From positions 1 to 64,000 of the forward strand of contig NZ_JAHVJQ010000014.1 of NCBI RefSeq assembly GCF_019801145.1: DNA of 64,000 nucleotides, given 5' to 3'. This DNA comes from Leisingera aquaemixtae. Lineage in GTDB: Bacteria; Pseudomonadota; Alphaproteobacteria; Rhodobacterales; Rhodobacteraceae. The notes beneath the pieces are model-generated. The model was not told where the DNA came from. It did no database searches and saw nothing but the letters and a program-made list of their open reading frames with translations. This document shows, in pieces, positions 1-64,000 of this stretch (positions within the stretch are counted from its first letter, which is position 1; each line of letters begins with the position of its first letter). Position numbers and translations under genes: made by a program.

Positions 1-572
1 AAGCTGACACTCAATCATCGGGCAAAACCCTATGAGCGCGATATACAGTAGGCTGATCCATCGAAATGAACCCAAACCGCCCGCATATCTCTTCAGTCAT
101 CCATCAATGTCAAAGAGCATCACCTCTGAGAGACAACGATCCGGCTGCGCTCCAATCTCTTGCTGCGCCGCCGTTCCAGCTAACCCTCTGTGGTGACCGT
201 CAGCGCCTCAGCGCCGCCGGTGAGGGGTGTTCTATGTTTAGCGCCGGAGAGTCGCAACCCCTTTTTTGAAGTTTCCATGACTTTTTGCGCAGACCGGACA
301 GTAATCGTTTATAATCAATAATTTAATCGATGCAAAACAGGCCTGCGCGGCGCCGCGGGCTGGCTTGATCACTGCAAGCGGACTGGGAACAAGAACGGGC
401 GCAAAGGCCGCGCCACTAGATGTTGGGGTCACTCTTCACCCCCATACAAGACGCACTTGCCGGGGCGACTCGCGGCCTGGGGATTTGGCCGCCGATTCCC
501 CGGATTCTCTGGCCGCCGCAGTGCCGGCGCCCGCACTGGCGGCCGGTTGCTGCCCCCCCCGGCCCGGCCCCG
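1..572. other. Left-edge region with no supportable gene
   Basis: About 570 bases without a convincing coding region. Short open frames exist on both strands, but none has a plausible start with a ribosome site, a recognisable domain or a partner gene. Bases 250-330 are noticeably more AT-rich than the surroundings. The pxpA stop codon lies at 573, so the right part is the 3' untranslated side of the 5-oxoprolinase operon. It could also hold remnants of a gene whose remainder lies outside the window. Confidence 0.5.
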
Positions 573-1346
573 TCAGCCCTGGCGGCCCGGGAACCGCCGG
601 ATGGAGATGCCGCCTGCCGTCAGGCTGGTGCGGACGGACTGGGCCAGCTGCACCGCCTCGGCGGTATCCCCGTGCAGGCAGATGGTGTCGATCGGCGCCG
701 GGATGCGCTTGCCGCTTTCAGTGATGATCGCCCCCTCCTCTACCATCTGCAGGATGCGGGGGCCTGCCAGCGCCGGGTCGTGAATGACGGCGCCCGGCAG
801 CGAGCGGTCGACAAGGGTGCCATCGTCATTATAGGCGCGGTCGGCAAAGATCTCGCCGCACCAGTTGCAGCCGAGCTCGCGCACCACCTCCTCCATGGCG
901 GTGGCGGCCAGCACCATGATGATGATGTCCGGGTCCACATCCAGCGCCGCCTGGTAGCAGGCGCGCGCCATCGCGTGATCGACGCAGGCCATGTTGGAAA
1001 GCGCCCCGTGCAGTTTCAGGTGCCGCACCCGGGTGCCCGCCGCCTGCGCCATGCCCCGGGCGGCACCCAGCTGATAGCGGATCATGTTCGCCAGGGTGCC
1101 ATGCGGCACATGCATCTTGCGCCGCCCGAAGCCCTGCAGGTCCAGAAATCCGGGGTGGGCACCGATGCCGACGCCGTTGTCCCGCGCCAGGGCCATTGTC
1201 TGCGCCATCACGTCTGGGTCGCCTGCGTGAAAGCCGCAGGCGATATTGGCGGAGGAGACGATGTCCAGAAGCGCCGCATCATCGCCCATGGCCCAGGGGC
1301 CGAAGCTTTCGCCCATATCGGCGTTCAGGTCGACTGTCTTGGTCAT
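573..1346 (-). CDS. pxpA: 5-oxoprolinase subunit PxpA (LamB/YcsF family)
   Basis: 257 residues, the usual length for PxpA. With PxpB and PxpC it forms the ATP-dependent prokaryotic 5-oxoprolinase, which opens pyroglutamate (5-oxoproline) to glutamate in the cytoplasm. The N terminus shows the family signature (VDLNADMGESFG, then NIACGFHAGD), and an HLKLHGAL segment follows near the middle. The ATG at 1346 was chosen because it overlaps the pxpC stop (ATGA) and starts directly at the conserved MTKTVDLN motif; a longer open frame upstream lies inside pxpC. It is the last gene of a pxpB-pxpC-pxpA operon with 4-nt overlaps, so it is probably translationally coupled. The family call is secure; activity is inferred from the complete three-subunit set. 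Confidence 0.93.
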   Translation of the reverse strand: MTKTVDLNADMGESFGPWAMGDDAALLDIVSSANIACGFHAGDPDVMAQTMALARDNGVGIGAHPGFLDLQGFGRRKMHVPHGTLANMIRYQLGAARGMAQAAGTRVRHLKLHGALSNMACVDHAMARACYQAALDVDPDIIIMVLAATAMEEVVRELGCNWCGEIFADRAYNDDGTLVDRSLPGAVIHDPALAGPRILQMVEEGAIITESGKRIPAPIDTICLHGDTAEAVQLAQSVRTSLTAGGISIRRFPGRQG

Positions 1347-2374
1347 GCGTATTCTCCCTTTGCGAACGGGTCGGCTTCCGCCGAGACGGCGCCGCTGATC
1401 AGTTGATAGGACAACAGGTCCCGGACCGCCGCCGGGTCGCGCACCAGCGGGCGGCAGGCTGCGGGCAGGGCCTTCAGTGTTTTCTCGAATTTGGCCTGGA
1501 TCTCCAGCCCTTCCTCCAGGCTGATCCAGCGGAACCGCAGCGCCGCGCCCGCCTGCGCCTGCGCCACCCTGGGCAGGTCGCAGGGCAGAACGGTGCCGAT
1601 CCGGGGATAACCGCCGGTGGTCTGGCATTCGCGCAGCAGCACAAACGGCTTGCCGTCGCCGGTCATCTGCACGTCACCGGGGAGGATCACCTCGGACAGG
1701 ATATTGAGCTGGCCCTCGGCGGCGAAGCCTTCGCCGTCCGAGACCATTTCCACCCCCATCCGGTTGGCGCGGCTGCCGCGGCTGAAGGCAGTGGCGGCAA
1801 AACGGGCGCGGACCGCCGCGGGAAACAGGTGGCTCTGGAAGCTTTCGACGATCCGCAGCTCGCCGCCCTTGAACCGCTCTTCGGCATCCAGAACCAGTCC
1901 GGCCTCATTGCTCTGGCCCGTCCCGGCGGGCAGCAGGTCTCCGGCCTCAGCCGCCCGGCCCAGCCCGGCCATCATATGCACGGCGCGCGCGCCCAGCAGC
2001 GGTTCCGTGGCGATGCCGCCGCCCAGGTGCAGGTAGCCATAGACACCTCCGCGGGCGGCACCGATGGACAGCCGCTGCCCCGCCTCCATCCGGTGCGAGG
2101 CATTCCAGGCCAGTGCTTCGCCATCCAGAGCCGCCGCCATCGGCGCGCCGGTCAGCGCTATGCGCACCGGCCCGGCAGCCTCGAACTCGCCGCCCATACC
2201 GCCCATCTCCAGCGCCGCAAGGCCCGGGTCCTGGCGCAACAGCGCCGCGCCTTCGGCCAGCGCCAGCGTATCGGCGGCACCGCCCTGCGACACCCCCTGC
2301 CCCAGCAGCCCAGGACGGCCAAGGTCCTGAACCGACGCCGCGGGCCCGATGCGGAGGATCTTCAATCCGCTCAT
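1343..2374 (-). CDS. pxpC: 5-oxoprolinase subunit PxpC (biotin-dependent carboxyltransferase-like)
   Basis: 343 residues. Family of allophanate hydrolase subunit 2 / KipA, now assigned as the PxpC subunit of 5-oxoprolinase. The N terminus has the typical ASVQDLGRPG motif, and further on an ECQTTGGYP segment followed by a RIGTVLPCDLP stretch characteristic of this family. The start ATG at 2374 overlaps the pxpB stop and its own stop overlaps the pxpA start, so all three subunits are translationally coupled. It is likely to work only in complex with PxpA and PxpB. No biotin carboxylase partner lies nearby, which supports the oxoprolinase role over a urea or allophanate role. Confidence 0.92.
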   Translation of the reverse strand: MSGLKILRIGPAASVQDLGRPGLLGQGVSQGGAADTLALAEGAALLRQDPGLAALEMGGMGGEFEAAGPVRIALTGAPMAAALDGEALAWNASHRMEAGQRLSIGAARGGVYGYLHLGGGIATEPLLGARAVHMMAGLGRAAEAGDLLPAGTGQSNEAGLVLDAEERFKGGELRIVESFQSHLFPAAVRARFAATAFSRGSRANRMGVEMVSDGEGFAAEGQLNILSEVILPGDVQMTGDGKPFVLLRECQTTGGYPRIGTVLPCDLPRVAQAQAGAALRFRWISLEEGLEIQAKFEKTLKALPAACRPLVRDPAAVRDLLSYQLISGAVSAEADPFAKGEYA

Positions 2375-3123
2375 GCTTGGATCTCCTGAGCTGCCGCTCC
2401 GCCGCGCAGCGGATCGTCTTCGCAGAGCTTCAGGAAGTCCGGCTTGGAAACCGGTTCAAACTGCATCTCGTCACCGGGGCGCAAGGCAAAGGGCTGCTCC
2501 GCCTCTGCCCTGAACAGCGTCATCCCGGTCTGGCCGACATGGCGCCAGCCGGTCGGGGCCGGGTTGGAAAACAGCACAAACTGGCTGATCGCCTGCACCA
2601 GCGCGCCGCGCGGCACCATCGGTGTCAGCTCGGTTTGCCGCGGCAGGTTCCACTCCGGCCCCAGCGAGCCGAGGTAGGGCTGGCCAGGGGCGAAACCGAT
2701 GGTCAGCACCCGCACCCGGGCCGCACCCAGGCTGTCGATGGCCTGCGCCTCGCTCATGCCCGCGGCATCGGCGGCCTCTGCCAGCTGGGGTGCCAGATCG
2801 GTGCCGTAAACGGTGGGCACCCGCCAGAACCGGCGCCCGGCGGGCAACGGCGCCTGCAGCCAGTCCTGCGTGGCAAGCAGCTCCCGCAGCGCATCTTCCA
2901 GCCGGCCGTGCGGCAGCACCGAGGGTTCAAAACGGACAAACACCGAGGCCAGCGAGGCCATGGTCTCCACCACGCCCTCCAGTGCCAGTGCCTCCACCGC
3001 GGTGCGGAATGCCAGCGCCGCGCGGTTGGACGCCTCGCTCAGGCTGCCACCGAAACTGACCAGCATGCCGCTCAGCCCGGCCCGGCGGACCAGCGGATAT
3101 GCAGCCGCATCCTGGCTTTCCAT
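2371..3123 (-). CDS. pxpB: 5-oxoprolinase subunit PxpB (allophanate hydrolase subunit 1-like)
   Basis: 250 residues, first gene of the pxpBCA operon. PxpB/KipI-family proteins carry conserved motifs such as IGFAPGQPYLG and VPRGALVQA near the C terminus, both visible here. It is expected to supply the ATP-dependent phosphorylation half of pyroglutamate opening together with PxpC. The ATG at 3123 is preceded by a GGGGTGA stretch that can serve as ribosome site. The operon has no own regulator in the window; the neighbour upstream is a chemoreceptor separated by about 100 bases. Function is assigned by family and by the intact operon. Confidence 0.92.
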   Translation of the reverse strand: MESQDAAAYPLVRRAGLSGMLVSFGGSLSEASNRAALAFRTAVEALALEGVVETMASLASVFVRFEPSVLPHGRLEDALRELLATQDWLQAPLPAGRRFWRVPTVYGTDLAPQLAEAADAAGMSEAQAIDSLGAARVRVLTIGFAPGQPYLGSLGPEWNLPRQTELTPMVPRGALVQAISQFVLFSNPAPTGWRHVGQTGMTLFRAEAEQPFALRPGDEMQFEPVSKPDFLKLCEDDPLRGGAAAQEIQA

Positions 3124-3224
3124 GTGTTCACCCCGTCATTTTTGCAGCCAGCGTTGCGGCACAGACGGAGAGTGTCAACACGTCAATTCCGGCAAGCACG
3201 CGGGGATGCCACCGGCGGCCGGAG

Positions 3225-4634
3225 TCAGAAATCTTCCCAGCCTTGCGCCGCGGGCAGTGTGTCCTGTGCAGGGTCTACCGCCGGGCGCCGGAAGGCGATC
3301 ACCTCCGCCCCCGGCGTTGCCGCGGGCGCCGCGCCGCCGCAGCCGCTGAACTTGGACACCTCGCGAGTCAGCTGGCCTGCGTCAGAGGACAGCTGCTGGC
3401 TGGCGGCTGAGGTCTCTTCCACCATCGCGGCGTTCTGCTGGGTCACCTGGTCCAGCTGCGATACGCCCTGGTTGATCTCGCTCAGCGAGGTGGCCTGTTC
3501 CTTGGCGCCGGTGGCAATGCCGCTGATATGGCTGGAGATGGTGCCGACGCTTTCAATGATCTGCTTCAGCTCTTCACCGGTGCGGCCCACCAGATCGACG
3601 CCGCTGGCCACCTGCTGCTTGCTCTCGCTGATCAGCTGCTTGATCTCCCCAGCGGCCCCGGCTGAGCGCTGCGCCAAGGCCCGCACCTCTGAGGCCACTA
3701 CCGCAAAGCCGCGGCCTGCCTCGCCGGCCCGCGCCGCCTCCACCCCGGCATTCAGCGCCAGGAGGTTGGTCTGAAAGGCGATGTCGTCGATCATGCCGAT
3801 GATCTTGGCGATCTCCTCGGAGGAGCTCTCGATCTGCGACATCGCCGCCACCGCGTCCTCGACAACCCGGCCGCTGCGCTCCGCCGCGGTCTTGGCCTCG
3901 CTGACGATGCCTTCCACCTTCCCGGCACCCTCTGCCGCGGAATGAACGGTGGAGGTCAGCTCTTCGATGGCTGCCGCTGTTTCCTCCAGCGTGGCGGCCT
4001 GGCTTTCGGTGCGCTGCGACAGGTCGCCGGCAGCCTTTGAAATCTCATCCGCCGTGCGGCCCACCGCCCCGGACACCTGGGTGACGGCGCCAATTGCCGT
4101 CCGCAGCTGTTCGGCGGAGCGGTTGAAGGCCGCGCCCAGCGCCGCGATGTCCGGCTGTTCGGACAGTTTCACACGGACCGCCAGATCCCCCTGGCTCATT
4201 GCCTCCAGCCCCCTGGCGATCTCCTGCAGGCCAAGGCGGCGCACTGTCACATCGGTGGCCACTTTCACCACTTGCACTACAGTGCCGTCCGGCCCCTTGA
4301 CCGGCGCATAAGTCGCCTGGATCCAGATCGTCGCCCCATCCTTGGTCACCCGCGGGAACTGACCAGTGTTGACCCGGCCTGCCGCCAGATCCGCCCAGAA
4401 GGTTTGGTATTCCGGGCTGTCAGCAATGTCAGGCGCCACAAACATCGCGTGATGCCGGCCCGTGATTTCCTCCTGGCTGTACCCCAAGGCTGCCAGGAAA
4501 TTGCCGTTGGCCGCCAGGACTGTGCCATCCGGTTTGAAACGGATCACCGCCTGGGTGCTATCGACCACATCAGCAATGATTTTGGCGCTGTCATCCTGTG
4601 CACCGGCCTTGGCCGCCTTGGATATGAAAAACAA
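3225..4634 (-). CDS. Cytosolic PAS-domain methyl-accepting chemotaxis protein, TTG start
   Basis: About 469 residues. An N-terminal PAS domain of the Aer/energy-taxis type is followed by a short HAMP-like linker and a long chemoreceptor signalling domain. The hairpin tip ([23 protein letters not shown]) is nearly canonical and marks the CheA/CheW contact site. No membrane segment or signal peptide is visible, so this should be a soluble receptor sensing an intracellular cue, perhaps redox or oxygen. The start is set at the TTG at 4634 because a GGAGAAG ribosome site lies 7 bases ahead; the frame stays open to 4721 but without a better start. No che genes are nearby. The C terminus ends in WEDF, similar to the pentapeptide tethers for CheR/CheB seen in some receptors. 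Confidence 0.88.
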
Positions 4635-4937
4635 TGAACTTCTCCGCACGTTCCTGATTCTAAATGGCTCGCCGTCCGGATACCGTGAAAACAACAGAAA
4701 ACTCTTAACTCCGGCGCGCAAAGACTGCGCCGGCCGCCGTCAGCTCCGGCCATCCCGGCAGGTGCCGCAACCGTGCAGCACCTCCCAGCAATCGGCAACT
4801 TTAGGTTGTATTTTCCTTGATGAAGAAAGCAAAGGGTGTACCCTGCCAGAACCGTCTGCGGCCGTTTGCGGAACGCGCCGCACCTTCAGCGCCGGGCTTT
4901 TGTGCCGCCCGGCTCACAGACAGGGGAACTGACAGAC

Positions 4938-6416
4938 ATGACATTTGCCAGGCAAGCTGACACGCACCGGCGGCCCCTGCTGCCGGTCAGTTCCAGCCAG
5001 CGGGCGCAAGCGGCCGCCGCCCTGCTGATCTGCGCAGGCTTCCTGTTCGACTACCTGACACCGCTGGGGGTCGCGGCCGGCCTGATCTACACCTCGGTTG
5101 TCCTGTGCGCGGTATGGGCAGGCACGCCCAGCGCCGCTTATTCCTATGCTGCGGCAGGCACCGGGCTGACCATTCTCGGCTACATCCTGTTCCACCGCAG
5201 CGGGGTTAACGAATGGATCGTGCTGACCAACAGGGGCCTGACAGTATGCGCCTTGTGGGCCTTTGCCTTCATCGTCTGCCGCCAGAAATCCATCCAGATC
5301 TCCCTGGAGCATAAACAGAATGAGCTGACAGCCATTCGCGATAACAGCATCGAGGGCATCATCACCATCGACAGCCAAGGCTTGATCCTGAGCTACAACC
5401 GCGCATGCCGGAAAATCTTCGGCTACACCAAGGAGGAAGCCATTGGCCGCAACGTCAGCATCCTGATGCCAGAGCCGCAAAAATCGCAGCACGACAGCTA
5501 CCTGAGGGATTACTTCCAGACATGGCAGCGGAACTTCATAGGCGCCAGCCGCGAGGTCCAGGGGCAGCGCAAGGATGGCAGCATCTTCCCGCTTACCGCT
5601 TCAGTTAGCGAGATCCGGGTCGGCGGCCATATCCTGTTCAGCGGCATTGTCCGCGATATCTCGGAGCAAAAGCGCGCCGATGCCGAGCGGGAGCAGTTTG
5701 TCGAGGAACTGTCACGGTCGAACCGGGATCTGGATGAGTTCGCCTATATCGCCTCACACGACCTGCGGGCTCCGCTGCGGGTGATCGACAATGCCTCCAG
5801 CTGGCTCGAGGAGGATCTGGCGGACACGCTGGATGAAGACAGCCTTGAAAACTTGCAACTGCTGCGCTCAAGAGTGCTGCGTATGGACCGGCTGCTGGAC
5901 GACTTGCTGGAGTATTCCCGCGCCGGGCGCAAGACCGACCACAGGTACCAGCAGCTGATGCCGGGCACCGAATTGCTGAAGGAGGCGCTGCTGCTGATCG
6001 ACCAGCCTGAGGGTTTCACGATCCGCATCGATCCCGGCTTTGAGGGTATCCAGCTGGTGAATATGCCGCTGAAACAGATTTTCGCCAACCTGATTTCCAA
6101 CGCGATCAAGCACAGCGAAACAGGCGCCGGCACTGTTGATGTGTCGCTGCGGGACGAAGGCGGGCACTGGCTGTTCTCAGTTGCTGATGACGGCCCCGGC
6201 ATCGAACCGAAGTATCATGAGAAGATCTTCAAGATGTTCCAGACGCTGAAGTCCCGCGACCAAGTGGAGGGCAGCGGCATGGGGTTGTCCATCGTCCAGA
6301 AACACGTGCAACAGGCGGGCGGCAAGATCTTGGTGCACTCGGCGCCGGGCGAGGGCTGCGAATTCAGCTTCACCTGGCCCAAACCGCAGCCGGAGCTTGC
6401 CGCCGGCGCCAGCTGA
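4938..6416 (+). CDS. Membrane histidine kinase with FixL-type heme PAS domain
   Basis: 492 residues from the ATG at 4938, which has AGGGGA about 10 bases upstream; an in-frame ATG at 4836 is less likely. Order of parts: three or four membrane segments (about 24-115), a PAS domain (about 128-245), a dimerisation domain with phospho-acceptor His274 (FAYIASHDLRAPLR), and an ATPase domain with N, G1 and G2 boxes (NLISNAIKHSE, VADDGPGIEP, GSGMGLSIV). The PAS domain closely follows FixL: His185 in KSQHDSYL and Arg205 in IGASREV sit where FixL has the heme-iron His and the oxygen-contacting Arg. An oxygen-sensing role is therefore inferred. No response regulator lies beside it, so it is an orphan kinase. 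Confidence 0.85.
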   Translation: MTFARQADTHRRPLLPVSSSQRAQAAAALLICAGFLFDYLTPLGVAAGLIYTSVVLCAVWAGTPSAAYSYAAAGTGLTILGYILFHRSGVNEWIVLTNRGLTVCALWAFAFIVCRQKSIQISLEHKQNELTAIRDNSIEGIITIDSQGLILSYNRACRKIFGYTKEEAIGRNVSILMPEPQKSQHDSYLRDYFQTWQRNFIGASREVQGQRKDGSIFPLTASVSEIRVGGHILFSGIVRDISEQKRADAEREQFVEELSRSNRDLDEFAYIASHDLRAPLRVIDNASSWLEEDLADTLDEDSLENLQLLRSRVLRMDRLLDDLLEYSRAGRKTDHRYQQLMPGTELLKEALLLIDQPEGFTIRIDPGFEGIQLVNMPLKQIFANLISNAIKHSETGAGTVDVSLRDEGGHWLFSVADDGPGIEPKYHEKIFKMFQTLKSRDQVEGSGMGLSIVQKHVQQAGGKILVHSAPGEGCEFSFTWPKPQPELAAGAS

Positions 6417-6443
6417 GGTTTCAGGCCGCCGCGGCGGAACCTC
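6415..6443. terminator. Hairpin at convergent gene junction
   Basis: A stem of GAGGTT (6415-6420) pairing with AACCTC (6438-6443) encloses a self-complementary CCGCCGCGGCGG core. A second GC palindrome, CCCGCCGGGCGGG, follows at 6447-6459. Both sit in the 45-base gap between the kinase stop and the end of the convergent hydrolase gene, so they could act as a bidirectional terminator. There is no long U-tract, so termination strength is uncertain. Confidence 0.5.
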
Positions 6444-6461
6444 CTGCCCGCCGGGCGGGTG

Positions 6462-7103
6462 TCACTCCAGCCCCTTGGCCCAGCCGGACACCGCGGCGCA
6501 GGCCGCGTCCAGGTTATGCTCCTGGCCGAAGCCGGTCACTGTTTTCCGCGGCTGCAGATCGTGGTTGCCGTCCTCCAGCCAATGCAGACGGACCGCGGCA
6601 GACAGTGCATAGCCCTGCACCTCCTCTTGCGTGCCGAAGGGGTCACGGGTGCCCTGGCAGATCAGGGCCGGCGTGTTCAGCGCCTCCAGATGCCCGGTCC
6701 GCAGACGCTCTGGCTTGCCTGGCGGATGAAACGGGTAGCCCAGGCACACAAGCCCGCAAATGCGCCCCGCGGAGAAAAGTTCGTCGGCAATCAGGCTTGC
6801 CACCCTGCCGCCCATGGACTTGCCGCCGATGATCAGCGGCCCGTCGCAAGCAAGCCGGTCAACCGCCGCCAGAAACTCCGCCTGCAGCTTCTCTGCCTTT
6901 GGCGGCGGCCTTTTCGGCCCGCCGCTGCGGCGCGCGGCCATATAGGCAAACTCGAACCGCGCCACCCGCAGGCCCCGCTCCACAAGCCCTGCGGCGATTG
7001 CCGTCATGAAGGGGGTGTCCATGGCCGCACCGGCGCCATGCGCCAGCAGCACTGTTGCGCGGCCTGCGCCACTGCCGTCCACAAGAAAAGGATTGCCTGC
7101 CAC
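6462..7103 (-). CDS. Small alpha/beta-hydrolase, TEX30/KANL3-type
   Basis: 213 residues. The features fit the short alpha/beta-hydrolase family that includes TEX30 and bacterial 'dienelactone hydrolase-like' proteins. An early VLLAHGAGA oxyanion-hole motif is followed by a nucleophile elbow GGKSMGG, here with Ser in G-K-S-M-G. A later segment ICQGTRDPFG carries the acid Asp, and LEDGNHDL carries the catalytic His. All three triad positions are present, so it is probably an active serine hydrolase; the substrate is unknown. It ends toward the histidine kinase gene and lies about 130 bases from the c-di-GMP protein gene on the same strand. No transporter or regulator gives a functional clue. 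Confidence 0.8.
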   Translation of the reverse strand: MAGNPFLVDGSGAGRATVLLAHGAGAAMDTPFMTAIAAGLVERGLRVARFEFAYMAARRSGGPKRPPPKAEKLQAEFLAAVDRLACDGPLIIGGKSMGGRVASLIADELFSAGRICGLVCLGYPFHPPGKPERLRTGHLEALNTPALICQGTRDPFGTQEEVQGYALSAAVRLHWLEDGNHDLQPRKTVTGFGQEHNLDAACAAVSGWAKGLE

Positions 7104-7231
7104 TGCCCTGCTCCCGGAATACGCCTGCCTGCCGCATTTCTAGCAGCTTCCCCTGCACGCTGCAGCCTCTCTCAGCGCACCGCAAACGGGCACGGGCCGC
7201 ACTGTCACGCACCGCCTGCACGCCACCAGGG

Positions 7232-9286
7232 TCACGCGGAACGCTTTATGCCGCCTCCCGGCCCGCAGGCGATCCGCCGCATCTCCTCCTGAGTCATCGG
7301 CGTCCCGAAATAGAACCCTTGCACAGAAGCGCATTTCTCGGCCTGCAGGAAATTCAGCTCATCCAGCTCTTCCACCCCTTCCGCCAGGACCGGAATGTCC
7401 AGAGCCGACCCCAAGAGCAGCGTCGAGCGGACAATCGCCGCGCTTTGCGCGTTCCTGTGTACTCCCCGCACAAAGCTCTGGTCGATCTTGATCTTGTCAA
7501 AGGGGAAGGTCTGCAATGTGGCCAGCGACGAATAGCCGGTGCCAAAGTCATCCATTGCAATCCGCACCCCGTAGGCCTTCAACTGGTGCATCACCTTCAG
7601 GGTATGGGCCTGATCGTCGATAATGCTGGATTCAGTGATCTCAAGCTCCAGCCGATCCGGCGCCAGGCCGGTTTCCAGAAGAATGTCCATCACATCCTCG
7701 ACAAAGGAAGGCTGCACCAGCTGCTGCGGCGCCACATTGACCGCCACATGAAACGGCTGGTCCCAGCCGGCCGCCTCCTTGCAGGCGGCGCGCAGAACCC
7801 AATGCCCGATTTCCCGGATCAGGCCGGTTTCCTCGGCAACCGGAATGAAGTCGTCCGGCCGCACCCGCCCGCGCTCCGGGTGGTTCCAGCGCAGCAGCAC
7901 CTCAAAGCCGACCGGCTCCAGCGTGCTGAGGTCATTCTGCAGCTGATAGGCCAGCTCGAACTGGCCGGCGGCGCAGGCCTGGCGCAGGTCGTGTACCAGC
8001 TGCAGCCTTTCCCGGCTCTGGCGGTCCATTTCCTCGCTGAACTGGCAGATCGCGCCGCCGGGGTCGGATTTGGCCCGGTACATCGCCAGGTCGGACTTGT
8101 GCAGCAGCTCCAGCGGGTCCCGGCTTTCCTTCAGGCTGGTGGCCACCCCGATGGCGGCCCCTACCCGGACCGATAAATCCTCCATGTCGATCGGCTCAAC
8201 GATCGCAGCGTGCAGCCGCTCCGCAAAAGCCAGCACCTGCTCAATCCGCCGGAACTCCTGCTTGACGGCCACGAATTCATCGCCGCCAGCCCGCGCAATG
8301 TGTTCATCCGGCCCCTGCTGGCGCATCAGCCGCTGGGCAACGGCCTGCAGCACCTTGTCGCCTGCCGCATGGCCATGCAGATCGTTCACTTCCTTGAACA
8401 GGTTCAGGTCGATGGTCAGAATTGCCGCATGCCCGGTTTCATCATGCTGCAGCCGCTGTTCCAGCGCCGTCAGGTACTGGGTCAGCCACATCCGGTTCGG
8501 CATCCCGGTGAGCGGGTCATGCAGCGCCGCATGCGCCAGCTGATCACGCGCTTCGCTTTCGACATTGGTTTCAATGATGGCTGAGGCGAACCCGGTCAGC
8601 AGGATCAGCCCCATCATCCCCAGGTTCAGCAGCCCCATCGCCGTGTCCGAAATTGCCTGTTCGGGCACCTCAACCAGCGGGCTGAGACGGGCATTGATGG
8701 CCCCCATGCCGGTGAAATGCATGCCGCAGATGGCAGCCGTCAGCAGCGCCGAGGCCACCGCCCAGTTGCGCAGGCCCAGCCCACGCCTGGCTGCAAAGGC
8801 GTACCCCCAGGCGCCGAAGCCGGCTGCAATCCCAATGGACAGGGCGCGATAGCCCGGTTCCCACTCCAGCTGCCCCGGGATCAGGTAAGCCTGCATGCCG
8901 GTATAATGCATTACGGAAACCGCCACCCCGAACATTGCCCCCGCCAGCACCGCCGGATGCCGGCCTGTGCCATAGGCAAGCACGGCATTGGACGCCAGCG
9001 CTCCGGTTACCGCAACCAGCAGCGACAGGGCTGTTACCAGCGGCTCGAACCCATGCTCAAAGCCCGGCTCATAAGCCAGCATCGCGATGAAATGCGTCGA
9101 CCAGATTGTCGACCCCGCAATCATGCTGGACAGGCCGAGCTGAACCAGCCGCCGCCGCCCCTTGACCCCCGGCAGCCGGTTGATCAGCCGAACCGTCAGA
9201 ATGATACCTGTGACACAAACAAGAGCGGCCACCGCCACAAGCCCGTAACTGTGCTGTTGGGTTAAGCAATCCACGATGCGGCTCAT
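7232..9286 (-). CDS. MHYT-GGDEF-EAL cyclic di-GMP protein
   Basis: About 684 residues. The N-terminal third is an MHYT sensor of about seven membrane helices with the three repeated motifs STHFIAML, VMHYTGM and GMHFTGMG, thought to bind a metal or a gas. A GGDEF domain follows with intact RAGGDEF; the usual RxxD inhibitory site is absent. The C-terminal EAL domain keeps its catalytic residues: EVLLRW in the EAL position, EITESS, DDFGTGYSS, KIDQSF and AEGVE. It should be able to make and degrade c-di-GMP. The ATG at 9286 is preferred over one at 9310 because GGAG lies 6 bases ahead of it. It stands alone on the minus strand. Confidence 0.92.
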   Translation of the reverse strand: MSRIVDCLTQQHSYGLVAVAALVCVTGIILTVRLINRLPGVKGRRRLVQLGLSSMIAGSTIWSTHFIAMLAYEPGFEHGFEPLVTALSLLVAVTGALASNAVLAYGTGRHPAVLAGAMFGVAVSVMHYTGMQAYLIPGQLEWEPGYRALSIGIAAGFGAWGYAFAARRGLGLRNWAVASALLTAAICGMHFTGMGAINARLSPLVEVPEQAISDTAMGLLNLGMMGLILLTGFASAIIETNVESEARDQLAHAALHDPLTGMPNRMWLTQYLTALEQRLQHDETGHAAILTIDLNLFKEVNDLHGHAAGDKVLQAVAQRLMRQQGPDEHIARAGGDEFVAVKQEFRRIEQVLAFAERLHAAIVEPIDMEDLSVRVGAAIGVATSLKESRDPLELLHKSDLAMYRAKSDPGGAICQFSEEMDRQSRERLQLVHDLRQACAAGQFELAYQLQNDLSTLEPVGFEVLLRWNHPERGRVRPDDFIPVAEETGLIREIGHWVLRAACKEAAGWDQPFHVAVNVAPQQLVQPSFVEDVMDILLETGLAPDRLELEITESSIIDDQAHTLKVMHQLKAYGVRIAMDDFGTGYSSLATLQTFPFDKIKIDQSFVRGVHRNAQSAAIVRSTLLLGSALDIPVLAEGVEELDELNFLQAEKCASVQGFYFGTPMTQEEMRRIACGPGGGIKRSA

Positions 9287-9512
9287 CGGACTCTCCGGGC
9301 TGTGAAACACTCCAGCACCCAGAGTCCGGCCTAATCCTTAACGAACGGCGAAATGCGCGGGCGCTGCGCCTACGGCAACAGTTTCAATTTTTGCAATATT
9401 TAAGAGGGCCCGCCGGACCTTGACGGCTCGGAGACGAGGCATACTGGCAAGCCTTTTACCCCCTCCCAGCCGGTCAGTGCCAAAGCAAACCGGCGTCAAA
9501 ACGGGCGCAGCA

Positions 9513-9552
9513 GGCCTCAAAAACATGCAATTTTCATGTATTTTTTGAGGCC
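9513..9552. repeat. Long AT-rich inverted repeat (terminator-like)
   Basis: GGCCTCAAAAA at the left pairs with TTTTTTGAGGCC at the right, and CATG repeats occur inside both arms, giving a stem of at least 11 bp. On the minus strand it lies about 210 bases after the stop of the GcvT-type gene and may terminate that operon. The run of A/T inside the stem rather than after it is unusual for an intrinsic terminator. Confidence 0.5.
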
Positions 9553-9700
9553 TTCCGATCGAAACCAATTGCCATCGGCAATCCGGGCAGCACCCGCCGC
9601 GTGCGGATTGCGCTGGCCCGGCGCATGAAGGGTCGCTCCATTTGCAGGAGCCCCCAATCCGATACCTGCCGCACAGAGCCTCGTACGGGTGCATGACTAC

Positions 9701-9718
9701 TGAACCTGGTCTGGTTCA
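9701..9718. repeat. 18-bp inverted repeat, operator- or terminator-like
   Basis: TGAACC, six spacer bases, GGTTCA: a perfect 6-bp inverted repeat at 9701-9706 and 9713-9718. It lies 44 bases downstream of the GcvT-type gene on the minus strand, surrounded by AT-rich sequence. It could bind a dimeric regulator or form a short RNA hairpin. No gene starts close enough to decide. Confidence 0.35.
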
Positions 9719-9761
9719 ATTACTGAATAATTATTTCCCCTGATGATGGTGGAGCGCCTTT

Positions 9762-12209
9762 TCAGGCCTTCACCCGGCTCATCGAAGGATCATAAAGAGG
9801 GCTGAGCTGCACCTTGCAGGGGACCCGCTTGGTGGCGACTTCCAGTTCGTAATCCCCGCTCAGCACGTAATCGGCATCGACGCCATCGGGATTGCGGATG
9901 TAGCCGTATCCGATGGACTGCCCGACAGTGTAGCCGTAGCCGCCGGAAGTCAGCCAGCCGGCGCGCTCGCCGTTGCGGTAGATGGTTTCCCGGCCCAGGA
10001 GCACCACGCCGGGATCGGTGGTGAAACAGGCGAGAATTTTCCTGACGCCTTGCGCCTTCTGTTCTTCGGCGGCGGCGCGGCCCTTGAAGGGCATATCCTT
10101 CCTGAGCTTGACCGCCCAGCCGAGCCCGGCCTCGAACGGGGTGTGGTCGGGGCCGATGTCCGAGCCCCAGGCGCGGAAGCCTTTTTCCAGACGCAGGGTT
10201 TCAATCGCGCGATAGCCCGCGTTGACCAGACCGTGCGGCTGCCCCGCGCCCATCAGCGCGGCATAGACTGTCTGGGCGTACTCCACCGGCAAGTGGAGCT
10301 CCCAGCCCAGTTCGCCCACGTAAGTGACGCGCAGCGCCTGCACCGGGCAGCCGGCGATGCCAATGGTGCGGATGGTGCCGAACTTGAAACCCTCGTTGGA
10401 GACATCGTCACGGGTGACAGCGGAGAGGATGTCGCGCGCCTTCGGCCCCATCAGCGACAGCACCGCGTTGGAGGAGGTGATGTCGAACAGCTGGCAGTTC
10501 ATGCCGTCGGGAATGTTGCGGCGGATCCAGTCGAAGTCATGGGTGGCGTAGCCGGTGCCGGTGACGATGTAGAACTCGTCATGCGCCACGCGGCCTACGG
10601 TCAGGTCGCACTCAATGCCGCCCTTATCGTTCAGCATCTGGGTATAGACCAGCGAGCCGACTGGCTTGTTCACGTCATTTGCGCAGAGCCAGTTCATCGC
10701 GGCCAGCGCATCCGGGCCCTTCAGCGCGAACTTGGCGAATGAGGTCTGATCGAACAGCACCGCCGCCCCGCGCGCGGCCTTGTGCTCGCGCCCCACTGCC
10801 TCGAACCAGTTCTGGCGGCCGAAGCTGTAGATGTCCTTGGGCGTCTCCCCCCTGGCCGCATCGGCAAACCAGTTCGGGCGCTCCCAGCCGAGTTTCTCGC
10901 CAAAGCACGCACCCTGGCTTTTCAGCGTGTCATAGAGCGGCGACTTGCGGCAGGGGCGGCCGCTGTCGTGCTCCTCATGCGGCCAGGCCATCGTGTAATG
11001 CTTGCCGTAAGCCTCTACCGTGCGAGTGCGGACCCAGTCGGTGTCGAAATGCGGCCGGCCGAAACGGCGGATGTCAGCAGACCAGAGATCAAAAGGCGGC
11101 TCGCCGTTCTTCACCCATTCCGCCAGCGCCATGCCGGCGCCACCGCCTGCGGCAATGCCGAAGGCGTTGAAGCCCGCGCCGACGTAAAAGTTCCGCAGTT
11201 CCGGCGCCTCGCCGATGATGAAGTTGCCATCGGGCGTGAAACTCTCCGGCCCGTTGGTCAGGGTCTTGATGCCGGCATGCTCCAAGGCGGGCACACGGCC
11301 AAGCGCCAGCTCCATCAGCTGCTCGAAATGGTCGAAATTGCTGTCGAGCAGGGTGTAGTGGAAACCCTGCGGGATGCCGCCCTTGGCCCAGGGGATCGGG
11401 TTCGGCTCATAGCCGCCCATCACCAGCCCGCCGACCTCTTCCTTGTAGTAGGTCAGCCGGTCCGGGTCGCGCAGGGTCGGCAGGTTCGAGGGGACGCCCT
11501 CAAACGGTTCCGTCACCATATACTGGTGCTCCATCGGCACCAGCGGCACATTGACCCCGAACCGCTTGGCAAAGGTGCGGGTCCACTGGCCGGCGCAGCA
11601 GATCACCTTCTCGCATTCGATGCGGCCATGTTCGGTGATCACGGCGCGGATCTTGCCGTTCTCGATCTCGATATCGGTGACCTTTGTGTCCTCAAAGATC
11701 CTGGCTCCGGCCATCCGCGCGCCCTTGGCCAGCGCCTGGGTGATGTCGGAGGGGTTGGCCTGGCCGTCGGTCGGCATGAAGGCAGCTCCGATGACGTCGG
11801 AGATATCCATCAGCGGCCACAGCTCCTGCGCCTCTTTCGGGGTCAGCAGCTCCATCTCCAGACCAAAGGAATGCGCGGTGGTGGCCTGGCGCTTGACTTC
11901 GGTCCAGCGTTCCTCGTTGCAGGCCAGCCGCAGGCCGCCGTTCATCTTCCAGCCGGTGCCAAGGCCGGTTTCCGCCTCGATCTTGTTATAAAGATCGACC
12001 GAATAGCCCAGCAGCTGGGTGATATTGGCGTTCGACCGCAGCTGCCCGACCAGCCCGGCAGCGTGGAAGGTAGTGCCTGAGGTCAGCTTCTTCCGCTCCA
12101 GCAGAACGGTATCGGTCCAGCCCAGCTTGGCCAGGTGGTAAGCGGCTGAGCAGCCGATGATGCCGCCGCCGATGATGACTGCCTTGGCAGTAGAAGGAAG
12201 TTCAGTCAT
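9762..12209 (-). CDS. GcvT-family FAD-dependent demethylating oxidoreductase (dimethylglycine dehydrogenase-like)
   Basis: 815 residues, typical for dimethylglycine/sarcosine dehydrogenase-type proteins. The N-terminal half is a DAO-type FAD domain with the dinucleotide motif VIIGGGIIGCS and the TTFHAAGL segment, whose His matches the covalent flavin site in DMGDH. The C-terminal half is a GcvT-like folate-binding domain ending in a GYGYTVGQSIGYG segment. Such enzymes oxidise an N-methyl group and pass formaldehyde to tetrahydrofolate. It is the last gene of an operon with a betaine-type ABC importer and a choline-kinase-like protein, 8 bases from the kinase. Substrate is inferred only as an imported N-methylated amine. 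Two paralogues lie at 34-39 kb. Confidence 0.88.
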   Translation of the reverse strand: MTELPSTAKAVIIGGGIIGCSAAYHLAKLGWTDTVLLERKKLTSGTTFHAAGLVGQLRSNANITQLLGYSVDLYNKIEAETGLGTGWKMNGGLRLACNEERWTEVKRQATTAHSFGLEMELLTPKEAQELWPLMDISDVIGAAFMPTDGQANPSDITQALAKGARMAGARIFEDTKVTDIEIENGKIRAVITEHGRIECEKVICCAGQWTRTFAKRFGVNVPLVPMEHQYMVTEPFEGVPSNLPTLRDPDRLTYYKEEVGGLVMGGYEPNPIPWAKGGIPQGFHYTLLDSNFDHFEQLMELALGRVPALEHAGIKTLTNGPESFTPDGNFIIGEAPELRNFYVGAGFNAFGIAAGGGAGMALAEWVKNGEPPFDLWSADIRRFGRPHFDTDWVRTRTVEAYGKHYTMAWPHEEHDSGRPCRKSPLYDTLKSQGACFGEKLGWERPNWFADAARGETPKDIYSFGRQNWFEAVGREHKAARGAAVLFDQTSFAKFALKGPDALAAMNWLCANDVNKPVGSLVYTQMLNDKGGIECDLTVGRVAHDEFYIVTGTGYATHDFDWIRRNIPDGMNCQLFDITSSNAVLSLMGPKARDILSAVTRDDVSNEGFKFGTIRTIGIAGCPVQALRVTYVGELGWELHLPVEYAQTVYAALMGAGQPHGLVNAGYRAIETLRLEKGFRAWGSDIGPDHTPFEAGLGWAVKLRKDMPFKGRAAAEEQKAQGVRKILACFTTDPGVVLLGRETIYRNGERAGWLTSGGYGYTVGQSIGYGYIRNPDGVDADYVLSGDYELEVATKRVPCKVQLSPLYDPSMSRVKA

Positions 12210-12217
12210 GTCAGTCC

Positions 12218-13099
12218 TCAGGTGTTTTGAAAGTCGTCAAGCGCCGCGCGGAAGCGCGCAAGGTTGCCGGCGGTGTAGGCCGCGTAGTCAAAGTCGATTT
12301 CGGAAGTGATCTCGGAGACCATGCTCCACATGGTCTCGCGCAGGAGCGAAGCGCATTTCATGGCGCCGTAGCGGTGCAGCAAGCCATCACTCACCGGTGC
12401 CTCGAAGTAGGTTTCCAGCAGCCAGTGCTCCTGCTGCTGCGACAGTCCGTTGTTGGAGGCGAGCCCGCCGAGGTCGAACAGAGGCGAGTTGAAGCCGGCA
12501 TAGTCGAAGTCGATCAGCCAGAGCCTGTGGCCATCATCCAGGAAATTGCCGCACAAGAGGTCGTTGTGCCCGAAAACGATGTCGAACGGGCCTGCCGCCT
12601 TCTCCAGGCTGTTGCCGATGCCCGCCAGTTCCAAGGCCAGCGCCGCATGCGGGCTGCCCTTGTCCTGCAGGGTGGCGGCATAATCCCGGATCACATGGAA
12701 CACCCAGAACACCAGCGCCGGGCCACGCAGATGCCCGGACACATCGCGGTGGCAGGATTTCACCAACTCCAGCACCCGCGGCAGCATTGCCGGATCACGC
12801 ACGTCCTCTTCGGTCAGGGTACGGCTTTCGATGAACTCCAGCACCGTCAGGCCGCCTTCGGCATGCAGCACCGCAGGCGACAGGCCCGCAGCATGGGCGG
12901 CGCGGCTGGCGGCCAGTTCGTTGAAGCGCAGCACCTGATGCAGCGGGATATCGTCGCCCGCCCGCACCACGTATTTCCCGGCGCTGTCCTCAACCAGGTA
13001 GTTCTCGTTGGTGATGCCGCCTTTCAACGGGTCAACGGTGATATCCCCCTGCCAGATGGGCAGTGCGCGGATTTTGTGAAGCAGGTCGGATTGGCTCAT
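12218..13099 (-). CDS. Choline/ethanolamine kinase-like phosphotransferase
   Basis: 293 residues of the aminoglycoside phosphotransferase/choline kinase fold. The catalytic Brenner motif is clear (FGHNDLLCGNFL), followed by LWLIDFDYAG, which supplies the metal-binding Asp. The N terminus has GGITNENYLV, a glycine-rich nucleotide loop typical of choline kinases. The ATG at 13099 overlaps the permease stop (TCATG junction), so the gene is translationally coupled to the importer. A long open frame continues upstream through the permease gene but is antisense-like noise. A likely job is phosphorylating an imported amino alcohol or quaternary amine. Why a kinase sits between a betaine importer and a demethylating oxidoreductase is unclear. 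Confidence 0.85.
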   Translation of the reverse strand: MSQSDLLHKIRALPIWQGDITVDPLKGGITNENYLVEDSAGKYVVRAGDDIPLHQVLRFNELAASRAAHAAGLSPAVLHAEGGLTVLEFIESRTLTEEDVRDPAMLPRVLELVKSCHRDVSGHLRGPALVFWVFHVIRDYAATLQDKGSPHAALALELAGIGNSLEKAAGPFDIVFGHNDLLCGNFLDDGHRLWLIDFDYAGFNSPLFDLGGLASNNGLSQQQEHWLLETYFEAPVSDGLLHRYGAMKCASLLRETMWSMVSEITSEIDFDYAAYTAGNLARFRAALDDFQNT

Positions 13100-15096
13100 G
13101 CTCTGCTCTCCAGTCCAAAGCGGATGCGGGCACCGCGGGCTCCGGCATTGACCAGCCGGTCGGCGATGATGGCGATAAAGGCGATGGCAAGCCCGGCGAC
13201 CAGGCCGCGCCCGGTGTCGGCCTTGGTCAGGGCAATATAGACCTCCTGGCCCAGGTCGCGGGTGCCGACCAGCGCGGTGATCACCAGCATCGACAGCGCC
13301 AGCATGATGGTCTGGTTGATGCCCAGCAGGATCTCCGGCAGCGCCATCGGCAGCCGCACCAGGCGCAAAAGCTGCCATTTGGTGCAGCCGGACACCAGGC
13401 CGGCCTCGATTAGCTCGCCGCTGACGCTGCGCATCCCGTGCGCCGCATAACGGACGGCCGGCGCCAGCGCATAAAGGACGATGGCGATCATTGCGGTGAA
13501 GTCGCCGACCCGGAACAGCATCACCACCGGGATCAGGTAGACGAAGCTGGGCAGGGTCTGCAGGGTGTCGATCAGCAGGTTGATGGCAATGCCCGCGCGG
13601 CGGTTCAGCGCCGCCAGCACGCCCAGCGGCACCCCGATCAGCGTGGCGAGGATCACCGAAGCGCCGCAGAGATAGACGGTGACCATCGCCTTGGCCCACA
13701 GGCCGCTGACCGCAATCAGGGCAGACATCGCACCGCACATGGCTGCCAGCTTCCAGCCGCCCGCGCGCCAGCCCAGCAGCGTCAGCATGGCAATGGCCCA
13801 GGGCCAGGGAATGCCCAGCAGGGTTTTCTTGATCGGCAGCAGGAACCAGTGGAGGAAGAACACCTTCACCGCCTCGAACGCATCGAAATAGTTCACGTTC
13901 AGGTATTTGACGGTGTCGTTCCAGAACGCGCCGGTGGTGATGGTCTGGCTTTGCGGATAGTCCAGCAGCAAGGGCGAAAAGCGGCCCAGAACCCAGGTCA
14001 CCGCCAGCAGCGAAAGCACCAGAACCGTGCGCTTGTTCCGCGCCGCCCAAGAACCGGGCGCCGTGTGATGAACCTGTCCGATGCGCTCGGCAAAGGCCTG
14101 GCTCAGCCGGTCCACCGCAATGGCCAGCACCACGATGGCGATGCCCGCCTCGAAACCTGCGCCAATATCGAGCCGGCGCAACGCCGCCAGCACGTCGAAT
14201 CCAAGCCCGCCCGCGCCGATCATCGAGGCGATAATCACCATGTTGAGCGTCAGCATGATCACCTGATTGACGCCGACCATCAGGCTTTGGCTGGCTGAGG
14301 GCACCAGCACCCGCCACATCAACTGCCGCTGCGTGGTGCCTGCCATCCGCCCGAAGTCGAGGATTTCCGGGTCCACCGCCTTGAGCGCCAGGATGGTGAT
14401 GCGGATCATCGGCGGGGTGGCATAGATGATGGTGGCAACCAGCGCCGAAACCGGGCCAAAGCCGAACATGAACAGGATCGGCACCAGATAGGCAAAGATC
14501 GGGATCGTCTGCATCAGGTCCAGAACGGGGGAGAGGATGCGCTCGCCCAGCGGGTGGCGGTAGGCCCAGATGCCGGCCAGCAGCCCGCCGCCTGCGCCGA
14601 TCGGCACCGCGATGAGCACCGAGGCCAGCGTGACCATGGCGCTGTCCCATTGGCCGAAAACCGCAAGATAGGCGAAACAGGCGCCGACAAGCGCGGCCAG
14701 CCCCCAACTGCGGCAGTAATGCCCCAGCGCGATCACTGCGGCGGTGACGGCAATCCAGCTGGCGGCAGGCAGCAGAACCTGCGGCTCCGGGCCGGGATCG
14801 AACAGGAAACCACGTGCCAGCAGGTTCAATGCCAATTCATAGGGCTGCTCGATCAGCCAGGCGATGGCGCGGGTGGCATCGGTGAAAGAGACCGGGCCGA
14901 TGGCCGCCTCCTCCACCAGCCAGGTCATGGCAGCAGAGATGTAGGTGTTGAAGGCAAAATCCCAGGAGGACGGAACCTTGACCAGCCAGCGCGCATCCAG
15001 CGCCTTGGCCAGGTCGCGGCCGAACCAGCCCAGCAAGATGGTGGCCAGCACCAGCCCCCAGGCTGCCAGCCCGCTGTTGGTCAGCCGCGGTCTCAT
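13096..15096 (-). CDS. Fused double-permease of a betaine-type ABC importer (ProW-like)
   Basis: 666 residues, about twice the length of ProW. Two complete BPD permease domains are visible in one chain: the first around residues 160-310 with a DLMQTIPIFAYLVP segment and an EILDFGRMAG EAA loop, the second around 470-640 with DTLQTLPSFVYLIP and ELIEAGLVSG. Both segments are typical of proline/glycine betaine permeases. The two halves form the full membrane channel in a single polypeptide. The start is the ATG at 15096, overlapping the ATPase stop; an in-frame ATG at 15177 lies inside the ATPase gene. It partners with the binding protein at 16222 and the ATPase at 15093. Confidence 0.9.
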   Translation of the reverse strand: MRPRLTNSGLAAWGLVLATILLGWFGRDLAKALDARWLVKVPSSWDFAFNTYISAAMTWLVEEAAIGPVSFTDATRAIAWLIEQPYELALNLLARGFLFDPGPEPQVLLPAASWIAVTAAVIALGHYCRSWGLAALVGACFAYLAVFGQWDSAMVTLASVLIAVPIGAGGGLLAGIWAYRHPLGERILSPVLDLMQTIPIFAYLVPILFMFGFGPVSALVATIIYATPPMIRITILALKAVDPEILDFGRMAGTTQRQLMWRVLVPSASQSLMVGVNQVIMLTLNMVIIASMIGAGGLGFDVLAALRRLDIGAGFEAGIAIVVLAIAVDRLSQAFAERIGQVHHTAPGSWAARNKRTVLVLSLLAVTWVLGRFSPLLLDYPQSQTITTGAFWNDTVKYLNVNYFDAFEAVKVFFLHWFLLPIKKTLLGIPWPWAIAMLTLLGWRAGGWKLAAMCGAMSALIAVSGLWAKAMVTVYLCGASVILATLIGVPLGVLAALNRRAGIAINLLIDTLQTLPSFVYLIPVVMLFRVGDFTAMIAIVLYALAPAVRYAAHGMRSVSGELIEAGLVSGCTKWQLLRLVRLPMALPEILLGINQTIMLALSMLVITALVGTRDLGQEVYIALTKADTGRGLVAGLAIAFIAIIADRLVNAGARGARIRFGLESRA

Positions 15097-16115
15097 GCCG
15101 CCGTCTCCTTGCCGAACAGCACCCGGGCAACCGCCATACGGCCAATGCTGCCGACGATCCGGCCGGCCGCGTCGCACACCGGACGCGGTGCATCCGCGGC
15201 GATGATCTGCTCCGCGACCTCCGACACGCGGGCTGCCGCGGGAACCGGCTCCCCCTCGCCGCCGCTGCCGGCGGTCATGATGCCGCCAACAGTCAGCACC
15301 TTGGACCGCGGGATGTGGCGGGTGAACTCGGCGACATAGCCGGTGGCCGGGTTCAGCACCAGCTCCTCCGGCGTGGCGACCTGAATGATTTCGCCGTCCT
15401 TCATGATGGCGATGCGGTCGGCCAGGCGCACGGACTCCTCGAAGTCATGGGTGATGAAGACGATGGTTTTGTGCAACCGCGCCTGCAGGCGCAGGAATTC
15501 GTCCTGCATCTCGCGGCGGATCAGCGGATCAAGTGCCGAGAAGGGTTCGTCCAGGAACCACAGGTCGGGTTCCGTCACCAGCGACCGGGCGATACCGACG
15601 CGCTGCTGCTGGCCGCCCGACAGCTCGCGCGGGTAATAATCCTCGCGGCCTTTCAGCCCCACCAGTTCCACGACTTCCCGGGCCTTGGCTTCGGCTTCGG
15701 CCCTGGGGGCGGCCTGAACGGTCAGCGGGAACATCACGTTCTGCAGAACGGTCAGATGCGGCAGCAGGGCAAAATGCTGGAACACCATGCCCATCTTGTG
15801 GCGGCGGATCTCGATCAGCTCCTGCTCGCTGGCTGTCAGCAGATCAACACCGTCGAACAGAACCTGGCCGCCGGTCGGCTCGATCAGCCGCGACAGGCAG
15901 CGCACCAGGGTGGACTTGCCGGAGCCGGACAGCCCCATGATGATGAAAATCTCGCCTTCGGCAATGTCGATGCGGGCATTGCGCACCGCTCCGATAATGC
16001 CTGCCCGGCGGATGTCCTCTCCGCTTGGCGACGGGTTGCGGCTCAGGAACCCTTCCGCGTTGGCGCCGTAAAGCTTCCAGACATTGCGGCAGGAAAGTTT
16101 GGTGTTGAGTGTCAT
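15093..16115 (-). CDS. ABC importer ATPase, ProV-like (quaternary amine uptake)
   Basis: 340 residues. Walker A GLSGSGKST, signature LSGGQQQRVGIARSL, Walker B WFLDEPFSAL and switch His in FITHDFEE are all present. The long N-terminal region before Walker A, with a KLYGANAEGFL segment, is typical of the ProV/OpuAA branch. The C terminus after residue 270 is a shortened CBS-like tail (VCDAAGRIVGSIGRM), so osmotic regulation through a full CBS pair seems reduced. It energises the fused permease downstream and is separated from the binding-protein gene by an intercistronic hairpin. Substrate is inferred as glycine betaine, choline or a relative. Confidence 0.9.
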   Translation of the reverse strand: MTLNTKLSCRNVWKLYGANAEGFLSRNPSPSGEDIRRAGIIGAVRNARIDIAEGEIFIIMGLSGSGKSTLVRCLSRLIEPTGGQVLFDGVDLLTASEQELIEIRRHKMGMVFQHFALLPHLTVLQNVMFPLTVQAAPRAEAEAKAREVVELVGLKGREDYYPRELSGGQQQRVGIARSLVTEPDLWFLDEPFSALDPLIRREMQDEFLRLQARLHKTIVFITHDFEESVRLADRIAIMKDGEIIQVATPEELVLNPATGYVAEFTRHIPRSKVLTVGGIMTAGSGGEGEPVPAAARVSEVAEQIIAADAPRPVCDAAGRIVGSIGRMAVARVLFGKETAA

Positions 16116-16178
16116 GAAATTCGGCTCCGGCGGCGGTCCGCACAGGGCGGCCGGGCATGGTGGCAGGGCAGAAATGCT

Positions 16179-16212
16179 GCCAGGGCGGGTGAGAGCGGAA
16201 CGCCGCCCTGGC
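16179..16212. promoter_or_regulatory. Intercistronic hairpin after the binding-protein gene
   Basis: A perfect 10-bp stem, GCCAGGGCGG at 16179-16188 and CCGCCCTGGC at 16203-16212, with a 14-base loop. On the minus strand it begins 10 bases after the binding-protein stop and ahead of the ATPase gene. Hairpins in this position often stabilise the upstream message or partly stop transcription, so that more binding protein than channel is made. There is no U-tract. Confidence 0.55.
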
Positions 16213-16221
16213 GGTCCTGGA

Positions 16222-17169
16222 TCAGTTGCCGATCCAGCCGGACCAGCGGTCCTTGTTTGCGGCCATCCAGTCAGAGACGACGGTGTCGATATCCACGCCT
16301 TCCAGATCCGCCTTGCCGACCATCGCGCTCATTTCCTCGTTGCTGAGGCTGTAGCCCTGGATGATCTCATAGGCACCCGGCCATTTCTCCGGCAGCCCGG
16401 CCCAGGCGGCTTTCCAGATCGGGCCGCGCGGCTTGCCGCAGTCATAGGCCTTGTCCGGGTTCACCCCCACCGACGGATCGGAATAGCATTCCGCCGAATA
16501 GGCCGGGAACTCGACGAACTCGCCGTCGTATTTGGCCGACGCCCAGTGGGGCACATAGACCCACAGCATGATCGGATCCTGCCGCTGGTAGGCCGATTCA
16601 AGCTCGGCAAACAGCGCCGCGTCGGTGCCGGCGTGAACCACTTCAAACTCAAGCTCCAGCGCCTCGACCCGCTCTTCGTCAAAACCGCCCCAGGTCACCG
16701 GACCGCCGACATACCGGCCGTAGGGAGAGGTTTCCGCGGTGGCAAATTCCTCGGCGCAATCCTTCAGGGCCTGCCAGTCGGGCAGACCCGGGCAACGGTC
16801 CTTCATATAGGCCGGGTACCACCATTCCTCGATCGCCATCAGACCGGTCTCGCCTGCATTGATCACCTTGCCGGACGCAGTGGCCTCGTCCAGCGCTTCG
16901 CGGCCTGTTGTCTCCCAGATCTCCATGGCCAGATGCAGGTCGCCGGTCTTCAGCCCGGCAAATTGCGCGATATAATCCGCCTGGACGTATTCGACGTTGT
17001 ATCCGGCCTCCTGCAGGATGCTGCCCATGATCTTGGTGTTGATCAGCTGGCCGGACCAGTCATGCAGCGTCAGTTTGATTGGATCAGCGGAGTCCGCCGA
17101 CCAGGCGGATGATGCGGAAACGGCGGCTGTCAGAGCCGCGGCCCCCAAAACACTGAGGTTCTGTCGCAT
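16222..17169 (-). CDS. Periplasmic binding protein of betaine-type ABC importer (OpuAC/ProX family)
   Basis: 315 residues with a cleavable signal peptide (about residues 1-25, ending ASSAWSA). The mature protein belongs to the OpuAC substrate-binding family: the KLTLHDWSGQL start, EYVQADY, WETTGREAL and MLWVYVPHWA segments contain the tryptophans expected for an aromatic cage around a quaternary ammonium group. Start ATG at 17169; an upstream in-frame ATG at 17274 would remove the signal peptide from the N terminus. It is the first gene of the ABC-kinase-oxidoreductase operon and lies divergent from the DeoR regulator, which probably controls it. The exact ligand cannot be read from the sequence. 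Confidence 0.9.
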   Translation of the reverse strand: MRQNLSVLGAAALTAAVSASSAWSADSADPIKLTLHDWSGQLINTKIMGSILQEAGYNVEYVQADYIAQFAGLKTGDLHLAMEIWETTGREALDEATASGKVINAGETGLMAIEEWWYPAYMKDRCPGLPDWQALKDCAEEFATAETSPYGRYVGGPVTWGGFDEERVEALELEFEVVHAGTDAALFAELESAYQRQDPIMLWVYVPHWASAKYDGEFVEFPAYSAECYSDPSVGVNPDKAYDCGKPRGPIWKAAWAGLPEKWPGAYEIIQGYSLSNEEMSAMVGKADLEGVDIDTVVSDWMAANKDRWSGWIGN

Positions 17170-17220
17170 GTGGATTTCCCTGTTATGTGGCGTTATGTGC
17201 GATTCTTGGCGTCGCGTGGG

Positions 17221-17252
17221 AATATCGTGCAGGCAGCAGGGCCTTTCGTCAA
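17221..17252 (-). promoter_or_regulatory. Weak candidate promoter for the ABC importer operon
   Basis: On the minus strand a TTGACG hexamer (17252-17247) is followed 17 bases later by CACGAT and 20 bases later by GATATT, a poor match to a -10 box. It lies about 55 bases ahead of the binding-protein start in an AT-rich divergent gap. Sequence matching alone supports this weakly. Confidence 0.25.
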
Positions 17253-17378
17253 CAAAAACCACAAAAAGCAACACTAAATATTCAGAATCACCAGTTACGA
17301 CACCAAGATGCGTGGGCTAATGTTGCAATATGTGGCTTTTCTGAATACACCTGTAGTGAAACCCCAACAGCGCCCCGA

Positions 17379-18206
17379 ATGCCCAAGATGAACCAGAAAT
17401 CAACCAATCAGCGTGAAGAAGAGATCCTGCGCGAGCTTCACCGCGCTGGCGGCTCCTGCCGCGTCAGCGTGCTTGCTGAACGGCTGAACGTGTCCAACGA
17501 AACCATCCGGCGCAACGTCAAGACGCTGGAAGAGCGCAATATCGTGCGCAAGGTGCATGGCGGGGTGCATCTGAACGAAGATGTCATCGAACCGCCGTTT
17601 GAGAACCGTCTCGGCGCGCAGGCCGATGTGAAAACTGAATTGGCCCAGGCCGTGGCGCAGACGATCAGCGACGGGGATTCCGTGTTCCTGGATATCGGCT
17701 CGACAACCGCCTATGTCGCGCTGGCGCTCAGAAACCACAGCAACCTGTTTGTCGTCACCAACTCGGTTTTCGTGGCCCAGACGCTGGCCATGCGCAACAA
17801 CAACCGGGTTTTCCTGGCGGGCGGCGAATTGCGCGCCCATGACGGCGGCGCTTTCGGCGCAGAGGCGCTGGACCTGGTGCGGCGCCTCAATGTTCAACTG
17901 GCGGTGTTCTCGGTCGGCGCGGTGAACAGCGAGCTGGGCTTCATGCTGCACGATCTCGAAGAAGCCAATATCGCGCGCATCGCCGCCGAAAACGCGCAGG
18001 TCTGCATCGTCGTGGCGGACAGCGGAAAATTCAACAAACGCGCGCCAGTCTCGCTCGACAAGATGTCCGCGATCGACGTGTTCTTCACCGACAGCCCCCC
18101 GCCGGACGGCATCAGGGCCATGCTGGAGAAGCATGAGATCGAAACCGTGGTCGTCACAGGCGAAGACCGCCTGGCTGGCAAGGCAGAGACGCCGACAAGC
18201 AGCTAA
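17379..18206 (+). CDS. DeoR-family transcriptional regulator
   Basis: 275 residues. An N-terminal DeoR helix-turn-helix (about 10-65; LAERLNVSNETIRRNVKTLE) is followed by the family's sugar-phosphate-isomerase-like sensor domain with the VFLDIGSTT phosphate loop and the AFGAEALDLV segment. It is transcribed away from the importer operon with a 209-base shared gap, so it most likely represses that operon. DeoR proteins usually respond to phosphorylated ligands, which fits the choline-kinase-like gene in the operon: a phosphorylated amine could be the inducer (inference). The start is the ATG at 17379; a second ATG at 17388 is equally possible, and neither has a clear ribosome site. Confidence 0.85.
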   Translation: MPKMNQKSTNQREEEILRELHRAGGSCRVSVLAERLNVSNETIRRNVKTLEERNIVRKVHGGVHLNEDVIEPPFENRLGAQADVKTELAQAVAQTISDGDSVFLDIGSTTAYVALALRNHSNLFVVTNSVFVAQTLAMRNNNRVFLAGGELRAHDGGAFGAEALDLVRRLNVQLAVFSVGAVNSELGFMLHDLEEANIARIAAENAQVCIVVADSGKFNKRAPVSLDKMSAIDVFFTDSPPPDGIRAMLEKHEIETVVVTGEDRLAGKAETPTSS

Positions 18207-18241
18207 CGGCGCCCCCTTCCCGGCGGCAGCAGGGAGTACTT

Positions 18242-18295
18242 CTGGCAGTATGCAGTTGACCAGGTTGAGCGCGCCTCTAGGGCCGCGCAGAGAGG
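18242..18295. repeat. Degenerate repeat shared with 55767-55820
   Basis: A 54-base stretch between a plus-strand gene end and a minus-strand gene end resembles bases 55767-55820. In the first 30 bases 25 are identical, including CTG-CAGTAT and GACCA-GTTGAGCG; the rest is weaker. It may be a remnant of a dispersed intergenic element or of a decayed mobile element. Confidence 0.5.
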
Positions 18296-18296
18296 A

Positions 18297-19037
18297 TCAC
18301 CACTTTTCCGCAAAGGGGCGGATTGTGGTTTCGAATGACCAGGTGGTCCGGTGCTGGTGAGTGAGGTGATATATCTCCTCGGCGATGCCGCCCGGATGGG
18401 CAAAAAAGTCCTCCCGCGCATGCGGCCAGTCTGCTGGCGGCACCAGCCAGCTGGGGCGTTCAGCGTCGCTGGCGCCCAGCCAGGTCACGTCGATAGCGGC
18501 ATCCACCGACAGGTAGCAGACGTGAATGCCCTCCGGACCCAGATCCCGCGCCAGCGCCTCGCACAGATTGCGCTGCGCCGCCTTGGTCGGGGCAAACAGC
18601 GCATAATTCGGCACCCCGCGGTGCGACGCCGTATTGCCGGTGGCGAGGATCGCGCCGCCGCCGCTGGCTGCCATCTTGTCCGCAAAGAAGCGGGCAAAGA
18701 CCAGCAGGGCGGTGGTATTGACCCGGAAGTTCCGTTCGATCTCCAGCGGATCCAGTTCGCGGAACCGGCCAAAACTATGCGACACTGCATTATATACCAG
18801 CACCCGCGGCACGCCCATTTCCGCCTCGATGCCGGCCAGGCAGCTTTCGAAGGCCTTCAGGTCAGAGAGATCGCAGGCATAGGCCTGCGCACCGCGGTTC
18901 TGGTCCGCCAGCGCTTGCAGGCGTTCCGCGTTGCGGGCGATCATAGCCACCCGGTAGCCTTGCGAGATGAACTTGCGCACCGTGGCGCTGCCGGTGGCAT
19001 CGCCGACGCCGGTGATGATGCAAAGAGGCCCGGCCAT
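18297..19037 (-). CDS. Short-chain dehydrogenase-like protein with Tyr-to-Phe active site
   Basis: 246 residues of SDR fold. The N terminus has IITGVGDATGSATV, a variant of the TGxxxGxG cofactor loop, and VYNAVSHSFG replaces the usual NNAG. Where classical SDRs have YxxxK, this protein reads F148-A-P-T-K152, so the catalytic Tyr is Phe while the Lys remains; a Tyr three residues earlier (NYALF) is out of register. A nearby TASHRG may hold the catalytic Ser. Activity is therefore uncertain: it may use another acid, or act as a non-enzymatic binder. It lies 2 bases after the small unknown gene, last in a cluster with PhzF and ornithine-cyclodeaminase-like genes. Confidence 0.82.
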   Translation of the reverse strand: MAGPLCIITGVGDATGSATVRKFISQGYRVAMIARNAERLQALADQNRGAQAYACDLSDLKAFESCLAGIEAEMGVPRVLVYNAVSHSFGRFRELDPLEIERNFRVNTTALLVFARFFADKMAASGGGAILATGNTASHRGVPNYALFAPTKAAQRNLCEALARDLGPEGIHVCYLSVDAAIDVTWLGASDAERPSWLVPPADWPHAREDFFAHPGGIAEEIYHLTHQHRTTWSFETTIRPFAEKW

Positions 19038-19039
19038 GG

Positions 19040-19462
19040 TCAGGCCCGCTGCTTCTTGCGGATTTCGGTATAGGGCGCACCGTATTTACCGTTCTCTTCC
19101 CCGGCGGTGATGACGGTCATGATCGCGGGATCATACTCATAGGTCCGGATCCACTGGCGGTCGCCCTTTTCCATCAGCATGTGAGAATGGGTCGAGCGCG
19201 CACGGCGTGTGTATTCCACCTCCACCATCCGGCATGACTGGCCGCCAAAGCCATAAGAATATTTATCGGCGCCGGGCTGCACAAAGCGGGCATGATACAG
19301 TTTCCAGTACTGGCCATCGTGTTTGTAGATGGCGAAGGTCATCTCGTGGGTGTCGTACTGCCAGTGCCAGGTACTGTCCTGGTAGATCTTTTCCCAATCT
19401 GCCAGCAGGCTGCCGTCCCGGAACGAATGGCCTTCGATTTTCCAGCCCAGAGTGTCGGTCAT
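19040..19462 (-). CDS. Conserved small protein of unknown function in PhzF cluster
   Basis: 140 residues with a strong ribosome site (AAGGAG, 8 bases ahead of the ATG at 19462). It is rich in Trp, Tyr and His (ADWEKIYQDSTWHWQYDTHE) with no signal peptide or membrane segment, so it is likely a soluble beta-rich protein. I do not recognise the family. Some similar-sized proteins in catabolic clusters belong to the MoaF/lipocalin type, and the aromatic-rich pattern would fit a small-molecule barrel, but this is a guess. It lies 2 bases upstream of the SDR-like gene and 91 bases downstream of the ornithine-cyclodeaminase-like gene. Confidence 0.75.
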   Translation of the reverse strand: MTDTLGWKIEGHSFRDGSLLADWEKIYQDSTWHWQYDTHEMTFAIYKHDGQYWKLYHARFVQPGADKYSYGFGGQSCRMVEVEYTRRARSTHSHMLMEKGDRQWIRTYEYDPAIMTVITAGEENGKYGAPYTEIRKKQRA

Positions 19463-19553
19463 TTTCGTGTCTCCTTAATTTTTCACATCGGTCATTATGA
19501 AAAGGCGGAAGCAGGTCCCGCTCGCCGCAGCGGGTTCTTCAAGGCCGCCGCTT

Positions 19554-20549
19554 TTATCCGGTCTTTTGAGCGGGTGCGGAGTGTGTCCGGGGTGTTTCCC
19601 AGTTGAATAAGGTTGAAACCGCAGCAAGGTCCTGCACGCCCAGCCCGGTCAGGCTGCAAACGATGACTTGGCGTTCGCTGTTGCGCAGCCGGTCATTGCT
19701 GGCCCAGGCAGCGCCCAATTCCTGCATCCCAAGTTCTGCCTCCGCCAGGCCAGAAGACAGGGCGCGGGCTGCGTTGCCATAGGCGCGGGCCTGTCCGAGG
19801 CTGTCGGTAAAGACCTTGTCGGCCCGGGAGAGGAGCCCCGGGGGCAGCTCGCACTTGATTTCGTCATCGCCCCCGACGCTGATCACTGTCTGTCCGGGCT
19901 TTACATCTTCGGCATGGAACAATGGCGCTCTGGCGGCCGTGGCGGCCACTACAAGGCCGGCGCCCCGCATTGCCTCTGAAGGGGTGCCTTCAACGGAGAC
20001 CCGGCTTGCCGGAAGCTCAGCCTGCAGGGCGGCTGCCAGCGATTTGGCTGCCTCAGGCCTGCGGGCCCAGATGCGGAGGCTGCGGATCTCCCGCAACTGT
20101 GCCAGTGCCTGGACCTGATGGCGTGCCTGCGTTCCGGCGCCCAGCAGCGCCGCATCCACTGCCCCGGCGGACAGGCAGCTGTGTCCGGCCAAAGCGCCGG
20201 CGGCGCCGGTCCTGTAGTCGGAAATCAAATGGCCGTCGCGAAGCAGCGCAAGCGGCTGGCAGGTCCTGGAATCGCAGACCAGGATCAGCCCGCTATGGCC
20301 GTTGCCGGTATCTGCTTTCAGGCGTTCCGACCAGCCCGCGAGCTTGACGGTGAAAATGGGGGCGCCAGGCAGAACCGCGCTTTTGATATGCACATCGGCG
20401 CCCGACGCCGGGAACAGCACCTGAGCCGCCGACGTTGCCTTTCCAGCGCTGTAGGCGATCATCGCCTGACGCACCGGTGACAGCAGTGCCGTGTGGGACA
20501 GCTGGGCAGAGATTTCTTCGCGAGTGATATGGCGAAGGACGGGGGTCAT
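19554..20549 (-). CDS. Ornithine cyclodeaminase/mu-crystallin family dehydrogenase
   Basis: 331 residues. The protein shows the family's VKLAGW segment, DGHLISDYRTGAAGALA, and the Rossmann motif ALLGAGTQARHQVQAL, followed by WARRPEAA. Members include ornithine cyclodeaminase, alanine dehydrogenase, ketimine reductases and tauropine-type enzymes, all acting on amino acids or cyclic imines with NAD(P). It overlaps the PhzF-like gene by 4 bases (ATGA), so the two are translationally coupled and may act on the same cyclic or imino compound. The precise reaction cannot be told from the sequence. The C terminus ends with a short low-complexity tail. Confidence 0.88.
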   Translation of the reverse strand: MTPVLRHITREEISAQLSHTALLSPVRQAMIAYSAGKATSAAQVLFPASGADVHIKSAVLPGAPIFTVKLAGWSERLKADTGNGHSGLILVCDSRTCQPLALLRDGHLISDYRTGAAGALAGHSCLSAGAVDAALLGAGTQARHQVQALAQLREIRSLRIWARRPEAAKSLAAALQAELPASRVSVEGTPSEAMRGAGLVVAATAARAPLFHAEDVKPGQTVISVGGDDEIKCELPPGLLSRADKVFTDSLGQARAYGNAARALSSGLAEAELGMQELGAAWASNDRLRNSERQVIVCSLTGLGVQDLAAVSTLFNWETPRTHSAPAQKTG

Positions 20550-21412
20550 GGCAGCACCTCGAACCGGCCGGTGCCAAGGATCGAGACCTGGCCGCCGGCA
20601 TGGATGGCTGTGATCCCGTCCGGTCCGCTGTCCACCCGCACCGAAATCCGGCTAGGGCGGCCTGCATGCTGCCCCTGCTTAAGTTCCAGTCCGCTTGCCG
20701 CGTTCAGCAGCCCGTGTTTGTGAGCATAAGCGCCGATGACACCCGCGGCACTGCCTGTTGCGATGTCTTCGATCCGTCCGTCGTTTGTCCAGTGGCGCCC
20801 CTCGTTCCGATGAACATCGTACAGATAGGCAAACTGGGCGCCCACATCCGCCAGCCGATGCTCCAGATCCGGGACCCGGATGGCCGCCCTGTCCAGGCCC
20901 TGGTGAACCGGCACCACCAGATAGCGTAGCCCTGTGGAAATGACTTCCATCGGCAGACCCGGGGCCAGATCTTCAGGCGCCAGCGAGAAACAGCTGGCAA
21001 GCTCCCGGGCGGCGGGGCCGTTCAAATCTGCCAGATACAACGGCTGTCCCTGATCCATCTGCACGTCAAACCCGGCTTCGCGCCGGCCGGATCGCAGGCT
21101 GACCCGCCTTTCTCCCAGGGCAAAGACAGCCTCAGCCGTCTCTGCGGGGCGCTCCAGATGATGCAGCACGGCCACGGCGCCCAGCAGCGGATGGCCGGCA
21201 AAGGGCAGCTCTTCCTCCAGGTCAAAAACCCGCAGCGGCCGGCTGCCGTCCGGCAGAGCAGGACCGGTCAGAAAGGCGGACTCGAAGTGCTTGAGCTCCC
21301 GGGTCAGCTGCAGCATCTGGCGGCCGTTCAGCGCCCTCGCATCAGGGAAAACCGCCAGGCTGTTGCCGGTGAACGGGCCATCCGAGAAGACATCGCAAAG
21401 GACATAGTGCAT
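20546..21412 (-). CDS. PhzF-family isomerase/epimerase-like protein (paralogue 1)
   Basis: 288 residues, normal for PhzF. The N terminus has VFSDGPFTGNSLAVFP; the catalytic Glu of the family is in LKHFESAFL, and the second-half motif is DIATGSAAGVIGAY. PhzF proteins share the diaminopimelate epimerase/proline racemase fold and catalyse proton shifts or isomerisations. It heads a minus-strand cluster with an ornithine-cyclodeaminase-like enzyme, an unknown protein and an SDR-like protein. It faces the LysR gene at 21513 on the same strand, 100 bases away. A second PhzF-like gene lies at 22535, which suggests related chemistry on both sides of the regulator. Confidence 0.87.
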   Translation of the reverse strand: MHYVLCDVFSDGPFTGNSLAVFPDARALNGRQMLQLTRELKHFESAFLTGPALPDGSRPLRVFDLEEELPFAGHPLLGAVAVLHHLERPAETAEAVFALGERRVSLRSGRREAGFDVQMDQGQPLYLADLNGPAARELASCFSLAPEDLAPGLPMEVISTGLRYLVVPVHQGLDRAAIRVPDLEHRLADVGAQFAYLYDVHRNEGRHWTNDGRIEDIATGSAAGVIGAYAHKHGLLNAASGLELKQGQHAGRPSRISVRVDSGPDGITAIHAGGQVSILGTGRFEVLP

Positions 21413-21512
21413 GCCGCACCCCCGCTGAACTGAGCATCTGCCTGCTGGCTAGCTCAGAAACAGGGAGCGGGGCGAACCATATGTACATGAGCCCGCCTCA
21501 TGAATATGGGGA

Positions 21513-22451
21513 TCAGGCCGTGCTGAAGAGCTCCGTTTGCTGCACTCTCACTGCTGAAATCTCCTCATGAACCCACTGCCGCAGCGCCTGATAGCCATCG
21601 GTGGCCGCGTTGGCCGGCGTGGTGACCAGCCAGTAGCGGGCACGGGATTTCACCGGCTTGCCAACGGCTTCCAGGAACCCGGCCTCAAGATCGTTTTCCA
21701 CCAGCAGGCTGCGGCCCAGCGCAACCCCCATGCCGCCGATGGCGGCCTGAATGGCAAGATCGGCGCGGGCAAAGGCATTGATCGAGCGTTCGAACTCAAT
21801 CGCCCAGCCGCGGCCGCCAAAATACTCCTGCCAGCTAAACCCGGTGCCGTCGCTTTCGCCGAAACGGTCCACCAGCAGCCGGGCGCCGGGTTGGCGGCAA
21901 TAGTCCTGCAGCGGCACCGGCCCCAGGTATCCAGGCCGGCTGACAGGCAGCAAAACCGCTTGCAGCAGTGGCTCGGAATGCAGCCCGGGATAAGGGCCCA
22001 GCCCATAGCGGATTGCGGCTTTGGCCTCGCCTGCGTGCAGATCGACCAGCCGGTCATCCACGTCGACCAGAAGATCCAGCCCGCTGTCCTGCGCGCGCTG
22101 CAGGGCGGGCACAACCCATTTCATCGCCACCGAAGAAGACACCGACAGGCGCAGGCTGCGGCTGGTCTTGAGGTCGTGCAGCCGGGTGAGGGCGGCGCGC
22201 CAGGCGCTGCCGCTGTGCTGCGCGGCGTCACACAGGATACGGCCGGCGTCGGTCGGCGTGATCCGGCGGGTTGTGCGGTCAAACAGTGGCAGCCCGATCG
22301 CTTCCTCTAGCGCCTTGATCCTGTGGCTGACTGCCGACTGTTCAATACCGAGGCGTTCCGCGGCGCGGGTAAAGTTCTGCTCTTCGGCTATTGCCTCCAG
22401 CAAGGGTGAGCTCTGGATCAGCTTTGGCAGCAGGCTGTCGGTCTGTTTCAT
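21513..22451 (-). CDS. LysR-family transcriptional regulator
   Basis: 312 residues. The N-terminal winged helix-turn-helix (FTRAAERLGIEQSAVSHRIKALE, about 26-48) is clear, followed by a LysR substrate-binding domain. It is divergent from the second PhzF gene at 22535 with an 83-base gap, and could also control the PhzF cluster that follows it on its own strand. The C-terminal effector domain offers no clue to the ligand. The ATG at 22451 gives the usual short arm before the helix-turn-helix. Confidence 0.88.
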   Translation of the reverse strand: MKQTDSLLPKLIQSSPLLEAIAEEQNFTRAAERLGIEQSAVSHRIKALEEAIGLPLFDRTTRRITPTDAGRILCDAAQHSGSAWRAALTRLHDLKTSRSLRLSVSSSVAMKWVVPALQRAQDSGLDLLVDVDDRLVDLHAGEAKAAIRYGLGPYPGLHSEPLLQAVLLPVSRPGYLGPVPLQDYCRQPGARLLVDRFGESDGTGFSWQEYFGGRGWAIEFERSINAFARADLAIQAAIGGMGVALGRSLLVENDLEAGFLEAVGKPVKSRARYWLVTTPANAATDGYQALRQWVHEEISAVRVQQTELFSTA

Positions 22452-22534
22452 GAACCTGGATCATAGTTATATCAATGTATTCCTGGCAAGGGATGGATCA
22501 TGCTGACGGCAATTCATGAAAAGGAACTGAAAGC

Positions 22535-23575
22535 ATGACCCGCAACGCCACCACCGTCACCGCCCGTATCGTCAATGGATTTGTCACCCTTCAAGACAAT
22601 GGCGACCCTGAGCTTTTGAAAGCTGGGCGCGATGGGTTGAGTGACGAGGATCTGGCGCGGCTTGGCACCGGCGCGGCCGGCCGTCCGCAGGCCATTGGTG
22701 GCAATCCTGCTGGCGTTGTGCTGGATGCGGACGGTCTGAGCGACGCGCAAATGCTTGAAATTGCGCAGAAGGTCGGCCTGTCCGAAACCGCCTTTGTCTC
22801 CCGCTCCGAAACCGAAGGGTTCAAGCTGGATTTCTTTACCCCGGCGCGGCGCATCGCCCATTGCGGCCACGCAACCATTGCCACATTCAGCTATCTCGCC
22901 GAGCTCGGCCGGGTGGGCGAAGGCGCGACCTCGAAAGAGACCGTGGATGGCCCGCGCAAGATCATCATCCGCGACGGTGCCGCCTATATGGAACAGCTGG
23001 CGCCGCGCTACGAAGACCCGTCGGACTGGGCAGACCGCGGTGTTCAGGAGCAGGACGTGCTGGCTGCCCTCGGGCTGGCGCCGGAAGATCTGGATCCGCG
23101 CTTTGCGCCGAAGCTTGCAAACACCGGCAACAGCTTTGTTCTGGTTGCGGTCAAGGATGCCGCTGCGCTGAGAGCCGTCAAACCGGAACTGTCCCGGATC
23201 GACGCAATCAGCGAGGCGCTGGATCTGATCGGCTTCTATGTCTTCACGACGGATCCCGAAGCTACATCGGCCGATGCAACCGCCCGTATGTTCGCGCCGC
23301 GCTACGGCATCAGCGAGGAATCGGCCACCGGCATGGCGGCCGGACCGCTGGCCTGCGCGTTGTATGACCACCTCGGCGTGCGCAGGCCAAAGCTGCTGAT
23401 CGAGCAGGGCCACTTCATGGAGCCCGCTTCGCCCAGCGAGATCACGGTTGAGCTGAATCTCGACGCAGGCCGGATCACCGGGCTGATGGCCGGCGGCTAC
23501 GGCGCGGTTATGAAGGAGCTGCAGATCAGGCTGGATCACAGCCCGGCACCGGCTGCGGGAGAGAGCAATGATTGA
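22535..23575 (+). CDS. PhzF-family protein with N-terminal extension (paralogue 2)
   Basis: 346 residues, about 50 longer than typical PhzF. The family core starts with IGGNPAGVVLD near residue 54; the first 45 residues (TARIVNGF then a hydrophilic LQDNGDPELLK region) split the usual VxAF start from the GGNPAG motif by an insertion. Conserved pieces follow: the catalytic Glu in LSETAFVS, FFTPARRIAHCGHATIATF, and EESATGMAAGPLACAL. It is probably an isomerase or epimerase of unknown substrate. The ATG at 22535 has an AAGGAA site. Its stop overlaps the GST start by 8 bases, and the LysR gene lies divergently upstream. Confidence 0.87.
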   Translation: MTRNATTVTARIVNGFVTLQDNGDPELLKAGRDGLSDEDLARLGTGAAGRPQAIGGNPAGVVLDADGLSDAQMLEIAQKVGLSETAFVSRSETEGFKLDFFTPARRIAHCGHATIATFSYLAELGRVGEGATSKETVDGPRKIIIRDGAAYMEQLAPRYEDPSDWADRGVQEQDVLAALGLAPEDLDPRFAPKLANTGNSFVLVAVKDAAALRAVKPELSRIDAISEALDLIGFYVFTTDPEATSADATARMFAPRYGISEESATGMAAGPLACALYDHLGVRRPKLLIEQGHFMEPASPSEITVELNLDAGRITGLMAGGYGAVMKELQIRLDHSPAPAAGESND

Positions 23576-24176
23576 TCTCTACGGCTGGACCACCGGCAAC
23601 ACCTACAGGGTGCTGATCGCTCTGGAGGAGACCGGGCTGCCTTACCGGACCGTGCCTGTGAACCTTCGCGAGCGGGATCAGGACAGGCCGGGGTTCCTTG
23701 CCCTCAACCCGATGGGTCAGGTGCCGCTGATCATCGACAGCGAAGGCCCTTGCGGCGCCCAGATCACCCTGAGCCAATCCATGGCGATCCTACTGTATCT
23801 GGCCGAAAAGTCCGGCCAGTTGCTGCCAGCCGCCCGGGCGGACCGCGCCCATGCGCTGGAAACCCTGAGCCTGGTGATGACCGACCTAGTGGCACCCGTC
23901 AATTTTGGCCTCAGCTTGGAGCGCGAAGAGGGCAGCAGCTCTGCCCTGGCCTTTGGCGAGGCGCGGGCAATGCGCGCGCTTGCTGCCATCGAGCAGCGGC
24001 TTGACACCAGCAGCTTCCTTGGCGGCGGCAGCTTCGGGGCGGCAGACTGTGCCGCCTTTCCCATGATCCATCTGCTTGGCACCGGCCGTCTGAAGGACTT
24101 GCCGGCCACCCGGCGCTGGCACCGCGAGGCGCAGGAGCGCGCAGCGGTGCAGCGCGCGCTTGCAGCCGTTTTCTAA
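23568..24176 (+). CDS. Glutathione S-transferase family protein
   Basis: 202 residues. The thioredoxin-like N-terminal domain (LYGWTTGNTYRVLIALEE, then LNPMGQVPLI with the cis-Pro, and TLSQSMAILLYLAE binding the gamma-glutamyl group) is followed by a helical C-terminal domain. The early TTGN gives possible catalytic Thr or Ser residues. The ATG at 23568 lies inside the 3' end of the PhzF gene and has a GGAGAGAG site, so the two are translationally coupled. With PhzF and a carbonic-anhydrase-like protein it suggests glutathione-dependent opening, isomerisation or dehalogenation of a catabolic intermediate (inference). Confidence 0.9.
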   Translation: MIDLYGWTTGNTYRVLIALEETGLPYRTVPVNLRERDQDRPGFLALNPMGQVPLIIDSEGPCGAQITLSQSMAILLYLAEKSGQLLPAARADRAHALETLSLVMTDLVAPVNFGLSLEREEGSSSALAFGEARAMRALAAIEQRLDTSSFLGGGSFGAADCAAFPMIHLLGTGRLKDLPATRRWHREAQERAAVQRALAAVF

Positions 24177-24196
24177 CCTGATGAAAGGAGTTTAAC

Positions 24197-24790
24197 ATGT
24201 GTGGCAATGATCAGAACTTCGACGCCTATGCCTTTTCCAAACAGCCCGGCTTTGACGAAGCGGCGGTGCGCAAGGAATTCGCCAAGGCGGTGCCGCTGAA
24301 AACCGTGGTCGTCTATTGCTATGACCCGCGCATCGCCCAGGTGCCGCGGCTGGTGGCCGAAGAATTCGGCCAGACCCACCCCGGGGACATCGTCACCGAC
24401 GATAGCGGCAACAAGATCGCCTCAACGACAAATGTGTTCGAAGTTTGCGTGGCCGGCGGCCGGGCCTATGACGCCCTGCGCTCCGTCACGGTGGCGCAGC
24501 ATCTGTTCGGGGTCGAGAACATCGTCATCGTTCACCACACCCATTGCGGCGCCACCTCATTCACAAAACAGGGGATCATTGACGCCTACAGGCAGGAGCA
24601 CGATGCCGATATCGCACCGCTGTATCCCGCGGAGAGCATTTGCATCAGCGACTACACAGACTCACTCGAACATGACGTCCAGCTGATGCGCGGCTCCGCC
24701 GGAACACCCAAGCATGCCAATATCTACGGCTATATGTACGACATCGACAAAGAAAAGCTGGTCAAGGTAACGCAGTCACTGGCCGCGTGA
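24197..24790 (+). CDS. Beta-carbonic anhydrase-like zinc protein
   Basis: 197 residues. Zinc-ligand motifs of beta-class carbonic anhydrases are present: Cys-x-Asp-x-Arg in YCYDPRIAQ, and HTHCGA giving His and the second Cys. The protein is short and its central part departs from housekeeping enzymes, resembling the Can-like proteins often found beside catabolic genes. It may hydrate carbon dioxide released by the pathway, or act on carbon disulfide, carbonyl sulfide or another substrate, as some relatives do. It has a strong AAAGGAG ribosome site and follows the GST gene by 20 bases, forming a PhzF-GST-CA operon. A GC hairpin follows its stop. Confidence 0.85.
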   Translation: MCGNDQNFDAYAFSKQPGFDEAAVRKEFAKAVPLKTVVVYCYDPRIAQVPRLVAEEFGQTHPGDIVTDDSGNKIASTTNVFEVCVAGGRAYDALRSVTVAQHLFGVENIVIVHHTHCGATSFTKQGIIDAYRQEHDADIAPLYPAESICISDYTDSLEHDVQLMRGSAGTPKHANIYGYMYDIDKEKLVKVTQSLAA

Positions 24791-24797
24791 CCAGTCG

Positions 24798-24820
24798 GGC
24801 CGGCGGCGGTGCCGTCGGCC
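24798..24820 (+). terminator. GC-rich hairpin after the PhzF-GST-CA operon
   Basis: GGCCGGCGGC (24798-24807) pairs with GCCGTCGGCC (24811-24820) with one mismatch and a 3-base loop. It starts 8 bases after the operon stop codon. No U-tract follows, so it may be a message-stabilising or weak terminating element. Confidence 0.45.
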
Positions 24821-24874
24821 TGCAGCAGTACGTCTAGGATCGTGCGCCAGCCACTCGCAAAAATGGAGGCCGGC

Positions 24875-25264
24875 ATGAGAGAACAGGATGTTGAAGACTG
24901 GCTTAGGGCCTATGGAACTGCCTGGACCGATGGCGATCCGGACAAGGCGGCCGCCCTGTTCACGGTCGCAGCAGAATACCATGAGACCCCGTTCAGCGAT
25001 CCGCTGACAGGCCGCGATCAGATCAGACAGTACTGGCAAGAAGGTGCGGCAGACGCACAGGAAGACGTCCGGTTTTCAGCCCAGGTCTGGTCTGTTGCAG
25101 GGAACACTGCAATTGCAGGCTGGCAAGCCGCATTCAAGCGCAAAGCCTCTGGGAGTTTTGTGGAACTGGACGGGGTTTTCCGGCTGGTCTTTTTCAGATC
25201 TCGGAACGGCGTGACCTGCAGCCGCCTGGCCGAGTGGTGGCACCGGAGACAAGACGAGAATTGA
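24875..25264 (+). CDS. NTF2-like (SnoaL/DUF4440-type) small protein
   Basis: 129 residues. The pattern of a helix (DVEDWLRAYGTAWTDGD) followed by AALFTVAAEYHETPFSDPLTGRDQIRQYW and a strongly curved beta-sheet ending SRLAEWWHRR is that of the nuclear-transport-factor-2 fold. Such proteins are small cone-shaped enzymes or binders; the pocket residues are not diagnostic here. The ATG at 24875 is preceded by GGAGG 5 bases away, which rules out the longer frame. It stands alone between the carbonic-anhydrase-like gene and the DUF2189 gene. A similar fold is encoded at 63428. Confidence 0.8.
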   Translation: MREQDVEDWLRAYGTAWTDGDPDKAAALFTVAAEYHETPFSDPLTGRDQIRQYWQEGAADAQEDVRFSAQVWSVAGNTAIAGWQAAFKRKASGSFVELDGVFRLVFFRSRNGVTCSRLAEWWHRRQDEN

Positions 25265-25536
25265 TAGGCCGTGCGCTGGACATTCAGGCAGCAGTGCCTG
25301 CCAGTATCCGCAACGGCGTGCTGCGCCGCTGAGCCGCCCAACCAGCCCAAAATCCGCCAAAAGCTGTTTAAGCCAATGCCGGAGGATCGCAGTGCCAAGG
25401 ATGTTGCAGGTTTAGGCACCTGGCAACAGCCCTTCGCGGACGGTCATCTAATCCCTTGCCGGTTCGATGTGCTGGCACAAAAAAGGCCAGGTTCGCCTTT
25501 CTGATTGCGCCGGCCAGGCACCGGCGCCCGTTCCAC
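25265..25536. other. Short intergenic region between converging genes
   Basis: 272 bases between the plus-strand NTF2-like gene and the minus-strand DUF2189 gene. I see no gene with a domain. The only clear structure is the minus-strand terminator at 25479-25500. Confidence 0.6.
25479..25500 (-). terminator. Intrinsic terminator of the DUF2189 gene
   Basis: Read on the minus strand: AAAGGC, a 7-base loop, GCCTTT and then more T, giving a 6-bp stem followed by a T-run. It ends about 58 bases after the DUF2189 stop and has the right orientation to terminate it. Confidence 0.6.
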
Positions 25537-26316
25537 TCACCCAGCCGCTGGTACAACGCGGCGGTATAAATGCCATGTAGAATGCCCCAGCACCGGCAAC
25601 GCAATCAAAAGCCCGGCAAAGACCGGAAGCATCGACACGAACAGCGCCGCCGCGATCAGTGCCGCCCACGTCATCATCGTATTCCGGTTTCGGCGCACCA
25701 CCTCAAGGCTGGTGATCATTGCCGTCACAAAATCCACGTCCCGGTCAAGCAGCATCGGCAGGCTGACGACAGTGACTGAAAACAGCGCGAGTGCAATCAT
25801 CGCGCCGACCAAAGTCCCGACCGCCAGCATAGCCGTCCCCTGCGCTGAAAGCAGCATACCGGCCGATTCCTGCCCGATCCCGGACTGTGCAAAGAAAATA
25901 GCGAAGATGCCGCGCGCAAGAACCATCCAGAAACCAAAGACAATCAGCACCGTCACGGCCATCGCCGAGAGCTGGCCATTGCCCCGGCCCCGCAGCGCCC
26001 CGAGCACTGCCGGCCAGCTTACGTCTAGACCTACTTCACGGCGCCGGCTGACCTCGTAAATCCCGATGGCTGCAAATGGCGCGAACAACGGAAAGCCGGC
26101 GGCTGCGGCAATGAACCAGACAAGCTGCCCGCTGGAGATCATTCCGAAGTAGAGCACTATCCCGCCCAGCATGTAGAAAAGGGCAAAGAACAGCCCGTAA
26201 AATGGCATGGTCTTGAAATCGGCCCAACCTGCCGCAATTGCCGCGCGCAGATCCTGCCACTTGAGGTCCGCGGCAACGTTAACCCCTGCGGGTCTTGTGG
26301 TTTCGGAATCGGTCAT
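25537..26316 (-). CDS. DUF2189 integral membrane protein
   Basis: 259 residues with about six membrane helices; the middle reads GLFFALFYMLGGIVLYF and GFPLFAPFAAIGIYEVSRR. These match the DUF2189 family, sometimes mislabelled as cytochrome oxidase subunit I. The family's function is unknown; it is common near respiratory or stress genes in alphaproteobacteria. The N-terminal 30 residues are soluble and hydrophilic. An AAAGGAGG ribosome site 7 bases ahead of the ATG at 26316 is very strong. The gene stands alone with its own terminator. No heme ligands arranged as in oxidases are seen. Confidence 0.85.
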   Translation of the reverse strand: MTDSETTRPAGVNVAADLKWQDLRAAIAAGWADFKTMPFYGLFFALFYMLGGIVLYFGMISSGQLVWFIAAAAGFPLFAPFAAIGIYEVSRRREVGLDVSWPAVLGALRGRGNGQLSAMAVTVLIVFGFWMVLARGIFAIFFAQSGIGQESAGMLLSAQGTAMLAVGTLVGAMIALALFSVTVVSLPMLLDRDVDFVTAMITSLEVVRRNRNTMMTWAALIAAALFVSMLPVFAGLLIALPVLGHSTWHLYRRVVPAAG

Positions 26317-26747
26317 GACAAACCTCCTTTCACATCAGCATTCACTCCCTGAGGACTGGGACTTGAGACGCCCGAAAAGAATATAGCACGATGCACGCGG
26401 TCGCTGAGAGAGGACGTCAGCCGATGGGGCCGTATTCCACCGGGCGGCAGCGATGGCCAAGGCAAGTGTCCGGTTTGAGCCGCCGTGCAAAAGGCGCTTG
26501 GCGGGCCGGCAATAACGCCTGCCGCTTGGCCGCAGCGAGATCACAGCCGCGGCTACCGGGCAGCAGCAATACTGCCGAAGCAATCCGCCGCTCGCCGTCC
26601 TGAAACGGACATCTGCTCCTCGATCTGCATAGCGAAAGGAAACTTCTAACGAGCTAACGGGCGGATACCCCACCCTGGAGGCATCTGGCTCAATTTCGGC
26701 ACCGGGCGCTGCAACCAAAGCTGCTCCAGCCGTTACTTGCAGCGCAC
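26317..26747. other. Intergenic region without recognisable gene
   Basis: 431 bases between two minus-strand genes. Short open frames on both strands have no domain and no ribosome site. The region should hold the DUF2189 promoter on its left and the 3' untranslated part of the Calx-beta/RTX gene on its right. I see no strong hairpin. Confidence 0.5.
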
Positions 26748-29700
26748 TCACAGCAAGAGATCATTCACTCCGAAAACAGCCAAACCATCAAGGTCAATTG
26801 CCATCTCGGCATCCAGGTCACTGTCCAGATTGATTTCCAGAAGCGAGCGGGCCGTGTCGTACCTTACTTCTGCAGCGTCTGTGAATTCCTGGTCCCGGCC
26901 TATCCATGAAAGGGCTTGGACACCTGCCGTTTCCTGATCGCCGTCAATCCCGCTGAGATTGACCTTGTCGCCTTGCTGGCGGCTGAAATCGGTGATGGTG
27001 TCCCGCCTGTTTGCTCCCGGGCCGGAATCCCCGATGTTGAAAACAAACTCATCCGCGCCGCCCCCGCCTGTCAGCATGTCCGCTGCCGGGCCGCCGATCA
27101 GGCTGTCTCCGCCCTTGCCGCCAAGCAGAACATCCTTTCCGCCGCGCCCCAGCAAAGTGTCGCCGCCCTTGCCGCCAGCCAGCCGGTCGCCGCCGCTGCC
27201 GCCGTCCAGCCGGTCAGCCCCGCCAAGGCCGCTGAGCGTGTCAGCACCGCCCAGCCCAAAGATGCCTTCCGGCCCGCCGGTGCCCCTGAGGTTGTCGTTC
27301 TGCCCCGTGCCCCTGATGTCATCGTCCAGGATCTGCGTCTTGGCCCTGAGCACGCTGCTGGCCGCATTCAGCTCGGCCGGGAAACTGCCCGGCCTCAGCA
27401 GCAGGGAGAACGCCTCGGTCCCTTCGGCACGGTAGTCCGGCAACAGCCCGACATTGACCGCAGCTTTGGTTTGGCCCGGTGCAAAAGTCAGAACCCCCTT
27501 GGTTTCCACATAGTCCTGACCGGCCGTAGCGGAATTGTCCCTGGTGGCGTAGCGGATTGTCTGTGTCTCGCTGAATGGGTCTGACAAGGCGATTTCAAAT
27601 ACCGCGAACCGGCCGCCGCCCGGGGGTTCCTCGGCCTGGGTTGCAGTCACCTGAATGGTGCGGTCAAGGTTGACGCCGTCGTCGTCAAGGATGAATGCCG
27701 AACTGCGCAGCACCTTGCCTCCGCCCGCAAATTCCGCACCGGAAAGGCCGGACAATTTGATACCGAAGCTCTCGTCGCTTTCGATGTCATTGTCATGCCG
27801 GACCCGCACCTCAACGGTTTTCGAGGTTTCGCCGGGGGCAAAGACAAGAGTGTCGGAGAAGGCCGGGTAATCGATCCCTTCGGTGGCCGATCCTGCTACC
27901 GAGCTGTAGTCCACTTCAACCGCGTCTGCGGCGGGCTTCGAAAGGGTAAGGGTGAACACCACCGTGCCGCCAAAGCCGGCTCCGATGCTTTCAACCGCAT
28001 CAGCCGCGGAGACGGACAGCACCGGCCGCTTGCCGGCGCCATCGTCGTCGAGGATGGTTGCGGTGCCCACCAGCCCTTCGGCGGTGCTGCCGAGATCGCT
28101 GGTTGGGGTCACCGCAAGATGGAAAAATTCGGACGGTTCGACCGTTCTGTCACCGGTCAGCTCTACTTCGACCACTGCTTTGGTCTGACCGGGAGCAAAG
28201 CGCAGCTTGCCGCTTTGCGCGGTATAGTCATCACCAGCAACGGCGCTGCCGTCCTGCGTCGTGTAGTCGAACTCCAGCAAGCTGGCGGCCGGATCAGAGA
28301 GCTGCACTTCGAACAGCGCACTGCGGGCGCCGCCGTTGCCTTCCACAATCACCGGCGAAGACACCATAAGGGCGCGGTCCAGGTTGGCGCCATCATCGTC
28401 CAGAATAAAGGCATCCGCGCGCAGAACTTTGGATTTGCCCGCGAAGATACCTCCGGCCGGGTCGAACAGCTCGATGCCAAAATTCTCGTCGGTTTCAGTA
28501 ACGGTGTCATGCCTGACCCGCACCTCGACCGTTTTCGAGGTTTCGCCGGGGGCAAAAACCACCGTTCCGTCAAACCCGGGATAATCGATATCCTCATCCG
28601 CGGATCCGGCCCGCGAGCGGTAATTCACTTCAACGGTGTCCGCCGAAGGTTTTGACAGGGTGATGGTGAACACCACAATGCCGCCGAAGCCTGCTCCGAT
28701 GCTTTCCACCGCATTTGCGGCCGCCAGCGAGATCACCGGCTTGGCGCTGCCGTCGTCGTCAAGGATCGTTGCCGTTCCCGTCAGCCCCCTGGCCGAAGCG
28801 CCTAACCCGGCGCCTGGGGTGATTGACAGGTGGAAGAACTCGCTGAGCTCCACCGCCGTGTCGCCGGTCAGTTCGACTTCGACCACGGCCTTGGTCTGAC
28901 CGGGGGCAAACCGCAGGGTTCCGCTTTGCGCCGCATAATCCTCACCCGCTTTGGCGCTGCCGTCCCGGGTCGCATACTCGTATTCCAGCTGCGTTGGCGA
29001 GGCTTCGGAAATCTGCACCTCGAACAGCGCGCTGCGGGCGCCGCCGTTGCCTTCGACAATCATGGGGGATGAAACCGTCAGCGCGCGGTCAACGCCTGCA
29101 CCGTCATCATCGAGGATGAAGGCAGAGGCACGCAGCACCTTGGCCTTTCCGGCAAAGCTGGCACCGCTGGGATCGAACAGCTCAATGCCGAAATCCTCAT
29201 CCGTCTCATCCGCGGTGTCGTGGCGGACCCGGACCTCGACTTTCTGCACGGTTTCACCCGGGGCGAAGGTCACCGTGCCGTCAAAGGCGGGAAAATCTAT
29301 GTCCTCATCCGCAGAACCCGCCAGCGACCGGTAGTTCACGGTGACTGCATCTGCGGCGGGGCGCGAAAGCATCAGCGTAAAGACGACAATACCGCCAAAC
29401 CCCGCGCCGATGCTCTCAACCGCATCGGCCGAAACCAGGGACAGGAGCGGCTGACCGCCGCCGCCGTCATTGTCCAGGATGGTGGCGGTCCCTGCGAGCC
29501 CCTCAGCCGTTCCGCCGAGACTGGCGTCAGGGCTGACAATCAGGTGGAAGAACTCAGAAGGCTCTACCGCCTTGTCACCGTTCAGATCGACCCTGACCGT
29601 TTTTTCGGTCTGGCCCGGCTGGAATGTCACGCTGCCCGACTTTGCAGTGTAATCTTCACCTGCCGTGGCGCTGCCGTCCTCGGTCCGGTAGTCAAGCGTG

Positions 29701-30167
29701 ATGCTGGAAGCCGATGCCTCGGACAGGCGGATTGTGAATTCGGCTTTCTGGGTTCCTCCGTTGGCTTCTACGATCACCGGAGAAGACACAAAGACAGCAC
29801 GGTCCAGGCCCGCGCCGTCGTCATCCAGCACAAAGGCGGTCTGCCGCAGCACCGCTGCGCGTCCCGGGAAGGACGCCCCGCTTGGGTTGAACAGCTCCAG
29901 GACAAACCCCTCGTCGGTCTCATCAAGCGTGTCGTGACGGACGCGGAATTCGACCGTCTGGGTGTCCTCGCCCGGTGCAAACGTGATGGTCCCGGACTCC
30001 TCAGGATAGTCGATGTCTTCATTCGCGCTGCCGCCCATGGTGCGGTACTGGACCGTTACGGCGTCAGCCGGCACCTCGGACAGGGTTACCGTGAAAGTCA
30101 CGAACCCGCCAAACCCGGCTCCCACGCTTTCGATTGCGTCTGCGGAAGTAATGCTGATCGTCGCCAT
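26748..30167 (-). CDS. Calx-beta/RTX repeat protein, probable type I secretion substrate
   Basis: 1139 residues, no N-terminal signal peptide. Residues 1 to about 950 are eight Calx-beta domains in four pairs: odd copies carry A[10 protein letters not shown] and VRVRHDT motifs and close with LDDDGA, even copies start [11 protein letters not shown] and carry EFFHLxVTP. Each pair is about 235 residues, a four-fold super-repeat. From about 952 come RTX nonapeptides ([19 protein letters not shown] and relatives) binding calcium. The C-terminal 100 residues match the M10/serralysin-type C domain with [13 protein letters not shown] and end in hydrophobic DLLL, as type I secretion signals do. The ATG at 30167 has a GGGGGA site. 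A surface or adhesive role is inferred. No type I exporter genes lie in the window. Confidence 0.88.
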
Positions 30168-30969
30168 AGTGTCCCCCTGTCGAACTGCAGCGCCTGCAAG
30201 GCGCGCGTCTAAGACCGCCGCAGGCGGGCCGCGGCAGCACAATGGCCGCCTCGCGGAATGCGCGGGCAGTCACAACACTCCCTTCGCCAGGGCGCAGGTC
30301 TGCGGGAGGAACAGGTGTTTTCCCTGGCGGGCGGACACGCCGGAGCCAGCTGCCGGAGCAGCAGGGGAAACGCAACTATTTGCTGACTGGAACCCCAAGG
30401 CATGCCTGCATCGCGCAGAGGCAGCCAGAGACCGGAACCATTACCATCCCCAAATACCCCACAAAACAGCAACACCAAACAAGGGAGATAGTCCGAAAAT
30501 GATAAGGCCCTGCGGTTGATTGTGTCAACGATTGCCGCCGGGTGGTCGCGTACCTCCTTGCATGCGCCGAGTAGGTTCTTCTTGTCGCGGCGGAAAGTGC
30601 CGCCGCGGTCCAAGATCGGAGCTACGAAACTGCCGGAATCTTTGCAAAGGGTGCTTGGGCAAAGCGGAAACGCAAGGCATTCAGGGCGCGGTTGCGGCGG
30701 CGGCCCGGTCGGGTTTCAAGGCCTTCACAAAACCGCTGGGCCAGCCTGCCCTTCCAGATCCAGATGTTGAAAAGGCGCCCAGCGGCTCCCCAAGTGGACG
30801 CCACTTCTTGAAGCAAACGGCTACATTTGGACGGACGGCCTTGATCTGCAAAAAAGGGAAGGTGTGGCGGCTGGCTAATTTGACTTCGAGAAGCTGGAAC
30901 CGCTGATCGACGAGCTCGATGCAAGAGTGAAGGCAAACATGGCCGGCGGTTTGAGGAAGCCAGCCTTCC
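30168..30969. other. 800-base region without a confident gene
   Basis: Lies between two minus-strand genes. It holds several short frames on both strands, none with a ribosome site or domain. Around 30880-30960 the plus strand reads a short charged helix-like peptide (FEKLEPLIDELDARVKAN) interrupted by stops upstream, which looks like a decayed gene tail that I cannot identify. The left part must contain the promoter of the Calx-beta/RTX gene. Composition at 30400-30520 is more AT-rich than the average. Confidence 0.45.
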
Positions 30970-32445
30970 CTATCCGCCAAAGGCATGCGCCCCCGCCAGC
31001 CGGCCGAAGACAGATCCGCTGATCAGGCCGGTCCCGCCTGGATAGTTGAAATAGAAGACCCCCCCGACCAGTTCCCCTGCCGCGAACAGGCCCGGGATCG
31101 GCGCAAGGTCATTGTCCAGGACCTGCGCGCTGTCCGGGTCGATCCTCAGGCCGCCGAAGGTGAAGGTGATGCCGCAACCCACCTGGTAGGCTTCGAACGG
31201 GCCTTCGGCGATGGTGTTCGCCCAATTGGATTTCGGCACGCTCAGCCCCCGGGTGCCTCGGCCGTCCTTGATATTCGGGTCAAACGGCGTGCTGGTGTCC
31301 ACCGCTGCATTGTAGGTGCGGATTTCATCGAGAAAGCCTTGCGGGTCGACCCCCTCCAGCTTCTGCGCAAGCTCCTCCAGCGTCAGGGCCGTCACTTTGG
31401 TCACCCGTTTGATGCGGTATTCGTCTCGCAGCAGATGGGTGACTTTGGCATCGAAAACCTGCCAGGCGAACTGGTCCGGCTGGTTCAGGATCACCCGGCC
31501 GTACTTGGCATAGGTGTAGTTGCGGAAATCCGCGCCTTCATCCACAAACCGGCGCCCCATGGCGTTCACCATCACTCCCCAGGGGTAGGAATGCTTCTGG
31601 AAGCCGTCGCCCACATCCAGGTCGCCGAACTCCGGCGCGTTGTAGTCCCAGCCGACCGCGTGGCAGCCCGACCAGTTGCCATAGGTGGAGGCACCCGCCG
31701 CCATCGCCATCTTGATGCCTTCGCCGGTGTTGAAGCGGGAACCGCGCACCCGGGCCATCTCCCAGCCAGGGCCGAGGTAGCGGGTACGCATTTCCGGGCT
31801 GGCCTGAAAGCCGCCCGAGGCGATCACCACAGATCTTGCCCGCAGGTCCCGGAGTTCTCCCCTGTGGCGAATCTTGACACCGGTCACCGCATAACCGTCG
31901 GTCAAGATCTCCACTGCACGGGTTTCATAGCGGATCTCGACACCAGCCTCTTTGGCAATTCCGGTGTGTGCATCCACCAGGCCGGGGCCGCCGCCCCAGG
32001 CCTCAAGCGTCAGCCCGCCCCAGAATTTGAACCGGCCATCGACCTTGAACGCCTGCCGCCCGTAGATCGGCATGAAGCGGATGCCCTTGCCGCGCATCCA
32101 ATGCATAGTTTCTCGCGAGGCGGTCACCAGCCGTTCGCATAAGTTGGGGTCGGTGCGGTAGCGGGTGACGCGGAACATGTCGTCAAAGAATTGCTCTTGC
32201 GTGTAGGTGCCAAAGTCGGTGATCGCGATCTGCTCTTCGCTCAGGTCGGGGCAGAGCGCGCGGATATCGTCCGCGCCATCATAGGCAAAGCGGATGGCGC
32301 CTGCGGTATAGCGGGAGTTGCCGCCGTTTTCCGCCTCGGGCGCGCATTCCAGCATCAGCACGCTTGCCCCCTTTTCCCGTGCGGCGTGGGCAGCGCAAAA
32401 TGCCGCATTGCCGGCCCCGATAATGATCGTGTCCCAAGTGGTCAT
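30970..32445 (-). CDS. FAD-dependent dehydrogenase, tricarballylate dehydrogenase (TcuA)/fumarate-reductase family
   Basis: 491 residues. The flavin-binding motif is IIIGAGNAAFCAAHAARE, and the C terminus has GLFAAGELVGGVFYFNYPGG, as in TcuA-type members of the fumarate-reductase/succinate-dehydrogenase flavoprotein family. Such enzymes desaturate or reduce a C-C bond next to a carboxylate. Two starts are possible: GTG at 32454 overlaps the ribosome site AAAGGAG, so the ATG at 32445, 8 bases from that site, is chosen. It is the last gene of a six-gene operon for an N-methylated compound and follows the ThDP enzyme by 5 bases. No TcuB electron-transfer partner is present, so the electron acceptor is unknown. 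Confidence 0.85.
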   Translation of the reverse strand: MTTWDTIIIGAGNAAFCAAHAAREKGASVLMLECAPEAENGGNSRYTAGAIRFAYDGADDIRALCPDLSEEQIAITDFGTYTQEQFFDDMFRVTRYRTDPNLCERLVTASRETMHWMRGKGIRFMPIYGRQAFKVDGRFKFWGGLTLEAWGGGPGLVDAHTGIAKEAGVEIRYETRAVEILTDGYAVTGVKIRHRGELRDLRARSVVIASGGFQASPEMRTRYLGPGWEMARVRGSRFNTGEGIKMAMAAGASTYGNWSGCHAVGWDYNAPEFGDLDVGDGFQKHSYPWGVMVNAMGRRFVDEGADFRNYTYAKYGRVILNQPDQFAWQVFDAKVTHLLRDEYRIKRVTKVTALTLEELAQKLEGVDPQGFLDEIRTYNAAVDTSTPFDPNIKDGRGTRGLSVPKSNWANTIAEGPFEAYQVGCGITFTFGGLRIDPDSAQVLDNDLAPIPGLFAAGELVGGVFYFNYPGGTGLISGSVFGRLAGAHAFGG

Positions 32446-32450
32446 GGCAC

Positions 32451-34133
32451 TCACTCCTTTACCGGCGCTGTGAACAGATCCTTGCGCAGGGTCATCAGCG
32501 CACCCGGATCAATCTTGCCTTGAATGATGGTGGTCTCATTGCTGGCGATCGCCGCCTCCAGCGCCGGGCCCATTTCGCCGGGACCATCCACCCAGATGCC
32601 CCTGCCGCCGCACAGTTCCGCAAATTTGTCATAGCGCGGCGAGGTGATCTCGGCCCCCAGAAGGCGGCCGCCATAGAATTCCTGCTGATAGGCTTTCTCG
32701 GCCCCCCAGGCCTCATTATCCAGGACCACCACAATGACCGGCAGCCTGTGCTGAATGGCGGTCTGTATCTCTATCATCGTGTAGCCCGCGGCGCCGTCGC
32801 CCATCACTGCCACAACCGGGCGCTCCGGCGCGGCAGCCTTGGCGCCGATGGCCGCCGCCAAACCAAAGCCGACCAGGCCGAAGTCCAGCGGCGTGATCAG
32901 GCTGAGGGGCTCGTAATGCGCCAGCCGGTCGGCGGCCTGCAGGCAGGTGTTGCCAGTGTCAAGCGTAACGATGGCGCTCTCCGGCAGTGCAGCGCGGATC
33001 TCTGCCAACGCCCGCCGCGGGTGCATCGGCAGGGTGGCGATCCGCGCTTCCTCCGCTCGTTCAGCAGCGAGGCTTTCCATATCGGATTTAAAACTCGCGC
33101 GCCATTCATCCGCAGCTGGTTTCGTCGCGGCTGCGGCCAACGCCTCAGCCGTCAGCCGGGCATCGGCCTGCACCGCGACCTCGGCCGGAAAGTAGCGGCC
33201 CACGGCAGAGCTATCGATGTCCACATGGGCGATGCGTGTCTCCGCGCCGACATAGTCGTTGCTGTGGAAGGTGGAGTTGAAACCCAGCCGCGCGCCCAGC
33301 ACCACCATCACATCGGCTTCCTTGGTCAGGCGGCTGGCTACCCGGTTGCCGCGCGGGCCGGCCTGACCTGCAAACCAGGGATGGCCGTGGCGCATCACGT
33401 CCGCGTGGCCGGTCGAGGCCACCACCGGCAGCTCCAGCGTTTCGGCCAGGGCGGTCAGCGCCGCGCGCCCTCTGCCCCATTTGAAGCCGCCGCCTGCAAA
33501 GATCACCGGGCGTTTTGCGGTGGAAAGCATTGCCGCGATGGCGCTGATATCTTCCGGCGCCGCAGGCCCCGGGCGGGCGATGTTCACCGGCTTGGGGTCT
33601 ACGGCCGCAACTTCGGCGGCAAACAGGTCGCGCGGCACATGCAGCACCACCGGCCCGCGGCGGCCTGAATTGGCCAGCCGGATCGCATCCTCCAGCATCG
33701 GCGCCAGACGCGCCGGATCGGTGACCATGACCGAGCGTTTGGAGATCGGTGCAAACAGCGCCACTTGGTCAACTTCCTGAAAGGTGTCCTTGGCCTGGTC
33801 GGCCCGGGTGATGGCGCCAGCGATCACCACCAGCGGCGAATAGGCCAGTTGCGCCTCGGCCACGGCGGTCACGATGTTGACCACGCCCGGTCCCGCCTGC
33901 GCCCCCAGCACCACCCCGGGCTTGCCAGTCATCCGCGCCCAGGCGTCGGCCATATGGCCCGCCGCACGCTCATCCCGGGCGCCAATGTAGGCAATTTCGC
34001 CGTCCTGATACATCGCGTCGTACAACTCCAGCATCGACCCGCCCAGCAGGCCGAATACGGTATCGATGCCATTGGCCTTCAAAACGCGGTAGACGGCCTC
34101 GCCTCCGGTGATCTTGGTGTTGATTGTGGTCAT
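32451..34133 (-). CDS. ThDP-dependent acetolactate-synthase-like enzyme
   Basis: 560 residues. All parts of the ThDP decarboxylase/carboligase fold are present: the N-terminal pyrimidine-binding domain with catalytic Glu in GARDERAAGHMA, a middle domain, and a C-terminal pyrophosphate domain with GDGAAGYTMIEIQTA and the metal-binding Asn of VVLDNEAWG. It is close to the large subunit of acetolactate synthase, but no small regulatory subunit is nearby and the context is catabolic. Relatives include sulfoacetaldehyde acetyltransferase, glyoxylate carboligase and oxalyl-CoA decarboxylase. It probably cleaves or condenses the keto acid or aldehyde made by the aminotransferase of the same operon (inference). 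Start ATG at 34133, 4 bases after the stop of the preceding gene. Confidence 0.85.
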   Translation of the reverse strand: MTTINTKITGGEAVYRVLKANGIDTVFGLLGGSMLELYDAMYQDGEIAYIGARDERAAGHMADAWARMTGKPGVVLGAQAGPGVVNIVTAVAEAQLAYSPLVVIAGAITRADQAKDTFQEVDQVALFAPISKRSVMVTDPARLAPMLEDAIRLANSGRRGPVVLHVPRDLFAAEVAAVDPKPVNIARPGPAAPEDISAIAAMLSTAKRPVIFAGGGFKWGRGRAALTALAETLELPVVASTGHADVMRHGHPWFAGQAGPRGNRVASRLTKEADVMVVLGARLGFNSTFHSNDYVGAETRIAHVDIDSSAVGRYFPAEVAVQADARLTAEALAAAATKPAADEWRASFKSDMESLAAERAEEARIATLPMHPRRALAEIRAALPESAIVTLDTGNTCLQAADRLAHYEPLSLITPLDFGLVGFGLAAAIGAKAAAPERPVVAVMGDGAAGYTMIEIQTAIQHRLPVIVVVLDNEAWGAEKAYQQEFYGGRLLGAEITSPRYDKFAELCGGRGIWVDGPGEMGPALEAAIASNETTIIQGKIDPGALMTLRKDLFTAPVKE

Positions 34134-34137
34134 GGTC

Positions 34138-36549
34138 TCAATCCTCGGAACGGGGCCGCAGGTTCTGCGGGTCAAAAACTGCTTCATCATGGATGGTCAC
34201 CGGGAATTCCCGGTTCAGGATCTGCACGGTCAGCCCTTCGCACGGCGTGCCCTTGCGGACAAAAAGCCAGCCCAGCGACTTGCCAACCGTGTAGCCATAA
34301 CCGCCGGAGGTGGTCAGGCCGACGGGCTTTCCCTCCCGCAGCACCGGCTCGCCGCCATGGATATCGATGCCGTCCGCGTGAAGTTCGGCGTAGAACAGCT
34401 CCCAGCCCGGATCGCGGGACAGCAAGGCTTCCTTGCCCAGAAACTCCCGGCCTTCCGCCGCCACAAACCGCTCCAGCCCCACATCCAGCGGCCCCGCGTC
34501 GGTGGTCAGCTCGCCGGAGGCACGGTAGGCCTTCTCCATCCGCATGCCGTTGAAGGCATAAGACCCCAGATCGGCCAGCCCGTGTTTCTCTCCGGCTGCA
34601 AACAGCGCGTCGTAGAGTTCGCCGATCTGCTCCAGCGGCGCGTGCAGTTCCCAGCCAAGCTCCCCCACGAAGGAAACGCGCAGGGCGTAACAGGGTACAC
34701 CCGCCACGGTGATCTCCTGCGCCGACAGCCAGGGGAACGCCCGGTTCGAGAGGTCCGCATCCGTCAGCTCCGCCAGGATCCGGCGCGAGGCCGGGCCGGA
34801 GAGCGCCAGCATGCCCCAATCCTGGCTGCGATTGATCATCCGCACGTCCTCGCCGTCGTGGATATGTGATTTGAGCCAGTCAAAATCCGGGTTAGCGCGG
34901 GCAATCGGCGAGCCGGTGAAATAGCGGTCCTTCGCGATGCGCCAGATGGTGATTTCGGTCTCGAACCGGCCTTTCACTGTCAGCAGGTGGTTGAGGCTCA
35001 TCCGCCCGTCGCGGAGCGGAAGCTTGTTAGCCGACAACCGGTCCAGCAGTGCACCCGCGTCCCTGCCGGTGATTTCAAACTGGGCAAAGGCACAAAGGTC
35101 GATGACGCCGGCCGCCTCTCTTGTTGCCTTGGCCTCCGCCATTGCGTTGGCATGCCAGGGCTGATGGCCCCAACCGATCTGCTCTGTCTCGCCGACCTCA
35201 CCAAAGTAGCGCGGCCGTTCCCAGCCCGCGACCTCACCGAACACCGCCCCCTTGGCGGCCAGCCGGTCGTAGAGCGGGTGGCGGTTCAGCGGGCGAAGGC
35301 TCTCGAACTGCTTGCCGGGGCATGGGGTGTCATGGCGGCGCATGAACTCGTCCTTGGTGCGCTCTACGATGAAATGATCAGTCGAGAAATTGCCATAACG
35401 GCGCGGATCGAGACCGCGCGTATTGATCTGGGTCTCGCCATGCACCATCCAGTCGGCCAGCACCTTGCCCGCACCGCCGCCCCAAGCAAGGCCGATGGAA
35501 GAGCCGCAGCACAGCCAGACATTCGGCGCGCCCGACGGTCCCACCAGCATACCGCCATCCGGCGTATGGGTGATCGCTCCGCGCACCACGCGTTTGATGC
35601 CCAGCTCCGCCAGCACCGGCATCTTGCCGAACGCCACCATCAGAAAACCGCCGATGGAGTCGTAATCCGCTTCGAACAGCTCATTCTCCGCGGCCCAGGG
35701 CGCGCCCTGCGGCATCTCCCAGACGGTGGGGCAGACATGGCCCTCGTAGATGCCAATGAGGCCGGATTTCTGCTCCTGCCGGATATAGCCGCCATAGGCA
35801 TTGTCGCGCATCACCGGCAGCTCCGGGCGGTCCACGAACTCAGGAACGGTATCTGTCACCAGATAATGATGCAGGCAGCTGACAGACGGAATTTTCAGCC
35901 CGAACCATTTGCCGACTTGATTGGCATAAGACCCTGCTGCAATCACCACATGTTCGGCCAGCACATCGCCTTTTTCCGTGCGCAACAGCCACATACCCCC
36001 CTTGCGCGAGGCGCCCAGCACCTGGTTGCGGCGCTCGATCTTCGCGCCACGCGCCCGGGTGGCTGCTGCCAGCGCCATGGTGACGGATGAAGGGTCGATA
36101 TGGCCGTCCTCAAAGGTGCGCACGGCCGCCTTGACGCCGTCCACCTTGTAAAAAGGGTTCACCCGGGCGACTTCCTGCGGGCCAACCAGCTCCATCGGCA
36201 GGTCCAGCAATTTGCCGACCCCCATGATCGACTTCATCCAGTCGACCTCATCATCGGTTGTCGCAATGCGGAAACCGCCGACCTCATGCCAACCGATGCT
36301 CTGGCCGGTCTCCTTCTCAACCCTCTTGTAGGTCTCGATCGAGGTCTTGTTGATCCAGCCCATCAGCCGGCTGCCGACTGCGTGGGCAATTTGCCCCGCC
36401 GCATGCCAGGTGGAGCCGGAGGTCAGCTCAGCCTTTTCAAACAGGATCGTGTCGGTCCAGCCGTTCTCGGCCAGCTGGAACTGGGCCGCCACACCCATGA
36501 TACCGCCGCCGATAATAGCGACTTGTGTGGTGCGGGTGATGTCAGTCAT
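34138..36549 (-). CDS. GcvT-family FAD-dependent demethylating oxidoreductase (copy 2)
   Basis: 803 residues. DAO-type FAD domain with VAIIGGGIMGVAAQF and the covalent-flavin-type STWHAAGQIAHA segment, then a GcvT-like folate domain near the C terminus with a GYGYTVGKSLGW stretch. It probably oxidises an N-methyl group and loads the carbon onto tetrahydrofolate. It overlaps the next upstream gene by 8 bases. The ATG at 36549 is chosen over a TTG at 36555 because an AGAGG site is 9 bases away. Having two enzymes of this type in one operon suggests removal of two methyl groups in sequence, as in dimethylglycine then sarcosine oxidation. Confidence 0.88.
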   Translation of the reverse strand: MTDITRTTQVAIIGGGIMGVAAQFQLAENGWTDTILFEKAELTSGSTWHAAGQIAHAVGSRLMGWINKTSIETYKRVEKETGQSIGWHEVGGFRIATTDDEVDWMKSIMGVGKLLDLPMELVGPQEVARVNPFYKVDGVKAAVRTFEDGHIDPSSVTMALAAATRARGAKIERRNQVLGASRKGGMWLLRTEKGDVLAEHVVIAAGSYANQVGKWFGLKIPSVSCLHHYLVTDTVPEFVDRPELPVMRDNAYGGYIRQEQKSGLIGIYEGHVCPTVWEMPQGAPWAAENELFEADYDSIGGFLMVAFGKMPVLAELGIKRVVRGAITHTPDGGMLVGPSGAPNVWLCCGSSIGLAWGGGAGKVLADWMVHGETQINTRGLDPRRYGNFSTDHFIVERTKDEFMRRHDTPCPGKQFESLRPLNRHPLYDRLAAKGAVFGEVAGWERPRYFGEVGETEQIGWGHQPWHANAMAEAKATREAAGVIDLCAFAQFEITGRDAGALLDRLSANKLPLRDGRMSLNHLLTVKGRFETEITIWRIAKDRYFTGSPIARANPDFDWLKSHIHDGEDVRMINRSQDWGMLALSGPASRRILAELTDADLSNRAFPWLSAQEITVAGVPCYALRVSFVGELGWELHAPLEQIGELYDALFAAGEKHGLADLGSYAFNGMRMEKAYRASGELTTDAGPLDVGLERFVAAEGREFLGKEALLSRDPGWELFYAELHADGIDIHGGEPVLREGKPVGLTTSGGYGYTVGKSLGWLFVRKGTPCEGLTVQILNREFPVTIHDEAVFDPQNLRPRSED

Positions 36550-39022
36550 GCGCAAACGCCTCTTTGGCAGGTTTCAGCGACGCGCGGGCGGCATAGCGCG
36601 TGCAGGCGATTTCAACCTCGAAGCCCCTGACAACCGCCCCTTCCAGAAGCGCAGAGGGCAGCGCCTGACCCTGGGTGGGCGCATCGCGCCCTCCCGTGGG
36701 GAGGGTCGGGCGCGGCCCGGCGGTGCCGCCGGGCGGGACGTCAATCATCGCCAGCGCAACCGAGCGGCCATATTTGTAGCTCCAGGCGGCCGAGGTGATC
36801 TGGCCCACAACTTGGCCGCCGTAGTAAACCGGCTCATCATGGATCGGGATCGCCTCCGGGCCGTCAAACAGAATCGAGACGATCCGGCGCTCCGGCCTGT
36901 GGTCCAGCAAAGCCGCTTCGCCTACGAAGCCGGTACCAAAGGCGCAGAATGCCTCCAGCCCGGCCTCCTGCGGCGTGGTGCCGGGGCCCAGTTCATGGCC
37001 AAAGGCCCGGAAACCGCTTTCGATCCGCAAGGAGCCGCTGGCATAAAGCCCGGCGTGGCTTGCGCCCGCTGCTACTAGCGCCTCATAGGCCGCCATCGCC
37101 ATATCGGCGGGGATGTAGAGCTCATAGCCCTCCTCGCCGGTGAAGCTGAGGCGACCGGCCCAGCCGCGCGCCAGGCCGATCTCAACCGGGCCAAACTGGA
37201 AGCGTTTCAGGTCCGGCACAGGACTGTTTGAAGTGGCTTGCAGCACCTCGCGAGCCTGTGCGCCCGCCAAACCAAGGATTGCATAGCCGCTAGTCACATC
37301 GGTGAACTCCACGCGGAAGTCACCTTTGGTTTCCCGCATCCGTTTCAGATCGCGCACCACTTCGCCGGCGCCGGCGATCATCAGATAGGTCTCCGGCCCG
37401 TGCCGCTGCACAGTGATGTCGCTTTCGATGCCGCCCTTGCGGTTCAGGATCTGGGCATAGGCGATACGGCCCTCAGGAATGTCCATCTGCGCGGCGCAGA
37501 GATGGTTGAGGAAGGCGCAGGCATCCGGCCCCTGCACCCAAATCTTGCCAAAGGCGCTCTGATCCAGAATGGCGGCGCCGCTGCGGCAGGCCTCCACCTC
37601 GCGGCCCACCTGATCACGCCAGGCAGGCACCCCGAAGGTCAGCGGCAGATGCGCCGCCTCGCCACCGAAATGCACCGCCCGCTCCCAGCCGCCCCGGCTT
37701 TCAAACCTTGCACCGGCCGCAACCAGACCCGCGTGGATGGGCGAGCGGCGCTGGCCGCGGGCGGTCTCCATCGACCGCCCCGGATAGGGATTGTCATAGT
37801 GGCGGCCTAGCACTTCGGGGATGCGGGCCTCTAGCGCACCCAGCACGTTCATCTCGGGGCTGAAGCGGCGGATATCAGCCTCATTCAGATCCATCGCCGG
37901 CTCGCCCGCGATGATCCATTCCGCCATCGCGCGCCCTGCCCCGCCTGCCAGCGCGATGCCGGTGGAATTCATGCCGCCCATCAGGAACAACCCCGGCACC
38001 TCGGGGCTTTCCCCCAGCATGAACTGGCTGTCGAGGGTGAAGCTTTCGGGGCCATTGAGAAGCATCCGCACCTCAGCCCTCTCCAAGGCGGGGATGCGGC
38101 GCAGGGCGTTTTCCATCATCGGCGTGAAGTGGTCCCAGTCCTCGTCCAGCAGGTCAAAGGAAAAGTCCTTGGGCAGCCGGTCCAACGGCAGCCCCTTAGC
38201 GTGGGGTTCGAAACAGCCGACCAGAAGGCCCTCGACATCGTCGCGGGCGTATAGGAAGGCATCCTGATCGTTCAGCGTCGGCAGATGCGCGCCCTTGCCG
38301 AGCGCCTGCACCTCCTGCAACGGCTTGGTCAGAATGTAGAAATGCTCGCAGGCATATAGCGGCATATGGGCGCCCGCCATTGCCGCAACTTCACGGGACC
38401 AGAGGCCGCAGGCGATCACCACTTCCTCCGCCTCGATTACATGGCCGCCAATCTCAACGCCGGCAATCCGCCCGCCTTTCTTCCGCAGGCCTGTAACGGC
38501 GGTGTCCTCAGAAATCTGCACCCCCCGTGCCCGCGCGCCCTTGGACAGCGCCAGCGCCACATCCGAGGGGTTCACCCGCCCGTCAGCAGGCGACCAGACA
38601 GCGCCAATCACATCGTCTGTTTCAATCAGCGGCCACAGCTCCTTGGCGCGGGTGGCATCCACCACCTCGGCCTCGAGGCCAAAGGCACGGCCCAGCGACA
38701 CCTGCCGCTTAATATTGGTCAGCCGGTCCGGGTTGGTGGCCAGCGTCAGCGAACCTGTCTGGGTCCAGCCGGTGGCCTGGCCGGTCTCAACTTCCAGTTC
38801 GCCATAAAGGTCGATCGAGTAGTTGATCAGCCTGGTCAGCGTCGCCGAGGGCCGCAGTCGGCGCACCAGCCCTGCCGCGTGCCAGGTGGTGCCGCTGGTC
38901 AGCTTGGAACGTTCCAGCACCACGATGTCCGTCCGCCCCTCGCGGGCGAGGTGGTAAGCAATGGAACAGCCGGTAACGCCGCCGCCGATGATCACGGTCC
39001 GGGCGCGGGAAGGCAGAGTCAT
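36542..39022 (-). CDS. GcvT-family FAD-dependent demethylating oxidoreductase (copy 1) with repeat insertion
   Basis: 826 residues, about 20 more than its paralogues. FAD motif VIIGGGVTGCSIAYHL and TTWHAAGLVRRL with the presumed covalent-flavin His; a GcvT-like folate domain follows. Near the C terminus a Pro/Gly-rich stretch of about 27 residues (starting PPGGTAGPRPTLP and ending TQGQALP) breaks an otherwise conserved strand between AMIDV and SALLEG. At the DNA level it is a palindromic element (36656-36736). The reading frame is kept, so the protein is probably still made, with a flexible loop. Its start at 39022 overlaps the aminotransferase stop by 4 bases. The role is presumed demethylation of a tertiary amine. 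Confidence 0.88.
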   Translation of the reverse strand: MTLPSRARTVIIGGGVTGCSIAYHLAREGRTDIVVLERSKLTSGTTWHAAGLVRRLRPSATLTRLINYSIDLYGELEVETGQATGWTQTGSLTLATNPDRLTNIKRQVSLGRAFGLEAEVVDATRAKELWPLIETDDVIGAVWSPADGRVNPSDVALALSKGARARGVQISEDTAVTGLRKKGGRIAGVEIGGHVIEAEEVVIACGLWSREVAAMAGAHMPLYACEHFYILTKPLQEVQALGKGAHLPTLNDQDAFLYARDDVEGLLVGCFEPHAKGLPLDRLPKDFSFDLLDEDWDHFTPMMENALRRIPALERAEVRMLLNGPESFTLDSQFMLGESPEVPGLFLMGGMNSTGIALAGGAGRAMAEWIIAGEPAMDLNEADIRRFSPEMNVLGALEARIPEVLGRHYDNPYPGRSMETARGQRRSPIHAGLVAAGARFESRGGWERAVHFGGEAAHLPLTFGVPAWRDQVGREVEACRSGAAILDQSAFGKIWVQGPDACAFLNHLCAAQMDIPEGRIAYAQILNRKGGIESDITVQRHGPETYLMIAGAGEVVRDLKRMRETKGDFRVEFTDVTSGYAILGLAGAQAREVLQATSNSPVPDLKRFQFGPVEIGLARGWAGRLSFTGEEGYELYIPADMAMAAYEALVAAGASHAGLYASGSLRIESGFRAFGHELGPGTTPQEAGLEAFCAFGTGFVGEAALLDHRPERRIVSILFDGPEAIPIHDEPVYYGGQVVGQITSAAWSYKYGRSVALAMIDVPPGGTAGPRPTLPTGGRDAPTQGQALPSALLEGAVVRGFEVEIACTRYAARASLKPAKEAFAHD
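36656..36736. repeat. REP-like palindromic element inserted in frame
   Basis: Two neighbouring stems: CCCTCCC (36689-36695) with GGGAGGG (36699-36705), loop GTG; and GCCCGGCGG (36715-36723) with CCGCCGGGC (36725+1 to 36734), loop TG, a perfect 9-bp stem. The 81-base stretch is 27 codons, matches no part of the paralogues and keeps the frame open. It looks like a repetitive extragenic palindrome that landed within coding DNA. No second copy was seen in this window. Confidence 0.7.
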
Positions 39023-40308
39023 TGCAGCACTCCGTCCTGAACAAGCGCGGCAAACACTGCATCAAAGGCGTCCAGCGCCTCGTCTATCAGTTCCGGGGTA
39101 TGCGCCGCGGAGGTCACGCAGGAGGTATGGCTCATCAGATCCACACCGCGCGCCAGCAGGCCGCCGCGCAGGCCAGCCACCAAGACAGGTGGCACGCTGC
39201 GGATTTCAACCGGGTTCAGCCCCGCCGGGTCGGCTGCACCGAACAGCAGGTGGCAGGTTGAACTCTCCCCGTAGGCGCATCCCGCGATGCCGTGCCGCGC
39301 CATCAGCGCATTAAGGCCGTCGCGCAGGCGCTCTGCCATGGCATCGGCCTGTGCCTGCGCCTCTCCGGTGGCCAGAAGCGGCATCGCCGCGCAGGCGGCC
39401 GCGGCAATCAGGGGGGAGCCGTTAAAGGTCCCCTTGTGGCTGACCGGCGGCGACAGCCCGTCCCGCGCAGCGGAATTGTTCATCAGCTCCATGATCTCCG
39501 CCCGGCCGCAGACGGCACCGCCCGGCAGGCCGCCGGTCGCGACCTTGGCCAGCGTCGTCAGATCCGGCACGATATCGTCTCGCGCCTGCCGCCCGCCAGG
39601 CGACCAGCGCAGGCCAGTAATGATCTCGTCAAAGATCAGCACCGCCCCGGCGGCCCGGGCCGTGTCATGCAGGGCGCGCAAAGTTTCCACGGGCAGCGGT
39701 ACAGAGCCATAGTTGGCCCCGGAGGCTTCGATTATCACGGTGCCGATGCTGTTGTCCTGCAGGGCCGCTTGCATTGCCAGCGGATCGGCGGCGCAGACCT
39801 CGATCAAGCCCGTCACCGCATCGGGTACGCCCAGCGACGCAGCTTGCAGACTGCCCGCCTTGGCCCCTTTCAATGTGTGGTCGTGCCAGCCGTGATAATG
39901 GCCGTCGGCCCGCAGCACCTTGTCCCTGCCGGACCAGGCCCGGCCAAGCCGGATCGCCAGCATGGTCGCCTCGCTGCCCGAAGCGGTGAAACGGGTGCGT
40001 TCGGCGCAGGGAAACAGCCGGTTGACCCATTCCGCCCATTCGATCTCGGCCTCGTGGCAATCGGCGCTGAATATCGCGCGGGCGGCCTGCCGCTGCAGCG
40101 CCTCGACGACTGCAGGGTGGCCGTGGCCCAGCATCTGGCTGGCGGATCCCATCTTGAAGTCGATGTAGCGGCGGCCCTCCGCATCCCATTTCTCAGCGCC
40201 TGCGGCGCGTTCAACATAGATGGGGTGCGGCGCGCGGTAGCGCAGCTCGTGGCTGACGCCGCCCGGCAGCGCCGCAAGGGCGCGGTTGCTCAGTTCGCTG
40301 TTGCTCAT
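39019..40308 (-). CDS. Class III aminotransferase, glutamate-1-semialdehyde-aminomutase-like
   Basis: 429 residues. PLP fold type I, with FTASGSEATMLAIRL, the DEIITG pair of residues around FDEIITGLRW, and the PLP lysine in TTLAKVATGGLPGG. The closest broad group is glutamate-1-semialdehyde 2,1-aminomutase, but this group also holds beta-amino-acid and other omega aminotransferases. Here the catabolic setting makes heme synthesis unlikely. It overlaps the methyltransferase stop and the downstream oxidoreductase start by 4 bases each. In the inferred pathway it would remove the amino group after the methyl groups are gone. The substrate is not known. Confidence 0.87.
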   Translation of the reverse strand: MSNSELSNRALAALPGGVSHELRYRAPHPIYVERAAGAEKWDAEGRRYIDFKMGSASQMLGHGHPAVVEALQRQAARAIFSADCHEAEIEWAEWVNRLFPCAERTRFTASGSEATMLAIRLGRAWSGRDKVLRADGHYHGWHDHTLKGAKAGSLQAASLGVPDAVTGLIEVCAADPLAMQAALQDNSIGTVIIEASGANYGSVPLPVETLRALHDTARAAGAVLIFDEIITGLRWSPGGRQARDDIVPDLTTLAKVATGGLPGGAVCGRAEIMELMNNSAARDGLSPPVSHKGTFNGSPLIAAAACAAMPLLATGEAQAQADAMAERLRDGLNALMARHGIAGCAYGESSTCHLLFGAADPAGLNPVEIRSVPPVLVAGLRGGLLARGVDLMSHTSCVTSAAHTPELIDEALDAFDAVFAALVQDGVLQ

Positions 40309-41852
40309 GCGGGCCTGCCAATCTGTTCACGGGTGAGCCGGATATCAAAGGCCGCGCGCAGCGCGCGGTCGGTCTCATCGCTGACATGCTGCGGAAAATG
40401 CGCGCCCAGAATTTCGCGGGCCGTGTCCCGCGCCGCCTCGCCAACCGGCCGGGCGCCATCCTCCTGCCATTCGCGCGGAGACCTGCGGTCGCCAATGTGC
40501 GGATAGAAGTAGTCGGATTTCATCCGCTCAAAAGTGTGCTGCTCCCCCAGATAGTGGCCTTCACCGCGGCACACCTGGGCGATCACATCGGCGGCAATGT
40601 TTTCCGGCGTGGCCTCGACCCCGCGGATCGTGCGCAGGACGTTGCCCAGCAGGTCATTGTCGCTGACATAGGCCGCATGGCTGACGCCCAGCAGGCTCGC
40701 CTGCATGCCCGCTGCCTGGGTGACGATGTTAGCCCCTGCATGGGCAGCCATCGCCACGGCCAGGGATTTCTCGGCGCCATATTGCGCGTCCAGGCACTTG
40801 GAATCAGTGATCCCCGCGATGGAGGAGACCGGCAGGCCGAAATGCCGCCCCATCTGGGCCGCGCCCGCCATCAGGATTGCCTGCTCGCCGCCGCCGCCGC
40901 ACATCGACCCGGTACGCAGATCGGCCACCAGCGGCTTGGGGGCAAAGATCGCTTTGGCCTCCGGGTCCACCAGCCGTGCAAACACCAGCCCGGCCAGGGT
41001 TTCGGCAACCGCCTGCACCAGCGACCCGGCGATTGTGGCGGGGCTGGTCGCCCCGGCCTGGCCCGCGCTGATCAGCTGCACCGGGAACCCTGCGTTGATC
41101 GCGGCCTCCAGCACCTCGCAGGCTTCCTCGGCAAAGCGCATCGGCGGCACCACATGGCAGACCATCACCGTCAGGAAGGGCCGCGCCCGGAACGCGGCTT
41201 CGCCGCCGGCGATCTGGTAGCAGAGATCCGCGATTGACCGCACGTTCTCCGGGGTGCTGATAGAGATCGAGACATGCTTGGAGGTGCCCATCAGACAGGC
41301 ATAGGCGGTGTTTAGATCCATCGCTGCGTTGTCTTCGATGTCGCGGGCCACCACCGAGCGGCTGAAGTGGTGGATATTCTCCATCCGGTCGACAATCCGC
41401 GCCGCGTCATACAGGTCCGCCAGCGTCGAGTCGCGATAGGCCCCGGTGTCGAGGTCGAACACCCCCGGTGCCGCGCCGCCGGTCGACATGTGGACCCGCG
41501 CGCCACAGATCTGCAGATCGTTTTCCGGCTCCTGGCCGCACAGCTTGAACGCCTTCTGCGCGCCTTCAACGGCCCATCGCACCAGCGCCCGCGGAAACAG
41601 CAGCCTGTGGTCTTCGGTCAGCTGCCCGCCCGCGGTGCAGACCTTGTCGATCATGGACGGAATGGCCTGGCTCAGCCCTAGCGTTTCCAGAAGCGACAGC
41701 GCGGTCTCTTCGATCAGCGCAACCTCCGCAGGCGCAAGCGGTTTCAGCCGCCCGCCTTCAACACCGGGCCACACTGGCCTTACGCTGCCAGCCTCGCTGG
41801 CCGCATTGAGCCGCTCCTTGCGCCCTCGCCTTCGTTTTCCGGATGCCGCCAT
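40305..41852 (-). CDS. MttB-family (non-pyrrolysine) methyltransferase
   Basis: 515 residues of the trimethylamine-methyltransferase family. The frame has no internal amber codon, so it belongs to the non-pyrrolysine branch, whose known members demethylate glycine betaine (MtgB), carnitine or proline betaine. Family pieces are visible: HMSTGGAAPGVFDLDTG, VSISISTPENVRS, and a TGSMCGGGGEQAILM stretch near the barrel end. No corrinoid protein is encoded nearby, so the methyl group may go to a distant corrinoid protein or to tetrahydrofolate. It is the first gene of the six-gene operon, divergent from a LysR gene. The ATG at 41852 is chosen over a TTG at 41879; the ribosome site is weak. Confidence 0.87.
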   Translation of the reverse strand: MAASGKRRRGRKERLNAASEAGSVRPVWPGVEGGRLKPLAPAEVALIEETALSLLETLGLSQAIPSMIDKVCTAGGQLTEDHRLLFPRALVRWAVEGAQKAFKLCGQEPENDLQICGARVHMSTGGAAPGVFDLDTGAYRDSTLADLYDAARIVDRMENIHHFSRSVVARDIEDNAAMDLNTAYACLMGTSKHVSISISTPENVRSIADLCYQIAGGEAAFRARPFLTVMVCHVVPPMRFAEEACEVLEAAINAGFPVQLISAGQAGATSPATIAGSLVQAVAETLAGLVFARLVDPEAKAIFAPKPLVADLRTGSMCGGGGEQAILMAGAAQMGRHFGLPVSSIAGITDSKCLDAQYGAEKSLAVAMAAHAGANIVTQAAGMQASLLGVSHAAYVSDNDLLGNVLRTIRGVEATPENIAADVIAQVCRGEGHYLGEQHTFERMKSDYFYPHIGDRRSPREWQEDGARPVGEAARDTAREILGAHFPQHVSDETDRALRAAFDIRLTREQIGRPA

Positions 41853-41899
41853 TTCATGAGTCCAGCTAAGTTCTCCCAAATCGTGGTGCCGGAACTCGC

Positions 41900-41933
41900 C
41901 ATTTACAAATGGTCATTGCTCAGCAACTAATGA
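41900..41933. promoter_or_regulatory. Candidate LysR operator in the divergent gap
   Basis: Two symmetric sites lie in the 105-base gap: CATTTACAAATG (41900-41911), a 12-bp palindrome, and TCATT followed 11 bases later by AATGA (41913-41917 and 41929-41933). The second fits the T-N11-A pattern of LysR boxes. Their position between the methyltransferase operon and the LysR gene supports a regulatory role. Confidence 0.5.
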
Positions 41934-41957
41934 GCTGTACTCATCTATGGACTCCGC

Positions 41958-42848
41958 ATGCTGCCGTCTCTCTCCGCCCTGCGCGCCTTCGAAGCCGCCG
42001 CCAAAACGGGCAGCTTCCGCGCCGCAGCTGAGAACCTCTCCGTGACCCCCACCGCGATCAGCCACCATATCCGCGGCCTCGAGGAGCAGCTCGGCACCAA
42101 GCTGTTCAAACGCTCCGGGCGCGATGTGGTTCTGACGGAAGACGGGCAGCGGCTGGCCGAAACGGCGGTTCAGGCCTTTGGCATGCTCGATGATGCGGTC
42201 CGCGCGCTCAGGCGCACCTCCCGCAGGACCGTGCGTATTGCCGCCGGCCCCATTTTCACGGCCCGCTGGCTGATGCCGCGGATCAGTGATTTCTGGGAAC
42301 AGCACCCGGGAACCGGACTGGAGGTGGTACCGACGTATCAGCCGGGCGCGCAAGACCGGGAAAACGTGGATATCGTGATCCGCTGGGAACGCATGTCGGA
42401 GATGCCTGAAGGGGCCGTCAAACTGCTGGAACTAAGTCCGGTGGCGATTGCGTCAAGGGACTTCCTCACCCGGTTCGGCCCGGTGAAATCACCGGCAGAC
42501 CTGCTGCAATTGCCGCTGCTGCACCAGCGGAACCATTGGGGCTGGCTGGACTGGTTCTCAGCGATGGGCGTGCGGGTTCCTGACACCTTGCGCGGCCCGG
42601 TGTTTGAGGACGCCAATGTTCTTCTGCGCGGCGCGGCGGAAGGCCAGGGTGTGATTGTTGGATGGCTGCCGCTGATTGACCAGGATCTAACCGAAGGCAG
42701 AGTTGTGCGCTTGTTTGACGAAGACATCACGCCAACCCATGGGTATTTCCTGGACGTGCGCAAAGGCAACCAATTGCGCCGGCAAACACGGGTCGCCATC
42801 GACTGGCTGACAGCCCAAAGCGCCCAAGGTTATTTTGGCCGCTATTGA
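41958..42848 (+). CDS. LysR-family regulator, GcvA-like, divergent from methyltransferase operon
   Basis: 296 residues. The N terminus (LPSLSALRAFEAAAKTGSFR, then ENLSVTPTAISHHIRGLEE) is a GcvA-type winged helix-turn-helix, and the rest is a LysR effector domain. GcvA relatives often control glycine or one-carbon metabolism genes, which would fit a neighbouring demethylation operon that produces methylene-tetrahydrofolate. It is transcribed away from the MttB-family gene, and palindromes in the gap are likely its binding sites. The effector is presumably the operon substrate or an intermediate. Confidence 0.88.
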   Translation: MLPSLSALRAFEAAAKTGSFRAAAENLSVTPTAISHHIRGLEEQLGTKLFKRSGRDVVLTEDGQRLAETAVQAFGMLDDAVRALRRTSRRTVRIAAGPIFTARWLMPRISDFWEQHPGTGLEVVPTYQPGAQDRENVDIVIRWERMSEMPEGAVKLLELSPVAIASRDFLTRFGPVKSPADLLQLPLLHQRNHWGWLDWFSAMGVRVPDTLRGPVFEDANVLLRGAAEGQGVIVGWLPLIDQDLTEGRVVRLFDEDITPTHGYFLDVRKGNQLRRQTRVAIDWLTAQSAQGYFGRY

Positions 42849-43240
42849 ACCTCTATCCAGGCCAGATAGGCTTGTCTGAAACGGGCTGACGAACGCCAGG
42901 AGCAAGCTATTCCTCCAAGGCAAAAGCCAAAACTGTGGTATTGCGGACATTCAGTAACTTTTAGGCTATGGCAGCTTTGTCCCGCGATATGAGAGTTTGC
43001 AGACCTCAAGATCGGCGCCCGAAGCGAGCTCTCGTTCTGCAGCCCCCCTGTCTGCAAACCTCACATCCGGCGGGATCTTGGTCCCGACCACTGTCCCGCT
43101 TACAGGACCGGAGAGCTCCAAAGGAACGGCACCACTCTGTGATGACTGCATCGATTGTGCCATGCCGGACTACGGCGGCATTCCCTCGGTCACTATGTCA
43201 CGATGCCGTCGCAGAGCAACCTGATCTCGCTGATTGTTAG
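42849..43240. other. Intergenic region beside integrase remnant
   Basis: About 390 bases with no convincing gene. Several short frames on both strands lack domains. Together with the integrase remnant on its right, this may be the decayed left part of a mobile element; no clear direct repeat that could be an attachment site was found. Confidence 0.45.
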
Positions 43241-43798
43241 GCGTCGGGTTTCATTGTCGCTTCTTGGGCAATCCGCGTTCGCCTCGAGATCGCCGAGAAC
43301 CGCAGAGCCTTGGCATTATTCAACTTCGCCGTTGACAGCAAACTGCGCGGTTGTGACCTGGTGAAGGTCAAGGCGTCTGATGTCTATGCCTCCGGCCTCG
43401 TCAAGGAGCGCGCCTCGATCATCCAAAGCAAGAAACAGAAGCCCGTGCGTTTCGAGATCACGGAAAGCCCGCGCATGTTACTCTCTAGATGAACGGACGA
43501 ACCGCTGATGGTCGGCTCAGAATATCGCTGGCCCGGCCGGTTTCACGAACGTCTGCACATATCAGCGCGGCAATGCGCCCGCCTCGTACGGGACAGGGTT
43601 AGTTCCATCGGGTTGAACACCGCGTCCTACGGCACACATTCCATGCGGCAGACCAAGGTTGCGCATATCTGCAGGAAGACCGGCAACTTGCGGGCTGTTC
43701 AGCTCCTGCTTGGTCGAACCAAGATCGATGGCACTGTCCGCTATCTCGGCTTCGAGCTCGAAGATGCTCTGGCGATCACTGAAAGTATGGGAGCCTAA
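43241..43798 (+). pseudogene. Tyrosine recombinase (phage-type integrase), interrupted
   Basis: One reading frame from about 43241 to the stop at 43798 encodes the C-terminal part of a tyrosine integrase. It includes WAIRVRLEIAEN, FNFAVDSKLRGCDLV with the first catalytic Arg, YGTHSMRQTK with the His-x-x-Arg pair, LGRTKIDGTVRYLG with the nucleophile Tyr near its end, and an Arg in place of the usual second His (LLLGRT, normally LLLGHT). An in-frame TGA at 43490-43492 splits it, and no start codon with ribosome site remains at the 5' end. It is therefore most likely dead. Similar integrase fragments are common relics in alphaproteobacterial genomes. Confidence 0.8.
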
Positions 43799-43950
43799 GG
43801 ATCAGGGCCGCCTTCAATGGCGGCCCGAAGCTGCCTTCCAAGGCCGCGTTGCCTTCTGCATTGCACTATAGAACACCGGACCTTCAGTTTTCAGTGCAAC
43901 TTTCCCGGTTATCGAAAGTAGCAACCAGGTTCCCGGCCTCGAAAAGCATA

Positions 43951-43980
43951 CAGGCCGCTCCAGTCGGCTGAAGCGGCCTG
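43951..43980 (-). terminator. Hairpin downstream of aguB
   Basis: CAGGCCGCT (43951-43959) pairs perfectly with AGCGGCCTG (43972-43980) across a 12-base loop. On the minus strand it starts 24 bases after the aguB stop and is followed by TATGCTTTT, a weak U-rich tail. It probably terminates the agmatine operon. Confidence 0.6.
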
Positions 43981-44004
43981 CTGGCTGTGCCACTAGGAAG
44001 TGCG

Positions 44005-44895
44005 TCAGCCTGATGCTGTGCTGGCGTTTATTCCGTCCAGGCTTGACAGGATACCGTAATGCTCCGGCCGCCGGTCGCGGAAAACGCACCAGTAATCGCG
44101 GTGACTGGCCACTTCATCCAGGTCGAAGCTATGCACCAGGACGGTTTCGCTGACCCGGTCCGCTTCCTGCACCTTCTCGCCGTACTGGTTGGCGATGAAA
44201 GAAGACCCGTAGAAGGTCATTTCAGTTCCGTTCAGCCCGGCTTCGGTTCCAATCCGGTTGGAAGCCACCAGCGGCACCAGGCTGGCGCCTGCATGGCCCT
44301 GCTGTACCCGCTGCCAGTGGGCGGTGGAGTTCCATTGCGCGCTGCCAAGCTCGGAGCCGATGGCGGTCGGGTAGAACAGGATTTCCGCCCCCATCAACGC
44401 CATCGACCGGGCGCGTTCCGGAAACCACTGGTCCCAGCAGATACCTGCACCGATGCGGCCGTAGGCGGTGTCCCAGACCTTGAAGCCAGTGTCGCCGGGG
44501 GAGAAGTAGAACTTCTCCTGGTAGCCGAACCCATGCGGGATATGGCTCTTGCGGTAGATGCCGAGGTTCCGCCCGTCGGCGTCAATGATCGCAATCGAGT
44601 TGAACCGCGCGTTTCCGGCTTTCTCGTAGAAGGAGACAGGCAGCACCACGCCGAGTTCGCGCGCGACGCCCTGAAAGTGCTCCAGTGTCGGATGCCCCTT
44701 GGCCGGCAGGGCGCGCTTCCAATGCTCCGGGTCCTCGTCCTGGCAGAAGTAGTGTCCTTCGAACAGCTCTTGAAGCAGGATGATATTGGCGCCCTTGGCG
44801 GCAGCTTCACGGATCAGGCGCTCGCCGTTTTCCACGTTGCTCTTCACATCCGCGCTGCAGGCCATCTGGGTGGCTGCGACGGTAACCATGCGCAT
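44005..44895 (-). CDS. aguB: N-carbamoylputrescine amidohydrolase
   Basis: 296 residues of the carbon-nitrogen hydrolase (nitrilase) family. The Glu-Lys-Cys triad is visible: Glu in LLQELFEG, Lys in YRKSHIP, Cys in AGICWDQWFPE, and the last motif is characteristic of AguB. The enzyme hydrolyses N-carbamoylputrescine to putrescine, ammonia and carbon dioxide in the cytoplasm. The start at 44895 is supported by GGAGGG eight bases ahead; a second ATG lies two codons later. It follows aguA by 3 bases, giving the complete two-step agmatine-to-putrescine route. It is the last gene of the cluster and is followed by a hairpin. Confidence 0.93.
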   Translation of the reverse strand: MRMVTVAATQMACSADVKSNVENGERLIREAAAKGANIILLQELFEGHYFCQDEDPEHWKRALPAKGHPTLEHFQGVARELGVVLPVSFYEKAGNARFNSIAIIDADGRNLGIYRKSHIPHGFGYQEKFYFSPGDTGFKVWDTAYGRIGAGICWDQWFPERARSMALMGAEILFYPTAIGSELGSAQWNSTAHWQRVQQGHAGASLVPLVASNRIGTEAGLNGTEMTFYGSSFIANQYGEKVQEADRVSETVLVHSFDLDEVASHRDYWCVFRDRRPEHYGILSSLDGINASTASG

Positions 44896-44898
44896 CGC

Positions 44899-45942
44899 TT
44901 AGCCCTCCACATTCGTGCCGGCCGGCACCTGCTGGGTAACGCAGCCGATACCGCCGCCGCCCACAGCTTGCCATTCGCTGCGGCAAGGGACGATTTCGCG
45001 GCCCGGATAGGCCTGCTGCAAGATCGTAAAGCCGCGGTCGTCGAGCTTGGGATCGACCTCCGGTGTCACAACCGCACCGTTGATGACATAGGCATTGGTA
45101 TAAGGGGTGGCGAGCCGGCGGCCGGGCAGTTCAGTGCTGTAGGGCAGTACATCCATTTCGATGATCTCGAGCTGGCGGCCTTGCGCATCCCGGGCACTCT
45201 TAAGGATTTCAAGGTTTTCCCGCAGCAGATCGTAATTCGGGTTGGCCTTGTCAGTGACCACCTGCGCAAGAACCCGGCCCGGGGCCACATATTCAACCAC
45301 ATTGTCGACATGTCCGTCCGTGCCGGCATCCTCATAAAGACCCAGCGGCAGCCAGATCACTTTTTCAATGCCGAGATAGTCATGCAGGTTCTGTTCAATG
45401 GTTTTGCGGCTCATTCCGGCGTAACGGTTCACGTTGCGCATATTCTGCTCGGTGGTGATCAGAGTGCCTTTGCCGTCCACCGACATGCCGCCGCCTTCGC
45501 CGATGAAAGAAGTGCGGAAACAAGGCATACCGAGATGTTCCAGCACTTTCGACGGCATCTCCTGGGTCTTTTCGCTGACAGCCCGGCCGCCCCAGCCGTT
45601 GAAGCCGAAATGCACGCCGGCCACTTCGCCTGCATCGTTGCGCAAGAAGATAGGGCCGTTGTCACGGATCCATGAAGCATCGACCGGGGCTTCGAAGATT
45701 TCCGCAACTTCCCCGCAGCGCTTACGTGCATCTGCTGCGTCTTTGGGATCGGCGATCAGCGTGACGGGTTCGTAGCGGCTGATGGCATGAACAAGGCGTT
45801 CCGTCTCTTTGCGGAAGCCCCCAACATCGGTGCCCACTGCCTCTTCGGCGGGCGGCCAGGTCAGCAGCGTTCGGGCGTGCCGGTCAAAGCGGGCAGGCAT
45901 ACGGAAGCCTTGGGCGAAGGGGGTATCAGTCTTCTGTGTCAT
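44899..45942 (-). CDS. aguA: Agmatine deiminase
   Basis: 347 residues of the peptidyl-arginine-deiminase-like family. The N-terminal LLTWPP, WIRDNGP with the substrate-binding Asp, GTDGHVDNVVEYV with the catalytic His-x-Asp, and the terminal GGGGIGCVTQQVP with the nucleophile Cys are all intact. It converts agmatine to N-carbamoylputrescine and ammonia. The ATG at 45942 has AAAGGAG eight bases ahead, so the longer frame from 45966 is rejected. It forms an operon with aguB downstream and a polyamine-binding protein gene upstream, consistent with uptake and use of external agmatine or polyamines. Confidence 0.94.
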   Translation of the reverse strand: MTQKTDTPFAQGFRMPARFDRHARTLLTWPPAEEAVGTDVGGFRKETERLVHAISRYEPVTLIADPKDAADARKRCGEVAEIFEAPVDASWIRDNGPIFLRNDAGEVAGVHFGFNGWGGRAVSEKTQEMPSKVLEHLGMPCFRTSFIGEGGGMSVDGKGTLITTEQNMRNVNRYAGMSRKTIEQNLHDYLGIEKVIWLPLGLYEDAGTDGHVDNVVEYVAPGRVLAQVVTDKANPNYDLLRENLEILKSARDAQGRQLEIIEMDVLPYSTELPGRRLATPYTNAYVINGAVVTPEVDPKLDDRGFTILQQAYPGREIVPCRSEWQAVGGGGIGCVTQQVPAGTNVEG

Positions 45943-46040
45943 CTGGTTTTCTCCTTTGGATGGCACGCGGCACAGGGCACCCGGGCCGCGAGGGCGCAGC
46001 TTGTTTCCTTGCTGTCAGCTGAATTTGAGTGGGAGGCGGC

Positions 46041-47168
46041 TTAGCGGCCGGTCTTGAACCGGGTCCAGGCGCGGTTCAGCAGGCGCAGGCTTTTCTGATC
46101 GCGCGGAAGGTTCGGGAACAGTTTGCTCATCAGTTCCGGCCCGGGATAGACATTCGGATCGTTGCGGATTTCCGGGGCCACAAATTCGAGCGATGCCTGG
46201 TTGCCGTTCGGGTAGTAGTAAAGATTGGTGACGCTGGCGATGACATCCGGCTTCATCATGTAGTTGATGAAGGCATGAGCGTTCTCCGGGTGCGGGGCAT
46301 CATCCGGAACCGACATGAAGTCGAAAAAGACCTCGGTGCCTTCTTGGGGGATGGAGTAGGCAATCTCGACGCCATTGCCGGCTTCAAGCGCACGGGCATA
46401 GGCAAGGCCTGCATCGCCGCTCCAGCCCAGCGCCAGGCACAGGTCGCCCCGGGCCAAGTCGTTGATGATGGAGGCGGTTTTGAAGTGGCGCACGTGCGGC
46501 CAGACCTCAGCCAGCATTTCATATGCCTTGTCGAAATCCGCTTTGTCCGAAGTGAAAGGGTTCAGGCCCAGATAATTCAAGGCGATCGCCATAATCTCTT
46601 CCGGGGAATCGATGATAGCGACGCCGCAATCGGCGAATTTTGACACTACGTCTGGATCGAAGATCATACGGAGGCTTTCGACCGGGGCATTTTCCATGCG
46701 TTCGGCAATCAGGGCAGGATTGTAGATGACGCCGGTGGTTCCCCACAGATACGGCACGCCGTGACGGTTGTCCTCATCATGCCGGGACAGGAACTCCATG
46801 ATCTTCGGGTCGAGATTGCCCCGGTTCGGCAGCTTTTCCTGGTCGAGTTCGGCCAACGCACCGACTTGCATAAGCCGGTTAGCGACCAGAGCCGACGGCA
46901 ACACCACATCATAGTTGGTGGCGCCGGCCAGCATCTTGGTTTCAAGCTGCTCCAGCGAGTCAAAATAGTCATAGACAACGGAAATACCGGTCTCCGCTTC
47001 AAAGCTGTCGAGCACCTCGCGGGGGAAATACTCGGCCCAGGCGGTGATATTCACCTGCTGGCTGTCTGCACTGGCCTGAGACGCCGCTGCGCCTATCAGA
47101 AGACACGCCGCCGCAGTGGTGTTCAACGCCCGCCGGTATAGAGTCCGGATTCCGGTTTTTGCTGACAT
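46041..47168 (-). CDS. Polyamine/agmatine ABC transporter binding protein (PotD/PotF family)
   Basis: 375 residues with a signal peptide (about 1-35, ending ASQASA). The mature chain belongs to the PotD/PotF spermidine-putrescine family: ITAWAEYFPREVLDSFE at the start, YDVVLPSALVANRLM, VPYLWGTTGVIYNP and CLALGWSGDA are typical. The start at 47168 was chosen because GGGAG lies 7 bases ahead and the signal peptide then begins promptly. It is the first gene before aguA and aguB. No permease or ATPase gene is in the cluster, so it may feed a shared polyamine transporter encoded elsewhere. The likely ligand is agmatine or putrescine (inference). Confidence 0.88.
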   Translation of the reverse strand: MSAKTGIRTLYRRALNTTAAACLLIGAAASQASADSQQVNITAWAEYFPREVLDSFEAETGISVVYDYFDSLEQLETKMLAGATNYDVVLPSALVANRLMQVGALAELDQEKLPNRGNLDPKIMEFLSRHDEDNRHGVPYLWGTTGVIYNPALIAERMENAPVESLRMIFDPDVVSKFADCGVAIIDSPEEIMAIALNYLGLNPFTSDKADFDKAYEMLAEVWPHVRHFKTASIINDLARGDLCLALGWSGDAGLAYARALEAGNGVEIAYSIPQEGTEVFFDFMSVPDDAPHPENAHAFINYMMKPDVIASVTNLYYYPNGNQASLEFVAPEIRNDPNVYPGPELMSKLFPNLPRDQKSLRLLNRAWTRFKTGR

Positions 47169-47320
47169 GGTGGTTCTCCCTGCTGTCATGTAGCGCCCGT
47201 CTTTGACTGTTTGTGTTTCGGGGCTGGCTTCAGCGTGGCGGAATGGCTGCAATAGAACAAACGATGTTTATCGAACCGTTCAGATCGAATAGATTCATCT
47301 GAAATGGTGCCTGAAGGATC

Positions 47321-48271
47321 ATGAAAAGACATCTGCCTCCTCTAACCTCCTTGCGCGCCTTCGAGGCCGCCGCCCGCCACGCCAGCTTCAAGCGTGCGGC
47401 GGAGGAGCTTTGCGTCACGCCGTCGTCGGTGAGCCATCAGATCCAGAAGCTTGAGGATTGGCTCGGGGTTCAGCTCTTTCAGCGGCTCAACCGGAAAGTC
47501 GTCCTGACCGACGCAGGCCGGACATATTTCGGCACCATTGCCTCCGCCTTTGATGAAATGGCTGCAGTGACCGGGCTGATCCGCAAGCCTATGCGCGGTG
47601 AAACTGAGCACCAGAAGCTGAAGGTGTTCGCCAATGCCGGTTTTGTCGAATGCTGGCTTGGGCCCCGGCTGAGCGCGCTGCAGGCCGCGGTTCCGGGGGT
47701 TCAGCTGGAGGTCGCATTCGGCAGCAGCGTCGAGGATTATCTCAGGGGCAATGCCGATGTAGCCATCCACTTCGGCCGCGGCGACTGGCCAGAGTATCAG
47801 TCGGCCTACCTCCGGACCGGCTACGAGTTTCCCGTCTGCAGCCCGGACCTGCTGCCGCCGGGGTGCCAAATGGCCGATCCTTCCAGCCTGGCCGGCTTCC
47901 AGCTGCTTCACGAAGATGATGCTTCTGGCTGGGCCAAGTGGCTTGCCTCTGCTGGCGTGCAACACCCGGGCATCCGCAATGGCCCCATTTTCCATTCCAC
48001 ACAGACCATTTTCAGCAAGGTGATCGCCTGCGAGGGGATCGCCTTGGGAGATGACATCGTCGCCGCGGACCTTTTGCTCTCCGGCGGCCTGATCAAGCCC
48101 GTCGGCCTGGTGCGGAAGTCCAACAGTTCGTTGTACTTCCTCCAATTCCGCACCGAAGAAAGCCTGCCGGGTCTAGCCTCGGTCCGCGATTGGCTGACCA
48201 GAGAATTGCAGTCTCACGAAGAGGAAACTGCCTTGCTGCGTCGAAATGAACCGTATCCGGCGAAGGAATAA
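47321..48271 (+). CDS. LysR-family regulator, GcvA-like, of the agmatine cluster
   Basis: 316 residues. The N terminus (LPPLTSLRAFEAAARHASFK and EELCVTPSSVSHQIQKLED) is a GcvA-type winged helix-turn-helix, followed by a LysR effector-binding domain. It is transcribed divergently from the polyamine-binding-protein gene over a 152-base AT-rich gap, so it probably controls the aguAB cluster in response to agmatine or a product. The start has a GAAGGA site directly ahead. The C-terminal 20 residues are charged and extend beyond the usual domain. Confidence 0.88.
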   Translation: MKRHLPPLTSLRAFEAAARHASFKRAAEELCVTPSSVSHQIQKLEDWLGVQLFQRLNRKVVLTDAGRTYFGTIASAFDEMAAVTGLIRKPMRGETEHQKLKVFANAGFVECWLGPRLSALQAAVPGVQLEVAFGSSVEDYLRGNADVAIHFGRGDWPEYQSAYLRTGYEFPVCSPDLLPPGCQMADPSSLAGFQLLHEDDASGWAKWLASAGVQHPGIRNGPIFHSTQTIFSKVIACEGIALGDDIVAADLLLSGGLIKPVGLVRKSNSSLYFLQFRTEESLPGLASVRDWLTRELQSHEEETALLRRNEPYPAKE

Positions 48272-48361
48272 GCGGCCTTCTCCGCCTAATGCCCTGAAAT
48301 CCTATTCGGCAAGGCAAACGCCTGCGTTTCCATTGACAGGCAGCATCAAGCAAATGCCGCG

Positions 48362-49147
48362 CTAACCAGGTAGACGTTTAAGGTCTGCAAGATAGGGAAG
48401 ACGGGATTGCGCGGCCAGAACCGCGCCTTTTCCAATGCTTGCCTTCAGCAACTCCTCGCCCGCCCCGGCTCTTGCCAGCTCCTGCCCGTTCGGCGCGATG
48501 ACACAGCTGCCGCCATAATAATCCATGCCGTTTTCATGCCCGGAGGAATTTGCGTAGCAAGTGAAAACCCCGTTTTCGAACGCCCGCGCGGGAATGACGG
48601 TGTTTGCCACAACACCCCACTGAGCGCCCAAGGCTGTGGGAACCAGAACCAGCTCTGCCCCGGCCTGGGCGACCGCCCGGAAGGTTTCAGGGAACTCGGC
48701 GTCATAGCAGACCAGCGTGGCGGCTTTGAACCCTTCCAGCTCGAACAGCGTGTAGGCTTCGCCAGGGCTGAAATGGTCACCTTCAAAGCCAGGAGGCAGC
48801 AGCAGTTTGCGGTGGGTTGCCAGCAGGTTTCCGTCCTTGCCGATGCAAGAGGCCGAGTTAAACAGGTCACCGCCGGATTGCTCCGCAAATCCGTAGTGGA
48901 TCGCCACCTGATGCGCCCGGGCGAGTTCCGCAATCACCTGCGCCGATGGGCCGTTCGCCGGTTCCGCCCAGTCCGAGACCCGACTGCCGATGTTATATCC
49001 GGTCAGAAACAGCTCAGGCAGCACCAGCAGATCGGTGTTCAGCCCTTGCAGCCGGGACAGACAGTTGCCTAACCAAGCCAGCCGCGCCTGCGGACCGTCA
49101 AGGTCCGCAGGGCTTTGGGCAACTGCGATATTCAGGTTGCCTGTCAT
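48362..49147 (-). CDS. Carbon-nitrogen hydrolase (nitrilase superfamily)
   Basis: 261 residues. The Glu-Lys-Cys triad is present: Glu in LLVLPELFLTG, Lys in THRKLLLPP, Cys in TLVCYDAEFPE. The size and motifs fit the amidase/omega-amidase/carbamoylase-like branch rather than true nitrilases. It would cleave an amide or carbamoyl bond. It lies 3 bases after the M24-fold gene and is the last gene of a TRAP-transporter operon, so its substrate is probably an imported amide-containing organic acid or a product of the M24-like protein. An N-carbamoyl-amino-acid or ureido compound would fit but is not shown. Confidence 0.87.
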   Translation of the reverse strand: MTGNLNIAVAQSPADLDGPQARLAWLGNCLSRLQGLNTDLLVLPELFLTGYNIGSRVSDWAEPANGPSAQVIAELARAHQVAIHYGFAEQSGGDLFNSASCIGKDGNLLATHRKLLLPPGFEGDHFSPGEAYTLFELEGFKAATLVCYDAEFPETFRAVAQAGAELVLVPTALGAQWGVVANTVIPARAFENGVFTCYANSSGHENGMDYYGGSCVIAPNGQELARAGAGEELLKASIGKGAVLAAQSRLPYLADLKRLPG

Positions 49148-49150
49148 GAC

Positions 49151-50308
49151 TCAGCCCTTGCTCAGCAGGATTTCGCGGGGATAGCTGGTGATGTATTCGA
49201 TACCGGTTTCGGTCACCACAACCGAGTCTCCGATCCGGCCCGCGGTCACGCCGTCCACCGAAATGCCACCATCGACCGCAAAGGTCATGCCCGGCTGCAG
49301 AACAGTCTTGTCGCCTTCCTTCAGCTCCGGGGCCTCCAGATAGGCGACACCGATGGAACGGCCGGTGCGGTAGCCGGTCTCGTAACCGCGAGTGCGGTAG
49401 ACTTCGTTGGCGGCAGCGGCCACATCCTCGGCCAAAACGCCCGGGCGCATGGCAGCAATCGCGGCTTGCTGCGCTTCAATCGCCGCTTCCTGCACATCAC
49501 GTGCCTGGTCGGTCACATCGCCGATGTGGAACATGCGGTCGAAGCCCAGCTTGTACTGCTTGAACTGCGCCATGTTGCAGAAGCAGAAATAGACCGGATC
49601 GAATTTTTCGTAGGCTTTGACGCTGGCGCGGCGATGCACCATTGAGGCATCGGTGCCGCTCTGCAGGATCTGCAGGTTGTGGATCATCGGCGAAACGAAA
49701 CGGTCCCAGCCCTTGTCCGTCAAGAAGGTGGCCGCCTTGCGCGAGCCTGCTTCGATCACCGCCAGCGCGGATTCATACTCCCGCGCGCCTTCCCGCAGGC
49801 TGTCATGCGCCGCTGCCATCATTGCGCCGGCGATCTGGCCGGCTTCTTTCATGACGCTGATTTCAAACGGTGTCTTGATAGTGCGCATGGCGCCCAGCAC
49901 CGGCGAGATATCCTTGAGCGGCACGCCGGGATAGGTGTCATCCAGATGATTGCGCACGATTGCAGGAATGGTGCTGCGTTCGATCCAGATCTCCTTGGGG
50001 CTCTCGCCCAGGGCATTGGCCAGGGCGCGGCCCCAGCTGCGTTGGCCGATGTCTTCCCAGGTGCGCACGTCCTCGACCCAGGTCATTTCCGCCACCATCT
50101 CGGATTCCATCAGCGGGGTGATGACAACCGGCGCGTCCTGCGCATCGACCACCAGCATCGAGGGACGGCCGAATTCGATCCCGAGATAGCCCCAGAAGCC
50201 CGCCAGGTAGGCGATCGAGCTTTCATCGGTGAACACGGCTTTACCGATACCCGCCTGACGCATGCGGTCCTGCAGGCCGAGGGTGCGTTTTTTGGCTTCT
50301 TCCAGCAT
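49151..50308 (-). CDS. M24-fold (creatinase/Xaa-Pro peptidase-like) protein lacking metal ligands
   Basis: 385 residues: an N-terminal creatinase-type domain (1-135) and a pita-bread M24 domain (140-385). In metallopeptidases of this fold five residues bind two metals. Here the expected first Asp (D-x-G) is Cys244 in FCFCNM, the second Asp is Gly255 in YKLGFD, the His is in SIGVAY with no His, the first Glu is Asp346 in TFAVDGG, and the last Glu is Gly360 in GRIGDS. So it is almost surely not a metallopeptidase. Creatinase, which uses no metal, is the precedent. It sits between a TRAP importer and a carbon-nitrogen hydrolase, suggesting C-N bond hydrolysis. Start at 50308 with an AAGGA site. 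Confidence 0.85.
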   Translation of the reverse strand: MLEEAKKRTLGLQDRMRQAGIGKAVFTDESSIAYLAGFWGYLGIEFGRPSMLVVDAQDAPVVITPLMESEMVAEMTWVEDVRTWEDIGQRSWGRALANALGESPKEIWIERSTIPAIVRNHLDDTYPGVPLKDISPVLGAMRTIKTPFEISVMKEAGQIAGAMMAAAHDSLREGAREYESALAVIEAGSRKAATFLTDKGWDRFVSPMIHNLQILQSGTDASMVHRRASVKAYEKFDPVYFCFCNMAQFKQYKLGFDRMFHIGDVTDQARDVQEAAIEAQQAAIAAMRPGVLAEDVAAAANEVYRTRGYETGYRTGRSIGVAYLEAPELKEGDKTVLQPGMTFAVDGGISVDGVTAGRIGDSVVVTETGIEYITSYPREILLSKG

Positions 50309-50357
50309 GTGCTGACTTCCTTCTGTTAGGTGGATTGAGTGGCGGACAGCGGGCAAG

Positions 50358-51653
50358 TCAGCCCAACAGCCCGGGCAGGAAAAGGGCTACCGGAGGCACG
50401 AAGGTCACGATCAGGACCATCGGCAAATGCCCCAGCAGCAGGAACTTCATCGTCGGGCCGACATAGACCGACAGCGGCTGGCGGGTTACACCGCCGGCCA
50501 TGTAGAGCAGCGGGGCGCAGGGCGGGGAGATATTGCCGAGTCCAAGATTGGTGCCGACGATGGCAGCAAAGTGGATCGGGTCCAGGCCGATTTTCTGAGT
50601 GACCGGCAGCAGAATGATGGCTGCCAGCACGCCGCCGGACACATCGTCGATGATCATTCCCATGATCAGCAGCAGCAGGTTGATCAGCAGCAGGATGACG
50701 ATCTTGTTCTCGGAAATCGTCAGCAGCAGATCGGCGAACTGGGTGGGCACCTTGGCCAGCACCATGCCGCGGCTCATCACGAACAGGAAGAACAGCACCA
50801 TCAGAATCGCCCCGGTCAGCCGGGCGGCTTCGACCGTGGAGTTGAACAGTGACTGCATCGGCAGCGAACGGTAGATCGCAATACCCACGATCAGCGTGTA
50901 AACCAGCGCAACCGCACCCGCCTCGGTCGGGGTGGTGATGCCGCTGTAGATCCCGCCCAGCACAATTACTGGCATGATGATTGCCAAGCTGGCCTTCCTG
51001 CCGGTGCCTGCGGCCTCGGCCAGGGTTTCGCGCAGGGGCAGCTTGGGCGCGGTGGTGATGGTCTGATTGTTGCGCAGGAAGAAGAAGTTCAGCCCGCAAT
51101 AGACCAGCGCCAGCAGCACGCCTGGGCCCATGGTTGCGAGGAAGCACTTGGCGACGGACTCGCGGATTGCAATGGCGAAAACGATCATCGGGATCGAAGG
51201 CGGGATCATCAGCGCCAGCACTGAGGAGACCGCGACAAGAGCTGTGGCATGGCCGGGCGGATAGCCCTCCTTGATCATCCGCGGCACCATGATCTTGCCA
51301 ATGGCCGCGATGGCGGCTGAGGCACTGCCGGAGATGGCGCCGAACAGCGCGCAGGTCAGCACGGTCACCGCTCCCAAGCCCCCCTTGGTGCGGCCGACAA
51401 AGCTGTTCACGAAGTTCAAAAGCCGCTCGGAGATGCCGGAAGCGCCAATCAGTGTGCCCGACAGGATGAACAGCGGGATTGCCAGCAATGAGAACGCGCT
51501 GACCTGGGAATAGCCGTAGCCGGCATGGAAGGAGATATTGGTGCCGGACATCAGCCCGTAGCCAAGCGCCCCGGCGCCGAAGGCAAAGCCAACCGGAACC
51601 TCGATCAGAAGCAGGAAGATGATGGCCAGAAAGGCAATGAGGAAGAAGGTCAT
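50358..51653 (-). CDS. dctM: TRAP transporter large permease (DctM family)
   Basis: 431 residues with about twelve membrane helices. The DctM family is clear from the N-terminal FLLIEVPVGFAFG, the AISGSASAAIAAIGKIMVP loop, GYPPGHATALVAVSS and PPSIPMIVFAI, and from the late VGTNLGLGNISPPCAP segment. It forms the sodium-coupled channel for an organic acid delivered by the DctP-type protein encoded upstream. It starts 4 bases after the small-permease gene and is followed by the M24-like gene after about 50 bases. The substrate cannot be read from the permease. Confidence 0.93.
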   Translation of the reverse strand: MTFFLIAFLAIIFLLLIEVPVGFAFGAGALGYGLMSGTNISFHAGYGYSQVSAFSLLAIPLFILSGTLIGASGISERLLNFVNSFVGRTKGGLGAVTVLTCALFGAISGSASAAIAAIGKIMVPRMIKEGYPPGHATALVAVSSVLALMIPPSIPMIVFAIAIRESVAKCFLATMGPGVLLALVYCGLNFFFLRNNQTITTAPKLPLRETLAEAAGTGRKASLAIIMPVIVLGGIYSGITTPTEAGAVALVYTLIVGIAIYRSLPMQSLFNSTVEAARLTGAILMVLFFLFVMSRGMVLAKVPTQFADLLLTISENKIVILLLINLLLLIMGMIIDDVSGGVLAAIILLPVTQKIGLDPIHFAAIVGTNLGLGNISPPCAPLLYMAGGVTRQPLSVYVGPTMKFLLLGHLPMVLIVTFVPPVALFLPGLLG

Positions 51654-51657
51654 GACG

Positions 51658-52263
51658 TCAGTCTCCGCCCTGTCCGGTCAGCAGTGCGCGCGCTTCCAGG
51701 AAGAATTGCAGCGCCAGGTAGAGGATCATCAGCGCAAAGCCGGAAACCATGCTGAAATCCCAGATGTACTTGGGCAGCCGCATGTAGGTGCTCTTGCGGT
51801 TCAAAGAGAGGTTGTAGGCGGCAAAGTCCCAGGCAAACCAGGCGAAAACCGCAACCGTCACCAGGCAGGCCAGGGTGCCGAACAGGCGCACCGCCAGCAG
51901 GGTCTTGCGGTTCTGCGTCAGCAGGGTCAGCACGCCGCCCTCGATATGATCGCGCTCGCGGGTGCAATAGGCCATGCCGATGAAGTAGATCCACAAGGCC
52001 AGCATCGGCGCCAGTTCCTCGATCCCCAGAAACGGGGAGGAGATCACGTACCGCATGAACACCTGCGCCGCCATCAACAGCCCCAGCGAGATCATCGCAC
52101 CGAACAGCATCACCCGCATCAACAGGGCAACCCTGTCTTCAGCCGCATAGAAAACGCCGAGCCCGCGGTAAACCGGTGCCGCAGCATCGCTGCCTGCCGG
52201 CATGATCGGCTCAGGTGTCAGGACGTTGTCCAGGCTGTCTGTGTGCAAAAGTTCTTTGGTCAT
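51658..52263 (-). CDS. dctQ: TRAP transporter small permease (DctQ family)
   Basis: 201 residues with four membrane helices (about 45-65, 80-105, 120-145, 165-185) and a soluble N-terminal arm of about 40 residues that is longer than usual. The FLGIEELAPMLALWIYFIGMAYCTR segment and the later DFSMVSGFALMILYL stretch fit the DctQ family. It pairs with DctM, encoded 4 bases downstream. A GC hairpin separates it from the binding-protein gene upstream. Confidence 0.9.
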   Translation of the reverse strand: MTKELLHTDSLDNVLTPEPIMPAGSDAAAPVYRGLGVFYAAEDRVALLMRVMLFGAMISLGLLMAAQVFMRYVISSPFLGIEELAPMLALWIYFIGMAYCTRERDHIEGGVLTLLTQNRKTLLAVRLFGTLACLVTVAVFAWFAWDFAAYNLSLNRKSTYMRLPKYIWDFSMVSGFALMILYLALQFFLEARALLTGQGGD

Positions 52264-52287
52264 GCGCCGTCCTCCTCAGCCGGTGCA

Positions 52288-52312
52288 GTGCCCGGGGCAG
52301 CCCCCCGGGCAC
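52288..52312. promoter_or_regulatory. Intercistronic hairpin between dctP and dctQ
   Basis: GTGCCCGGGG (52288-52297) pairs perfectly with CCCCGGGCAC (52303-52312) across a 5-base loop. On the minus strand it follows the dctP stop by 13 bases. It probably protects the dctP message or reduces read-through, as at the ABC operon hairpin (16179-16212). Confidence 0.6.
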
Positions 52313-52325
52313 GGGAAAGTGGGGA

Positions 52326-53330
52326 TCAGTTGGCGCCCGCGGCAGCCTTGATCTGGCCCATCACTTCGGCGCCGATGATCTGCTCCATGTAGGGGTATTC
52401 CACTGCGGTCACTTGCTGGCGGTAGGCCTCCAGCTGCTCAGGTGTCAGCTCGACAATCTCAATGCCGGCCTCCTTCATCTGGGCAAACCAATTGGGGCTT
52501 TCGGCCTCGGCGTTTTCCCAGGCCCAAGTCACCGCTTCATCCGCGGCGGTGCGGATCCAGCCCTGCTGCTCTTCGCCCAGGCTGTCGAACCAGCGCTTGT
52601 TGGCGGTCCAGAAAGTGTGCTCGAAGTTCTCGCGGGTGAAGACATAGGCGCTGACCACATCCTTGAACAGCAGCACCTCGGACGGCGGTGAATAGGCGCG
52701 GCCGTCGATGGCACCGGTCTGCAGGGCTGTATGCACCTCGCTGAAGGCCATAGGGACCGGGGCAAAGCCGGTTGCCTTGTAGCGCTCGATCGCCATTGGC
52801 ATGCCCGGCACCCGCATCTTGAAGCCTTCTGCCTCTTCCGGGAAGCTGGTGGGCACCTCAACGCCCTTGCGCACCACAAAGCCGGTGAAATCGGTCGGGA
52901 TCGTGCCCAGCAGCACCATGCCCAGATCGTTCATGATGCCGTCATAGACCCCGTTCATCACCGAACCCGGGCCATAGACCTCGCGCCCGGTTTCCCAGTC
53001 GCTGGCGACATAGCCCAGCACCGACACATCCCAGCGCGGATCCAGCTCGGAATGGTTCCAGGACATGGTCATCTGCACCGCGCCCTGCGACACCTGCTCG
53101 ACGATCGAGGTCCAATCCCCCAGGTCGCCGCCTGGATGGTAGTCAACGTTCAGCGTGCCGCCGGACAGTTCCTCCAGCCGCGCTGAGAAGCGTTCGGATA
53201 CCTGATGGAAGATGTGCTGGGTGTCCATCACATGACCCAGAATGATGTCTTCAGCCCGCGCCGCAGGCAGCGTGGCAGCCAGAACGCCAGCCGCCGCGGC
53301 ACCCGCTTTTATCAATGTTGCGATCCCCAC
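52326..53330 (-). CDS. dctP: TRAP transporter periplasmic binding protein (DctP family)
   Basis: 334 residues. An N-terminal signal peptide ends near residue 27 (PAARA-ED). The mature chain follows the DctP pattern: ILGHVMDTQHIFHQVSERF, the LDVDYHPGG-like NVDYHPGGDLGDW stretch, the conserved Arg in FKMRVPGMPMAIE that pairs with a substrate carboxylate, and GAIDGRAYSPPS. The ligand should be a carboxylate. It is the first gene of a TRAP-M24-hydrolase operon and is divergent from a racemase-like gene over a 164-base AT-rich gap. Confidence 0.92.
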   Translation of the reverse strand: MGIATLIKAGAAAAGVLAATLPAARAEDIILGHVMDTQHIFHQVSERFSARLEELSGGTLNVDYHPGGDLGDWTSIVEQVSQGAVQMTMSWNHSELDPRWDVSVLGYVASDWETGREVYGPGSVMNGVYDGIMNDLGMVLLGTIPTDFTGFVVRKGVEVPTSFPEEAEGFKMRVPGMPMAIERYKATGFAPVPMAFSEVHTALQTGAIDGRAYSPPSEVLLFKDVVSAYVFTRENFEHTFWTANKRWFDSLGEEQQGWIRTAADEAVTWAWENAEAESPNWFAQMKEAGIEIVELTPEQLEAYRQQVTAVEYPYMEQIIGAEVMGQIKAAAGAN

Positions 53331-53494
53331 GAAGGTTTCCTCCCTGTTCGTGTTTCAGTCGCGGCTCGAATCGAAACTCCAGCCTTGCATTTTGCTAAGC
53401 TGTGTACAGCTATTGCGTCAATACTTGATTTTTTCCAAAATTGCGCCTCCAAATTGACATGCTGCATGCACCACCCTCAAGTCACGGAGAGAAA

Positions 53495-54220
53495 ATGTTT
53501 GATAAAGGCCGCCACCACCGGGCCAAAATCGGCTTTGTCCTGCTGGCCACGGAACAGACGATTGAGGACGACATGTTCCTCCTGCGCCCCGACGGGGTTG
53601 GAGTGCATTTCGCCCGCGCCTGGATCGGGGACAGCATCACGGTCGACAGCCTCAGCCGCCATGCCGGGGATCTGGCCCGCGCTGCCTCAACACTGCTGCC
53701 GGATGGCAGCCTCGATGTGATCTGCTATGGCTGCACTTCCGGCAGTCTGGTTATCGGAGAAGACCGGGTTGCTGCGGAACTGAACAAGGGCGCGCCGCGA
53801 GCCAAGGCCACCAGCCTGATCACCGCCGTCCTTGAGGCGCTGCGCGCTGTCGGCGCCAAACGGGTTGCGGTTGCCACGCCCTACCTGGACGAGATCAACG
53901 ATCAGGAAGTCCAATACCTGAAAAGGGCAGGATTTCAGGTGACGCAGATCCAAGGGCTGCAGTTGGAAAAGGACAGTGACATGATCCGCGTCAGCCCCAA
54001 GTATCTGGCCGAGTTTGCCAAAGAGGCAGACACGCCAGACAGCGATGCTCTGTTCATCAGCTGCGGTGCGTTGCGGTCATTAGAGATCGCCAGCCAACTG
54101 GAGCAAGAACTGGGCAAGCCGGTGATCTGCTCCAACCAGGTGATGATGTGGCACGTTCTGCGTCTGGCCGGCATCCAGGACCGCATTTCCGGATACGGGC
54201 AGCTATTACGGGATCACTGA
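53495..54220 (+). CDS. Asp/Glu racemase-superfamily enzyme (maleate isomerase/arylmalonate decarboxylase-like)
   Basis: 241 residues. Two active-site cysteines typical of the superfamily are visible: CYGCTSGSLVIG in the first half and FISCGALRSLEI in the second. The layout fits maleate cis-trans isomerase or arylmalonate decarboxylase-like members, which act on dicarboxylates. The ATG at 53495 has GGAG 6 bases ahead; an in-frame upstream ATG is rejected. It is divergent from the TRAP operon, and a GntR regulator follows in the same direction. It probably isomerises an acid imported by the TRAP system or released by the carbon-nitrogen hydrolase (inference). Confidence 0.87.
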   Translation: MFDKGRHHRAKIGFVLLATEQTIEDDMFLLRPDGVGVHFARAWIGDSITVDSLSRHAGDLARAASTLLPDGSLDVICYGCTSGSLVIGEDRVAAELNKGAPRAKATSLITAVLEALRAVGAKRVAVATPYLDEINDQEVQYLKRAGFQVTQIQGLQLEKDSDMIRVSPKYLAEFAKEADTPDSDALFISCGALRSLEIASQLEQELGKPVICSNQVMMWHVLRLAGIQDRISGYGQLLRDH

Positions 54221-54295
54221 AATTATGTCCTTCTGCGCCGCAGGCTGCCTTGATATGACTCCGGCAACCGCAGCCGCGCCGTAAGGGGAGTTTTC

Positions 54296-55000
54296 TTGGC
54301 ATCTGGTGAGACATCTATGACCCCTCCCGGATGGGGCGGCCGCAAACCGGGTGTTGAGGATATTCAGCACCTGATCCTGAAACGGATCTGCTTTCTGGAT
54401 TACACGCCCGGCGACCGGTTGAAAGAGGCGGAACTGGCTGACGAGTTCGGCGTCAGCCGCACGCCTGTCCGCGACGCCATCAGCCGGATTAACCACCTGG
54501 GGCTGGTGGAAACCATCAACGGTGTCGGCAATGTGGTCATGGAACTGCCGCCGGAGAAGATCACTCACGTCTATGACATGCGCCTGCATCTGGCGGGATT
54601 GATCGGGGCAACAGCACCTGCGCAAATCGAGGGGAGCCATCTCGAGCGCGCCCGCGGTCTGTTGGCCCAGGCGCATCAGCTCAGCGGGCAAGTCGATTCA
54701 CGGCAGTATGTCGTCGTGAATGATCAGCTCAACACTCTCATCAGCGATTTGATCGGAAACTCAGTCCTGCGCTCGTTCTGGACGCAGGCCTATTACCAGG
54801 CCGCCAGCACGTGGCACAGGGTCGTGGACGGTGCCGGACCGGAAGTTGCCGATGCCCTGGTTGCTGAACTTGTGGACCTCGAAACGGCTTTGGCTGAGCA
54901 GGACATTCAGGCTGTCGGCTTCGTGCAGCGGATCCACATTGGTTACGGGTATGCCCGCATCAAGAAGTACCTGTTCAAGGAAACCACTGAGCAGACCTAA
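54296..55000 (+). CDS. GntR-family (FCD-type) transcriptional regulator
   Basis: 234 residues. An N-terminal winged helix-turn-helix (LKEAELADEFGVSRTPVRDAISRI) is followed by a helical FCD effector domain, typical of regulators that sense small carboxylates. A TTG at 54296 is taken as start because AAGGGGAG lies 5 bases ahead; an ATG at 54317 is the alternative and would still keep the whole DNA-binding domain. It follows the racemase-like gene by 75 bases and probably controls both that gene and the divergent TRAP operon. Confidence 0.86.
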   Translation: MASGETSMTPPGWGGRKPGVEDIQHLILKRICFLDYTPGDRLKEAELADEFGVSRTPVRDAISRINHLGLVETINGVGNVVMELPPEKITHVYDMRLHLAGLIGATAPAQIEGSHLERARGLLAQAHQLSGQVDSRQYVVVNDQLNTLISDLIGNSVLRSFWTQAYYQAASTWHRVVDGAGPEVADALVAELVDLETALAEQDIQAVGFVQRIHIGYGYARIKKYLFKETTEQT

Positions 55001-55397
55001 CGTGTTCGCTCGGTTAAAGACATGCAGCCAGCCCTTCCGGGAAACGCCAATTTACCCCGAAACACCGGCTTGCATTACCCAAATGGCCAGTTCACTTCTA
55101 ACGCAAACATGCGTCGAGTTCTTGCCGCCTTGAAGGCCGGGTATTGCGGGACGTAGCTATCAGTTTTGCTGCTACGGCAAATTACCGCTTTCAACCCTTC
55201 GGCACGAAGGCCTATCGTACGCTGGCCAAAGACAAATGCTATTTAAAGGCTGCCGGTGATCGACCCGCACTGAGCGGTCGGTCCTGGCGCCATTTTCGAT
55301 CGGGTCGAGCAGTTCAGTCCAACAGATTTTCTGCAAACTCGACCAAGGACCATAAGGGCACACTCTGGGGGCAGTTCCCGTCCAAATCCAGAAATAT

Positions 55398-55418
55398 AAA
55401 AGGCGCCCGCTGGGCGCC
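55398..55418 (-). terminator. Minus-strand intrinsic terminator
   Basis: GGCGCCC (55402-55408), loop of 3, GGGCGCC (55412-55418), a perfect 7-bp stem. On the minus strand it is followed by TTTTATATTT. It faces transcripts coming from the giant-gene operon to the right. Confidence 0.6.
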
Positions 55419-55453
55419 CTATATGCAGATCCCGCTGAGACCTCGTGCCGAAA

Positions 55454-55605
55454 CGGTGGGAACTCGTGGAAGATTAATAAACTCTGGAAATCTTGATCGA
55501 GTTTCCACCGACTCTAAATTTACTGATTAAAAATCAAATACTTATGCGATCACCCATTCTCCGTCCGGCGCGAGTTTCCACCAGTATTGGCACGAGTTAC
55601 CACCG
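55454..55605. repeat. Cluster of four 13-bp repeats (CGAGTTnCCACCG type)
   Basis: Three direct copies of CGAGTTTCCACCG-like sequence lie at 55498-55510, 55571-55583 and 55593-55605, and one inverted copy at 55454-55466. The seventh base varies (T, T, A, C) and the last base is G or A; the rest is identical. Spacing is uneven (60-odd, then 9 bases). Such sets can be protein-binding iterons, integrase arm sites or remnants of an origin. The local AT-rich stretch between copies fits an opening region. Confidence 0.6.
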
Positions 55606-55620
55606 AAGCCACTGCGTCCG

Positions 55621-55649
55621 AAAAAGAAAAGGGCCCGCAAAGCGGACCC
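55621..55649 (-). terminator. Minus-strand intrinsic terminator
   Basis: GGGCCCGC (55631-55638), loop AAA, GCGGACCC (55642-55649), 8-bp stem with one mismatch. On the minus strand it is followed by CCCTTTTCTTTTT, a good U-tract. It would end transcripts from the genes at 56160-62328. Confidence 0.7.
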
Positions 55650-55766
55650 TCGAAACGGCAAATCCTGATTTAGCTATTTGCTATCTGGCACCGACAGCAT
55701 CTGTCAGAGATACCAGAACTTGCGACAATCCTGGTGGCGTGTCCCGGCGCCACGCCGCGGTTTCAC

Positions 55767-55820
55767 CTGACAGTATTCCGTAGACCAAGTTGAGCGTTGT
55801 CCCAGCACCGCGCTGGCAGG
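55767..55820. repeat. Degenerate repeat shared with 18242-18295
   Basis: Second copy of a 54-base stretch; 25 of the first 30 bases match the copy at 18242. Both copies lie between genes. The origin is unknown. Confidence 0.5.
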
Positions 55821-56159
55821 CATATGCGATTGTGTGCAGTTCCTTTCCGGTTTCCGGCCTTGGTAAAAGCACCCTGATGCTGCGGTTGCAGCCCGCGATC
55901 CGGCCATTCGCTGCGAGCGCAAATTCAAGAGCAACCCAAACTCACACTTCGCCGGACCGAGCGGACATTCGCTGCAGTCGCAATCTATCTTTCCCAATAC
56001 GGCGGCTTTGCGCGGTAGTCGGCCTTTTTCGCTTGCTGAATCTGTGCGGCGCGGCGATGGCTGCAAGGTGAGACTCAAATTTTTTACTCCCTTCTAGTCG
56101 GTCACATGAAGGACGTAGGTGGGGGCCCGGCGGCGACACTTTCTCAAACTTCGAAGCCT

Positions 56160-57221
56160 TCAGTTTTCCAGCGCGGCCCAGCTGCCGTCAGGTTGCAGAT
56201 ACTGGATGCGCACATCTCCAATGTCGCGCAATGGAGCAGCTTCTTGTTCAGCCATTGAGCGGCTCGGAAAGGTCACGATGACTTCATCCACTTCACCGCC
56301 TGACGCGGTGCCATTGCATTGAAAGTCCAATACCGTAAAGATATCTGCCGGGGTCAGACGGTCATCTTCAGGAACCAGGGCCGTAAATTCGAGCGTCTTG
56401 GCAGCCGCATCATAGCCGACCTGCTGCAGATAGCGCGGAAAGGCCTGCAGCATTGCCGCTTCTTCCTTGGAAGGCTCTGCCTGGTAGTACTGCGTCAGCC
56501 CGGGCAAGGCAGCGCGACCCATTGTGAAGGCGGCATTCATCACCCGCTCCTTGAATTCCGTCTCATCGGCGATCCCTTCGCCGCGAGTGACCAGCGCCAG
56601 CCCGTTGCCAATGTACTGGACTTCGTCCCAGGATTCCCAATAGGCGTCGGGATCCGCGTAATCGCGGCTGATGTCATCGGTCTGGACGCAGGCCATCACC
56701 AGATCCGGGTCTGCATGGGGCGGGATCGGCCCCAGGTAGCTCTCGGTTTGCCGCCGCACCTCGGCCCCCAGCAGCGGCATCTGCTGCGCCAGCTTGCGCA
56801 CCATTTGGCACAGCTGGCCTACACCTTGCACGAACCCGGCGTCGGTGGCTGTTGAGTCCACCCAGAGCCGATCAAACAACCACCAGCCTTCGTGGATTTC
56901 GCGCATGGTGACTGCTTCGGCGTCCGGATCTCCAGACAGGGGCTTTACGATAAGCCCATCATCAGCCTTGCCATCGATAGCAAATCCTTGGGCGAAGGCA
57001 GCCTCGCCAAATTGAGCAACTGCATCACGCGGCGGCAAGCCAGGGCGTTCGGCCTGATCAGTTGAAGTTGCCACCGCCTCTGCCAGGCAGGTCCAGCTGA
57101 GCGGCGCAAAGCCATCGCGTTCGGCCAGAATGTCCAGCACAGCATGAAGCAGTGTCTCAACCGGCACCGAAGGGTCGGCAATCACATTGCAAAGTACTGC
57201 TGAAGGATAAGTAGAGGTCAT
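56160..57221 (-). CDS. Unknown soluble protein following the giant modular gene
   Basis: 353 residues, no signal peptide or membrane segment. It is acidic and contains LHAVLDILAERDGFAPLSW at the N terminus, a Trp/Tyr-rich middle (YWESWDEVQYIGNG) and a short beta-type C terminus. I do not recognise the family with confidence; the general look resembles cytosolic proteins of toxin-immunity or type VI-like loci. It starts 43 bases after the stop of the 1687-residue gene on the same strand, so the two are probably co-transcribed. It could be an immunity protein, a chaperone/adaptor, or unrelated. A strong terminator lies about 510 bases downstream. Confidence 0.75.
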   Translation of the reverse strand: MTSTYPSAVLCNVIADPSVPVETLLHAVLDILAERDGFAPLSWTCLAEAVATSTDQAERPGLPPRDAVAQFGEAAFAQGFAIDGKADDGLIVKPLSGDPDAEAVTMREIHEGWWLFDRLWVDSTATDAGFVQGVGQLCQMVRKLAQQMPLLGAEVRRQTESYLGPIPPHADPDLVMACVQTDDISRDYADPDAYWESWDEVQYIGNGLALVTRGEGIADETEFKERVMNAAFTMGRAALPGLTQYYQAEPSKEEAAMLQAFPRYLQQVGYDAAAKTLEFTALVPEDDRLTPADIFTVLDFQCNGTASGGEVDEVIVTFPSRSMAEQEAAPLRDIGDVRIQYLQPDGSWAALEN

Positions 57222-57264
57222 TGAAAAGTCCTTACCTTTCTGGTTTCAACAATCACTGCAACAC

Positions 57265-60200
57265 CTATTGCAACCATACCATTTTCCCATCCTGCAAATA
57301 CCCCAGGTGCATGTTTGGAGGAAGTTTTCCTGAACATACTTTTTCAATTTTCCGCAGCACTTTCCGGGCTGTGTCAATGTCGGGCAGAAAATAGATAACG
57401 CCGCTCAACGGATCACCATTGGCGTTTATCAGGTCGTCTCCTTTGGGCCCCATCTTCTTCAGGTAGGCTTTGAGCTGATCCTCATCGAAAGCGCCAAGAC
57501 TGCTTTTGTCCTCTGCCAGATAGGTGCCGCCTTTCTTGGGGCCTGGGGATGCAGCCTTCCGGCTTCCGGGGCGGGCTTTTTTGGTGGATTTCGGCGGCGT
57601 GTATTCAACCAGCCCGTCGCCGAATTTCTTGACGCCTTCCAGCTTGGTGGCATTTGGTGCGGCTTCGACGACCTCCAGTGCTGGCCCCATGCTGGCCTTG
57701 CGGTAGGCGGCAAACAAGGCCCCCTGATCGGCGCTGTCGGGAATTTTATTAATGAGATCCGTCAACTCCGTTGTCCGCTCTGGCTCTTTCAGGCGCATAA
57801 GTCGGCTCACGGTTTCATCCCGCAAGGTGCGGCGAAAGGCTTCCTCAAAAGCCGGAATGGAAAACTCATTGATCGCCTTGTCCGCCCCCTTTTTACCGGC
57901 GCCTTTTTCCATTCTGCGGAACACAGCGGTCAGATCACCGCCGGCCGCTTCAAAAGCATCAACCATTTCGCTGTATTTCCGGGCATAAGCCTGAAAATAG
58001 GGATCGCTCAATTCAGCAAGCTTGGCCTCCATCTGCGGCCGCATCACTGCGCCGGTTTCGCTGTCCAGTTTCGGTGTTCCGTGGTCACGCAGAATGTTAG
58101 CCCGACGCGTTGCGGTATCGCGTTTCGAGCCTTCTACGATGCTCCAGATCCCGTCTTCGCCTCTTTGCAGACGCTTGCCATTCAGCTGCTTGCCCGCTTT
58201 GCGCGCCTCCTCCGCTGCGCCTTTGACCCGGCGGATCTCGATTCCGTCCTTGGTCTTGGCAAACAGGTACAGCTCCTTGTCCGGCAGGGCCTCGTAGGCC
58301 TCCTTTATGCCGGGCAGTTTCATCGCCTCGGAAAAGGCCAGGGTTTCCTCGGCGGTGTTGTGCAGGCGCGGCGGGTAGCGCAAATCCACCGACAGGGGCG
58401 GCTGGCCGGTAGGCAGTGCTTTTTCGATCTCGGCCAGCTCGTCCTGGTATCGTGCCAGGCTGGACTGCGCCGAAGCGATGTCCCATTCCAGGTCCTGCAG
58501 TTTCTGCAGGTTGCGCTCTTTCAAGAGATCAGACTGCAGCTTTGCCAGCAGTGACTTCTGTGCATCCGCTTCCAGAACCAGCTGCGAGCGCTTCGCCAAC
58601 ATCTTGTCGACCGGCGACTTGGTTGCCCAGCCGGCCAGGGCATCTTCTGTCAGCCGCGCCACGTCATCGGCAAAGGCCGGGTCGCTGATCTGCGAGATAT
58701 GGCGCATTTCCTCCAGCACTGCCGCCTCGCGCAGACGCGGGTCGGCACCGGGCCGAAGGATCACTTCGGCATCGTAACCGCCCTTGCTGTTGCGGGTGAT
58801 CACCGTTGTTGCCTCAACCGCCTCATCCCCGAAACGCGCGGCATAGGCTTCTGCCCCCAGCATCTTTGCGCTGAAGTTGGAAACATTGCGCCCCGCCAGT
58901 GCTGGGGCCAGAACTTCGTCTATCTTATCAGGCGGGACACCGAGGATCTTTGCCGCCTTGGCCAGGTCTTTGGTGGCCCGGAACGCCTTGATGGCCGAGC
59001 CGACAGCCGCGGCATCAAATCCTACGCCCACCCAGGCTGCAGCAACCCAGCCCCAATGCGGCACATCCTCGGGGTCCACCAGCCCCTGGCTCGGATCAAT
59101 GGCAATATTCGCTGCCGAGCCCTTGCGGAAATATTCCTCGGTGGCGTTATAGGCGCTGTAGCCGCCGACCGCGACCGAGGCACCTGCCAGCACCACGCCA
59201 GTGGCCGAACCGCCGGATACCGCGATCGCGCCCACCGCAAGACCTATGGCAACCACCGCTTCGCCGACCGCAAAGGCGGTGTCCTTGGTCTGCTCCCAGC
59301 CGGCCTTTTCCTTGGCCCACTTCAGCTGGTCGCCCTTCAGATCCAGCGCAGCAATGGCAGTATCGCGCACACCGGGCATGGTCCAAAGGTCGAAATCGCC
59401 CTCGTCGATGTTTTCGCGAGTTGCCTGAATGTCGACAAACATGGCGTCCACCTGCTGGCGCAGGAGATCAGCCTGTTCGGCCGGGGATTTGGACAGGAAG
59501 TCCTCCTGGTCCGAAACCCGCAGCGCCAGCGGGAAACCGGCCGCGGCGACCGAGCGCTGCGATCTGATCTTGGCGACCTCGGCCTTCAGCTTATCGACTT
59601 CGGCTTCCGCCGCCGGGTCAATCCCATGGGCGGGCTTGTCATTCAGCAGGTTCCAGCCAGCCTCGATAGTGGCAATTGGCCACAGCATCGGATTACCTGC
59701 CTTGGCCGCGAAATTGGCATACATCCCGTACAGTTTGAGCTGGGCAACCAGCAGCTCGAGCTCTTTTTCGGCGAGCTTTTCATCAAACGGCTTTATCGCT
59801 TTCAGCGTTTGCTCCAGCGCAGCCTGATCCTCGGGTTTCAGCGCCCCTTCGCCAAGGTTTGCTCTCAGCTCGCGCGCTGCTGCCTCTGCCCTGTCGACGG
59901 CGGCATAGGCAGTGTCACGCATCACAAGTTCAAGCTGGGTCTCCAGCTCTTCCGGGGTTGAACACGCCTTCAGCCCGGGGCCGTACAGGCGCAGCGGCCC
60001 CGAATACGGGTCCGGCCCGCCGCCGGCGCGTGACACCGTGGCACCGCCGTCACCTGTAGCGTTAAGGACATAGTCATCCTCGGTCAGCAGCGCCACGAGG
60101 TTGGATTTGCCGCCCTTGATCGCCGTTGCACCGGAGCGTTTCGCACTGAGATCGGCGACCTCAGCCGCCAGCCGGTTCATTTCATCCTCGGATTCCTGGT

Positions 60201-62328
60201 GAATGCCGGTCGGGGACTCGCCGAGCAGAAATTTCACCCCGGCTTCCAGCGCTGCAAAGGGCAGATAAACCGGGTTGCCGAATTTGGCGGCGAAATTGGC
60301 GTATTCCCCGTAATACTTGAGCTGAGCCAGCAGCAATTCCCGCTCTTTCGCCTGCAACGCGGTGTCTGCAGCCGTATCGGCATCCGTGGTTACGTCATCA
60401 TCCAGCCTGAGGCTGTCCTTGCCCAGGGCATATTCGCTGTTCTGCAAGGTGACCTTGTAGACAACAAACCGGCTGCCTTCCTGCACCACCGCCGCAGCGC
60501 CTTTCAGGCTGCGCGCATAGTAAATGGCGTCTTCCTTGTTCGGAAAATCACGCTGAATTCGCTCATTGGCGACAATCGGATCGCCGTCGCCGTGCTGCGC
60601 CAGTGTCTGGCCTGTTTCCTCGCCGCTCTGAAATATCCGGTCGCCCATCCGGGCACGGGTGTTCAGCACGCCAAGATAGGCGCTGATGCCGGCGTTCAAT
60701 GTGCGCAGGTTTTTTGCGTCAATATGCATCCACCGCCAGAACCCCTGCAGATCATCGTCGCTGAGCCCGCGCAGCCGGCCCGCTGCTGTCATCAGCTCTG
60801 GCATAGTCTGATAGGTCACGGGTATCTTGCATTTGGGATTGGCAAAAAAGGTTTGGAACCGTTCCGGCAAGCTGTCCCAGCTTTTCTGATGCCGGGCGGC
60901 GTCCTTCATCGTGACAATGGACTGCGGCCCGTGCGCGAGAAGCGGCACGGACTTGGAGACCACCACCCCGGCGGCGCTGGCCAGTTTGTCAAATTCGCCC
61001 TGGGTGGCGGCTTTGGCAATCTTGCTGCGCAGCAGTTCGATGGCGGCAGCCAGCTTGCGTACCTGATCAGGCGGTGCCGAGGCCGAAATAGGGATGCCGT
61101 CCAGCATGGCATTCAGGTCCTGGCGCACCGCGGCCTGCCGCTGCAATTCGGCTGTGGTGTCGACACTGGCGTAGCTGCCACGGTACTGACCCATCAGTGC
61201 CGCCGATTTTCCCATCACCAAGTTTAGCCCGCTCATAATTTTCTGCAGCTTTGCCGGTGTTTTGCAATCATCCAGCGCCAGTCGCAGCTTTGCAATCGCC
61301 GCCTGCAACGCCTTGACCTTTGCAGGCGGCGCGGTTGTCGGGATGATTACATTGGCCAGGACCACGCGCAGTTCATCGACGGATCGGGCAAGAGCGGTTG
61401 CGGCGTCTGCACTGTCGGCCTCGGGCACGTCTTCAGTGCCTTGGGTGTCTTCGTCGATTGCGGCACCGTCTTTCAGGATAACAATCCTCCGGAACTGGGT
61501 GACACCCATCCCGCGCAGCATCTTTCGCACTTGCTTGGCAAGCCTTGGAAGCTCCCGGCCCTTGAGATCAAGCACCAGCGTCTTCGCGCCAGTACCCTCA
61601 AGCCCATGCTCCAGAGCAAGGACCTGCGTTCCTGCCCGGCCAAAGGTCACTTTGACTGTTTCGCTCTCCTTTTTGAGGCGTCCGGCAAGCATCTTGCCGG
61701 GCTTTTTCCGGTCAAACAGGAACCTGAGAGACATCGGGTCGCCGGACGGCATCGCCAGTGCAAAATTCATCGGCTTCTTTCTAAGCCGCATAGCCATTTT
61801 TTGAAGGTAGGCTGAATGTGCCTCCGGGTCGGCCAAAACCCCGGGGTTTTCGTCCTCCTCCTCGTCTTCCGGCAGTGTTCCAGACGGTTCGGGTGCTGCG
61901 GCCACGGGTGCGGCTGCTTCCTGCACGCCCGGTCCCGGCGGGTCGTCCTGCGGTGTCTCCTGCGGCGTATCGGCCTCTTCGACATCACGCTCCAAAGCAT
62001 GGCCGTCTGCATCCAGAACGATGACATCCATCTGGATTTTTTGACTCTTCAAGTACTTCTTCAACATCTTTGACAGCGCGGGAACGGACCGTTCACAGGT
62101 CAATGTGATGACCTTGCCCTGTGTCGTGAATGTTCCATAAGCTATCTTGCTGCCTGTTCCTTCAGCCTTGGCGGCCTTGCCCAGAGCGGAGGCTTTCATC
62201 GTGCGATGAATGGCAATGGTGTGATCCGGATCCTTGGCTCCCGGACAAAACCCAAACGGCAGCGGGCCTTTCGCCCCAAGTTTTATAAATTTTTTTAGCG
62301 CGTCGCCCTCGACTTTCCTGCTGGCCAT
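57265..62328 (-). CDS. Giant modular protein, polymorphic-toxin-like, with internal duplications
   Basis: 1687 residues. Three pairs of internal duplicates are visible: 20-110 with 185-290 (ending DVIVLDADG and RRIVILKDG), 316-380 with 402-464, and 664-756 with 856-946 (both containing YANFAAKxGNP and xIEAG/ALEAG). Acidic Pro-rich linkers follow the first (115-165). Residues 1017-1058 are a Gly/Ala-rich hydrophobic stretch, and 1200-1215 reads VLEEMRHISQ, as in pre-toxin regions. A coiled coil lies at 1240-1305, then a basic linker (1575-1600) and a terminal domain (1600-1687) with E1606-D-K1608. The linker plus small terminal domain resembles a toxin tip; a nuclease role is a guess. GGAG lies 7 bases before the ATG. 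No secretion genes are nearby. Confidence 0.8.
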   Translation of the reverse strand: MASRKVEGDALKKFIKLGAKGPLPFGFCPGAKDPDHTIAIHRTMKASALGKAAKAEGTGSKIAYGTFTTQGKVITLTCERSVPALSKMLKKYLKSQKIQMDVIVLDADGHALERDVEEADTPQETPQDDPPGPGVQEAAAPVAAAPEPSGTLPEDEEEDENPGVLADPEAHSAYLQKMAMRLRKKPMNFALAMPSGDPMSLRFLFDRKKPGKMLAGRLKKESETVKVTFGRAGTQVLALEHGLEGTGAKTLVLDLKGRELPRLAKQVRKMLRGMGVTQFRRIVILKDGAAIDEDTQGTEDVPEADSADAATALARSVDELRVVLANVIIPTTAPPAKVKALQAAIAKLRLALDDCKTPAKLQKIMSGLNLVMGKSAALMGQYRGSYASVDTTAELQRQAAVRQDLNAMLDGIPISASAPPDQVRKLAAAIELLRSKIAKAATQGEFDKLASAAGVVVSKSVPLLAHGPQSIVTMKDAARHQKSWDSLPERFQTFFANPKCKIPVTYQTMPELMTAAGRLRGLSDDDLQGFWRWMHIDAKNLRTLNAGISAYLGVLNTRARMGDRIFQSGEETGQTLAQHGDGDPIVANERIQRDFPNKEDAIYYARSLKGAAAVVQEGSRFVVYKVTLQNSEYALGKDSLRLDDDVTTDADTAADTALQAKERELLLAQLKYYGEYANFAAKFGNPVYLPFAALEAGVKFLLGESPTGIHQESEDEMNRLAAEVADLSAKRSGATAIKGGKSNLVALLTEDDYVLNATGDGGATVSRAGGGPDPYSGPLRLYGPGLKACSTPEELETQLELVMRDTAYAAVDRAEAAARELRANLGEGALKPEDQAALEQTLKAIKPFDEKLAEKELELLVAQLKLYGMYANFAAKAGNPMLWPIATIEAGWNLLNDKPAHGIDPAAEAEVDKLKAEVAKIRSQRSVAAAGFPLALRVSDQEDFLSKSPAEQADLLRQQVDAMFVDIQATRENIDEGDFDLWTMPGVRDTAIAALDLKGDQLKWAKEKAGWEQTKDTAFAVGEAVVAIGLAVGAIAVSGGSATGVVLAGASVAVGGYSAYNATEEYFRKGSAANIAIDPSQGLVDPEDVPHWGWVAAAWVGVGFDAAAVGSAIKAFRATKDLAKAAKILGVPPDKIDEVLAPALAGRNVSNFSAKMLGAEAYAARFGDEAVEATTVITRNSKGGYDAEVILRPGADPRLREAAVLEEMRHISQISDPAFADDVARLTEDALAGWATKSPVDKMLAKRSQLVLEADAQKSLLAKLQSDLLKERNLQKLQDLEWDIASAQSSLARYQDELAEIEKALPTGQPPLSVDLRYPPRLHNTAEETLAFSEAMKLPGIKEAYEALPDKELYLFAKTKDGIEIRRVKGAAEEARKAGKQLNGKRLQRGEDGIWSIVEGSKRDTATRRANILRDHGTPKLDSETGAVMRPQMEAKLAELSDPYFQAYARKYSEMVDAFEAAGGDLTAVFRRMEKGAGKKGADKAINEFSIPAFEEAFRRTLRDETVSRLMRLKEPERTTELTDLINKIPDSADQGALFAAYRKASMGPALEVVEAAPNATKLEGVKKFGDGLVEYTPPKSTKKARPGSRKAASPGPKKGGTYLAEDKSSLGAFDEDQLKAYLKKMGPKGDDLINANGDPLSGVIYFLPDIDTARKVLRKIEKVCSGKLPPNMHLGYLQDGKMVWLQ

Positions 62329-62594
62329 ATGCGTTCTCCGAAACCGACGGATCTTCCCGCAATCTCAGAGTATATTAAGTCGTTCAAAGCGCAAAACGCT
62401 CGGAGTGAATCCCGGCATTGTTGCAGCCAGGCAGAACCGCTCCGAGTTTGCCAGAGGCTGATTTCAAATTGTTACGCAGCTATCCTCTTAGTTAACATAC
62501 CCGCAACTTCACCAGCGAGAGATCACTAGGTGGCCGAGGGCAGCAATGGGCTGCCTGCGGCCAACAGCAACAGCGATGGCAACCGTCCAGGGCG
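62329..62594. other. Promoter region of the giant gene
   Basis: About 265 bases between the giant gene start and the IS remnant. It is more AT-rich than the average, with runs such as TTAAGTCGTT and TTAGTTAACATA. It likely holds the promoter for the minus-strand gene, but I cannot name a clear -35/-10 pair. Confidence 0.4.
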
Positions 62595-63089
62595 TTGATC
62601 AGCACGCAGCGTTGCCGCAAGGCCGCACAAATCGGCGGAACTCAAAACGCCCTTTCGCTGCATTCAGGTCGGACAATCGAGACGCGGGACAAACCCGCCT
62701 TTTGCCCTTGCAGCTATTGCTACCGCAGAAACCCCTCGCTCTTGCAGCGCGAGGTTCTCTACGGGCTGTTCCTGCGCCACGGAAAGCCAGAGTTCGTCCG
62801 AAGCGACAACGGCCCGGAATTTGCATCAAAGGTTACTCAGCGCTGGCTCGAGAAAGTTGGCGTGAACCCGATCCGGATCTACCCGGGTTCACCCTGGGAG
62901 AACGGGTACAACGAAAGGTTCAATGGAACGCTCCGCCGCGAGGTTCTCAATTCCGAATGGTTCACAACCGCCAGGCAGGCACAGATCGTGATCAATTGCT
63001 GGCTCAGGCAATACAACCACACCCGACCCCATCAGGCCCTCAACATGCGCCCACCAGTGCCCGAAACTCTAAACCAAAATGGCCCATAG
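62595..63089 (+). pseudogene. IS3-family transposase fragment (DDE integrase core, 3' part)
   Basis: The open frame of 164 codons contains, from about codon 50 on, the C-terminal half of an IS3-type OrfB transposase: HGKPEFVRSDNGPEF with the second catalytic Asp, then GSPWENGYNERFNGTLRREVL with the catalytic Glu, and YNHTRPHQALNMRPP at the end. The first catalytic Asp and all of the N-terminal half are missing, and the first 48 codons do not resemble the family, so the element is truncated and inactive. No terminal inverted repeats were recognised. Confidence 0.8.
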
Positions 63090-63112
63090 AAATGGGGCTG
63101 GACAACAGGAAT

Positions 63113-63278
63113 GCCGTCATCTGGACAACATCTTTATCGAACGCCTGTGGAGGCCTACAAGGCCATGCATATCCCGCGCCTGAACGCGATCGGCATCGAG
63201 GTCGTCAGCGACCACGTGTTCGACGTGATGGAAGAGCTCAGCCAGATCAACCGCGCGCCAGTTGGGACAAGTTCGTAG
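63113..63278 (+). pseudogene. Second transposase scrap joined to an unidentified gene tail
   Basis: Bases 63113-63155 encode RHLDNIFIERLWR, the catalytic-Glu segment of a different IS3-type transposase, and then the similarity ends. From 63156 a different frame reads YKAMHIPRLNAIGIEVV, then DHVFDVMEELSQINR, to a stop at 63276-63278, like the C terminus of an ordinary protein that I cannot identify. The joint suggests successive insertions and deletions at one place. Confidence 0.5.
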
Positions 63279-63427
63279 ACCGGCCCGCTGGTCCTGAGTG
63301 CCTCTCCTGACCGCAACAGGAGAGGCCTTCCAAATCCGGGCTCGTTCTACATTTTCTTCCCGCCTGAGCCTCAGTTGCGGCAAATAAACCTTGGTTCCAG
63401 GGCTAGAACAAACAAGTGGGGTAGCCG

Positions 63428-63886
63428 CTATTCGCCATCCCGGTAGGTTACGGCAAATGCCGATCCGTCCTTGGTAGCAATGGTCTCCATCCCCGGCATG
63501 ACGTCGATGTTATGCGCAGCCAGAACGGCCCAGCCATTGGCCAGGCGCTGTGCAAAAAACACCATTATTGTGAAACGGTCCTCAAGAGTTTCACCTGTCC
63601 TGCCAATTTGCCCTGCCAGTTTCCAGCGGGTGTGAATGATCGCGGTGTCGCCGCCAACCCGCCGGACCTTGATACCCCGGGCAGTAATCTCTGAGTGCCG
63701 GAAGAACGTACTGAGCCCGTAGGCGTGCGCTTTTTCGATGTCGACGCGGTTGTGCCACCACAGGCCCACCACGTTGACGAAATCAGCGTCCTCAGCAAAG
63801 AGGGCAGCCAGGGCGCGAGCGTCCCTGGCATTCCAAGCCTCGGCAAAAAGCCGGGGGATGTCATCCGGTGTTTCAGGCATAAGCAT
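63428..63886 (-). CDS. NTF2-like (SgcJ/DUF4440-type) small protein
   Basis: 152 residues. The N-terminal helix (DIPRLFAEAWNARDARALAALFAEDADFVNVVG) followed by WWHNRVDIEKAHA and a curved beta-sheet (DTAIIHTRWKL) is the SnoaL/SgcJ-type NTF2 fold. Function within the family is mostly unknown. The first ATG (63886) and a second two codons later (63880) both lie inside the 3' end of the upstream hemerythrin-like gene; there is no strong ribosome site, so translation is probably coupled to that gene. The gene is convergent with the transposase scraps. Confidence 0.82.
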   Translation of the reverse strand: MLMPETPDDIPRLFAEAWNARDARALAALFAEDADFVNVVGLWWHNRVDIEKAHAYGLSTFFRHSEITARGIKVRRVGGDTAIIHTRWKLAGQIGRTGETLEDRFTIMVFFAQRLANGWAVLAAHNIDVMPGMETIATKDGSAFAVTYRDGE

Positions 63887-64000
63887 GCAGCACCGCCGGG
63901 ATCAGGATGTCTTCCTCGTCATAGGTGTGCCGGTTCAGGATCTTGTTCAGAACTTTCGCCTGCTCCAGCGCCTTGCCGATTTGTGATTTTGAGGTTTTCC
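63873..64000 (-). CDS. Hemerythrin-like domain protein, 3' end only
   Basis: The last 41 codons of a minus-strand gene that continues beyond the window. They read QIGKALEQAKVLNKILNRH, then TYDEEDILIPAVLHAYA before the stop at 63873. A His followed by an E-E-D-x-L-x-P pattern is the usual end of a hemerythrin-type four-helix bundle that binds a di-iron centre. The stop overlaps the start of the NTF2-like gene, so the two are co-transcribed. Role presumably oxygen, nitric oxide or iron sensing or storage; too little is visible to say more. Confidence 0.6.
   Translation of the reverse strand, partial: KTSKSQIGKALEQAKVLNKILNRHTYDEEDILIPAVLHAYA

Follow-up and report, generated by a model that had tools for sequence, protein, structure and literature searches.

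What does an operon degrade in which an MttB-superfamily methyltransferase, a class III aminotransferase and two FAD- and folate-dependent N-demethylases are followed by a ThDP-dependent enzyme? Such an operon lies in the genome of Leisingera aquaemixtae, in a window of 64,000 nt (the whole stretch of DNA analysed here, positions 1..64,000 of contig NZ_JAHVJQ010000014.1). Our analysis indicates that its likely role is the regulated catabolism of a single trimethylammonium compound, probably one that serves marine animals or algae as an osmolyte.

Layout and conservation of the operon

The six minus-strand genes encode, in order, MttB, the aminotransferase, GcvT-A, GcvT-B, the ThDP enzyme and a TcuA-like flavoprotein, with spacings of -8 to +5 bases and a divergent LysR gene (Table 1). 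With the most plausible starts, MttB/aminotransferase and aminotransferase/GcvT-A both overlap by 4 bases, GcvT-A/GcvT-B overlap by 8 and GcvT-B/ThDP are 4 bases apart, while the ThDP/TcuA junction is either an overlap of 4 (GTG start) or a gap of 5 (ATG start). The first-pass annotation had described six genes joined by overlaps or gaps of at most 5 bases beside a divergent LysR gene, which is borne out by this geometry, and its family calls for all six genes and the GcvA-like LysR agree with our profile matches. No transporter, MtgC or MtgD gene belongs to the operon. A promoter scan returned 4 promoter-like sites vs 1.9 expected, none of them in front of MttB, and a terminator scan returned 10 terminator-like sites vs 9.7 expected. 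The palindrome CTCA-N8-TGAG is a candidate operator that may serve the LysR protein: CTCA-N7..10-GAG was found in 24/32 type A (see below) intergenic rows, window included, and the window holds one exact match vs 0.84 expected by chance.

Table 1. Coordinates of the operon, its putative operator and the divergent regulator gene in the window
Feature	Position	Strand	Evidence
LysR-type regulator, divergent, GcvA-like, below the GcvA profile cut-off	41958..42848	+	ORF, profiles
Candidate operator, palindrome CTCA-N8-TGAG between the LysR gene and MttB	41919..41934	.	motif
MttB-superfamily methyltransferase without pyrrolysine	40305..41852	-	PF06253, structure match, tree
Class III PLP aminotransferase, candidate PLP lysine K255	39019..40308	-	profiles, structure match
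GcvT-A, FAD + folate-domain N-demethylase, dimethylglycine/sarcosine dehydrogenase type	36542..39022	-	domains, structure match
GcvT-B, second FAD + folate-domain N-demethylase	34138..36549	-	domains
ThDP-dependent enzyme, Xsc-related clade without a name	32451..34133	-	profiles, motifs, tree
TcuA-like FAD dehydrogenase, GTG 32454 or ATG 32445 start	30970..32454	-	profiles

We collected 67 genome loci via the ThDP enzyme (a genome with the operon is called a holder) and scored MttB linkage only in the 56 loci whose sequence extends 8.5 kb or more upstream of the ThDP gene. A same-strand MttB gene lies upstream of the ThDP gene in 56/56 of these loci, so the operon is a real unit and not a chance grouping. 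The window arrangement, with the aminotransferase, GcvT-A and GcvT-B all present (type A), occurs in 39/56 loci; the conserved gene order for which a search had been proposed therefore exists elsewhere. In 16/56 loci, a single OYE-type flavoprotein replaces the aminotransferase and both GcvT genes (type B). Both modules were found together in 0/56 loci, and neither is complete in 1/56 (L137, which lacks the aminotransferase only). Many marine bacteria share this operon; holders include Ruegeria pomeroyi DSS-3 as well as metagenome-assembled genomes titled Gammaproteobacteria and Hyphomicrobiales.

The trees of MttB and of the ThDP enzyme each show a single exchange between type A and type B, and rooting the ThDP tree with a sister family described below puts type B at the base. 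For the clade test, a row was scored type A if the aminotransferase or both GcvT genes were present, so that L137 counted as type A by its two GcvT genes. Forcing the 42 type A rows alone into one group fitted worse (p-AU 0.030) because two stateless rows, L088 and L115, fall inside type A; in both, a short contig carries GcvT-B and TcuA next to the ThDP gene, and the type A clade that includes them has a support of 100. Given this single exchange on both trees, both modules probably supply the ThDP enzyme with the same carbonyl compound.

The remaining genes are less constant. A LysR gene of the window's family lies within 10.5 kb in 38/67 loci; its best NCBIfam profile is GcvA (NF008352, 244.5 vs a cut-off of 288). 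TcuA is the operon member least constant in relatives, with the window's family within 10.5 kb in 21/67 loci and another TcuA-like family in 9/67. In R. pomeroyi, the gene is split over two frames, apparently by a frameshift, and Ruegeria sp. THAF33 keeps pieces only. A TcuB-like gene accompanies the other TcuA-like family in 8/67 loci, and no TcuB-sized gene was called next to the window's TcuA. The accessory genes (hydantoinase A/B, racemase-type enzymes, aldolase and 2-hydroxyacid dehydrogenase) vary among relatives and do not converge on one substrate. Clustering of the called genes of the 67 loci at 40% identity or more returned no family besides the operon and accessory genes in more than 4 loci. 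TRAP, creatinase-like and nitrilase genes, present in the window at 48.4-53.3 kb, adjoin the operon in L033; among the called genes of the 67 loci, none is related to the window's copies at more than 45% identity.

Enzyme families and a possible route

MttB matches PF06253 over the whole protein (467.4 bits, profile 1-491 of 500), and its nearest solved structure is MtgB. Its reading frame is open without a pyrrolysine codon, Ile348 (P0006) aligning with the X residue of the solved trimethylamine methyltransferase 7xcl. It is one of 13 MttB-family genes in the source genome and its clade is set apart from the 12 others in the tree; among 33 holders, 4-19 MttB matches per genome were counted (median 12). 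These 13 genes face one B12-binding_2 protein, MtgC, whose orthologs (72-96% identity) are present in 33/33 holders examined out of 67, including the metagenome-assembled genomes titled Gammaproteobacteria and Hyphomicrobiales, a count that covers holders, in whose lineages MtgC may be frequent regardless of the operon. The source genome's MtgC gene adjoins a DUF1638 gene, and the R. pomeroyi counterparts, SPO2160 and SPO2162, have close locus numbers (PMC12478193). According to the same work, R. pomeroyi needs MtgC and MtgD both to demethylate glycine betaine and to make methionine. The methyl acceptor of the operon's MttB is probably MtgC, the corrinoid protein also used in methionine synthesis.

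GcvT-A and GcvT-B each show the DAO, FAO_M, GCV_T and GCV_T_C domains in the order of dimethylglycine and sarcosine dehydrogenases. GcvT-A, whose nearest solved relative is dimethylglycine dehydrogenase, is 31% identical to GcvT-B and 42% to a third protein of this type in the window. The nearest solved relative of the aminotransferase is D-phenylglycine aminotransferase (254.8 bits), followed by glutamate-1-semialdehyde aminomutase (GSAM), whose profile cut-off it does not reach (TIGR00713, 252.8 vs 527.3). The TcuA-like protein contains FAD_binding_2, exceeds the cut-off of NF006130 'TcuA' (577.3 vs 369) and stays below that of TIGR02485.

The ThDP enzyme has three domains, and its best NCBIfam profiles are Xsc and ALS. 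It carries a WGAEK motif (W495-K499, P0002 numbering) and a catalytic-type Glu (E74); WGAEK and a C-terminal R[RK]D are common to this enzyme and Xsc, and ALS and pyruvate oxidase lack both. Its scores are well below the cut-offs for Xsc (TIGR03457, 390.2 and 388.3 in two runs vs 676.4) and for biosynthetic acetolactate synthase (TIGR00118, 359.3 vs 538.35), and in the tree five Xsc rows form one group (SH-aLRT 100), the operon enzymes form another (92) and four ALS rows stand elsewhere. Judged from profiles and tree, which agree, the enzyme is a member of a distinct Xsc-related clade, neither biosynthetic acetolactate synthase, the placement that the first-pass annotation had wanted checked, nor true Xsc. 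Identity with sulfoacetaldehyde acetyltransferase, which that annotation had raised for comparison, is thus not supported, although the enzyme is still akin to Xsc; besides the operon's enzyme, 31/33 holders examined, the source genome included, carry a protein above the Xsc cut-off. No solved Xsc structure for a pocket comparison was found at E below 1e-90.

An unnamed ThDP family (L042-L052), 44-47% identical to the window's enzyme, forms the sister clade. Its operons read ALDH - luciferase-like - AA_synth - alpha/beta hydrolase - ThDP, and no MttB, GcvT or aminotransferase of the operon's families was seen among the called genes of these stretches, L045, L049 and L052 being poorly called. 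Our search of the literature on homarine and trigonelline returned no paper giving the function of this family.

From these families, we infer a route, its chemical steps, their order and its substrate included. MttB would transfer one methyl from a quaternary nitrogen to the Co(I) of MtgC, encoded elsewhere, and MtgD would pass it from MtgC to tetrahydrofolate. GcvT-A and GcvT-B would oxidise the remaining two N-methyls in turn, delivering them to tetrahydrofolate as methylene groups and leaving a primary amine, which the aminotransferase would convert to an aldehyde or keto compound, although it could use another substrate than the demethylated amine. The ThDP enzyme would then cleave or decarboxylate the carbonyl compound. 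The TcuA-like flavoprotein may use the product or an unusual precursor as its substrate; its absence or disruption in many relatives indicates that the operon can do without it. In relatives, a BADH-like aldehyde dehydrogenase, TcuB, a class II aldolase or an amidase may also serve this step. The LysR protein would act as a sensor for the substrate or for an intermediate. In type B operons, the OYE-type iron-sulfur flavoprotein would perform the demethylation and transamination steps in one, most simply via oxidative removal of dimethylamine. Of the earlier proposal, an operon of conserved gene order is supported, and the logic from trimethyl compound to carbonyl to cleavage, for which the plain glycine betaine route has no need, is plausible.

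Candidate substrates

Within the preferred reading of an operon for one trimethylammonium compound, the substrate could be an alpha-amino-acid betaine, for instance one derived from an unusual amino acid, or homoserine betaine originating in DGTS lipids, a somewhat doubtful proposal. Here the aminotransferase would yield a 2-oxo acid, the ThDP enzyme would decarboxylate it and the BADH-like enzyme found in many type A operons would oxidise the aldehyde. D-phenylglycine, taken by the nearest solved aminotransferase, is an alpha-amino acid, a close aldehyde dehydrogenase family (at least 55% identity) occurs in 13/40 type A operons, and L127 has a class II aldolase, a D-2-hydroxyacid dehydrogenase and a class I/II aminotransferase before MttB. 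However, the ThDP enzyme is on the Xsc side of its superfamily, not near known 2-oxo-acid decarboxylases, and a common amino acid as product would require no dedicated ThDP enzyme.

Another reading, which we find unlikely, concerns type B: the OYE module would not be equivalent to the aminotransferase and the two GcvT proteins, the two operon types acting on different compounds and sharing the first and last steps only. The OYE protein scores 267 bits with 2,4-dienoyl-CoA reductase and 139 bits with trimethylamine dehydrogenase. In the latter, a Cys carries the FMN; judged by eye, the OYE protein lacks this Cys and a counterpart of that enzyme's Tyr169, and amine removal by it is therefore a guess. 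The lack of this cysteine favours non-equivalence, as do the accessory genes, which are unlike between the two types. Against it, MttB and the ThDP enzyme remain orthologous across the single exchange, and TcuA-like and amidase families are found with both types. Relatives of the OYE protein on plasmids adjoin cupins, polyamine-type ABC genes, an FAD oxidoreductase and succinate-semialdehyde dehydrogenase (3 of 131 records), neighbours that do no more than hint at amine metabolism.

Taurine betaine (N,N,N-trimethyltaurine), also a sub-case of the preferred reading, is an improbable substrate. It would be converted to taurine, then to sulfoacetaldehyde, and a second, divergent Xsc would release acetyl phosphate and sulfite. 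In addition to the WGAEK and R[RK]D motifs, it is favoured by the co-occurrence of a protein above the Xsc cut-off with the operon (10/10 holders vs 176/285 other genomes of the same family, Fisher p 0.015), by one type B locus that has nearby genes for an NMT1-type binding protein and for an ATPase most similar to TauB (below its cut-off), and by coral, squid-gland or sea-squirt names among several holders. Taurine betaine itself is described as abundant in Madracis corals (PMC5557254, in the part consulted), and the consulted part of another article lists taurobetaine from a Phorbas sponge (PMC8708981). Judged from gene order, the operon's ThDP gene in R. pomeroyi is probably SPOA0309, which appears as a sulphoacetaldehyde acetyltransferase in an annotation of 2014 (PMC4334477, in the part consulted). 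However, Xsc also occurs in 12/13 holders of the sister ThDP family (p 0.036), so that this unspecific association is no proof of a sulfonate link. The ThDP enzyme falls in a clade of its own, a second Xsc would be idle since a true one is already present in 31/33 holders, no Pta, sulfite or sulfonate gene is in the operon, and no literature linking 'taurine betaine' with R. pomeroyi was found. Since the ThDP enzyme is not Xsc by profile and tree and 31/33 holders examined have a true Xsc, taurine betaine, named among the candidates of the first-pass annotation, stays one candidate among several.

Gcl lacks the catalytic-type Glu seen in the operon's ThDP enzyme. A second glycine betaine system, in which MttB and the GcvT pair would yield glycine, the aminotransferase glyoxylate and the ThDP enzyme a Gcl-like joining of glyoxylate, is very unlikely: GcvT-A resembles dimethylglycine dehydrogenase, MtgB is nearest to MttB among solved structures and a diatom co-culture table places SPOA0310 (GcvT-B by order) under 'Glycine' (PMC9723723, in the part consulted), but the ThDP enzyme retains the Glu, no glyoxylate carboligase model is among the best 25 of its 53 profile matches, several of the 12 further MttB-family genes of the source genome adjoin other GcvT-DAO genes, and the pfam06253 proteins that rose on N-osmolytes were SPO2108 and SPO2134, with no SPOA locus in the main text (PMC12478193).

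Meaning and comparison with known systems

Returning to the preferred reading, and more tentatively than for the catabolic operon itself, this may be a dedicated, undescribed marine pathway that completely degrades a betaine of animal origin, not glycine betaine, with a new ThDP-dependent reaction as its last step. It would have been built twice, in type B with a one-step flavoprotein releasing dimethylamine and in type A by demethylation and transamination, with all methyls and the nitrogen kept, and would run in parallel with other MttB pathways, up to 19 in all, on one shared corrinoid protein. Betaines rank among the most abundant nitrogen compounds in marine organisms, and knowing the substrate would provide a marker gene with which to follow a marine nutrient flux now invisible. 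Since R. pomeroyi DSS-3 carries the operon, with SPO_RS21400 as its MttB gene and SPO_RS21380 as its ThDP gene, a model strain allows direct testing. Literature searches returned no published description of the operon and, of its R. pomeroyi locus tags, only SPOA0309, SPOA0310 and SPOA0318, in three papers.

The aerobic MttB work that we found, as far as its main text goes, is limited to glycine betaine; it counts as many as seven MttB-type ORFs, leaving their substrates open, and 'SPOA', 'thiamine' and 'aminotransferase' are absent from that text (PMC12478193). The 4-19 MttB matches per genome together with MtgC in all holders examined suggest a B12-dependent demethylation network wider than these seven. 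Gene content says that the operon's compound is not plain glycine betaine, its last conserved enzyme belonging to an unassigned ThDP clade.

Among characterised enzymes, dimethylglycine/sarcosine dehydrogenase shares the DAO and GCV_T fusion of GcvT-A and GcvT-B, but here two such paralogs stand in one operon with enzymes that glycine would not need. The tricarballylate dehydrogenase TcuA resembles the flavoprotein by profile and differs by its TcuB partner. Xsc shares best-profile status and two motifs with the ThDP enzyme, and differs by cut-off and clade. A further close system is MtgBCD of R. pomeroyi (Mausz et al. 2025, PMC12478193), which, in the part consulted, likewise pairs a non-Pyl MttB-superfamily enzyme with the corrinoid protein MtgC in aerobic marine bacteria, whereas the operon described here has an MttB whose clade is apart from the 12 other paralogs of the source genome and goes on with an aminotransferase and a ThDP enzyme.

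The operon and its surroundings in the window

The first-pass annotation had proposed a six-gene operon acting on a quaternary N-methylated amino compound; its position on the minus strand and the family given to each gene were both confirmed, the latter with Pfam and NCBIfam profiles. With the most plausible starts, the successive genes (MttB, class III aminotransferase, the N-demethylases GcvT-A and GcvT-B, ThDP enzyme and TcuA-like flavoprotein) overlap by 4, 4 and 8 nt, are separated by 4 nt, and finally overlap by 4 nt or lie 5 nt apart. The divergent LysR gene announced beside them does exist; it is GcvA-like, with a score under the cut-off of the GcvA profile. A palindrome in the intergenic region is a candidate operator only, because its single exact match in the window equals the chance expectation; CTCA-N7..10-GAG was present in 24 of 32 intergenic rows of operons built like this one (type A), the window being among the 32. 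Counterparts of the window's TRAP, M24 and nitrilase-like genes adjoin the operon end at locus L033 of genome G193.

Features of the window
Feature	Coordinates	Remarks
GcvT-DAO protein (42% identical to GcvT-A), choline-kinase-like protein, ABC permease, ABC ATPase, OpuAC substrate-binding protein	9762-17274	second quaternary-amine type cluster
Long repetitive ORF	26748-30242	about 1140-1164 residues; by reading, repeats and tail presumably resemble Calx-beta and RTX-type calcium-binding repeats
Six-gene operon	30970-41852	minus strand
Candidate operator, palindrome CTCA-N8-TGAG	41919-41934	between LysR gene and operon
LysR-type regulator, GcvA-like	41958-42848	directed away from operon; NCBIfam score below GcvA cut-off
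N-carbamoylputrescine amidase (above cut-off), agmatine deiminase-like and PotF-like binding proteins (both below cut-off)	44005-47252	putrescine/agmatine set, beside LysR gene
TRAP genes DctP and DctM, small gene at DctQ position, creatinase/prolidase-like M24 protein, nitrilase-like protein	48362-53330	

Distribution and two forms of the operon

Relatives of the ThDP enzyme with at least 66% identity were found in 9 genomes besides its own among the 295 searched in the window's family. A scan of named genomes gave at least 70 loci, 67 of those listed having a ThDP relative of at least 56% identity; L149-L151, with ThDP matches of 25-33%, were excluded from all counts over these 67. The MttB of Leisingera aquimarina is 96% identical to that of the window, which probably places the window in Leisingera or close to it. 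Ruegeria pomeroyi DSS-3 carries the operon on its megaplasmid (SPO_RS21380 to SPO_RS21400, LysR being SPO_RS21405) and Ruegeria sp. THAF33 on a plasmid. Judging by record titles, further holders are Leisingera ANG strains, many Ruegeria strains, Halocynthiibacter, Paenihalocynthiibacter styelae, Limibaculum (from a brittle star), Pelagibius and several alpha- and gammaproteobacterial MAGs. Many of them are probably animal-associated, judging in part by strain names, but much sequencing has gone to strains from corals and squid. L110, in a MAG titled Gammaproteobacteria bacterium SB0677_bin_2, has a type A operon whose ThDP enzyme (84% identical) falls within a clade of otherwise Rhodobacterales titles, indicating either a mis-binned contig or gene transfer. 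The match at L120, titled Oceanobacillus sp. HTM 045 (Bacillota), is identical to that of G004, a genome of the window's own family, and probably reflects a mixed assembly or a wrong label.

Gene order, which the first-pass annotation had suggested comparing, is kept in other genomes. By tblastn over the 67 listed loci, 8.5 kb or more of sequence before the ThDP gene was available in 56. MttB lies upstream of ThDP on the same strand in 56/56, and the aminotransferase and both GcvT genes accompany it in 39 (type A). Sixteen loci have instead an OYE-type Fe-S flavoprotein of ~650 residues (type B), none has both, and L137 alone has neither arrangement, with MttB and both GcvT genes and no aminotransferase. 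All 67 loci, incomplete contigs counted, gave MttB in 60, type A in 40, type B in 22 and neither in 5.

Other members vary among these 67. Window-type TcuA occurs in 21 (11 type A, 8 type B, 2 on loci too short to class), a second TcuA-like family in 9, TcuB-like genes in 8, class II aldolase in 3 and an amidase in 9 (8 type A, 1 type B). A BADH-like aldehyde dehydrogenase (identity at least 55%) is found at 13, every one type A, and more distant aldehyde dehydrogenases near three type B operons. TcuA seems an easily lost member: 3' of the R. pomeroyi operon it is split over two frames (L067 17674-19138, 87-89% identity), and just fragments are left in THAF33 (L068 15877-16339).

In an MttB tree including 12 other paralogs of the window's genome, types A and B formed one clade (47 rows, 100/100), with three type B rows grouped beside it and nine own paralogs as a distant group, the deep placement being unsure because of long branches on several rows. 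Between A and B, a single change of state is seen on this tree and a single one on a ThDP tree. When the sister ThDP family serves as outgroup, type A is nested as a clade (support 100) of 44 rows, of which 42 were scored A and two, L088 and L115, are short contigs where no score was possible. Therefore, the ancestral operon was probably MttB-OYE-ThDP, and in one lineage the three-gene module took the place of OYE, the first and last enzymes being kept. The simplest reason for their being kept is that either module turns the product of MttB into one and the same carbonyl compound.

Enzyme kinships and the substrate

The MttB of the window has Ile348 aligned with residue X, which we take to be pyrrolysine, of the solved trimethylamine methyltransferase 7xcl. 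GcvT-A and GcvT-B share 31% identity, and the nearest solved relative of GcvT-A is dimethylglycine dehydrogenase. The type B OYE protein may release dimethylamine, a tentative role since trimethylamine dehydrogenase is a more remote relative of it than 2,4-dienoyl-CoA reductase, and the Cys that presumably carries FMN in the former is missing.

An alpha-amino-acid betaine is a possible, still doubtful, substrate: it agrees with the aldehyde dehydrogenases of the operons and with the aminotransferase, whose nearest solved relative is D-phenylglycine aminotransferase (GSAM was rejected, the score being below its cut-off), but matches poorly the kinship of the ThDP enzyme. In a quick 44-row tree, with long branches on Xsc, POX and some own rows, the ThDP clade (support 92) and an unnamed family, 44-47% identical to the window's enzyme, are sisters (joint support 95). 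The operons of that family (L042-L052, in the window's family) read aldehyde dehydrogenase, luciferase-like oxidoreductase, AA_synth (PF06684), alpha/beta hydrolase and ThDP, as identified by profiles at L048 and by similar gene sizes elsewhere. Acetolactate synthase, against which a check had been proposed, was rejected, the ThDP enzyme standing apart from its four rows (98).

Taurine betaine, among the candidates of the first-pass annotation, is unlikely. The ThDP enzyme shares with Xsc and the sister family a WGAEK and R[RK]D tail motif absent from acetolactate synthase and pyruvate oxidase, and its best profiles are those of Xsc, but the scores (410.3 and 390.2 bits) are far below the cut-offs (620 and 676.4) and the tree separates it from five Xsc rows (100), which argues against the proposed sulfoacetaldehyde enzyme. 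True Xsc accompanies the operon in 10/10 holders versus 176/285 other genomes of the window's family; however, the sister family has the same association (12/13), and 31/33 holders examined, as well as the window's genome (935.6 bits), already possess a true Xsc. In favour of taurine betaine, the compound is abundant in Madracis corals (PMC5557254, excerpt) and is entered for a sponge (PMC8708981, table). Likewise in its favour, SPOA0309 appears as sulphoacetaldehyde acetyltransferase in a 2014 listing (PMC4334477, excerpt), and we infer that it is the ThDP gene of the operon from gene order, SPOA0318 nearby being methionine gamma-lyase (PMC9870897, excerpt). Glycine betaine is very improbable. 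The nearest solved structure to MttB is MtgB (191 bits). A clue from expression is that SPOA0310, by order the GcvT-B gene, stands under 'Glycine' as more highly expressed late in a co-culture with a diatom (PMC9723723, Table 1).

A probable common corrinoid hub and known systems

The window's genome has 13 MttB-family genes and a corrinoid-binding B12-binding_2 domain in one protein (232 residues, adjoining a DUF1638 gene). Several of the 13 adjoin GcvT-DAO genes (e.g. L055, L057, L059, L061), and these sets are probably many parallel quaternary amine pathways; two more, distant ThDP enzymes (C12:36292 and C12:108347) lie no more than about 8 kb away from MttB paralogs. A census restricted to 33 holders (17 of 22 type B, 16 of 40 type A) gave an MtgC ortholog of 72-96% identity in 33/33, an additional weaker match (31-40%) in four, and 4 to 19 MttB matches per genome (median 12, n=33), genes split at contig ends being possibly counted twice. 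Thus, the operon is probably one among many MttB inputs into a common corrinoid hub, with MtgC as the likely methyl acceptor.

Among open-licence PMC main texts on the locus tags, MttB/trimethylamine methyltransferase and taurine betaine, we found no description of the combination of MttB, aminotransferase and this ThDP clade, of the exchangeable OYE module, or of MttB family size per MtgC. The first step of the proposed pathway is of a known kind. In R. pomeroyi, MtgC and MtgD work in methionine synthesis as well as in the demethylation of glycine betaine, and the presence of as many as seven pfam06253 ORFs in a genome was taken as a sign of more substrates (Mausz et al. 2025, PMC12478193, excerpts).
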